In this document: positions 1 through 33,286 of the stretch, piece by piece
Position numbering within the stretch: position 1 is the first letter of the stretch
Layout: each line of letters opens with the position of its first letter
Origin: Aquipuribacter sp. SD81
GTDB lineage: Bacteria > Actinomycetota > Actinomycetes > Actinomycetales > JBBAYJ01
Assembly: GCF_037153975.1 (NCBI RefSeq)
Contig: NZ_JBBAYJ010000032.1
Coordinates: 1-33,286 of the forward strand
Length of the DNA: 33,286 nt
Direction of reading: 5' to 3'
Notes under the pieces: model-generated
What the model was told of the DNA's origin: nothing
Seen by the model: the letters and a program-made list of their open reading frames with translations, nothing else
The model's database searches: none
Translations under genes and position numbers: made by a program

Positions 1-3000
1 CTTCGGCGGTGCGGGCGCGGGCGCGCGGGCCGCGGGGGACGGCGCGGCGGCCGTCCCAGCGGCGCACGGGGCGGGGTCCGGCGGGCCACAGCAGCAGCAG
101 GAGGACGACCACGGCGGCGCCGAGGGAGAGGAGCACGGCGTCCGGTCGCACGGTCGGCCCGCGCAGCTCCAGGCGCCCGCCGTCCGCGGGCAGCTCGAAG
201 CCCTGGGCCCAGCCCGCGACGCGCACCGGCTCCAGCCCGGCGCCGTCGAGGGTCGCGCGCCAGCCGGGGTGCGCGTTCTCGGCGAGGACCAGCACGCGCG
301 CCTCCCCGCCCGCGGGCACGGCCGCGGCCTCGCCGTCCAGGGGCAGCGGCACGACCGGCTCGTCGCCGTCCTCGATGCGCGCCCGGGCCGGCTCGGCGGC
401 GCCGGCGTCGCGGACCGCGGCCGCGTCGACACGCCACGTGGAGCGGCCGTCGGTGACGGCGGTGCGGACGAGGCCGGCGCGCTGGGCCACCGCCGTCTCG
501 AGCTCCTCGGGACCGCTCAGCACGACCCAGCCGACCCCGGCCTGCGCGAGCGCCGCGGCCACGGAGCCCGCGGGGGTGCCCGGCTCGCCGAGCAGGGCCT
601 CGACGGCCGTGGCGAGCCGCGCGTCGCCGGCGCGGTCGACGCCGTCGAGCACGAGGCGGGCCACGGAGTCCTGCCCGGGTCCCGGCAGGCCGCTCGTCGT
701 CGCCCACGTGAGGACCGGCGGCTGCACCGGCTCCTCGTCGGCGGCGGCCTCGTCGGCGAGGGCCCCGGCCTGGGCAGGCTCGTCACCCGCCCGCCCGGCG
801 GTGCCGTCCGGGACCCGCTCGGTGATGACGAGGGTGCGGGTGGCCAGCTCGGAGCCGGACCCGACGAGGGCAGCGGCGGGCAGCCCGCCCGTCGCCCCGG
901 GCAGCGGGGCGAGCACCGCGACGGCAACCGCGGCCGCGACGACGCCCGTGGGCACGACGGCGCCGGCGACACCGGCGAGCCACCACGTGCGCCGGCGGGC
1001 GGGGGTGTCACGGCGTGCGGGGGCGCGGTCGGGGTCGTGCAGGTCGCGCAGGAGCAGGGCGGCCACCAGCAGACCGGCGAGCGCGGCCGCCGAGGCGGGG
1101 ACCGCTGGCTCCAGGCCGGCCTGCCACAGCGCGAGCGCGCCGGCGGCGAGGGCGCTCGCGCCCACGCCGAGGGCGGCCCACGCCGCGGGGACACGCGCCC
1201 GGGACAGCGACAGGACGACGAGGAGGGCCGCGAGGCAGACGGCGAGCACCGCGAGCCCCACGACGACGAGGACGACGACGTCCACGGGGTCGGGTGCGCC
1301 CGACCCACCGGCGGCGGGCCACAGCACGGCGCGGGCCCGGGGGGCGAGGTCGACGAGGGTCGGGAGCGCCGTCGCGGACGGGTCGGCCGCCACGGGGTCG
1401 ACGAGCAGCAGCCGGGGCGCGGCCGGGACGAGCACCGCCCACGGGGCGAGCAGGGGCGCGGGCAGCAGCGCACCGACGACGGGCAGGACCGCCCGCCAGG
1501 TCGCCCGGGCGCGCCAGCCGCCGAGCGCGCCCACCACCGTGGCCGCGACGAGGAGCGGCAGCCACGTCGCGGGGGACAGCGCGACGACCACGGTCGCGAG
1601 CAGCCCCGTCACCGCGGTCGCCCGGAGCGGGCGGCGGCCGAGGCACGCGAGGAGGGCGACGGCGAGCAGCGGCAGCAGCACGTGGACGAGGAGCGTCCCG
1701 GCCCGGGGCGTGCCGAGCAGACCGGTGGCCGGCAGCACGGCCCACGTGGTGGCGAGCGCGGCGACCGGGAGGCGTCGGGGGACGACCGTCCGGGCGGCGG
1801 CCCACGCGGCGAGCAGGGAGAGCACGGGGGCGAGGGCGACGACCCAGCCGCGCGCGGTCGCGAGGTCGGAGCCGGCCCAGCCGTCGCCGCCGAGGAGCGA
1901 CGCCGTGCTCGTCAGGGTGGCCCACACCGCGGTCGCGGGGTCGGCGGGGGCGGGCGTGCCGACCCCGACGTCGCGCCAGTCGGTGAGCGCCCGGGCCCAC
2001 AGCTCGCCGGCGGCCGGGCCGCCCGCGACCTCGCCCTCGGGCGCGGTGACGGGCGGCGCGAGCAGCCCGCGCAGCCACGGCACCGCACCCAGGAGCGCCA
2101 GCAGCGGGACGAGGTAGGTGAGGGGGTGGCGGACGACGCGCTTGAGCGGGCCCCCCGCGCCGAGGTCGAGGTCGATGAGGTCGTCGTCGACCGGCCCGGA
2201 CTCCAACGCCTCCAGCGGCACGGTGTCGTCGTCGGCGGACTCGTCGGGGCGCCGCGCGAGCGCACGACGCACCCGGTAGGCGTCGACCTCGTCGCGGAGC
2301 ACCTGGGCCCGGGTGGGCCGCAGCGGGCGCAGGGCGGCGCTGGGGACCGCGCGGACGTGGCGCGAGCGCCAGCGGGAGCGCACCACCAGGTGCAGGTGCG
2401 CGAGCAGGTGCGCGAGGGCGGCGAGCTCGGCCCAGGCGTAGCCGGGCCGTCGCCGCGCGAGCCACACGGCCGCGCGCAGCGGCGTCACGAGGACCACCCA
2501 CACCAGGAGCAGCGGGGCGAGGGCGAGCGGCGCCTCGGTGAGCCGGGTGTGCAGCCAGTGCGCACGCCGGGCGCAGGTGAGGCCGCCGCCGGGCCCGCCG
2601 GCGCGCGGCGCGGCCGCTCCGAGGCCGCGCCCCCAGCGCCCCCGCAGGGCCGTGGCCTCGCGCTGCCCGGACTCCAGGGCGGCGGCGTGGCGCACGACGG
2701 CGCTGGGCACCACCGACACCCGGTAGCCGGCCCGGCGGGCGCGCACGCACAGGTCGACGTCGTCGCCGACCAGCGGCAGCGCCGGGTCCAGGCCGCCCAG
2801 CTCGGTGAGGACGTCGGCGCGCACGAGCATGCCCGCGGTCGACACGACGAGCACGTCCCCGCGGCCGTCGAGCTGGCCCTGGTCGAGGTCGCCGGCGTTC
2901 ACCTCGGTGAGGCGCCGGCCGCCCGGGGTGACGGTCGCGCCGACCTCGACGAGGCGGTGCGGGTCGTCCCAGCCGCGCTGCTTGCACCCGGCGACCGCGA

Positions 3001-3457
3001 TCGTCGGCGCGGCGGCCACGGCCGCGAGCAGCTGGTCGAGCGCGGCGGGCTCGGGGGCGCAGTCGTCGTGCAGCAGCCACACCCACCCGGGCGCGCCGGC
3101 GCGCTCGACGCCCGCCCCCGCCCCGAGGGTGTCCGCGGCGACCTCGGCCGCCGTCTGCAGGCCGCGGCGCACGGACTCCCCCAGGGGTGTCCGGCGCGGC
3201 ACGGTGACGACGGCGTCGACGACCTTGCGGTCCCCCGCCACCGGCGCGGCGAGCAGCGCGGCGTCGAGCAGCACGGGGCTGCTGTCGCGCGAGCCCGCGT
3301 CGACGGCCACGACGACGTCGGGCCGCCGGTCCGAGCCCGCGAGCGCCGCGAGCGTGCGCGGCAGCCACCGGGCGCCGTCGTGGCAGACGAGCACGGCGGT
3401 CACGTGCGGCCGGACCGCCGCGTCGGCGGTCCCCGCGCCGGTCCGGGGAGGTGTCAC
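1..3457 (-). CDS. GT2 glycosyltransferase with large polytopic membrane region (C-terminus cut by window edge)
   Basis: An open frame runs from GTG at 3457 off the left edge, about 1,150 codons without a stop. The first 260 residues read as a GT2 (GT-A fold) transferase. They show a start like TAVLVCHDGARWLPRTL (residue 20 on), WLLHDD near residues 127-132 (nucleotide-sugar/metal site) and GDDVDLCVRARRAGYRV near 231-247, the usual acceptor/base motif. After a basic, Arg-rich linker comes a long stretch with many hydrophobic segments (for example VTGLLATVVVALSPATWLP and VVVLVVVGLAVLAVC), so the rest is membrane-embedded. Such giant GT2-membrane fusions lie beside whiB and cofD in many actinobacteria. 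Their acceptor is unknown to me, and an envelope glycan role is inferred from the setting. The start is fairly secure: a -10-like TACCGT lies 16 bases upstream. The frame opposite this gene is also open, which is only a GC-bias effect. Confidence 0.85.
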   Translation of the reverse strand, partial: MTPPRTGAGTADAAVRPHVTAVLVCHDGARWLPRTLAALAGSDRRPDVVVAVDAGSRDSSPVLLDAALLAAPVAGDRKVVDAVVTVPRRTPLGESVRRGLQTAAEVAADTLGAGAGVERAGAPGWVWLLHDDCAPEPAALDQLLAAVAAAPTIAVAGCKQRGWDDPHRLVEVGATVTPGGRRLTEVNAGDLDQGQLDGRGDVLVVSTAGMLVRADVLTELGGLDPALPLVGDDVDLCVRARRAGYRVSVVPSAVVRHAAALESGQREATALRGRWGRGLGAAAPRAGGPGGGLTCARRAHWLHTRLTEAPLALAPLLLVWVVLVTPLRAAVWLARRRPGYAWAELAALAHLLAHLHLVVRSRWRSRHVRAVPSAALRPLRPTRAQVLRDEVDAYRVRRALARRPDESADDDTVPLEALESGPVDDDLIDLDLGAGGPLKRVVRHPLTYLVPLLALLGAVPWLRGLLAPPVTAPEGEVAGGPAAGELWARALTDWRDVGVGTPAPADPATAVWATLTSTASLLGGDGWAGSDLATARGWVVALAPVLSLLAAWAAARTVVPRRLPVAALATTWAVLPATGLLGTPRAGTLLVHVLLPLLAVALLACLGRRPLRATAVTGLLATVVVALSPATWLPLLVAATVVGALGGWRARATWRAVLPVVGALLPAPLLAPWAVLVPAAPRLLLVDPVAADPSATALPTLVDLAPRARAVLWPAAGGSGAPDPVDVVVLVVVGLAVLAVCLAALLVVLSLSRARVPAAWAALGVGASALAAGALALWQAGLEPAVPASAAALAGLLVAALLLRDLHDPDRAPARRDTPARRRTWWLAGVAGAVVPTGVVAAAVAVAVLAPLPGATGGLPAAALVGSGSELATRTLVITERVPDGTAGRAGDEPAQAGALADEAAADEEPVQPPVLTWATTSGLPGPGQDSVARLVLDGVDRAGDARLATAVEALLGEPGTPAGSVAAALAQAGVGWVVLSGPEELETAVAQRAGLVRTAVTDGRSTWRVDAAAVRDAGAAEPARARIEDGDEPVVPLPLDGEAAAVPAGGEARVLVLAENAHPGWRATLDGAGLEPVRVAGWAQGFELPADGGRLELRGPTVRPDAVLLSLGAAVVVLLLLLWPAGPRPVRRWDGRRAVPRGPRARARTAE

Positions 3458-3473
3458 GGTGTCGATGCGTCCG

Positions 3474-3479
3474 ACGGTA
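3474..3479 (-). promoter_or_regulatory. Candidate -10 box of the large GT2 gene
   Basis: TACCGT on the minus strand, 16 bases before the GTG at 3457. A transcript starting about 7 bases after it would carry a leader of only about 9 bases. No -35 is obvious. Confidence 0.35.
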
Positions 3480-3576
3480 GCCACGGCGCCCGCGACCGCG
3501 GGGGACGCCCCCGCTCGGGGCGCACGGGTGTCGTCGGGCCCGCGCGGGACGTCACGGTGGTCGGGTCCCGCCGCGT

Positions 3577-3596
3577 CCGCGGCCTCGTGGCCGCGG
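3577..3596 (-). terminator. Hairpin directly after the whiB stop codon
   Basis: A perfect 8-bp stem, CCGCGGCC / GGCCGCGG, with a 4-base loop begins one base after the whiB stop codon at 3598-3600. There is no T-run, as usual for very high-GC actinobacteria. It probably ends the whiB transcript and separates it from the codirectional GT2 gene. Confidence 0.5.
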
Positions 3597-3597
3597 T

Positions 3598-4095
3598 TCA
3601 CACCACGCGCTTCTTGAGGCGGCGGCGCTCGCGCTCGGACAGCCCGCCCCAGATGCCGAAGCGCTCGTCGTTGCCGAGGGCGAAGTCGAGGCACTCGGCC
3701 CGGACGTCGCACGAGGAGCACACCTTCTTCGCCTCCCGGGTCGAGCCGCCCTTCTCGGGGAAGAACGCCTCGGGGTCGGTCTCCGCGCACAGCGCGCGGT
3801 CCTTCCAGTCCGGGGCCGGCGGGCGGCCGCCGGGCAGCAGCGGGAGCACGACCGCCCCGCCGTGGACGAGGACGCCCGGCGGCAGGTCGAGGCCGGCCAG
3901 CCCGTCGACGGCGTCGTCGAGGTCGTCGTCGTCCTCCTCGAGCGCCTCGAGGTCGTCCCCCACGGGCACGAGCTCCGGCGGCAGGGTCCGGGCCGCGGCG
4001 CCTCGCAGCGCCTCGTCCATCTCCTCCAGCGTGCGTGTCGGGTCCGCGGGTGCGGTCCCCCGTGCCACCTCGTGCACGGTCATCGGCAGTGCCAT
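3598..4095 (-). CDS. whiB2: WhiB-family iron-sulfur transcriptional regulator (WhiB2/WhmD type)
   Basis: A 165-residue protein with the Wbl signature near its C-terminus. Four cysteines at about 103, 126, 129 and 135 (C-X22-C-X2-C-X5-C) should hold a [4Fe-4S] cluster. They are followed by the turn GIWGG (about 147-151) and the basic tail SERERRRLKKR, which contacts DNA. Wbl proteins usually bind the primary sigma factor. The WhiB2/WhmD branch controls septation and division in mycobacteria, and family membership is firm although branch assignment is weaker. The first 80 residues form an acidic, low-complexity extension (EALEEDDDDLDDAVDG) that makes the protein longer than the usual 80-120 residues. 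ATG at 4095 is chosen because GAGGAGG sits 5 bases upstream. An in-frame ATG at 4161 lacks such a site. It has its own promoter at 4199-4228 and a leader of about 95 bases. Confidence 0.93.
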   Translation of the reverse strand: MALPMTVHEVARGTAPADPTRTLEEMDEALRGAAARTLPPELVPVGDDLEALEEDDDDLDDAVDGLAGLDLPPGVLVHGGAVVLPLLPGGRPPAPDWKDRALCAETDPEAFFPEKGGSTREAKKVCSSCDVRAECLDFALGNDERFGIWGGLSERERRRLKKRVV

Positions 4096-4198
4096 GACGT
4101 CCTCCTCGCCCCGGTGCTCGTCAGGCCCTCGCGCCGCCCGTCCACGGGCCCTGCTGTCCACGGGGGCCTGGCGGTCCGGACAGAACGACGACGTGGGA

Positions 4199-4228
4199 AT
4201 TACACGCGTGTCATCCGGGTGGTGTCAA
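4199..4228 (-). promoter_or_regulatory. Near-consensus primary-sigma promoter of whiB
   Basis: On the minus strand, -35 TTGACA (4223-4228) and -10 TGTAAT (4199-4204) are separated by 18 bases. It is the clearest two-box promoter I found in the window. Transcription would start near 4192. A perfect 10-base palindrome, ACACGCGTGT (4202-4211), overlaps the -10 and its upstream edge and is a possible operator. Confidence 0.75.
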
Positions 4229-4449
4229 GCGCGATCGTGCTATCCGTGATCGACACATCACCTACCGTGTGCGGCTCGACGCGGTCTGCGACGACACGTC
4301 CGGTGGGTCCGCGCCGGCGTGCGCTCGACCCCGGTCCCCGGTAAGGGCGCCTCCCCCGGGTCGTCGTCGGCGGGCCCGGGCACCGACCGCCGGCCCCGGC
4401 CTCCTCGACGCCGGTGGCCACCAAGAGCCCGGGCCCCGGCCCGGGACGA
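4229..4449. promoter_or_regulatory. Intergenic regulatory region between whiB and fbiA
   Basis: This is part of the 366-base gap between the divergent whiB and fbiA starts. Just upstream of the whiB -35 is an inverted repeat CGATC (4232-4236) / GATCG (4248-4252), a candidate binding site. The stretch 4221-4265 is clearly less GC-rich than its surroundings, as expected of a promoter or operator. From about 4270 to 4449 the sequence is GC-rich, and the only open frames are overlaps of longer chance frames. I see no gene there. Confidence 0.4.
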
Positions 4450-4455
4450 CACAAT
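4450..4455 (+). promoter_or_regulatory. -10 box of a leaderless fbiA transcript
   Basis: CACAAT followed by 6 bases and then the GTG at 4462, so the predicted transcription start coincides with the start codon. Confidence 0.5.
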
Positions 4456-4461
4456 GCGCCG

Positions 4462-5508
4462 GTGCCCGACCTCGAGCCGCCCGCTCCCCCGCCCGGACCG
4501 CCCCCGGCCCTGCGCGTCGCGGCCCTGTCCGGCGGGGTCGGCGGCGCCCGGTTCCTTCGCGGCCTGCTCGGCGCGCTGCGCGCGCGCGACGTGGCGGCGG
4601 AGGTGACGGTCGTCGCGAACACGGGCGACGACATCACCCTCCACGGCCTGCGGGTGTGCCCCGACCTCGACACGCTCATGTACACCCTCGGCGGGGGCGT
4701 CGACGAGGCGCAGGGGTGGGGGCGTGACGGCGACACCGGTCACGTCGCCGCCGAGCTCGCCGCGTACGGCGCCGGACCGGACTGGTTCACCCTCGGGGAC
4801 CGCGACGTCGCGACGCACCTCGTGCGCACGCGCATGCTCGGGGCCGGCTACACCCTCAGCGAGGTCACACGGGCGCTGTGCGAGCGCTGGCGACCGGGCG
4901 TACGGCTGCTGCCGATGTCCGACCAGCCCGTCGAGACGCACGTCGTCGTGCGCGACCCGGAGCGCCGCGCCGTCCACCTGCAGGAGTGGTGGGTCCGCGG
5001 GCACGCCGAGACCCCCGCGGAGGGCTTCCCGCTGCTCGGGCTCGACCGCGCCGTGCCGGCGCCCGGGGTGCTCGACGCGCTCCGCGGCGCCGACGTCGTG
5101 CTGCTGCCGCCGAGCAACCCCGTCGTCTCGCTCGGCCCCGTGCTCGCCCTGCCGGGGGTGAGGGACGCCCTGCGCGGGACCGCCGCCCCCGTCGTCGGCG
5201 TCGCGCCCGTCGTCGGGGGCCGCACGGTGCGCGGGATGGCCGCGGCGTGCCTCGCCGCGCTCGACGTGCCGTGCACGGCCGCCGGGGTGGGTGGGCTGCT
5301 GCGCGACGTCCTCGACGCCTGGCTCGTCGACGACGCCGACCTCGGGGCCACGCGGGCCGCGCTCACCCCGGCCGACCACCCGGACCGTGCGGATGTCGCC
5401 GTGCACGGCACCGACCTGCTCATGCGCGACCGCGAGGGCGCGGTGCGCCTCGCCGGCACGGCGCTCGACGTCGCCCTCGGGCTGCACGGCGCGACGGCGG
5501 GCGCGTGA
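4462..5508 (+). CDS. fbiA: 2-phospho-L-lactate/phosphoenolpyruvate transferase (FbiA/CofD), F420 synthesis
   Basis: A 348-residue protein of the CofD family. It joins the phosphoester side group (from a GDP-activated phospholactate or enolpyruvyl donor) to the deazaflavin Fo, giving F420-0 or dehydro-F420-0. Family motifs: ALSGGVGGARFLRGL (21-35) for substrate phosphates, NTGDD (53-57), LGDRDVATHLVRT (111-123) and LLPPSNPVVSLGPVL in the second half. Length matches the family (about 310-350), with a short proline-rich N-terminal extension (EPPAPPPGPPP). GTG 4462 is preferred over an ATG at 4414 because a -10 box ends 6 bases before it and no Shine-Dalgarno is present. Its TGA overlaps the GTG of fbiB by 4 bases, so the two are translationally coupled. 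Cytoplasmic. Confidence 0.95.
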   Translation: MPDLEPPAPPPGPPPALRVAALSGGVGGARFLRGLLGALRARDVAAEVTVVANTGDDITLHGLRVCPDLDTLMYTLGGGVDEAQGWGRDGDTGHVAAELAAYGAGPDWFTLGDRDVATHLVRTRMLGAGYTLSEVTRALCERWRPGVRLLPMSDQPVETHVVVRDPERRAVHLQEWWVRGHAETPAEGFPLLGLDRAVPAPGVLDALRGADVVLLPPSNPVVSLGPVLALPGVRDALRGTAAPVVGVAPVVGGRTVRGMAAACLAALDVPCTAAGVGGLLRDVLDAWLVDDADLGATRAALTPADHPDRADVAVHGTDLLMRDREGAVRLAGTALDVALGLHGATAGA

Positions 5509-6599
5509 GCGGGCGCGTGAGCGGGCGGGCGAGCGGGCGGGCGCTGCGGGTCGTGCCGCTGACGGGGGTCGGTGAGGTGCGCACGGGCGACGACCTCGCC
5601 GGACTGCTCGTGGCGGCGCTCCGGCGGGCCCATCACGACCTCGCCGACGGCGACGTGCTGGCGGTCTCGAGCAAGGTCGTCGCCAAGGCGCTCGGCCTGT
5701 GGCGGGCGGACCGTGAGGCGGCGGTCGCCGCGGAGAGCCGCGGGGTCGTCGCCGAGCGCGAGACCGCCAACGGCACGACGCGCATCGTGCGGGCGGCGGC
5801 GGGACCGGTCATGGCCGCCGCCGGCGTGGACGCCTCGAACACCGGCCCCGACGCGGGCGGGCGCGTCCTCGTCCTGCCCCTTGACCCCGACGCGGAGGCG
5901 GCCAGGCTGCGGCGTGACGTCGCGGCGCTCACCGGGGCCCGCCCGGGCGTCGTGCTCACCGACACCTCCGGCCGGCCGTGGCGGGCGGGTCAGACGGACT
6001 TCGCCCTCGGCTGCGCCGGGCTGCGGCCCACCGACGACCTGCGGGGCGGCATCGACGCCGACGGCGCGCCCCTGTCGGTGACGGTGCGCGCGGTGGCCGA
6101 CGAGGTCGCCGCGGCCGCCGAGCTGGTCAAGGGCAAGGCGGACGGGGTGCCCGCGGCGGTGCTCACCGGTCTGGACCACCTCGTGACCGCCGAGGACGGG
6201 CCGGGAGCGGCCGGGCTGGTCCGCTTCGGCCCGTCGGACTGGTTCGCCCTCGGGACGGTGGAGGCGGTGCGCACGGCCCTCGGCTGCCCGCCCGGCACGG
6301 CCGGGGTGCCGCTCGCCCCCGCCGCACCGGACCCCGGCGGGCCCGGCGTGCTGGCGCGCGCCGCGGCGGTAGCCGCCTCCGGTGCGGCGGCCGACGGCCT
6401 GGTCGGGACCGTGCGGCCCGACGCGGCGGCCGGCACCGTGGTCGTCGAGGGACCCGACGCCGTCGCGGTGGGCCGGCTCGCCGAACGGGTCGTGGTCGCC
6501 GCCCGGGCCGAGGGGCTGCGGTGCCACGTGGACGCCGCACCGCCCGCCTCCCCGGGCCCGACGACGACGGTCGCGGTCGTGGTCCGCCCGGTGCGGTAG
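5505..6599 (+). CDS. fbiB: F420-0:gamma-glutamyl ligase (FbiB, CofE domain) with short atypical C-terminus
   Basis: A 364-residue protein. Residues 14-250 are a CofE ligase, which adds glutamates to F420-0 using GTP. Visible family motifs are LAVSSKVVAKA (52-62), GVDASNTG (107-114), DTSGRPWRAGQTDFALGCAG (153-172) and VADEVAAAAELVKGKADG (197-214). In M. tuberculosis FbiB (448 residues) a further roughly 200-residue FMN-binding nitroreductase-like domain follows and reduces dehydro-F420-0. Here only about 105 residues follow, rich in Ala/Val, with no nitroreductase motif that I can see. The GTG at 5505 overlaps the fbiA stop. A second in-frame GTG at 5517 lies in a 12-base duplication, so the exact start is uncertain by four codons. 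It ends 25 bases from the convergent glycosylase gene. Confidence 0.9.
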   Translation: MSGRVSGRASGRALRVVPLTGVGEVRTGDDLAGLLVAALRRAHHDLADGDVLAVSSKVVAKALGLWRADREAAVAAESRGVVAERETANGTTRIVRAAAGPVMAAAGVDASNTGPDAGGRVLVLPLDPDAEAARLRRDVAALTGARPGVVLTDTSGRPWRAGQTDFALGCAGLRPTDDLRGGIDADGAPLSVTVRAVADEVAAAAELVKGKADGVPAAVLTGLDHLVTAEDGPGAAGLVRFGPSDWFALGTVEAVRTALGCPPGTAGVPLAPAAPDPGGPGVLARAAAVAASGAAADGLVGTVRPDAAAGTVVVEGPDAVAVGRLAERVVVAARAEGLRCHVDAAPPASPGPTTTVAVVVRPVR

Positions 6600-6624
6600 C
6601 CCGGTAAGGGCCCCGGCCCGCTCG

Positions 6625-7614
6625 TCAGGAGCGCCCGCCCGAGCCCGCCGGGGTGTGGGTCGGCAGCGTGAAGCGGGGACCGCGCCGGGGCCGGGCGACG
6701 CCCGCGAGCTCGAGCAGGCGCTGCACGCGGTAGCGGTGACCGGCGTAGCAGTCGATGACCTCGGCGCACGCGTCGTCGTCGAGCACGTGCCCGGTGAGCG
6801 CCCACGTCACGTTCTTCGCGACGTGGTAGTCGTCGAAGCTGAAGGCGTCGGCGTCGCCGTGGGCGCGCTGCCGGACCTCCGCCGACGTCCAGCGACCCAC
6901 CCCCGGCAGGGTCCGCAGGGCCCGGTCGGCCTCCGCCGCCGCGCCGCCGAGGGTCGCCTCGAGGCGTCCCGCGACCCGCGCGGCCCGCATCACGACGGCG
7001 CTGCGGCGCCCCTCCACCCCCGCGCGCAGCCACTCCCACGTCGGCACCCGCAGCCACTGCGCGGGCGTCGGCGGCACGAGCATGCCCGCGGCCGGCCCAC
7101 CCTCGAGCGCGGGCGCGCCGGGCGCGGGCTCCCCGTAGCGGCGCACGAGCAGGCGCACCGCGCGACGGGCCTCCTTGCCGGTCACCACCTGCTCCAGCGC
7201 CGCCCACACGAGCGCCTCGACCACGGCCCGCGACCGGGGGGTCCGCACCCCCGGCCGGGCGCGCCACGCCTCCACGAGCAGCCGGTGCTCAGGCCGCGGC
7301 CGGAAGTCGGCGAAGCCGGGGCCGTCGCCGCCCTCGCCGCCGTCGTCGCGTGCCCCGAGCAGGTCGGGCACGCCGTCGAGCACCCACGCCCGTCCCGGGC
7401 CCCACGCCTCGGCGAGCACGAGGCCGAGCGGGGCGACGACCCGCACGTGGAGCAGGGCGGCGCCGTCGGGGGTCCGGGTGGCACGCCACAGCCCTTCGGC
7501 GCCGGCGCGGCGGTGCGAGGGGTCACCCGAGCCGCGCACGAGCGTGCCGAGCGTGCCGGCGAGGTCGACGGGGCGGCCGGGCCGCCACTCGCGGACCGCC
7601 CGCGCGTCGCTCAC
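6625..7614 (-). CDS. AlkA-type DNA-3-methyladenine glycosylase (HhH-GPD family)
   Basis: A 329-residue protein likely to remove alkylated bases from DNA in base-excision repair. The C-terminal half has the helix-hairpin-helix LPGVGRWT (236-243) followed by FSFDDYHVAKN (258-268). Asp262 corresponds to the catalytic Asp238 of E. coli AlkA, which sits in the very similar context LPDDYLI. The N-terminal half (Trp/Arg-rich, RPRPEHRLLVEAW) is less recognisable but fits the AlkA N-terminal domain plus linker in length. Four zinc-cluster cysteines as in MutY/Nth are absent, which agrees with AlkA. GTG 7614 overlaps the stop of the upstream membrane-protein gene by 4 bases, so this repair gene is translationally coupled to an envelope gene. 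No functional link between the two is evident. Confidence 0.85.
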   Translation of the reverse strand: MSDARAVREWRPGRPVDLAGTLGTLVRGSGDPSHRRAGAEGLWRATRTPDGAALLHVRVVAPLGLVLAEAWGPGRAWVLDGVPDLLGARDDGGEGGDGPGFADFRPRPEHRLLVEAWRARPGVRTPRSRAVVEALVWAALEQVVTGKEARRAVRLLVRRYGEPAPGAPALEGGPAAGMLVPPTPAQWLRVPTWEWLRAGVEGRRSAVVMRAARVAGRLEATLGGAAAEADRALRTLPGVGRWTSAEVRQRAHGDADAFSFDDYHVAKNVTWALTGHVLDDDACAEVIDCYAGHRYRVQRLLELAGVARPRRGPRFTLPTHTPAGSGGRS

Positions 7615-8609
7615 GTCCGGCCACCGGCGTCGGGCGGGCTGGCGGCGCGGTGGGCGCGGGACCGCCGGCGCTCCACGACGAGCGCGGCGCCGGCGAGCCC
7701 GAGGTCCGCCGCGGTCATGAGCACGCGCGACACGACGGCCACGAGCAGCGCGCGGCCCGGCGACATGACACCGGACAGCATGAGCACGAGGGCGGCCTCG
7801 CGCGCGCCCGCGCCCGCGGGGCTGATGACGGTGACGAAGCCGACGCACCAGGCCAGCGCGAAGGCCGTGACCCCCAGCACGACGAGGCGGACCGAGAGCC
7901 CGATGTCGCCGACCCGGGAGACGAGCACGACCGTCTGCGCCCCGATCGACAGCCACGACGCGAAGGCGAGGCCGGTGGTGCGCCAGGCCCCGCGGTGGCT
8001 GATGGTGTGCTCCAGGGGCGGGCGGCGCGCCAGCGCGAGGACGCGGGCCAGGACCCGGTTGAGGACCGGCGGCCACAGCAGCACGAGCAGCGGGACGACG
8101 AGCAGGGCCACCCACGAGTAGCCGCCCGGCAGCAGGTCCGGCACGAGCGCGAAGCCCGACACCCCGAGGACGAGGGCGGTCGCGAAGACCACGACGACGT
8201 GGACCACCGTGGCCGAGGCGGAGCGGCGGCGGGACACGCCGTGGTCGGCGGCGAGCTCGACCTGCGCGACGACGTGCCACAGGCTGCCGGGCAGGTACTT
8301 GCCGAGCTGGCCGACGAGGAACACGTGGGCGGTCGGGCCCGCCCCGAGCCGGCTGCCGAGGTCGGCGAGCACCGAGCGCCACGCCGCGGCCGACAGCAGG
8401 ACGTTGCCGACGGTGAAGACGAGCGCGAGCACGAGGCTGGCCGGGCCGAGGCGGCGGACGCCGAGCAGGAACTCGCGCCCGTCGAGGGCCAGCGCGACGG
8501 CCGCGAGCGCGACGGTGATGCCGAGGAAGCCGAGCCGGAACGCCCGGGAGCGCACGAGCGAGGACAGCCTTGCGAGCCTGCTGCCCCGCGACCGCCGACC
8601 CTGCTCCAC
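7611..8609 (-). CDS. YbhN/LPG-synthase-TM family membrane protein (first copy)
   Basis: A 332-residue polytopic membrane protein with about eight hydrophobic segments. GQLGKYLPGSLWHVVAQVE, the most conserved stretch of the UPF0104/LPG_synthase_TM family, lies about a third of the way in, and a glycine-rich SPAGAGAREAALVLML motif lies near the C-terminus. Relatives include the integral membrane half of lysyl-phosphatidylglycerol synthase (flippase activity) and AglD-like proteins next to glycosyltransferases. The soluble aminoacyl transferase domain of MprF is absent. The setting, directly downstream of a polyprenyl-phosphate glycosyltransferase, suggests transfer or flipping of a lipid-linked sugar. 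This is inference. GTG 8609 is chosen because GGAGG lies 4 bases upstream. A paralog is encoded at 16149-17180. Confidence 0.85.
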   Translation of the reverse strand: MEQGRRSRGSRLARLSSLVRSRAFRLGFLGITVALAAVALALDGREFLLGVRRLGPASLVLALVFTVGNVLLSAAAWRSVLADLGSRLGAGPTAHVFLVGQLGKYLPGSLWHVVAQVELAADHGVSRRRSASATVVHVVVVFATALVLGVSGFALVPDLLPGGYSWVALLVVPLLVLLWPPVLNRVLARVLALARRPPLEHTISHRGAWRTTGLAFASWLSIGAQTVVLVSRVGDIGLSVRLVVLGVTAFALAWCVGFVTVISPAGAGAREAALVLMLSGVMSPGRALLVAVVSRVLMTAADLGLAGAALVVERRRSRAHRAASPPDAGGRT

Positions 8610-8644
8610 TGCACCTCCGCGCGCGGCCGGTGCCCGTGGGCTGC

Positions 8645-9682
8645 TCAGGGACTGTCCCTCGAGCGGACGATGAGGTCGGCCAGCAGCGCCATCATGCCGA
8701 TGAGCAGCCCGCTCAGCAGGATGAGGACGGTGTTGTCGGCGAGGCTGAACAGCGCCGTGAACTGGTCGTAGACGAGCTTGGCGCCGCCGAGGACGAGCAG
8801 CCCGAGGGAGACCGGCAGCAGGACCCGCAGCGGGTCGAAGTACATGACCATGCGCAGCACCTGCAGCAGGTAGCGGTAGGCGTCGCGGAAGAACTTGAAC
8901 TTCGAGACCCCGGCGCGCTTCCGGTACTCGATCGGCACGTAGCGGATGTCGTGCTGGTTGGACAGGAACGAGATCGTCAGCGTCGTCACGCACGAGAAGC
9001 CGGGCGGGAGCAGCCGCAGGTACGGCAGCGCGACCTCCCGCCGGAAGGCCCGCAGCCCGGAGTTGAGGTCGGGGATGCGCTGCTTGGTGAGGGTCTCGGC
9101 GAACTTGCGGATGAACCACTTCGCGGGCACGCGGGCCCACTTGTGCGTGCCCTCCTCGGTGAGCCGGGCGCCCACGACCTGGTCGATGGAGGGGTCGTCG
9201 AGGACCGCGCGCACGAGCTCGGGGATGCGCTCGTTGGGGTAGGTCATGTCGGCGTCGGTCCACACGACGATCTCGCCGCGCGCCTCGCGCGTGCCGATGC
9301 GGCGCGCCGTCCCCGCCCCGCCGTTGCGGCGGAACGGCAGCAGCCGCATGCGGGGGAAGCGGTCCTGGGCGGCCCGCAGCACCTCGAGGGTGTCGTCGGT
9401 GGACGCGTCGTCGACGACGAGCAGCTCGTACGACATGCCGTCGGCCTCGAGGGCGGCGCTGATGCGCTCGACCTCGGCCAGCACGTGGTCCTGCTCGTTG
9501 TAGCAGGGCAGCACCACGGTGGCGGTGACCCGGCGGGGCCCGTCGTCGAACGCCTGCTCCACGGCGCGGCCCACGGCCTCCTCCACGGCACGCTCGACCG
9601 CGGGCCCCGGGGCGCCGGGGGTACCCGGGAGCACCTGGGGCGCGGTCGCGGGCGCGTGCGGGCCCGTCGTCGTCTCGTCCAT
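8645..9682 (-). CDS. Polyprenyl-phosphate glycosyltransferase (GT2, DPM1-like, with C-terminal membrane segments)
   Basis: A 345-residue protein. The GT2 domain begins with TVVLPCYNEQDHV (55-67) and has VVDDASTDDT (89-98), the metal-binding WTDADM (141-146) and a motif LNSGLRAFRRE further on, all typical of dolichol/undecaprenyl-phosphate sugar transferases. About 60 residues at the C-terminus carry two hydrophobic segments (VLLPVSLGLLVLGG and VLILLSGLLIGMMALLADL). It should make a polyprenyl-phosphate-linked hexose at the inner face of the membrane, for use outside. The sugar cannot be read from sequence. The N-terminal 50 residues are a disordered Pro/Ala/Glu-rich extension. ATG 9682 has TACGCT 9 bases upstream and no Shine-Dalgarno. 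It begins a -strand operon with the YbhN-like and AlkA-like genes (35-base gap, then a 4-base overlap). Confidence 0.9.
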   Translation of the reverse strand: MDETTTGPHAPATAPQVLPGTPGAPGPAVERAVEEAVGRAVEQAFDDGPRRVTATVVLPCYNEQDHVLAEVERISAALEADGMSYELLVVDDASTDDTLEVLRAAQDRFPRMRLLPFRRNGGAGTARRIGTREARGEIVVWTDADMTYPNERIPELVRAVLDDPSIDQVVGARLTEEGTHKWARVPAKWFIRKFAETLTKQRIPDLNSGLRAFRREVALPYLRLLPPGFSCVTTLTISFLSNQHDIRYVPIEYRKRAGVSKFKFFRDAYRYLLQVLRMVMYFDPLRVLLPVSLGLLVLGGAKLVYDQFTALFSLADNTVLILLSGLLIGMMALLADLIVRSRDSP

Positions 9683-9691
9683 CTCAGGAGC

Positions 9692-9697
9692 AGCGTA
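9692..9697 (-). promoter_or_regulatory. -10 box of the 8645-9682 operon
   Basis: TACGCT on the minus strand, 9 bases before ATG 9682. It shares a 42-base divergent intergenic space with the gene at 9725. Confidence 0.4.
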
Positions 9698-9711
9698 GGC
9701 GAGCGGGCTGG

Positions 9712-9717
9712 CAGTCT
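9712..9717 (+). promoter_or_regulatory. -10-like box of the TIGR03089 gene
   Basis: CAGTCT followed by 7 bases and GTG 9725, fitting a leaderless start. It is weaker than the TAGNNT boxes elsewhere. Confidence 0.35.
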
Positions 9718-9724
9718 CGTCGAC

Positions 9725-10405
9725 GTGAGCGCACCGACCCCCGTCCCGGCCCCCGTCGACGTCCCCCGGCTGCTGCACCTGCTGCGCGTCGAGCCGCAGC
9801 CGCGGCTCACGTGGGTGTCCCGGGACGGCGAGCGCGTCGAGCTGTCCGGACGCGTGCTCGTCAACTGGGTGGCGAAGACCGCGAACCTGCTCGGCACCGA
9901 CTGCGGGGTCGGCCCGCACGACGTGCTGCGCACCGCGCTCGGACCCGCCTGGCGGGCCCCGGTCATGTGGCTGGCCGCGTGGCACCTCGGCCTCGAGGTG
10001 GCCGCCCACGGCGCGGGTGACGTGCCCGCCGACGCGGACGCCGACGTGTGGGTGGTGCCCGAGGGCGCCGACGCGCCCGGCGGCACCCCCGACGTGCTCG
10101 TGGTGCCGCACGCGGCGCTCGCGCCCGCCGCGGCGGACACCCGCGTCGGCAGCCACGGCTGGGTCGACTACGCCGCGGAGGTGCGGCTGCACCCCGACGC
10201 GCTGCCCCCCGGCGAGGCGGCCGCGGCGGCGGCCCGGGCGGGCGAGGTGCGCGCGAGCGGCGGGGCGCGCCGGCTGCTGGACCCCGAGGCGGGACCGGAG
10301 GACGTGCTGGGGGTCTGGGCCGACGGGGGCTCCGTCGTGTGGCACGACGGCCTCGGCGACGACGCGCTCGAGCGTCTCGCCGCCCAGGAGCACGCGACCC
10401 CCTGA
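9725..10405 (+). CDS. TIGR03089 family protein (function unknown)
   Basis: A 226-residue, very Ala/Asp-rich cytoplasmic protein. It begins PRLLHLLRVEPQPRLTW and continues with GERVELSGRVLVNWVAKTAN and a stretch like GPAWRAPVMWLAAWHLGLEV. These match my recollection of the actinobacterial TIGR03089 family, which resembles the N-terminal part of AMP-forming acyl-CoA synthetases but is too short to be one (no P-loop-like SGTTG motif is present). The mycobacterial relative lies beside rmlD and wall glycosyltransferases, as here. No reaction is known to me. The start GTG is placed by the -10 box 7 bases upstream. It converges on the RmlD-like gene across a 161-base gap that holds duplicated hairpins. 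Confidence 0.7.
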   Translation: MSAPTPVPAPVDVPRLLHLLRVEPQPRLTWVSRDGERVELSGRVLVNWVAKTANLLGTDCGVGPHDVLRTALGPAWRAPVMWLAAWHLGLEVAAHGAGDVPADADADVWVVPEGADAPGGTPDVLVVPHAALAPAAADTRVGSHGWVDYAAEVRLHPDALPPGEAAAAAARAGEVRASGGARRLLDPEAGPEDVLGVWADGGSVVWHDGLGDDALERLAAQEHATP

Positions 10406-10433
10406 CGTCGCCGCCCCGCCCGCTCGCGTCGGG

Positions 10434-10552
10434 GGACGCCGCGCACGTCACCGTCGCGGCGACGGTGCGCGCCGTCCCACGACTGCGGCCGCCCCCGGGT
10501 CGGAGGACGCCGCGCACGTCACCGTCGCGGCGACTGCGCGCCGTCCCACGAC
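10434..10552. repeat. Duplicated ~48-base segment with hairpins between convergent genes
   Basis: Two nearly identical copies (10434-10483 and 10505-10552), both starting GGACGCCGCGCACGTC and ending GCGCCGTCCCACGAC. Copy 1 has a perfect 8-bp stem CACCGTCG / CGACGGTG with a 3-base loop. Copy 2 has lost two bases in the right arm, leaving a shorter stem. As both neighbours (9725-10405 + and 10567-11568 -) end here, it is probably a bidirectional terminator that was duplicated. Confidence 0.6.
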
Positions 10553-10566
10553 CGAGGGGGTGGCCG

Positions 10567-11568
10567 TCAGAGGTCGGCGAGGACCTCGTCGGCGGCCTCC
10601 TGCCAGCGCAGGCGCCACGGGCCGATCGGCTCGACGCCGAGGCGGCGCAGCGGCTGCGGGGCCAGCACCGACCAGCCCTCGGGCTCGACGGTGCCGCCGA
10701 GCACCTCGGCCCCGTGCCCGTCCGCTCCGCCTCGGTCGTGGTCGTCGCCGTGGTCGTGCTCGTGGTCCTCGCCGTGCTCGCGGTCCTCGGCGGGTCCGTG
10801 GTCGTGACCCTCCGGGCCGGTCCCGGACCCGTCCGGCCCGGCCGCCTCGACGGGCTCGAGCACGTCGAGGTCGCGCCCGAGCGACTCCCACACCTCCAGC
10901 GCCCAGCCGAAGCGGTCCGTCCAGCCCATCGCCGAGGCGGGGTAGACGCCCGCCGGCACCCGCTGCTCCAGCAGACCGACGACCACGCGGGCGACGTCGG
11001 CGGTCCAGGTCGGCTGCCCCTGCCACACCGCGGGCACGCGGAGGGCGTCGACCTCGCGGCCGAGGCGCGCGAGCCGGCGCGGCAGGCACTCGCCGTGCGC
11101 GCCGTACAGCCAGCCCGCGCGCACGACGACCGCGTCCGCGCCGCTGGCGCGCACCGCCCACTCCCCCGCGGCGTGCGCGCGGCCGTGCGAACCCACGGGA
11201 CGCAGCGGCGCCTCCACGGGCACCGGAGCGCCGGGGGCGTGACCGGCCACGACGTCGGCGGAGGAGACGTGCACGAGGCGCGCGCCGGTGCGGGCGCAGG
11301 CGGCCGCGAGCAGCTGCGCGCCCACCGCGTCGACGTCGAAGGCGTGGCCCGGGTGCCGGTGCGCGGCCTCCGGCGACAGCCCCGCCGCGTCGACGACGAC
11401 CTCGTGGCCGCCGACCGCGTGGTGCAGGGCGGTGGCGTCGTCCGGGTCGAGGGTACGGACGTCCAGCTCGGCCCGTCCCAGCCCGGTCACCTCGTGGTCG
11501 GCCTCGAGCAGCGCCGTGACGACGTCGGTCCCGAGCAGCCCCGAGGCACCGACGACGAGGACGTCCAC
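10567..11568 (-). CDS. RmlD-like SDR protein with altered active site and His-rich insert
   Basis: A 333-residue protein of the dTDP-4-dehydrorhamnose reductase (RmlD) family: VLVVGASGLLGTDVV (3-17) is the NAD(P)-binding turn, LVHVSSADVV (98-107) the Ser/Thr strand, and VRAGWLYG (149-156) follows. RmlD normally has YGxxK at the catalytic Tyr/Lys. Here the equivalent reads HGRAH (128-132), so both residues are His. A segment at about 250-288 is unlike the family and carries eight His among Asp/Glu/Gly (DREHGEDHEHDHGDDHD), which looks metal-binding. The final 45 residues (WSVLAPQPLRRLGVEPIGPW) return to a family-like ending. Normal RmlD activity is doubtful. It may be a regulatory or repurposed SDR, or the rhamnose step may be done elsewhere. 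GTG 11568 has TAGCCT 6 bases upstream. Confidence 0.75.
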   Translation of the reverse strand: MDVLVVGASGLLGTDVVTALLEADHEVTGLGRAELDVRTLDPDDATALHHAVGGHEVVVDAAGLSPEAAHRHPGHAFDVDAVGAQLLAAACARTGARLVHVSSADVVAGHAPGAPVPVEAPLRPVGSHGRAHAAGEWAVRASGADAVVVRAGWLYGAHGECLPRRLARLGREVDALRVPAVWQGQPTWTADVARVVVGLLEQRVPAGVYPASAMGWTDRFGWALEVWESLGRDLDVLEPVEAAGPDGSGTGPEGHDHGPAEDREHGEDHEHDHGDDHDRGGADGHGAEVLGGTVEPEGWSVLAPQPLRRLGVEPIGPWRLRWQEAADEVLADL

Positions 11569-11574
11569 CCGGGC

Positions 11575-11580
11575 AGGCTA
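11575..11580 (-). promoter_or_regulatory. -10 box of leaderless RmlD-like gene
   Basis: TAGCCT on the minus strand, 6 bases before GTG 11568. Confidence 0.5.
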
Positions 11581-11606
11581 GCGACCGGCCCGCCCCGCCG
11601 CCCCGC

Positions 11607-11612
11607 TAGGTT
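11607..11612 (+). promoter_or_regulatory. -10 box of leaderless GT4 gene
   Basis: TAGGTT, 6 bases before GTG 11619. It lies 26 bases from the divergent -10 at 11575-11580, so the two promoters share one 50-base spacer. Confidence 0.55.
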
Positions 11613-11618
11613 CCCCGG

Positions 11619-12755
11619 GTGCACGTGCTGTTCGTGACCCGCAAGTTCCCGCCGCAGACCGGCGGCATGGAGACCCTGGCGAAGGACACCTACGACGCCC
11701 TCCTCGCCACGGGCACGCGGGTCACCCTGCTGCGCAACGTCCGCAGCGACTGGCACTCGTGGTGGTGGCTGCCGGCGACGCTCGTCCGCATGCACCGCGC
11801 GATGCGCCACGACCGCCCGGACGTCGTGCTGCTCGGCGACGCGCTGATGAACGCGGTCGCGACGTGGCTGCTGCGGCTGCACCGCATGCCCCACGCGACG
11901 ATGGTGATGGGCCTCGACGTCACCTTCGACTCCAGCGTCTACCGCAAGATCGTGGTCCGGCACCTGCGGGCCGCGCCCCTCATCATCGCGATCAGCGACG
12001 CGACGGCGCGCGCCGTCCGCGCGGCCGGCGTGGAGGACGAGCACCTGCGGGTGCTGCGGCTGTCCGTGGCCCCGCCGTCGGACATGGCCCCGCGCGAGGA
12101 GGCGCGCGCGGAGCTGCGGCGGCGCTTCGACGTGCCCGAGGACGCGGTCGTGCTCGTGACGCTCGGCCGGCTCGTGCGCCGCAAGGGCGTCGCGTGGTTC
12201 GCCGCGCAGGTGCTGCCGCACCTCGTCCGCGAGCGCCCCGTCATCCACCTCGTCGCCGGCGCCGGGCCCGCGGAGGACCGCATCCAGCGCGTCGTGCGCT
12301 CGCGAGGCCTCGGTGGGGTCGTGCGGCTGCTCGGCCGCGTCGACGCCACCACGCGGGAGCTGCTCCTGCGCGGCGCCGACCTGTTCGTCCAGCCGAACAT
12401 CCACGTGTACGGCGACATGGAGGGCTTCGGCCTCGTCAACGTCGAGGCGGCCGTGCGCGACCTCCCCGTGCTCGCCGCCGACATCGAGGGCATCCCGGAC
12501 GCGGTCGTCGACGGCGAGACCGGATGGCTCGTGACCTCGCAGGACGCCCCCCGCTGGCGCCGGCGGCTCGGCGAGGTCACCGCCGACCTCGACGAGCTGG
12601 CCGCGCACGGGCGTCGCTTCGGCCGCACGGCCCGCGACCTGTACTCCCCCGAGCGCTTCGCCCGGACGCTGCGCGACTGGCTGGAGCAGGTGGCCCGGCG
12701 CGACCTCACCGCCCGGGAGCTGCACGAGGAGCGCAACCTCAACGGCGGGCGCTGA
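11619..12755 (+). CDS. GT4-family glycosyltransferase
   Basis: A 378-residue GT-B fold retaining transferase. The N-terminal half starts VLFVTRKFPPQTGGMET (3-19), the usual acceptor-side glycine loop. The C-terminal half has LGRLVRRKG (182-190) and the E-X7-E motif EGFGLVNVE (268-276), which binds the sugar-nucleotide donor. ADIEGIPDAVVDGETGWLV is the typical end of the GT4 donor domain. No membrane segments are seen, so it works in the cytoplasm or at the inner membrane face, probably adding a sugar to a lipid-linked glycan. Donor and acceptor are not readable. GTG 11619 is set by the -10 box 6 bases upstream. Its stop codon forms the loop of a 7-bp hairpin. Confidence 0.93.
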   Translation: MHVLFVTRKFPPQTGGMETLAKDTYDALLATGTRVTLLRNVRSDWHSWWWLPATLVRMHRAMRHDRPDVVLLGDALMNAVATWLLRLHRMPHATMVMGLDVTFDSSVYRKIVVRHLRAAPLIIAISDATARAVRAAGVEDEHLRVLRLSVAPPSDMAPREEARAELRRRFDVPEDAVVLVTLGRLVRRKGVAWFAAQVLPHLVRERPVIHLVAGAGPAEDRIQRVVRSRGLGGVVRLLGRVDATTRELLLRGADLFVQPNIHVYGDMEGFGLVNVEAAVRDLPVLAADIEGIPDAVVDGETGWLVTSQDAPRWRRRLGEVTADLDELAAHGRRFGRTARDLYSPERFARTLRDWLEQVARRDLTARELHEERNLNGGR

Positions 12756-12762
12756 GCGCCCG
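12746..12762 (+). terminator. Hairpin with the GT4 stop codon in its loop
   Basis: CGGGCGC / GCGCCCG, a perfect 7-bp stem whose 3-base loop is the TGA stop codon of the GT4 gene. It may act as a terminator or mRNA 3' end. No T-run follows. Confidence 0.4.
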
Positions 12763-12764
12763 GG

Positions 12765-12812
12765 GGACCCGTCCGACCACCCGTCCGCCCACCCGTCCGC
12801 CCACCCGTCCGG
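12765..12812. repeat. 12-base tandem repeat in the intergenic space
   Basis: About four units of CCACCCGTCCGC; 12777-12812 are three nearly perfect copies and the first is degenerate. It fills half of the 98-base gap between the GT4 gene and scoA. No open frame or promoter function is evident in it. Confidence 0.65.
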
Positions 12813-12840
12813 CCGGCCTCCCGTGCGCCCGTCCGGGCGG

Positions 12841-12846
12841 TAGGTT
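12841..12846 (+). promoter_or_regulatory. -10 box of leaderless scoA
   Basis: TAGGTT followed by 7 bases and ATG 12854. Confidence 0.55.
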
Positions 12847-12853
12847 GCCCGCC

Positions 12854-13642
12854 ATGGACATCGTCGTCCCCGACGCGCGCACCGCCGTCGCCGACGTCCG
12901 GCCCGGCGCGACCGTCGCCGTGGGCGGGTTCGGCCTGTGCGGTGTGCCCCGGGTCCTCATCCAGGCGCTCCTCGACAGCGGGGTCGGCGACCTCGAGGTG
13001 GTGAGCAACAACTGCGGCGTCGACGGGGCGGGCCTCGGCCTCCTGCTGGAGGCGGGCCGCATCCGCCGCGTCGTCGCCAGCTACGTCGGGGAGAACAAGG
13101 AGTTCGCCCGGCAGTACCTGTCCGGCGAGCTCGAGGTCGAGCTCACGCCCCAGGGCACGCTCGCGGAGCGCCTGCGCGCCGGCGGCGCCGGCATCCCCGC
13201 CTTCTTCACGCGGACCGGGGTCGGCACCGTGGTCGCCGACGGCGGCCTGCCGTGGCGCTACGACGCCGACGGCGGTGTCGTCGTCGCGAGCCCGCCGAAG
13301 CGCGTGGAGCGCTTCCGGGCCACGGCCGAGCCGGACGGCGAGCCCGTTGACCACGTGCTGGAGACCGCGGTCGTCGCCGACGTCGCCCTCGTCCGCGCGG
13401 CGCGCGGCGACAGGCTCGGCAACCTGCAGTTCCACCGCTCCGCGCGGAACTTCAACCCCCTCGTCGCGATGGCCGGACGGCTGTGCGTGGCCGAGGTGGA
13501 GGAGCTCGTGGAACCCGGCGGGATCGACCCCGACCACGTGCACCTGCCCGGCGCCTTCGTGCACCGGGTGGTGCCGCTGACCCCCGAGCAGGCCGCCGAC
13601 AAGCTCGTCGAGCGCCGCACGACCCGACAGGACGCCTCGTGA
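12854..13642 (+). CDS. scoA: 3-oxoacid CoA-transferase subunit A
   Basis: A 262-residue alpha subunit of a class I CoA-transferase, which moves CoA from succinyl-CoA (or a similar donor) to a 3-oxoacid such as acetoacetate. The N-terminal [16 protein letters not shown] matches the family glycine-rich motif. [35 protein letters not shown] and [26 protein letters not shown]-type stretches follow in the usual order. It forms a dimer-of-heterodimers with ScoB, whose gene starts in a 4-base overlap (GTGA). Length fits the separate-subunit form (about 230-260). It is a carbon-metabolism operon placed inside a glycan locus, with its own leaderless promoter. Confidence 0.95.
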
Positions 13643-14376
13643 CCTCGCAGACCCCGGAGCCCGCCGCGCGGCGCGGCCTCACCCGGCACCAGATGGCCGC
13701 CCGTGCGGCGCAGGAGCTGAACGACGGCGACTACGTCAACCTCGGCATCGGACTGCCGACGCTCGTGAGCAACTACGTGCCGGCCGGGGTGGAGGTCGTG
13801 CTGCAGAGCGAGAACGGCATCCTCGGCGTCGGGCCCTACCCCGAGGCGGACGAGGTCGACCCCGACCTGATCAACGCGGGCAAGGAGACCGTCACGGTGC
13901 TGCCCGGGTCGAGCTTCTTCGACTCGGCGACGAGCTTCGCCATGATCCGCGGCGGCAAGATCGACATCGCCCTGCTCGGCGCGATGCAGGTCACCCCGGC
14001 CGGCGACATCGCGAACTGGCTCGTGCCCGGCAAGATGGTCAAGGGCATGGGCGGGGCGATGGACCTGGTCCACGGCGCCCGGCGGGTCGTGGTGATCATG
14101 GAGCACGTGGCGAAGGACGGCTCCCCCAAGCTCGTCGCGGAGTGCACCCTGCCGCTGACCGGCAAGGGCGTCGTCGACCGTGTCGTCACCGACCTCGCCG
14201 TCCTCGACGTCGACCGGGCGGGCTCCCGCGACGGCTTCGTCCTGCGCGAGCTCGCCCCCGGTGTCACCGCGGACGACGTCGTCGCGGCCACCGGCGCGCC
14301 GGTGCTCGTGCCGGACGGGGTCCGCGGGGTGGACGCGGGTGCCGCGGCGTCCCGGGACGGCGCCGGCGCCCGCTAG
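13639..14376 (+). CDS. scoB: 3-oxoacid CoA-transferase subunit B
   Basis: A 245-residue beta subunit. [11 protein letters not shown] (56-66) contains the catalytic Glu58 that forms the glutamyl-CoA thioester in this family. [15 protein letters not shown] (33-47) and [19 protein letters not shown] are further family motifs. The GTG at 13639 overlaps the scoA stop, ensuring equal expression of both subunits. Its TAG stop (14374-14376) also forms the first three bases of the -10 box of galE, so the two transcription units abut without spacer. The last 25 residues are low-complexity ([13 protein letters not shown]). Confidence 0.95.
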
Positions 14377-14379
14377 TTT
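14374..14379 (+). promoter_or_regulatory. -10 box of leaderless galE, overlapping the scoB stop codon
   Basis: TAGTTT, 7 bases before ATG 14387. Its first three bases are the scoB stop codon. Confidence 0.55.
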
Positions 14380-14386
14380 CGGCGGC

Positions 14387-15355
14387 ATGACAGTCGCCGT
14401 CACCGGGGCCGCCGGGTACATCGGCTCGCACGTCGCGCACCTGCTGCGTGAGCAGGGCGTGCACGTGCTCGCCGTCGACGACATGTCGGCGGGCGTGGGC
14501 GCGCGCATCGCCGAGCTGCCCCTCGTCGAGCTCGACCTCGCGCGCGACGAGGCGCCCGGCGTGCTGCGGGCGGCCTTCGCCCAGCACCAGGTGAGGGCCG
14601 TCGTCCACCTCGCGGCCCGCAAGGCCGTCGGGGAGTCCGTCGAGCAGCCCGCCCGCTACTACCACCAGAACGTCGCGGGCCTCGCGAACCTCCTCACCGC
14701 CATGCAGCAGTCCGGCGTCGACCGGCTCGTGTTCTCCTCCTCGGCGGCCACGTACGGCATGCCCGACGTGGCCGCGGTCGACGAGGACCTCGAGTGCCGG
14801 CCGATCAACCCCTACGGCGAGACGAAGCTCGTCGGCGAGTGGCTCGTGCGGGCCGCGGCCCGCGCGCACGGCCTGCGGGCCGTGAGCCTGCGGTACTTCA
14901 ACGTCGCCGGCACCGCGCGCCCGGAGCTCGCGGACGTCGTGCGCGCCAACCTCATCCCGATCGTGCTCGGGCGCGCCGCCGAGGGCCTGCCCGTCGTCGT
15001 CAACGGCGGCGACTACCCCACGCCGGACGGCACGTGCGTGCGCGACTACGTCCACGTCGCCGACCTCGCCGACGCGCACGTGCGGGCGCTGGAGCACCTC
15101 GACCGCGACGAGCGCCCGCACGACGTGCTCAACGTCGGGACCGGGACGGGCGCCTCCGTCCTCGAGGTGGTCGACGCGCTGTCCGCGGCGCTCGGCCGGG
15201 AGGTGCCGGTGGAGGTGGGACCCCGCCGCGACGGCGACCCGCCCGCCCTCGTCGCCTCGGTCGAGCGCATCCGCGACGTGCTCGGCTGGCAGGCGCGGCG
15301 CGGCCTCGCCGAGATCTGCGAGTCCGCGGTCGCCGCCGCGCGGGCGCGGGGCTGA
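14387..15355 (+). CDS. galE: UDP-glucose 4-epimerase
   Basis: A 322-residue extended SDR that interconverts UDP-glucose and UDP-galactose using bound NAD. Motifs: VTGAAGYIGSHV (5-16) for NAD, VVHLAARKAVGES (72-84), the Ser strand VFSSSAATYG (115-124), the catalytic YGETK (143-147) and SLRYFNVAGT, which is characteristic of GalE. NPYGETKLVGE and VRDYVHVADLADAH complete the pattern. It lies at the head of a + operon with a methyltransferase-like gene (2-base gap) and a YbhN-like membrane protein gene, so UDP-galactose is likely made for the glycan this locus builds. The ATG follows the -10 box by 7 bases and needs no Shine-Dalgarno. Confidence 0.95.
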   Translation: MTVAVTGAAGYIGSHVAHLLREQGVHVLAVDDMSAGVGARIAELPLVELDLARDEAPGVLRAAFAQHQVRAVVHLAARKAVGESVEQPARYYHQNVAGLANLLTAMQQSGVDRLVFSSSAATYGMPDVAAVDEDLECRPINPYGETKLVGEWLVRAAARAHGLRAVSLRYFNVAGTARPELADVVRANLIPIVLGRAAEGLPVVVNGGDYPTPDGTCVRDYVHVADLADAHVRALEHLDRDERPHDVLNVGTGTGASVLEVVDALSAALGREVPVEVGPRRDGDPPALVASVERIRDVLGWQARRGLAEICESAVAAARARG

Positions 15356-15357
15356 GC

Positions 15358-16152
15358 GTGGAGACCGACTCCGGGCCGGTCCGCGCCGCCTACCTCGCCG
15401 TCGCCACCGGCGCCCGCCGCGCGCTGGACGGCACGGGTCTGCTGCGGCGCTGGGACGCCCGCGCGGCGGCCGCGCCGCGGTCGCGGACCGCGCACCTGCG
15501 CACGCTGCTCGCGGTGCACAACGCCGAGGACCTCGTCGCCCTCGACCTGCCGTGGTGGACCTACGAGGCGGTCGACGCGGTCGCCGCGCACCTCGGGCAG
15601 CGCCCCGCGCCGCGGGTGTTCGAGTACGGCTCGGGCGCCTCGACGGTGTGGCTCGCCCGCCGCGCCGCCGCGGTCGACTCCGTCGAGCACGAGGCGGGCT
15701 GGGCCGGCCGGGTCCGGGAGCTGCTGCGGGACGCCGACGGGCTGCGCTGCACCCCGACGCTCCACGTGCCGACGGTGCCGACCGTCCCCGCCGGGGCGAC
15801 GGCGCGGACGCCGTCGGGTGCGCCGTCCGGCCGGGGCCTCGACTTCGACGCCTACGTGCGCACGATCGACGACGTCGAGGGCGCCTTCGACCTCGTGTGC
15901 GTGGACGGCCGCGCCCGGGAGGCCTCGCTGCTGCACGCCCTCGACCGCGTCGCCGACGACGGCCTGCTGCTGCTGGACGACGCCCAGCGCGAGCGGTACC
16001 GGACGCCGGTGGAGCAGGCGCGGGCGCAGGGCTGGTCGATGCGCCGCACCCGCGGGGCGACCCCGTGCCAGCCCCTGCCGCGCGAGACCGTCCTGCTCGC
16101 CCGGGACGGGGAGCGGCTGTCGCGGCTCGGCCGTACCCGGCCCGCCGGGTGA
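15358..16152 (+). CDS. Class I SAM-dependent methyltransferase-like protein
   Basis: A 264-residue cytoplasmic protein. RVFEYGSGASTVWLA (86-100) resembles methyltransferase motif I (E-x-G-x-G-x-S). VDSVEHEAGWAGRV (106-119) gives the acidic residue after strand 2, FDLVCVDGRARE (177-188) is motif IV-like, and LLLLDDAQRERY (203-214) follows. The fold is fairly clear. The substrate is not, though relatives are common in exopolysaccharide and glycan clusters, where sugars are methylated. Residues 137-160 are a low-complexity Pro/Thr/Ala insert. GTG 15358 lies 2 bases after the galE stop. The stop overlaps the next gene by 4 bases, so galE, this gene and the membrane protein gene form one operon. 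Confidence 0.75.
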   Translation: METDSGPVRAAYLAVATGARRALDGTGLLRRWDARAAAAPRSRTAHLRTLLAVHNAEDLVALDLPWWTYEAVDAVAAHLGQRPAPRVFEYGSGASTVWLARRAAAVDSVEHEAGWAGRVRELLRDADGLRCTPTLHVPTVPTVPAGATARTPSGAPSGRGLDFDAYVRTIDDVEGAFDLVCVDGRAREASLLHALDRVADDGLLLLDDAQRERYRTPVEQARAQGWSMRRTRGATPCQPLPRETVLLARDGERLSRLGRTRPAG

Positions 16153-17180
16153 CGGCGGGCGCCGGCGACCCGGCGTCCGGCCCGGCGCACGGCCCGGCGC
16201 ACGGCCCGGCGCACGGCCCGGCGCACGGCCCGGTGCCCGACCCGGTGCCCGACCCGGTGCGGGAAGGACGTCCCGGTGCGGGGCGCGGCCTGCTCGCGTG
16301 GCTGTCGGTGCTCGTGGGCGTCGCCGTCCTCGCGCTCGGCGCGTGGGTCGTCGCCGCGCGCTGGGACGAGGTCGGCCCGGCGCTGGCGGAGATCGGCTGG
16401 GGGCCGACGGCGGCGGCGCTCGCGCTCACCGGTATCGGTGTGCTCGCCACGGGCGAGTGCTGGCGGACGCTGCTCGCGGCCCTCGGCGGACGGCCCGCCC
16501 CCCTGGTCGCGCACCGCGTCTTCTACGTGACGCAGGCCGGCAAGTACGTGCCCGGCTCGGTGTGGCCGGTCCTCGCCCAGGCGGCGCTCGCGCGCCGCTA
16601 CGGCGTGGGTCGCGGCACGGTCGTCACCGCCTCGACCCTGTTCCTGCTCCTGCACACCGCGACGGGGGTCGTCGTGGGGGTGCTCGCCGTCGGCCCCGCG
16701 GTGGCCGGTGCGTGGGCGTGGCTGCTGTACCCGGCGGGGGCGGCCGCGCTGGCCGTGCTCCTGCCCCCGGTCCTCGCGCGGCTGCTCGGCCTGCTCGCCC
16801 GGACCGGCCGCGTGCGTCCCGGCACGGCGCCGTCGTGGGCCGCGACCGGACGCGCCGCCGGGCTCATGGCGCTCGCGTGGGCCGCGTACGGCGCCGCCAC
16901 CTGGCTGCTGCTTCGCCCGTTGCTGGACGGTTCCTCGCCGGGGGCCGTCCGCCTCGCCGTCGGCGGCTACGCGCTCGCGTGGGTGGTGGGCTTCCTCGCG
17001 GTCGCCGCGCCCGCCGGCGTGGGCGCGCGCGAGGCGGTGCTCGTCGCGGTCCTCGCACCGCTCGTCGGGGTCGCGCCCGCCCTGTCGGTGGCACTCGTCT
17101 CGCGCGCGGTCCTCACCGTCGCCGACCTCGGCCTCGCCGCCGCCTCCAGCGGGGTGCTCGCCCGCGGCCGCACCGGCTGA
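16149..17180 (+). CDS. YbhN/LPG-synthase-TM family membrane protein (second copy)
   Basis: A 343-residue polytopic protein, paralogous to the product of 7611-8609. It has the family stretch YVTQAGKYVPGSVWPVLAQA about a third of the way in and APAGVGAREAVLVAVL near the end, at the same relative positions as in the first copy. About eight hydrophobic segments are seen. The cytoplasmic N-terminus has four GPAH repeats followed by PDPV units (residues 11-37), encoded by a 12-base tandem repeat. It is likely a transporter or accessory protein for a lipid-linked sugar, by family and setting. GTG 16149 overlaps the stop of the methyltransferase-like gene, so it is translationally coupled to it. It ends 30 bases from a convergent gene. 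Confidence 0.85.
   Translation: MTAGAGDPASGPAHGPAHGPAHGPAHGPVPDPVPDPVREGRPGAGRGLLAWLSVLVGVAVLALGAWVVAARWDEVGPALAEIGWGPTAAALALTGIGVLATGECWRTLLAALGGRPAPLVAHRVFYVTQAGKYVPGSVWPVLAQAALARRYGVGRGTVVTASTLFLLLHTATGVVVGVLAVGPAVAGAWAWLLYPAGAAALAVLLPPVLARLLGLLARTGRVRPGTAPSWAATGRAAGLMALAWAAYGAATWLLLRPLLDGSSPGAVRLAVGGYALAWVVGFLAVAAPAGVGAREAVLVAVLAPLVGVAPALSVALVSRAVLTVADLGLAAASSGVLARGRTG
16179..16262 (+). repeat. 12-base tandem repeat coding GPAH/PDPV
   Basis: Seven units: four identical copies of GGCCCGGCGCAC (16179-16226) followed by three of the related GACCCGGTGCCC type (16227-16262). Being a multiple of three, length changes here would keep the frame of the second YbhN-like gene. Confidence 0.85.
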
Positions 17181-17210
17181 GCGCGACCGCCCGGGCCCTG
17201 CGACGGGGCG

Positions 17211-18164
17211 TCAGCCGGCGCCGCGCGCCCGCTCGAGGTCGGCCTCGACCATCGCCCGCACGACGTCGTCGAAGCCGAGGGTCGGTGTCCAGCCGAGCAC
17301 CTCGCGGGCCCGCGTCGCGTCGCCGACCAGCGCGGGCCCGTCGACGGGCCGGAAGCGGGACGGGTCGGTCTCGACGTGGGCGCGCCAGTCGTCGACACCC
17401 ACGGCGGCGAAGGCCGCGGCCACGAAGTCCTCGACGGTGTGGCCCCGGCCGGTGGCGACGACGAAGTCGCCGGGCTCGTCGGCCAGCGCCATCCGGTGCA
17501 GCGCGTCGACGTAGTCCGGCGCCCACCCCCAGTCGCGCACCGCGGCCAGGTTCCCCAGGCGCAGCGGGGGGCCGCCGTGCACCGCGACCTGCGCGACGCC
17601 CTGCGTGATGGTCCGCGTGACGAACGTGTGCGGTCGGCGGGGCGACTCGTGGTTGTACAGCACCGCCGCGCTCACGAACCGCCCCGCCGCGCGGTACGTG
17701 CGGGCCAGGTGCAGGGCGTACGCCTTGGCCGCCCCGTACGGCGAGGTCGGGGCGACGGGCGTCGCCTCGTTCTGCGGCACCTCGCCGGAGCCGGCGAAGA
17801 CCTCGGCGCTGCTGGCGACCACCACGCGGGGGCACGCGGCGCCCAGCGCGTGGGCGGCCCCGAGCAGCCGCGCGGTCGCGGCGCCGGTGACGTCGGCGGT
17901 CACGCCCGGGTCCTGCCACGACCGCCCCACGGAGGAGATGCCGCCGAGGTGGAACACGACGTCGGGGCTCGCGTCCGGCAGCAGGCGCCGGAACAGCCCC
18001 GGGTCGGCGAGGTCGCCGGCGGCGACCTCGACCCCGGGCACGAGCGTGCCGTTGGTGTCCCCGGCGCGCACGAGCCCGGTCACGTGCCAGCCGTCGGCCA
18101 GCAGCCGCTCCGCGAGGTAGCTGCCGTCCTGCCCGGTGACGCCGGTGACGAGGGCGCGGGGCAC
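17211..18164 (-). CDS. GDP-mannose 4,6-dehydratase-like SDR (second of a tandem pair)
   Basis: A 317-residue extended SDR. ALVTGVTGQDGSYLAERLL (4-22) binds NAD(P), VVVASSAEVF is the Ser strand, SPYGAAKAY holds the catalytic Tyr and Lys, and LYNHESPRRPHTFVTR is the GDP-mannose-binding motif of the Gmd family. DWGWAPDYVDALHRM is also Gmd-like. It is shorter and more divergent than its upstream neighbour (for instance HLGGISSVGRSW for [12 protein letters not shown]). A natural reading is that the first gene makes GDP-4-keto-6-deoxymannose and this one acts next, as a 4-reductase giving a GDP-6-deoxyhexose such as D-rhamnose. A redundant dehydratase is the alternative. GTG 18164 lies 1 base after the upstream stop, so the two are coupled. 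Confidence 0.85.
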   Translation of the reverse strand: MPRALVTGVTGQDGSYLAERLLADGWHVTGLVRAGDTNGTLVPGVEVAAGDLADPGLFRRLLPDASPDVVFHLGGISSVGRSWQDPGVTADVTGAATARLLGAAHALGAACPRVVVASSAEVFAGSGEVPQNEATPVAPTSPYGAAKAYALHLARTYRAAGRFVSAAVLYNHESPRRPHTFVTRTITQGVAQVAVHGGPPLRLGNLAAVRDWGWAPDYVDALHRMALADEPGDFVVATGRGHTVEDFVAAAFAAVGVDDWRAHVETDPSRFRPVDGPALVGDATRAREVLGWTPTLGFDDVVRAMVEADLERARGAG

Positions 18165-18165
18165 C

Positions 18166-19167
18166 TCAGCCGTCCCCGCCGCCGCGTCCCGCTCGCTCCT
18201 TCTGCTCGGTGAGGTCGGCGTCGACCATCATCGTGACGAGCTCCTCGAAGCGGACCCGGGGCGTCCAGCCGAGCACCTCCCGCGCCTTGCTCGCGTCGCC
18301 GACCAGCACGTCGACCTCCGCCGGGCGCAGCAGGGCCGCGTCGTGCCTGACGAGGCCCGACCAGTCGTCGACGCCGACGTGGGCGAAGGCGACGTCGAGC
18401 AGCTCGCGGATCGAGTGCGTGTGCCCGGTCGCGACGACGTAGTCGTCGGCCTCCGGCTGCTGCAGCATGCGCCACATCGCCTCGACGTAGTCCCCGGCGA
18501 AGCCCCAGTCGCGGCGCGCGTCGAGGTTGCCGAGGACGAGCCCGTCCTGCAGCCCGAGCGCGATGCGCGCGACGGCGCGCGAGACCTTGCGGGTGACGAA
18601 CTCGACCCCGCGCCGCGGCGACTCGTGGTTGAACAGGATGCCGCTGGAGGCGTGCATGCCGTACGACTCGCGGTAGTTGATCGTCATGTAGTGGCCGTAG
18701 ACCTTCGCGACGCCGTACGGCGAGCGCGGCCACAGCAGCGTCGTCTCCCGCTGCGGCACCTCCTGCACGCGGCCGAACATCTCCGAGCTCGACGCCTGGT
18801 AGAAGCGGACGCCGGAGACGTCGTCGCCGCCGTGGAGCCGGACCGCCTCGAGCATGTTGAGCACGCCCTTGCCGGTCACCTCGGTCGTGAGGTGCGCGTT
18901 CTCCCACGAGTAGGCGACGAAGGAGATGGCACCGAGGTTGTAGACCTCGTCCGGGTCCGCCACCGCCATGGCGCGGATGAGGCTCGACAGGTCCGTGAGG
19001 TCGCCGGTCAGCAGGCGCACCCCCGGCACCGTGCGGCGGACGAGGTCGGTCTTGGGGTTGTTCTGGCCGCGGATCAGGCCGTAGACCTCGTACCCCTTGT
19101 CGAGCAGCAGCTCGGCGAGGTAGAGGCCGTCCTGGCCGGTGATCCCGGTGACGAGGGCGCGAGGCAC
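18166..19167 (-). CDS. gmd: GDP-mannose 4,6-dehydratase
   Basis: A 333-residue enzyme converting GDP-D-mannose to GDP-4-keto-6-deoxy-D-mannose, the first step towards GDP-fucose, GDP-D-rhamnose and similar sugars. Motifs: [19 protein letters not shown] (4-22), [24 protein letters not shown] (catalytic Ser/Glu), [12 protein letters not shown] (Tyr/Lys) and [17 protein letters not shown], the GDP-binding hallmark. Length is slightly below the usual 345-375. The start is taken at GTG 19167, which gives the same MPRALVTG beginning as the paralog downstream and lies 8 bases after a CAGGCT box. An in-frame GTG at 19185 is possible. It is the first gene of a two-gene - operon with a second Gmd-like gene. 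Confidence 0.93.
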
Positions 19168-19175
19168 GGGACGGA

Positions 19176-19181
19176 AGCCTG
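19176..19181 (-). promoter_or_regulatory. -10-like box of leaderless gmd
   Basis: CAGGCT on the minus strand, 8 bases before GTG 19167. A second candidate, TAGGCC (19197-19202), would serve the alternative GTG at 19185 and overlaps the divergent -10 on the + strand. Confidence 0.4.
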
Positions 19182-19198
19182 CCACGGACGGCCGGGCC

Positions 19199-19204
19199 TA
19201 GGGT
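19199..19204 (+). promoter_or_regulatory. -10 box of the leaderless membrane-protein gene
   Basis: TAGGGT followed by 7 bases and GTG 19212. Confidence 0.55.
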
Positions 19205-19211
19205 GTTCGCC

Positions 19212-20942
19212 GTGCCCTCGCCGACCGTGTCCGCGCGCCGTGCGCCGGAGACGGCACCGGACCGGGGACGGGACAGGACCGCCGGGCGTCGCCCCCGTCC
19301 GGCGCCGGGGGTGCTGCTGGCGGCCGCCGCGCTGCCCGTGGTCGTCGTGGCCCTGCTGTGGCCGGTGCTCGTGTCGCCGGTGCAGGCCGACGACCGCTAC
19401 TGGTACCTGCTCGCGCCCGGTGACTCCGGCGGCTCGTGGGGCGCGGTGCTCGGCCGCGTCGTCGCGGACTCCGACCCCTCCGACGGGCGCCTGACCCCGC
19501 TGGCGTTCCTGCTGCGCCGCCTCGTCGCGCTCGGCGTCTTCGACCTCAGCGTGCTCACCGGGGCGCCGCTGGCGACCCTGCACTCGTGGGTGAAGGTCGC
19601 CTGCCTCGTGGCCGTGCTGGCGGCGGTGTGGGCCTTCGTCCGGGCGTGGGCGTGGCGCGGCGCCGACGGCGTCCTGCGCCGGCCCGGCAGGTGGCAGGCC
19701 GCGCTCGTGTCGCTCGTCGTGCTCGCGGGGCTCGCGGCGGGCGCGCAGACCCAGAACGCCTTCCGCAACGCCTGGGTCGCCTACCCCCTGCTCACCTACG
19801 GGGCGGTGGTCGCGACGCTCGGCACGGTCGCGGTCGTGCTGTGGCTCGCCCGGCGAACCGCCGCCCGCCGGCCGGGCGCGGTGCTCGTGTCCGCGGTCGT
19901 CGGCCTCGCGCTCGCCGTCGCGCTCACCACCACCTACGAGCTGTACTACGTCGCGGTGCCCGCCGCCGTCCTCGCGCTGCTGCTCGCGCCCACCGGAGCC
20001 GACGGCGGCGCCGACCTGCGGGCCCGGCTCGTCGCGGGCGTGCCCCTCGTCGCGGGCTTCGGCGTCCTGCTCACGTGGGCCCGGACGAGCATCGCCGCCG
20101 CGTGCGCGGACCAGGACTGCTACGTCGGCACGACGCCGTCGCTCGGCGCGGCGGCGGTCCGGACCACGTGGACGAACCTCCTCGGGTCCGTCCCGGGCGG
20201 GGGTCGCGACGAGGCGGCCGAGGAGCTCGCGGCCAACGGGCTGGACCCGGCCGTCGCCGGCCCCGGCGCCGGCACGCTGCTGCTGGCGGCCGCGCTCGCG
20301 GCCTGCGTGCTCGTGCTGTGGCGCGCGCTCGCCGTGCGCGCCGACCGGCACCCCGACGGCCGGTCCGCCCACCCCGGCGCCACCGCGGGCGGGCGGGAGC
20401 GGCTGTGGTCGGCGGGGTCGCAGGCCTCGGCGCTCGTGCGGGCGGCCGTCGTCGCGCTCGCCGTCGCCGTCGGCAGCGCCGTCATCATGTCGGTGTCGGT
20501 GCAGGCGCAGGAGGTCGTCGTCTCGCTCGGGCAGCCGTACCGGCACACCGTCGTGACGTGGACGGGGCTCGTGCTCACCGGCGTGCTGCTGGGCCGCGCG
20601 GTGCAGCTGCGCGGGGGCCGCGCCGCCCGGTGGGTCCCCGCGCTCGCGGCGCTCGTCGTCGGCGCGCTCGTGCTGCTCAGCGTCCCGGTGAACACCGCCG
20701 CCACGCGCGCCTCGCTCGCCTCCCCCGCCACGCGCGCGGTGGAGGAGCTGCACCGGGAGGCCGCGGTGGGCGACCCGACCCCCGAGGGCGACCTGCGGCG
20801 CTGCGAGACGGTCGAGCGCGTCGTGCGGGACTGGCCGACGGCCCGGGCCCGCGAGGTGGCGCTGCGGGCCGCCGACGCGACCACCCGGGCGTACTTCGGG
20901 CTGCCGTGGTGCAGCGAGGGCCTCGGGCTCGACGAGGGCTGA
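19212..20942 (+). CDS. Polytopic membrane protein, candidate GT-C glycosyltransferase
   Basis: A 576-residue protein with about 10-11 hydrophobic segments. The first (34-54, VLLAAAALPVVVVALLWPVL) is followed at once by an acidic pair in SPVQADDRYWYLL (D60-D61). An Asp-Asp or Asp-Glu in the first outer loop is the catalytic hallmark of GT-C glycosyltransferases, which take sugars from polyprenyl-phosphate carriers outside the membrane. LTTTYELYYVAVPA lies in a later segment. I recognise no named family with certainty, and a polymerase or an unrelated membrane protein remains possible. The neighbouring gtrA-type and GtrB-like GT2 genes (convergent, 24 bases away) support a role as the outward transferase of a three-part system. 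GTG 19212 is set by the -10 box. The C-terminal 80 residues are soluble and charged, with two Cys. Confidence 0.7.
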   Translation: MPSPTVSARRAPETAPDRGRDRTAGRRPRPAPGVLLAAAALPVVVVALLWPVLVSPVQADDRYWYLLAPGDSGGSWGAVLGRVVADSDPSDGRLTPLAFLLRRLVALGVFDLSVLTGAPLATLHSWVKVACLVAVLAAVWAFVRAWAWRGADGVLRRPGRWQAALVSLVVLAGLAAGAQTQNAFRNAWVAYPLLTYGAVVATLGTVAVVLWLARRTAARRPGAVLVSAVVGLALAVALTTTYELYYVAVPAAVLALLLAPTGADGGADLRARLVAGVPLVAGFGVLLTWARTSIAAACADQDCYVGTTPSLGAAAVRTTWTNLLGSVPGGGRDEAAEELAANGLDPAVAGPGAGTLLLAAALAACVLVLWRALAVRADRHPDGRSAHPGATAGGRERLWSAGSQASALVRAAVVALAVAVGSAVIMSVSVQAQEVVVSLGQPYRHTVVTWTGLVLTGVLLGRAVQLRGGRAARWVPALAALVVGALVLLSVPVNTAATRASLASPATRAVEELHREAAVGDPTPEGDLRRCETVERVVRDWPTARAREVALRAADATTRAYFGLPWCSEGLGLDEG

Positions 20943-20944
20943 GC

Positions 20945-20957
20945 CCCGCCCGGCGGG
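20945..20957. terminator. Small GC hairpin between convergent genes
   Basis: CCCGC / GCGGG with a 3-base loop, followed by the palindromic CCGGCCGG, fills most of the 24-base gap between 20942 (+) and 20967 (-). It is a plausible shared terminator, but weak evidence at this GC content. Confidence 0.3.
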
Positions 20958-20966
20958 CCGGCCGGC

Positions 20967-21968
20967 TCAGGCCGAGGGGCGCGGGTCCCGCAGCGCGCGG
21001 GCGACGTCGGAGGCGAGCTGGTGCGTCGGCGGCTGCTCCTGGCGGGTGTCGGTCCGCACGACGTACGTCGGCTTCTGCATGCTCCGGAAGTGCAGGCGCC
21101 CGATGTACTCCCCCAGCACCCCCACCGACACCATCTGCGCCGCGGAGAACAGCGCGATCATCGACGCCAGCGTCGTGAAGCCCGTCACCGTGATCGTGTC
21201 GGTGAAGTAGCCCCACAGGGTGACGAGCAGCAGCACGACGCCGACGACGCCGAGCACGAGCCCGAGGTAGGTGACGAGCTTGAGCGGCAGGGTGCCGTAG
21301 CCGGTCACCATGTTGAGGGTGTGCCGCACGAGCCGGCGCAGGCCGTAGGCCGACGTGCCGACCTCGCGCTGGTCCATGCGGACGTCGGCGCGGCGGACCG
21401 ACACCGTCGTCCACGACAGCAGCACGTCGAGGGAGGCGAAGGCGTCGGCGGCCTCGGGGAAGCCGTCGCGCAGGTCGGTGCGGAAGGCCCGCAGCGCGCT
21501 CACGTCGTCGGCGTTGGCCACGCCCGCGAGCGCGAGGCCCCGCTTGACCGAGCGCGAGGCGAGGGAGCGCCAGAAGCCGTGCTCCTCGCGCACCGCGACG
21601 CCGTAGACGAGGTCGACGAGCGGGTCGAGCAGCGGCCGCAGCAGCGTGGGCAGCTGGTCCGGGCGGTGCTGCAGGTCGTCGTCCATGGTGACGACGACCT
21701 CGTGCCGGGCGCGCGCGAGCCCGGCGAGCAGGGCGTTGTGCTGGCCGTAGTTGCGGCGCAGCATGACGGCGCGCACGCGCGGCGACGCGGTCGCGAGCGC
21801 GTGCGCGACGGCGAAGGTCCCGTCCGGGCTCCCGTCCACGACGAGGACCACCTCGTAGTCCTCCACGAGGCCCTCGGCGCCCGCGCCGAGCACGGTGTGC
21901 AGGCCCTCGACGAGGGCGGGCAGGGTGAGCTCGGAGCGGTAGCAGGGGACGACGACGCTGACCTTCAC
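20967..21968 (-). CDS. Polyprenyl-phosphate glycosyltransferase (GT2, GtrB/ArnC-like)
   Basis: A 333-residue protein. KVSVVVPCYRSELTL (2-16), VLVVDGSPDGT (41-51), a metal-binding MDDDLQH (95-101) and a C-terminal pair of hydrophobic segments (YLGLVLGVVGVVLLLVTLWG and the following MIALFSAAQMVSVGVLGEYIGR) define the GtrB/ArnC/YfdH type. These enzymes load a sugar from a nucleotide donor onto undecaprenyl phosphate at the inner face of the membrane. GVLGEYIGRLHF near the end is highly typical. The sugar is not readable. GTG 21968 overlaps the stop of the GtrA-family gene by 4 bases, so carrier loading and flipping proteins are made together. Confidence 0.92.
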   Translation of the reverse strand: MKVSVVVPCYRSELTLPALVEGLHTVLGAGAEGLVEDYEVVLVVDGSPDGTFAVAHALATASPRVRAVMLRRNYGQHNALLAGLARARHEVVVTMDDDLQHRPDQLPTLLRPLLDPLVDLVYGVAVREEHGFWRSLASRSVKRGLALAGVANADDVSALRAFRTDLRDGFPEAADAFASLDVLLSWTTVSVRRADVRMDQREVGTSAYGLRRLVRHTLNMVTGYGTLPLKLVTYLGLVLGVVGVVLLLVTLWGYFTDTITVTGFTTLASMIALFSAAQMVSVGVLGEYIGRLHFRSMQKPTYVVRTDTRQEQPPTHQLASDVARALRDPRPSA

Positions 21969-22531
21969 GACGCCCCCCTCCCGGCGCGCCGTCCGCCGGT
22001 GCCGGTCGGGGCGCCCGTCCCGGCGCCCGTGCCCGCGCCCGTGCCGGCGCCCGTGCCGGCGCTCGTGCCGGCGTCGGTGCCGTCGGGGCGGACGTCGCCC
22101 GCGGCCTGCCCGAAGCTGAAGAAGCGGTGCCCGAGGTAGCTGCTGACCGCCACCACGACGATCGCGACCACCTGCGCTGCGAAGGGCGGCATGCCGAGCA
22201 CCTCCACGAGCAGCGGCGTGGCGACGAAGCCGGCCACCATGCCGCCGGACCAGACCGACAGGAAGCGCCACAGGTCCTCCGGCCACGCGCGCCGCGAGCG
22301 GAACACGAGGCGGCGGTAGGCGGGGAAGGCGGCGCAGATCGTGACGACGTGCGCCAGGGCGATCGCCAGCATGTACGGCAGCCCCGCGAGCAGCCCCGTC
22401 GCCACGAGCACGAGGTAGAACACCGTCGTGGTGCCCGCGACCAGCACGTAGCGCACCTCGTGACGGTGCAGCGCACGGGCCACGAGCCTCGCCGGGCCAC
22501 CCGCCGTGGCGGGTGCGTCGTCCTGCCTCAT
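21965..22531 (-). CDS. GtrA-family membrane protein (candidate lipid-linked sugar flippase)
   Basis: A 188-residue protein. The first 140 residues match GtrA: VRYVLVAGTTTVFYLVLVATGLL and three further hydrophobic segments, with an Arg-rich loop YRRLVFRSRR and a final VSSYLGHRFFSFG. GtrA proteins are proposed to turn polyprenyl-phosphate-sugars to the outer face. The last 40 residues are a soluble low-complexity tail of (A/G)TGAG units, encoded by a 12-base repeat and unusual for the family. ATG 22531 is chosen over one at 22585 because TACCCT lies 8 bases upstream and the upstream codons would overlap the divergent promoter. It begins a two-gene operon with the GtrB-like gene. Confidence 0.88.
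   Translation of the reverse strand: MRQDDAPATAGGPARLVARALHRHEVRYVLVAGTTTVFYLVLVATGLLAGLPYMLAIALAHVVTICAAFPAYRRLVFRSRRAWPEDLWRFLSVWSGGMVAGFVATPLLVEVLGMPPFAAQVVAIVVVAVSSYLGHRFFSFGQAAGDVRPDGTDAGTSAGTGAGTGAGTGAGTGAPTGTGGRRAGRGAS
22011..22082 (-). repeat. 12-base tandem repeat in the 3' end of the GtrA-family gene
   Basis: Six units of the type GCGCCCGTGCCG (plus strand), coding the repeated Gly-Thr-Gly-Ala tail. The two middle copies are identical. Confidence 0.8.
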
Positions 22532-22539
22532 GGTGACGA

Positions 22540-22545
22540 AGGGTA
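22540..22545 (-). promoter_or_regulatory. -10 box of the gtrA-type operon
   Basis: TACCCT on the minus strand, 8 bases before ATG 22531. Confidence 0.45.
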
Positions 22546-22560
22546 CGCAGGTCGGTGTGG

Positions 22561-22566
22561 CAGGCT
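22561..22566 (+). promoter_or_regulatory. -10-like box of the wecE-type operon
   Basis: CAGGCT followed by 8 bases and GTG 22575. The divergent starts are 43 bases apart. Confidence 0.4.
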
Positions 22567-22574
22567 GGCCGTCC

Positions 22575-23719
22575 GTGCAGCCCATCGTGTTCAGCCGCCC
22601 CTTCCGCGCCCCGGACGAGCAGGCCTACGTCGCGCAGGCGCTGGAGTCGGGGCACCTGCACGGCGACGGCACGTTCACCCGGCGGGCGACCGCCCTGCTG
22701 CAGGAGATCAGCGGCGCACCGCGCGCGCTCCTCACGAGCTCGTGCACCCACGCCCTCGAGCTCGCCGCCGTGCTGCTGGACCTCGGGCCGGGCGACGAGG
22801 TCGTCGTGCCGAGCTTCACCTTCTCCTCCACGGCTGCCGCCGTCGTGCAGCGCGGGGCCACGCCGGTCTTCGCCGACGTCGACCCGCTCACGCTCGACCT
22901 GACGCCGGAGACGGTCGCGCGCTGCGTCACCGAGCGCACGCGCGCGGTCTTCGTCGTGCACTACGGCGGCGTGGGCTGCGACGTCGACGGCATCCGCGCC
23001 GCCGCGGGCGGGGTGCCCGTCGTGGAGGACAACGCGCACGGGCTCGGAGCCTCCGTGGGCGGGCGACGGCTCGGCACCCTCGGGGAGCTGGCCGCGCAGA
23101 GCTTCCACGACACGAAGAACGTGCAGTGCGGCGAGGGCGGCGCGCTGCTGGTCAACGACGCGCGCCTCGCTGAGCGCGCCGAGGTCGTCCGGGAGAAGGG
23201 GACCGACCGGGCGCGCTTCCTGCGGGGGCAGGTCGACAAGTACACGTGGGTCGACACCGGCTCCAGCTACCTGCCGAGCGAGCTGCAGGCCGCACTGCTG
23301 CTGGCCCAGCTCGAGGCCTTCGACCGGATCCAGGCCGAGCGGCACCGGGTGTGGTCCCGGTACGCCGCGGAGCTGCCGGAGTGGGCCGAGGAGGTCGGCG
23401 CCCGGCTCATGCACGTGCCCGACGACGTCGAGCACCCGGCGCACGTCTTCTACCTGATGGCCCCGACCCACGAGGACCAGACCGGCCTCATCGCGGCGGC
23501 GAAGGAGCGCGGCGTCATCGCGACGTTCCACTACCAGCCGCTGCACTCCTCCCCCGCCGGCCGCCGCTTCGGCCGGGCGGCGCCGGGCGGCTGCCCGGTC
23601 ACCGACGACGCCGCCGCGCGGCTGGTCCGCCTGCCCCTGTGGCCCGGCATGACGGACGACGACGTCTCGCGGGTCGTCGCCGCCGTGCGCGCCTACCGCC
23701 CCGTCGGGGTGCCGGTCGC

Positions 23720-23723
<4 letters not shown>
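22575..23723 (+). CDS. wecE: dTDP-4-amino-4,6-dideoxygalactose transaminase (WecE/RffA type)
   Basis: A 382-residue PLP enzyme of the DegT/DnrJ/EryC1 family that aminates a dTDP-4-keto-6-deoxyhexose. VVPSFTFSSTAAAVVQRGA (77-95), VFADVDPLTLDLTPE (98-112), VVEDNAHGLGAS (149-160, Asp152 against the PLP nitrogen) and SFHDTKNVQCGEGGAL (176-191, Lys181 forms the Schiff base) are in order. The SFHxTKN form with GEGGAL, and the length (E. coli WecE 376), point to WecE rather than to other sugar aminotransferases. The product would be dTDP-4-amino-4,6-dideoxy-D-galactose. The next two genes, a WecD-like acetyltransferase and rmlB, complete that pathway. Cytoplasmic. The start is set by the -10-like box 8 bases upstream. 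Confidence 0.88.
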
Positions 23724-25584
<1,861 letters not shown>

Positions 25585-25602
25585 GGCCGCTCGGCCCCGG
25601 CT

Positions 25603-27744
25603 TCAGCGGGGCGGCCCCGGCAGGGCCGCCACCGCCGTCCACCCCGGCGACCAGCGGGCGAGGCTGAGCGTGGCGAGCGAGGCCCCGGCGAGGTCGGAGA
25701 CCACCGCGCGCCCCGAGCCCCGGTTGTAGGTGAGGACCTCGCTGCGCTCGGTGCCGTCGGTCTCGACGTCGACCACCGAGTCCCAGCCGACGGACCAGCG
25801 GGCCATGGCGAGGGTGCTCGGCGAGGAGTCGGCGGCGAGGTCGGACACCACGGCACGCCCCGAGCCCCGGTCGTAGGTGAGGACCTCCGAGCGGATGGTC
25901 CCGTCGGCCTCGACCGCGACGACCGAGTGCCAGCCGGCCGACCACCTGGCCAGCGCCAGCGTCCCCAGCTGCGCCCCGGCGCCGAGGTCGGAGAAGACCG
26001 CCCGCCCCGAGCCCCGGTTGTAGGTGAGCAGCTCGGTGCCGGCCGTGCCGTCGGACTCCACGGCGGCGACCTGGTCCCAGCCGGTCGACCAGCGGGCCGT
26101 CGACAGGGTGCTCGGCGTCCCCGACGCCGACAGGTCCGACACGACGGCGCGGCCGGTGCGCCGGTTGTACGTGAGGACCTCGGTGCCCTCGGTGCCGTCG
26201 GCCTCCGCCGCGACGACGGCGTCCCAGCCCCGTGACCACGTCGCGCCCGCCGCTGCCCCGATCGAGCCGTCGGCGCCGACCTCGTGCAGCTGCGCGCGCC
26301 CCGAGCCCGCGTCGTAGGTGAGCACGGCGCGGCTCCCGCCCGGCAGCGTGACGGGGACGACGGCGTCCGAGCCGGTGGCCAGGGTCGCGCTCGAGAGCGT
26401 GACGAGCCCGCCGTCGAGGAGCGGGCGGGTGACGACGGCCCGACCACCGCGGGCGTCGTAGGTGAGCAGGTCCGTCGGCTGCGGGGGCACGGTGGTGGGT
26501 CGGAAGAGGTGGCTGCGCAGGCCGAGCGCGGTGCGCGCCTGCTCCCCGGTCACCTCGACGCGGCCGGCCGTGCCGCGGACGGTGAGCGTCCGGACGCGGC
26601 CGTCGAAGGGGCCGACCCCGTCCCCGGTCACGGTGAGGGAGAGGAAGTCGCCGACCGCCGGCCACGTCCGCTCGATGCGCTCCGGGGTGAGCGTCACGCT
26701 CCAGCGGGAGTAGGGGTTGCGCCCGTCGGCGTCGTCGTAGGGGTCGAGGCGGGTCGCCCAGCCGTTGCTGCCGTTGGTGACGCCGCCGTTGCTCGAGCTG
26801 AACTCGGTGCGCACGACAGCGGTCCCCCGGCGCACGACCCGGTCCCGCGTGGCGTCGACCGCGGCCCGCACCGAGGCGACCTCGTACGGCGTCACGGTGC
26901 CCGCGGCGCTGGTCCGGCTGACGCCGCGGTACACCTGGCACTGCGTGGTGTCGAGCACGTCGAAGTGCGTCGCACCCTGCGAGCAGCGGGAGTGCGCGTA
27001 CGAGCGTGCGGCGACGGCCTGCGCCTGCAGCGCGGCGGCTGGCCACGACGAGGGCATCTCGGCGCCGACGACGCTGTAGAGGTACTGCTCGAAGGGCAGG
27101 GTGTTGACGAGGTCCGCGGAGCCCGTCCCGGTGCCGACGAGCGACAGGGTCCCCCGGTAGCGCTGCACCGAGCCGTCGCTGCGCAGCACGCCGACGGCGT
27201 CGGAGTCGGTCGCCACGACGACGGGCCCCGGGACCGAGGCGGGCCACCCGGTCGGGGTGCGGTACGTGCCGGCGGAGCGCACGGTCACCTCGAACCCGCC
27301 GCTCACCCGCCGCACGCGGAGCCGGTCGCCGACGGTGTCGACGCGGAGGGGGGTCCCGTCGGCGCCGTCGCGCACGGTCGACCCCGCCCCGAGCGGGAAC
27401 GTCTGCGTGCTGCCGGAGCCGACCTTGACGCGGATGCTGCCCCGCGACTGCGTCGCGAGGTCGTCGCCCGGGTAGTAGAAGGCGACGATCTGCGCGACGG
27501 ACTGCCCGGCGAGCGCACGGCCGTAGGCGCCGTACTGGCTCATGCCGCGGCCGTGGCCGAAGCCGGCACCCTCGAGCACGACGTCGCCGTCGACCGCGGA
27601 CGCCGGCGCCGCGAGGGCTCCCGGCACCAGCACGCCCACGAGCGCCGTCACGAGGGCGGTCACGACGGCCGCGAGGACCCGGCGGGGGGCCGAGAGGCCC
27701 CCGCCGGTCGCCGGTCGGGCGACGCGCGTGGTGCGTGTGCGCAT
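25603..27744 (-). CDS. Secreted SpoIID/LytB-domain protein with six C-terminal propeller-like repeats
   Basis: A 713-residue exported protein. The signal peptide covers residues 1-50 (basic start, LAAVVTALVTALVGVLV core, cut likely after ALAAPASA). GFGHGRGMSQYGAYGRALA (61-79) and the catalytic region LPFEQYLYSVVGAEMPSSWP (216-235; Glu229 equals Glu88 of B. subtilis SpoIID) with LQAQAVAARSYAH identify a SpoIID/LytB domain, a lytic transglycosylase acting on glycan strands stripped of peptides. FSSSNGGVTNGSNGWATR (315-332) is also family-like. In Firmicute SpoIID the GHGxGMSQ motif is at the C-terminal end; here it comes first. Residues 424-713 are six 49-residue repeats. Tyr recurs at 429, 477, 526, 575, 624 and 673, with RWSxGWDxV strands between. 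The same array ends the upstream amidase. The ATG lies 5 bases after the amidase stop, so the two genes form one operon. Confidence 0.9.
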   Translation of the reverse strand: MRTRTTRVARPATGGGLSAPRRVLAAVVTALVTALVGVLVPGALAAPASAVDGDVVLEGAGFGHGRGMSQYGAYGRALAGQSVAQIVAFYYPGDDLATQSRGSIRVKVGSGSTQTFPLGAGSTVRDGADGTPLRVDTVGDRLRVRRVSGGFEVTVRSAGTYRTPTGWPASVPGPVVVATDSDAVGVLRSDGSVQRYRGTLSLVGTGTGSADLVNTLPFEQYLYSVVGAEMPSSWPAAALQAQAVAARSYAHSRCSQGATHFDVLDTTQCQVYRGVSRTSAAGTVTPYEVASVRAAVDATRDRVVRRGTAVVRTEFSSSNGGVTNGSNGWATRLDPYDDADGRNPYSRWSVTLTPERIERTWPAVGDFLSLTVTGDGVGPFDGRVRTLTVRGTAGRVEVTGEQARTALGLRSHLFRPTTVPPQPTDLLTYDARGGRAVVTRPLLDGGLVTLSSATLATGSDAVVPVTLPGGSRAVLTYDAGSGRAQLHEVGADGSIGAAAGATWSRGWDAVVAAEADGTEGTEVLTYNRRTGRAVVSDLSASGTPSTLSTARWSTGWDQVAAVESDGTAGTELLTYNRGSGRAVFSDLGAGAQLGTLALARWSAGWHSVVAVEADGTIRSEVLTYDRGSGRAVVSDLAADSSPSTLAMARWSVGWDSVVDVETDGTERSEVLTYNRGSGRAVVSDLAGASLATLSLARWSPGWTAVAALPGPPR
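25606..26475 (-). repeat. Six 49-codon repeats of the SpoIID-type protein
   Basis: In-frame repeats of about 147 bases. The last four are very close even at the DNA level (GAGCCCCGGTTGTAGGTGAG recurs on the plus strand), suggesting recent internal duplication or homogenisation. Unit pattern: E-V/L-L-T-Y-N/D, GSGRAVVSDL, then RWSxGW and VEADGT. Confidence 0.85.
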
Positions 27745-27749
27745 CGGGA

Positions 27750-29870
27750 TCACCTGATCGTCCTGGTCCCCCCGGACTGCGTGACGTCGGTGGTGACGAT
27801 ACGCCCGCTCCGGCTGTTGTAGGTGAGGATCTCCGAGCCGGGGGTGCCGTCCACCTCGGTCGCGACGACGCGCGACCAGCCGGTCGACCACGAGGCGAGG
27901 TTCACGGTGCCGGTGCGGCCCGTCGAGGCGATGTCGGTGAGGACCACGCGGCCGCTGCGGCTGTTGTACGTCAGGAGCTCGGAGCCGGGCGTGCCGTCGA
28001 CCTCCAGGACGCTCACGACGTCCCAGCCCGGGCTGAAGCGCTGCTCGCGCAGCGTCGCGGAGCCCGTGCCGCGGGACAGGTCGACGAACAGGTGGCGTCC
28101 GGTCGTGGGGTTGTACACCGACAGCTCCGAGCCCGTCCGGCGGTCGACGTCGACGACCTGCAGGTACGTCCAGCCCGGGGACCACGCGCTCTCGCGCAGG
28201 GTGCGGGTGCGCGTGCCCTCGAGCTTCGTCACGAGCTGGCGGCCGGTCGCGGCGTCGTAGACGAGCAGCTCGGACCCGGACCTGCCGTCGACCTCGACGG
28301 CGAGGACGCGCGTCCAGCCCTTCGACCACCGCAGGTCGGCGTCCACGCTCGTCGCACCGTCCGCGGCGAGGTCGTGGACCAGCGCCCGGCCGGAGGCCGC
28401 GTCGTAGACCAGCACCTCGTCGCCGGCGGAGCCGTCGAGCTCGGCGGGCACGACCGAGTCCATGCCCGTCGGCCACGAGGAGCGCGCGAGGACGCTGAAG
28501 GCACCCGTCGTCGTCTGGTCGTAGACGACGGCCTGCCCGGTGGCCCGGTCGTAGGCCAGCAGCTCGGTGCCGGCGGTGCGGTCCGCCTCGACGGGCACGA
28601 GGGTCTGCCCGACGGTGGCGCCGCCCGCGAAGGCCGCGGCCGTGCTGCGGATCGCCGGCATGCTCGACACGAGGTTGCGGCCGGGGCAGGCGGTGAGGCC
28701 CACGTCGCGGTGGGCGAAGACGCGCGGCAGGGACACCCGCGTCCCGGAGGAGTAGCGCGAGGTGCCGCCGGCGGAGGTGAGGCTCACGGTGCCCGTGGCC
28801 GGGGTGCCGAAGGCGCCGAGCTTCCACCCGATGACGCGGCCGATCGTGGTGACCATCACCGAGGGGGCCGAGGCCGTCTCGTAGTTGCCGAGGGCGGACA
28901 CGCCCATCGTGCGGTCGTTGAAGCCGCCGGCGTGGGCGCCGCGGACGGCGCGGGTGATGCCGCCGAAGCGGCCCTCGAACACCTGGCCGTACTTGTCGAC
29001 GAGGAAGTTGTAGCCGACGTCGCACCAGCCGAGCGAACCCGTGTGGTACGCGTAGATGCCGCGCACGATGCCGGCGCTCTCCGACCTCGAGTAGCTGTTC
29101 GTCCCGGCGGTGTGGTGGACCGTGGCCGCCACGAGGTCCTTGGAGTACGACGGGGTGCAGCGGCGGCGGGACTCGTCGGCCCCCCACGCCGCACGGCTGA
29201 TGATCGTCGGGCGGGTGGTGAAGGCCTCCGACGCGGTGATGGCCTGCTCGGTCTCGACGAGGTCCGCGGGGGTCTCGCCGGGGTCGATGGTCACGGCGTT
29301 GATGTCCTCGGGCAGCCGGCCCTCGCTCGTCACGACCCGCACCTGGACGGCGTCGGCGCCGTCGGTGACGAGGGGCTCGGTGCCGTCGACGCCGGCCGCG
29401 AGGCGCGCCTCCTCGGTGCCGGCGTCCGGGCCGCCGTCGTTGCGCTCCAGGGCCGTCCACCCCGTCCAGCCGTCCGCCTCCCGCAGGCGGGCCTCGACGG
29501 TCACCGTGCCGGTGTCCTGCTCGTCGGTCTCCCAGGTGACGCCCATGACGGAGAACTCGTCGGTGGGGATGACGCCGGTCTGGAAGGTCGTGGGGTCGAC
29601 GGTGAGCAGCGACGTCCCGGACGGCTCGACGGACGGCTCGATGGACGGCTCGGCGGACGGCTCGGCGGACGCCTCGGTGGACGGCTCGGCGGACGGCACG
29701 GCGGACGCCTCGGCCGACGGCGCGACGGGCTCGAGCTCGGCGGCCAGCGACACGGTGCTCACAGCCGCCTGCACGCCGGGGGCGGGCAGGGACACCACGT
29801 CGAAGACGAGGAGACCTCCGACCATCGTCGTGGTGGCGAGGGCGGCGGTCAGCCGGCGGAGGTGCGTCAT
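27750..29870 (-). CDS. Secreted PGRP/Amidase_2-type N-acetylmuramoyl-L-alanine amidase with six C-terminal repeats
   Basis: A 706-residue exported protein. A signal peptide (1-36, ending LPAPGVQA) is followed by a Ser/Glu/Pro/Ala linker (51-85), then a domain with VMGVTWETDEQDTGTVTVEAR and W-G-W motifs seen in actinobacterial PGRP-type proteins, and then the amidase at about 218-415. IISRAAWGAD begins it. ATVHHTAG (249-256) and FAHRDVGLTACPG (385-397) supply the zinc ligands His252, His387 and Cys395. GIYAYHTGSLGWCDVGYNFLVD and GGFNDRTMGVSALGNY are core PGRP strands. It should cut the amide between muramic acid and L-alanine. Residues from about 424 are six 49-residue repeats (Tyr at 440, 489, 538, 586, 635, 684). 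ATG 29870 is preferred over ATG 29891 because GAAGGA lies 5 bases upstream. Confidence 0.92.
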   Translation of the reverse strand: MTHLRRLTAALATTTMVGGLLVFDVVSLPAPGVQAAVSTVSLAAELEPVAPSAEASAVPSAEPSTEASAEPSAEPSIEPSVEPSGTSLLTVDPTTFQTGVIPTDEFSVMGVTWETDEQDTGTVTVEARLREADGWTGWTALERNDGGPDAGTEEARLAAGVDGTEPLVTDGADAVQVRVVTSEGRLPEDINAVTIDPGETPADLVETEQAITASEAFTTRPTIISRAAWGADESRRRCTPSYSKDLVAATVHHTAGTNSYSRSESAGIVRGIYAYHTGSLGWCDVGYNFLVDKYGQVFEGRFGGITRAVRGAHAGGFNDRTMGVSALGNYETASAPSVMVTTIGRVIGWKLGAFGTPATGTVSLTSAGGTSRYSSGTRVSLPRVFAHRDVGLTACPGRNLVSSMPAIRSTAAAFAGGATVGQTLVPVEADRTAGTELLAYDRATGQAVVYDQTTTGAFSVLARSSWPTGMDSVVPAELDGSAGDEVLVYDAASGRALVHDLAADGATSVDADLRWSKGWTRVLAVEVDGRSGSELLVYDAATGRQLVTKLEGTRTRTLRESAWSPGWTYLQVVDVDRRTGSELSVYNPTTGRHLFVDLSRGTGSATLREQRFSPGWDVVSVLEVDGTPGSELLTYNSRSGRVVLTDIASTGRTGTVNLASWSTGWSRVVATEVDGTPGSEILTYNSRSGRIVTTDVTQSGGTRTIR
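27753..28601 (-). repeat. Six repeats of the amidase, same family as in the SpoIID-type protein
   Basis: Repeats of 48-49 codons with the pattern S-E-L-L-x-Y, SGRxxxxDL, WSxGW and VEVDG. The array starts with the last strand of a unit (LVPVEADRTAG) and ends before it (SGGTRTIR). This staggered ending is typical of closed beta-propellers, where the N-terminal strand completes the last blade. Confidence 0.8.
29620..29715 (-). repeat. 12-base tandem repeat coding the Ser/Glu/Pro/Ala linker
   Basis: Eight units of the type GACGGCTCGGCG (plus strand), coding Pro-Ser-x-Glu-like tetrapeptides that probably form a flexible spacer between the signal peptide and the catalytic part of the amidase. Confidence 0.8.
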
Positions 29871-30254
29871 CACGATCCTTCGTTTCGTCATCGGCGTGTC
29901 GCGTGTGACTCAAGTGACCAGTGGTGCTAGTGGGACGCGAGGGATGCTAACCGGTCACCACACGCGAGCGTCTAGGTGCGTACCGTCAATAGGTCGGGCG
30001 CCCGACGGACTCACTTGAGCCGTCAGGGCGCCGCCGCTACCACGTCCGCGCTCCGTCGCAGGTGAGGCGCGACGGCGCGTACGGGTGAGCGGCGGACCTC
30101 GTCCGGGCGGCCGTCCCCCGTCCGGACGAGCGGCACGACGGAGCGCGTACGGCCGTCCGGGCGAGCCCACGGCCTCGACGGGGCGTACGAAGCCGGAGGG
30201 GCCACGAAGCCGTCCGGGCCGTGGGGCCGGCCCGGGTGCGGGCGCGCCACGGAG
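29871..30254. other. Intergenic region upstream of the amidase operon
   Basis: No convincing gene. The part 29880-30020 is less GC-rich and should hold the amidase promoter. TTAGCAT on the minus strand (29946-29952) is a possible -10, with an AT-containing leader of about 70 bases before ATG 29870. Inverted 9-base copies CTCAAGTGA (29909-29917) and TCACTTGAG (30011-30019) frame this stretch and are candidate regulator sites. From 30060 to 30254 the sequence is GC-rich with loosely repeated GGCCGTCCGGGCG-like motifs. Open frames there are low-complexity and look like chance. Confidence 0.5.
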
Positions 30255-30352
30255 CAGCCGGGACGGGGCAGCCGGGACGGGGCAGCCGGGACGGGGCAGC
30301 CGGGACGGGGCAGCCGGGACGGGGTGGCCGGGACGGGGCAGCCGGGACGGGG
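30255..30352. repeat. 14-base G-rich tandem repeat, seven units
   Basis: Five consecutive perfect copies of CAGCCGGGACGGGG, one with TG for the first CA, then one more perfect copy. The remnant TGGCCG follows. It is intergenic, 70 bases beyond the end of the acyl-CoA dehydrogenase gene. Each unit has two G-runs (GGG and GGGG), so any two neighbouring units meet the simple rule for a G-quadruplex on the plus strand. Confidence 0.9.
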
Positions 30353-30421
30353 TGGCCGCGGTGCGGTCGCCACGGGCGGGCCGCGCGGGACGGGGACCCG
30401 GTGCAGCGGGCCCGCGTGAGG

Positions 30422-31567
30422 TCAGCGCAGGAGCGAGCGCCCCATCACGAGCCGCTGGACCTGGTTCGTGCCCTCGTAGATCTGCGTGATCTTCGCGTCG
30501 CGCATCATGCGCTCGACGGGGTGGTCGGACACGTAGCCCGCCCCGCCGAGCAGCTGCACGGCGTCGGTCGTCACCTGCATCGCGACGTCGGAGGCGAAGC
30601 ACTTGGCCGCGGCGCCGAAGAAGCCGAGGTCGGCGTCGTCGCGCTCGCTCTTCGCCGCGGCGACGTACACGAGCTGCCGGGCGGCCTCGAGCGTCATCGC
30701 CATGTCGGCGAGCATGAACTGGATGCCCTGGAACTCCGCGACCGCGCGGCCGAACTGGCGGCGCTCCTTGACGTAGTCGCGGGCGTAGTCGAGCGCCCCC
30801 TGCGCGATGCCGACGGCCTGCGCCCCGATCGTGATGCGCGTGTGGTCGAGCGTGCGCAGCGCGATCCTCAGCCCCTGGCCCGGCTCGCCCACGAGGCGGT
30901 CGCCCGGGATGCGGCAGCCGTCGAACAGCAGCTCGCGGGTGGGCGAGCCCTTGATGCCGAGCTTCTTCTCCTTCTCCCCGAAGGTGAACCCCGGGTCGCC
31001 CTTCTCCACGACGAAGGCGCTGATGCCGCGGGAGCCCGCGTCGGGGTCGGTGACGGCCATGACCGTGTAGAACTCGCTGACGCCCGCGTTCGTGATCCAC
31101 GACTTCTGCCCGTCGAGCACCCAGTCGTCGCCGTCGCGGCGGGCGCGGCAGCGCATGGCCGCGGTGTCGGAGCCGGCCTCGCGCTCCGACAGCCCGTAGC
31201 TGAAGCCCTCGCCGCGGGCCAGGCGCGGCAGGTAGCGCGCCTTGACCTCCTCGGACCCGGCGAGCAGGACGGGCATGGACCCGAGCTTGTTGACGGCCGG
31301 GACGAGCGAGCTCGAGGCGCACGCGCGGGCGACCTCCTCGATGACGAGGCACACCTCGAGCGCACCGGCGCCGACGCCGTCGTAGGCCTCCGGGACGTGC
31401 GGGGCGTGGAAGTCGCTGGCGACCAGCGCGTCGTGCGCCTCCTGCGGGAAGCGGGAGTCGCGGTCGACCTCGGCGGCGTACGGGGCGACCTTGTCCGCCA
31501 CGACCGCGCGCACGGCCTCCTGCAGGTCCCGCTGGTCCTCGGTCAGGGTGTAGGCGTCCTCGCTCAC
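30422..31567 (-). CDS. Acyl-CoA dehydrogenase (FadE25-like)
   Basis: A 381-residue FAD enzyme that oxidises acyl-CoA to enoyl-CoA in fatty-acid or branched-chain degradation. Motifs: VPEAYDGVGAGALEVCLVIEE (58-78), YGLSEREAGSDTAAM (124-138, flavin and substrate loop), GQKSWITNAG (153-162), RRQFGRAVAEFQ (269-280) and QIYEGTNQVQR (362-372), where Glu365 is the catalytic base as in Glu376 of MCAD. Length is typical. GTG 31567 is set by TAGCAT 7 bases upstream; a longer reading to 31630 would cross that promoter. Mycobacterial fadE25 lies near the rmlD/TIGR03089/GtrA genes, so this placement is probably ancestral. The true substrate is not readable. Confidence 0.95.
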   Translation of the reverse strand: MSEDAYTLTEDQRDLQEAVRAVVADKVAPYAAEVDRDSRFPQEAHDALVASDFHAPHVPEAYDGVGAGALEVCLVIEEVARACASSSLVPAVNKLGSMPVLLAGSEEVKARYLPRLARGEGFSYGLSEREAGSDTAAMRCRARRDGDDWVLDGQKSWITNAGVSEFYTVMAVTDPDAGSRGISAFVVEKGDPGFTFGEKEKKLGIKGSPTRELLFDGCRIPGDRLVGEPGQGLRIALRTLDHTRITIGAQAVGIAQGALDYARDYVKERRQFGRAVAEFQGIQFMLADMAMTLEAARQLVYVAAAKSERDDADLGFFGAAAKCFASDVAMQVTTDAVQLLGGAGYVSDHPVERMMRDAKITQIYEGTNQVQRLVMGRSLLR

Positions 31568-31574
31568 GCGGTCG

Positions 31575-31580
31575 ATGCTA
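31575..31580 (-). promoter_or_regulatory. -10 box of leaderless acyl-CoA dehydrogenase gene
   Basis: TAGCAT on the minus strand, 7 bases before GTG 31567. Confidence 0.55.
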
Positions 31581-31645
31581 CGCCCGCCGGTTACTCGCCG
31601 GTAACCCCGTCGCGGCCTCGGCACGGGCACGACCGCGGTGGCCTG

Positions 31646-31651
31646 TAGCCT
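31646..31651 (+). promoter_or_regulatory. -10 box of leaderless ugd
   Basis: TAGCCT followed by 8 bases and GTG 31660. Confidence 0.5.
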
Positions 31652-31659
31652 CCGGACCC

Positions 31660-33000
31660 GTGCGTATCTCTGTCATCGGTTGCGGGTACCTGGGGGCCGT
31701 GCACGCGGCGTGCATGGCCGAGCTCGGCCACGACGTCGTCGGCATCGACGTCGACGAGCGCAAGGTCGAGCTCCTGTCGGCCGGGAAGGCGCCCTTCTAC
31801 GAGCCCGGCCTGCCGGAGCTGCTCGAGCGCGTCGCCGGCACCGGGCGGCTGCGCTTCACCACCGACATGGCCGAGGCCGCGGACGCCCAGGTCCACTTCG
31901 TGTGCGTCGGCACCCCGCAGCGCAAGGGCGAGTACGCCGCCGACCTCACCTACGTCGACGCGGCGGTCGACGCCCTTGCCCCGCACCTGCGCGGCACCGC
32001 CGACGCCCCCGTCCTCGTCGTCGGCAAGTCGACGGTGCCCGTCGGCACCGCCGCCCGTCTCGCCGACCGCGTGCAGGAGCTGCTGCCGGAGGGCGGGCAC
32101 GCCCTGCTCGCGTGGAACCCGGAGTTCCTGCGCGAGGGCTTCGCGGTCCAGGACACCCTCACCCCCGACCGGTTCGTCTACGGCCTGCCCGACGGCGACG
32201 CGGGTGCGACCGCCAAGGCGCTGCTCGACGAGGTGTACGCGACCCCGCTCGGGGCCGGCACGCCCCTCGTCACCACGGACTACGCGACCGCCGAGCTCGT
32301 CAAGGTCGCCGCGAACTCCTTCCTCGCGACCAAGATCTCCTTCATCAACGCCATGGCCGAGGTCTGCGAGAAGGTGAACGCCGACGTCGTCGCCCTCGCC
32401 GACGCCATCGGCCACGACGCGCGCATCGGGCGCCGCTTCCTCAACGCCGGCCTCGGGTTCGGCGGCGGGTGCCTGCCCAAGGACATCCGCGCCTTCATGG
32501 CGCGCGCGGGCGAGCTCGGCGTCGACCAGGCGCTGACCTTCCTGCGCGACGTCGACGACATCAACATGCGCCGCCGCCAGCGCATGGTCGAGCTGACCCG
32601 GGAGGTGTGCGAGGGCTCCCTCCTCGGGCGCCGCATCGCGGTGCTCGGCGCGGCCTTCAAGCCCAACAGCGACGACATCCGCGACTCCCCCGCCCTCAGC
32701 GTCGCCGCGCAGCTGCGGCTGCAGGGCGGTCACGTGACCGTCTACGACCCGCAGGCGGTCGAGAACGCCGCCCGGGCCTGGCCCGACCTCCGGTTCGCGG
32801 CGAGCGCCGACGAGGCGGTCGCCGGTGCCGACGTCGTCCTGCTGCTCACGGAGTGGCAGGAGTTCCGCGACCTCGACCCCGTCGCTCTCGGCGAGCAGGT
32901 GGCGCACCGGCGCCTGCTCGACGGCCGCAACGCGCTGGACCCGGCGACGTGGCGGGCCGCCGGCTGGACGTACCGGGCCCTCGGGCGCCCGCGAGGCTAG
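31660..33000 (+). CDS. ugd: UDP-glucose 6-dehydrogenase family
   Basis: A 446-residue cytoplasmic enzyme that oxidises UDP-glucose to UDP-glucuronate in two NAD-dependent steps. ISVIGCGYLGAVHAACMAE (3-21) binds NAD, VGTPQRKGEYAADLTYVD (83-100) and STVPVGTA (124-131) follow, WNPEFLREGFA (152-162) carries the catalytic-loop Glu, ELVKVAANSFLATKISFIN (212-230) holds the active-site Lys/Asn, and GFGGGCLPKD (266-275) contains the catalytic Cys271. The C-terminal VLGAAFKPNSDDIRDSPA is the UDP-binding part. Other family members act on UDP-ManNAc, UDP-GlcNAc or GDP-mannose. The overall pattern favours UDP-glucose but does not prove it. It supplies a hexuronic acid for the envelope glycan. The GTG start is fixed by the -10 box. 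Confidence 0.93.
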   Translation: MRISVIGCGYLGAVHAACMAELGHDVVGIDVDERKVELLSAGKAPFYEPGLPELLERVAGTGRLRFTTDMAEAADAQVHFVCVGTPQRKGEYAADLTYVDAAVDALAPHLRGTADAPVLVVGKSTVPVGTAARLADRVQELLPEGGHALLAWNPEFLREGFAVQDTLTPDRFVYGLPDGDAGATAKALLDEVYATPLGAGTPLVTTDYATAELVKVAANSFLATKISFINAMAEVCEKVNADVVALADAIGHDARIGRRFLNAGLGFGGGCLPKDIRAFMARAGELGVDQALTFLRDVDDINMRRRQRMVELTREVCEGSLLGRRIAVLGAAFKPNSDDIRDSPALSVAAQLRLQGGHVTVYDPQAVENAARAWPDLRFAASADEAVAGADVVLLLTEWQEFRDLDPVALGEQVAHRRLLDGRNALDPATWRAAGWTYRALGRPRG

Positions 33001-33012
33001 GCGCCCCGGGCT

Positions 33013-33038
33013 CGCCTGTCACCCGGACGGCCCAGGCG
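33013..33038 (+). terminator. Candidate terminator hairpin after ugd
   Basis: CGCCTG / CAGGCG, a 6-bp stem with a 14-base loop, lies 12 bases after the ugd stop and before the next promoter. No T-run. Confidence 0.3.
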
Positions 33039-33042
33039 GGCC

Positions 33043-33048
33043 TACCGT
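33043..33048 (+). promoter_or_regulatory. -10 box of the last gene
   Basis: TACCGT, 6 bases before GTG 33055. Confidence 0.45.
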
Positions 33049-33054
33049 TGAGGG

Positions 33055-33286
33055 GTGCCGGACCAGCCGTACCGCGACGACGACCCGACCCGCCAGATGC
33101 GGCGGCCGGGCCCGCTCCGCTCCCCGCTGACGGGTCGCGCGACCGTCACCGGACCGGCGGCCGGCGGCGGCGACCGGACGGCACCGCGGCCCCCGGCACG
33201 CCCGGCGGCCCGCCCCACCACACCGCCCGACGCGACGCGCGTGATGCCGCGCCCGGCCCCGCAGCGCCCCGCCCAGCGCCCGGCCC
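33055..33286 (+). CDS. N-terminal part of an unidentified proline/arginine-rich protein (cut by window edge)
   Basis: An open frame from GTG 33055 to the window end, 77 codons. It begins MPDQPYRDDDPTRQMRRPG and continues Pro-, Arg-, Ala- and Thr-rich, so this part is disordered and cytoplasmic. Such N-termini precede membrane or signalling domains in many actinobacterial proteins (LytR-CpsA-Psr proteins, kinases), but nothing here identifies the family. The start is supported by the -10 box 6 bases upstream. Confidence 0.55.
   Translation, partial: MPDQPYRDDDPTRQMRRPGPLRSPLTGRATVTGPAAGGGDRTAPRPPARPAARPTTPPDATRVMPRPAPQRPAQRPA

Follow-up and report, generated by a model that had tools for sequence, protein, structure and literature searches.

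A secreted amidase and a secreted SpoIID-type protein, encoded side by side in Aquipuribacter sp. SD81 and ending in the same type of tail, probably form a two-enzyme module that cuts the cell wall at one and the same wall component and serves in remodelling, with both activities predicted from sequence. The pair lies in a stretch of 33,286 nucleotides that was analysed as a whole (the window). In the proposed mechanism, the PGRP-type zinc amidase would strip stem peptides from peptidoglycan, and the circularly permuted SpoIID domain, acting as a lytic transglycosylase, would cut the bared glycan strand. In this scheme both enzymes are secreted proteins, presumably made from a single transcript, and their shared propeller-like tail would keep them at the same wall component, with the product of the amidase lying where SpoIID sits. 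The ligand of the tail may be a wall glycan, as suggested by neighbouring nucleotide-sugar genes, and the job of the pair would probably be wall remodelling where such polymers attach, or in growth and division.

The original prediction had placed the two genes next to each other with five bases between them in an envelope-glycan setting, and this is correct: both are on the minus strand (Table 1), and the window contains nucleotide-sugar and glycosyltransferase-type genes, namely RmlB-, RmlD- and GMD-type genes (two of the last), UDP-glucose dehydrogenase, GT2, GT4, GtrA and DegT. The shared tails, the circular permutation, the recurrence of the pairing and the fusions described below go beyond that prediction. 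Third-position codon G+C is 0.98 in both frames, like coding sequence here, and both proteins have N-terminal hydrophobic stretches. The open amidase frame extends from 27750 to 29891 on the minus strand, with position 29870 as its second in-frame ATG. Because AAGGA precedes this ATG by five bases and no comparable site was seen ahead of the first, the start giving 706 residues is the better one. An acyl-CoA dehydrogenase gene precedes not only this amidase gene but also that of the second PGRP amidase of the genome. A sporulation module was ruled out: a SpoIIP profile, positive on the B. subtilis control, had no match in the genome (96.7% complete), and the single SpoIIM-family protein is encoded on another contig than the pair. 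A phage lysis cassette was likewise ruled out, as no phage record matched the SpoIID protein of the window and the Pfam-named neighbours are glycan, metabolic and regulatory genes.

Table 1. Positions of the features discussed, in window coordinates.
Feature	Position	Strand	Remark
RmlB-like dTDP-glucose 4,6-dehydratase, convergent neighbour	24595..25584	+	GDP_Man_Dehyd 1.9e-71, Epimerase 5.1e-64
SpoIID/LytB-family gene, secreted putative lytic transglycosylase, 713 aa	25603..27744	-	circularly permuted catalytic domain (as modelled)
SpoIID tail, six repeats	25606..26484	-	homologous to those of the amidase tail (44% identity)
PF08486 core of SpoIID protein	26833..27123	-	putative catalytic Glu229, codon 27058-27060
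GFGHGRGMSQYGA block, residues 53-100 of SpoIID protein	27445..27588	-	N-terminal here, C-terminal in Bacillus/Clostridium SpoIID
Gap from amidase stop codon to SpoIID start codon, 5 bases	27745..27749	-	
Amidase gene, secreted predicted PGRP/Amidase_2 N-acetylmuramoyl-L-alanine amidase, 706 aa	27750..29870	-	alternative ATG 29891 gives 713 aa
Amidase tail, six 48-49-residue repeats	27753..28622	-	probably beta-propeller
Amidase_2 domain of amidase	28680..29126	-	PF01510 match in genome search
Acyl-CoA dehydrogenase, upstream of amidase gene	30422..31630	-	
UDP-glucose/GDP-mannose dehydrogenase	31660..33000	+	

The assignment of the second protein to the SpoIID/LytB family, with Glu229 as its key residue, was borne out. 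It matches PF08486 (E 2.7e-26, 92.5 bits against a cut-off of 23) and TIGR02669, SpoIID_LytB (E 5.6e-48, 164.2 bits against 83.3); its score of 101.3 bits with TIGR02870, the equivalog for stage II sporulation protein D, is under the cut-off of 234.75, and it is thus not a member of that group. Glu229 is invariant in 38/38 aligned SpoIID domains and likewise in 25/25 of another set. The motif around the catalytic Glu of SpoIID is given as GVVxxEMP/S in the available part of PMC6934232; the window protein reads SVVGAEMP, in which S replaces the first G and the Glu is kept.

In the canonical order, the GHGxGMSQYGA block is C-terminal, whereas in the window protein it is N-terminal. By phmmer against 4rwr, residues 213-414 match 63-267, and residues 53-100 match 273-321. 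The structural model aligns with 5i1t (Z 15.5, 210 residues) and 4rwr (Z 11.6, 191 residues), so that the protein is, as modelled, a circularly permuted variant that keeps the SpoIID fold. Foldseek with the entire model had returned unrelated propellers and was uninformative because these were attracted by the low-confidence tail; SpoIID was found in the later comparison. A plain motif regex for permutation left 76 of 235 ORFs as "motif missing" and contradicted the profile at L131, and a profile-order test on the 235 ORFs was used instead. By this test, the permuted order is present in 43 of 44 named actinobacterial ORFs, and all 37 assignable ORFs of Bacillota, Cyanobacteriota and three other phyla are unpermuted.

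Both proteins of the window end in six repeats of 48-49 residues, and the shared tail is probably a beta-propeller: the amidase tail, modelled at low confidence (pLDDT mostly 50-70), is mostly beta, and propellers ranked after PGRPs in a Foldseek search with the amidase. The tail was not assigned to a known Pfam family, with only sub-threshold matches to PT and Fve, that to PT falling outside the tail. PA5033_fam (NF052506) matches the amidase tail with E 5.2e-26, but its 91.1 bits are below the cut-off of 100; with tail scores of 91.1 and 17.9 bits we regard the repeat as related and do not count it as a PA5033 member.

The pairing recurs well beyond the window. The order to which the window belongs contributed 135 SpoIID places; at 48 of them, spread over 11 family codes, an amidase is encoded in the fetched stretch, where about 0.5 would be expected; search profiles were made from the relatives' own domains, and distant amidases may escape them. 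The other 87 places lack an amidase of this kind in the fetched stretch, so SpoIID can evidently act without a linked one. Glycan genes are present in 19 of 47 paired and 8 of 87 unpaired stretches of the order (Fisher p 3e-5, relatedness ignored). Among all 235 SpoIID ORFs, an amidase is encoded nearby in the fetched stretch for 63 (amidase first 30, SpoIID first 16, convergent 6, divergent 5, fused 6); the pair is thus found in every orientation as well as fused, and its linkage outlasts rearrangement. The six fused ORFs, from two family codes (f16, and f24 for L244), all have the order amidase-linker-SpoIID; the linker is of CWB2-like or LGFP type except in one ORF, where it is a short stretch of low complexity. 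Two sets of loci give no frequencies because of how they were chosen: L083-L161 comprise the 80 best (79 distinct) among at least 536 confirmed relatives, and L244-L260 are 17 places hand-picked for size of contig and family. The original prediction would have been refuted by rare adjacency of the two genes; the survey indicates common, though not universal, pairing.

Partner tails are matched. In 40 of 41 testable pairs they fall into the same cluster, compared with a mean of 11.4 and a maximum of 22 in 10,000 shuffles of partners, although the clusters are broad, since single linkage merges CWB2 tails with another type and also FG-GAP subtypes. When each family and cluster was represented by a single pair, 22 of 23 were matched (shuffled mean 5.8, maximum 14), and direct phmmer homology between partner tails was found in 36 of 41. 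The argument rests on this unsupervised test because the initial tail labels came from seeds picked after the tails were seen. L243, on a contig nearly repeating that of L242 from the same genome, was kept in the linkage, cluster and glycan counts and left out of tail labelling and tree contrasts; the tailless second SpoIID of L114 was left out of both and of the cluster test. Matching is not complete, in that 14 of the 56 unfused pairs combine an amidase tail with a SpoIID tail that is absent or shorter than 60 residues, and one shows the reverse. Tree contrasts of tail class yielded too few cases to weigh, at most two starred independent pairs among the classes listed. In one genome from the genus of the window (G002), both partners bear DUF4214 and the window tail has no match; two others (G000 and G001) show the reverse.

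Linkage and matched tails would suit an activator just as well as a second cutter, and it was proposed for LytB with LytC that the SpoIID-type partner enhances the amidase; for the pairs described here we consider this unlikely. The available text of PMC10653849 lists LytB as not hydrolysing peptidoglycan, and according to that of PMC7176660 LytB alone causes minute wall degradation and LytC with LytB exceeds either alone. In one assay a SpoIID without catalytic activity still enhanced SpoIIP, an effect that proteins of C. difficile failed to reproduce (both in the part of PMC6934232 available). The invariance of the catalytic Glu in all 38 aligned domains argues for a cutting partner, as do reports, again from partial texts, that SpoIID domains of Waddlia, B. 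subtilis and C. difficile are active on glycan (PMC6635528, PMC6934232, PMC10653849). The distinction between second cutter and enhancer becomes testable because natural fusions, including L063, L078 and L244, hold both domains in one chain.

It is also conceivable, though quite improbable in our view, that the two proteins are independent autolysins encoded in one transcription unit and marked with a surface tag used throughout the genome, the tail match reflecting the house tag of the lineage without joint action. LGFP is present on ten ORFs of genome G048, and window-type repeats are present in at least 10 reading frames of G001; the tail is thus a general surface tag in some genomes, which weakens its meaning. 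In many cases, moreover, a tail resembles the corresponding tail in a relative at least as well as that of its own partner (57% within the pair L033/L034 compared with 74% and 67%). Constant gene conversion between partner tails was rejected as a general explanation; a recent copy of the tail between partners is clear in Blastococcus (L092). Against a mere house tag, the repeats were found in the window genome on three proteins only, the two partners and one further PGRP amidase, and only the two partners had CWB2 matches in G645, compared with five ORFs in its relative G624. The fused ORFs and the linkage in every orientation also favour joint action.

By its residue set, the first protein is an Amidase_2/PGRP-family zinc amidase with predicted activity. 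It matches PF01510 with E 6e-11 and PGRPs by phmmer with a best E of 9.5e-17, and its predicted fold resembles PGRPs (Foldseek, best E 2.2e-10). His252, His387 and Cys395 of the 706-residue protein, named in the original prediction and taken by us to be the zinc ligands, are all present and, together with the presumably catalytic Tyr287 and Thr393, invariant in 12/12 aligned amidase domains. Animal PGRPs, several of which are non-catalytic, are the top structural matches, but the invariance of these five residues makes it most improbable that the amidase is a binder of wall polymer or scaffold like those receptors, with SpoIID alone cutting.

If the two-enzyme reading is true, the widespread SpoIID-type proteins of Actinomycetota, encoded in 220 of the 396 genomes sampled from the phylum and with no assigned role found in the literature, would gain a concrete partner and a mechanism, and the matched tails would be a handle for finding the wall ligand. 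A broader picture is possible but doubtful: across Actinomycetota, such pairs may be address-coded scissors, in which a lineage-specific, lectin-like tail on both blades reads the wall glycan of the cell itself, for which adjacent genes often provide the synthesis. Any change of tail type would then affect both blades, and the permuted SpoIID, of early origin in the phylum, would be specialised for work beside or fused to an amidase.

Among known proteins, actinobacterial LGFP amidases such as those of the mycobacterial Rv3811 type combine a PGRP amidase with wall-binding repeats. The window amidase shares this architecture with a different type of tail. In Rhodococcus opacus and Nocardia rhamnosiphila (L139, L159) an LGFP amidase gene is divergent to SpoIID, with LGFP-class tails on both, whereas the window pair is head to tail. 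The amidase-then-transglycosylase logic is that of SpoIIP-SpoIID(-SpoIIM), in which SpoIID cuts denuded strands after the amidase (PMC6635528 and PMC6934232, in part); these are, however, sporulation proteins with the canonical SpoIID order in solved structures, and the window genome lacks a SpoIIP match. Joint action outside sporulation, as proposed here, is described in the available text of PMC6635528 for AmiA and SpoIID of Waddlia/Chlamydia, without mention there of an operon or matched tails. The same text describes Waddlia SpoIID as a septal protein that cooperates with AmiA in vitro and that bound peptidoglycan of E. coli but not of B. subtilis. For this SpoIID, lytic transglycosylase activity is reported on unstripped peptidoglycan and muramidase activity on stripped strands, and a strict order of steps thus need not hold for every SpoIID.

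It seems that the LytC/LytB idea has a large, differently built counterpart in actinobacteria, many of which have such a pair. LytC carries the same wall-binding repeats as LytB. Similarly, the partners of the window bear homologous tails (44% identity) with putative wall binding, which are not CWB2; CWB2 is present on both partners in three other actinobacterial pairs (L114, L224, L238). As far as the available texts go, LytC and its activator LytB share one operon in B. subtilis (PMC7176660), and lytC, lytB and lytA are placed between the tua (teichuronic acid) and tag (teichoic acid) genes (PMC8753576). The window pair resembles them as a secreted amidase and SpoIID-family protein in a probable single operon, judged from the 5-base same-strand gap, with a presumed non-sporulation role. 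The differences are that LytC is an Amidase_3, that the window member of the SpoIID family, to which LytB also belongs, is permuted (families of LytC and LytB from PMC10653849), and that the three wall-binding domains of LytB, loss of which largely lowers its surface display and deposition on the recipient's wall, follow the signal peptide (PMC7176660), whereas the window tails are C-terminal and propeller-like. With LytC/LytB of Bacillus and AmiA/SpoIID of Waddlia in print, the novelty that the original prediction saw in a pair outside sporulation does not hold; its two-step wall-cutting module stands as the best reading of a pair that recurs and fuses. The pair is best read as an actinobacterial, tag-matched counterpart of the LytC/LytB and AmiA/SpoIID idea.

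The predicted adjacency of an amidase gene and a SpoIID-family gene is borne out by coordinates and family matches, with a spacing of 5 bases between the two. AAGGA lies close upstream of the amidase start at 29870, the start that reproduces the residue numbering of the original prediction. The active-site residues named there are present and invariant: His252, His387 and Cys395, as well as Tyr287 and Thr393, in all 12 amidase domains compared, and Glu229 in all 38 SpoIID domains compared. The predicted amidase structure resembles PGRPs (Foldseek, best E 2.2e-10), and the SpoIID model matches SpoIID of C. difficile (5i1t; Z 15.5, 210 residues, rmsd 2.5) and of B. anthracis (4rwr; Z 11.6, 191 residues, rmsd 3.2).

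Coordinates of the gene pair and of features discussed with it
Feature	Location	Positions	Strand	Family match or content
PGRP-type amidase	window	27750-29870 (alternative start 29891)	minus	Amidase_2 PF01510, E 6e-11
SpoIID-family protein	window	25603-27744	minus	PF08486, E 2.7e-26; TIGR02669, E 5.6e-48
Acyl-CoA dehydrogenase	window	30422-31630	minus	
Tandem array	window	30249-30352		14-base unit, 7.4 copies
Second PGRP amidase	L267 (G000:C3:147500-167000)	8016-10262		
Acyl-CoA dehydrogenase	L267	within 6525-7958		
SpoIIM-family membrane protein	L274 (G000:C39)	9045-9566		
Amidase-SpoIID-SpoIID	L114 (Cellulomonas persica)	3110-11164		
Amidase-SpoIID pair	L092 (Blastococcus haudaquaticus)	7197-12427		

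Residues 213-414 of the window SpoIID align with 4rwr 63-267, and residues 53-100 with 4rwr 273-321. This reversed block order indicates that the GHGxGMSQYGA block moved from the C to the N terminus; by alignment, the SpoIID domain is circularly permuted. A profile-order test covered 235 SpoIID ORFs. Of the 44 from named Actinomycetota loci, 43 were permuted and the remaining one is a fragment; the SpoIID of the sole Chloroflexota MAG was permuted as well. The 37 assignable ORFs of Bacillota (17), Cyanobacteriota (17), Krumholzibacteriota, Nitrospinota and Spirochaetota (1 each) were all canonical; L152, placed in Cyanobacteriota with a record titled Rhodococcus, is truncated by a contig end and stands outside the 37. 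The order sample gave 129 permuted, 5 canonical and 1 unassigned among 135 ORFs, and 17 hand-picked phylum places gave 15, 1 and 1. Canonical SpoIID occurs in a small number of the order or phylum genomes (L065, L067, L070, L071, L206, L256), in some cases beside a permuted one in the same genome (G006, G019, G024). We found no report of this permutation in open-access full texts, a coverage outside which most subscription papers lie; a passage of one review mentions "several variations in domain architecture" (PMC6934232).

Of 99 relatives, 47 encode PF08486 (53 places); at order level the count is 126 of 297 genomes (135 places), and at phylum level 220 of 396. Around the 135 order places, including the window itself, stretches mostly of 16-18 kb (shorter at contig ends) were searched with profiles made from catalytic domains. 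An amidase was found at 48 places, two of them near-identical contigs from one genome, across 11 family codes and five times as a single fused ORF, against roughly 0.5 expected by chance; the predicted pairing thus recurs. The other 87 stretches were without an amidase; in some of these genomes, G090, G063 and G015 among them, one lies at a distance of about 10-26 kb. Among all 235 SpoIID ORFs, 63 had an amidase in the stretch (amidase first 30, SpoIID first 16, convergent 6, divergent 5, fused 6), two of them, both in L114, sharing one amidase; none was found in the stretches of the 46 ORFs scored canonical or fragmentary. Pairs occur in Cellulosimicrobium cellulans, Kribbella, B. haudaquaticus, C. 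persica, Georgenia (9 kb separation), Rhodococcus opacus, Nocardia rhamnosiphila and an Acidimicrobiales MAG.

Six repeats of 48-49 residues form the C-terminal tail of each window protein, and the two tails are 44% identical. Their nearest named relative is the NCBIfam family PA5033 (91.1 and 17.9 bits, under the cut-off of 100). The amidase tail is predicted to be mostly beta with modest model confidence, Foldseek ranking beta-propellers behind PGRPs; the SpoIID tail model is of poor quality. Within the own genome, three proteins carry window-type repeats (E up to 0.001), the third being another PGRP amidase, located on contig C3 (L267), with its tail behind a Pro/Thr linker. An acyl-CoA dehydrogenase lies upstream of it on the same strand, as in the window, where a tandem array lies within the long gap between the two genes. 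The L267 block looks like a duplicate of this two-gene unit without the SpoIID gene.

Tails of at least 60 residues occur on both partners in 41 of 56 separate pairs. Unsupervised clustering (single linkage, E 1e-6) placed partner tails together in 40 of 41 (exception L038), although clusters are broad, CWB2 tails sharing one with another beta type; shuffled partners gave a mean of 11.4 and a maximum of 22 in 10,000 shuffles. When each family and cluster was represented by a single pair, 22 of 23 matched (shuffled mean 5.8, maximum 14). Partner tails matched directly in 36 of 41 pairs (phmmer, E < 1e-3), and classes from hand-picked seeds agreed in 38 of 39, with L053 differing, L038 not classable and L243 omitted as a repeat. 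Pfam-named classes include LGFP (L033), FG-GAP_3 (L083), CWB2 on both partners (L114, on the first SpoIID only) and DUF4214 (L043, SpoIID partner under the Pfam cut-off). Seven of the eight pairs of genus g15 were examined (L033, L034, L163, L164, L165, L168, L170), and all seven have a third LGFP-bearing frame, 413-546 codons long, between the two genes; a Pfam search of the L034 frame found LGFP repeats and no catalytic domain.

The B. haudaquaticus tails are identical at 1275 of 1281 bases and, on this identity, are a recent copy between neighboring genes. In G002, of the window's genus, both partners carry DUF4214, which has no match in G000 or G001, and the window-type tail has none in G002. 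Its amidase clusters with that of the window in a quick tree (SH-aLRT 90), and its SpoIID clusters with that of L043, another DUF4214 bearer (SH-aLRT 100), groupings that we read as a re-pairing in which the tail match was kept. Elsewhere the match says less about the pair: in G048 ten ORFs bear LGFP (46 matches), in G001 at least ten frames bear window-type repeats (15 matches), and in these two genomes the tail is a secretome-wide house tag. G645 has CWB2 on the pair alone, but G624 has it on five ORFs. In 14 pairs a tail is limited to the amidase, and in one to SpoIID. The amidase tree (39 pairs) shows 12 changes of tail class and the SpoIID tree (40 rows including L252) shows 9, with too few supported independent contrasts for a statistical comparison.

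Four loci (L063, L064, L221, L226) encode a single chain of amidase, CWB2-like linker and SpoIID; the L064 linker, left unassigned by class search, is so termed from near identity to that of L063. Two further fusions have an LGFP linker (L244, of a different family code) and a short Thr/Arg-rich linker (L078). In five of six fusions, one tail-like linker would then serve both catalytic domains.

The window's glycan genes are of RmlB, RmlD, GMD, UDP-glucose dehydrogenase, GT2, GT4, GtrA and DegT type. Relatives of seven of them occur in 19 of 47 paired versus 8 of 87 unpaired order stretches, window excluded (Fisher p 3e-5, relatedness ignored). SpoIIP had no match in the own genome, which encodes one SpoIIM-family membrane protein (L274).

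The strongest new facts are the SpoIID permutation, the amidase-SpoIID fusions and the matched tails. We infer the pair's cutting mechanism from homologues, and we found no paper on an actinobacterial amidase-SpoIID pair in literature listings limited to open-access papers. The original reading as a two-step cutting module is partly supported: recurrence of the paired module favors it, but its novelty outside sporulation does not stand, since LytC/LytB and AmiA/Waddlia SpoIID precede it. According to the portions of these sources covered here, B. subtilis LytC and LytB are encoded in a common operon, LytB alone degrades walls minutely and more so together with LytC, and LytB lacking its CWB domains shows lower surface display and deposition (PMC7176660). 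Their genes lie between tua and tag genes (PMC8753576); LytC is an Amidase_3 enzyme, and LytB is tabulated as not hydrolysing peptidoglycan (PMC10653849). Cyanobacteria are described as following the same two-step logic (PMC11114229), and SpoIID of Waddlia partners AmiA outside sporulation and is active on unstripped peptidoglycan too (PMC6635528).
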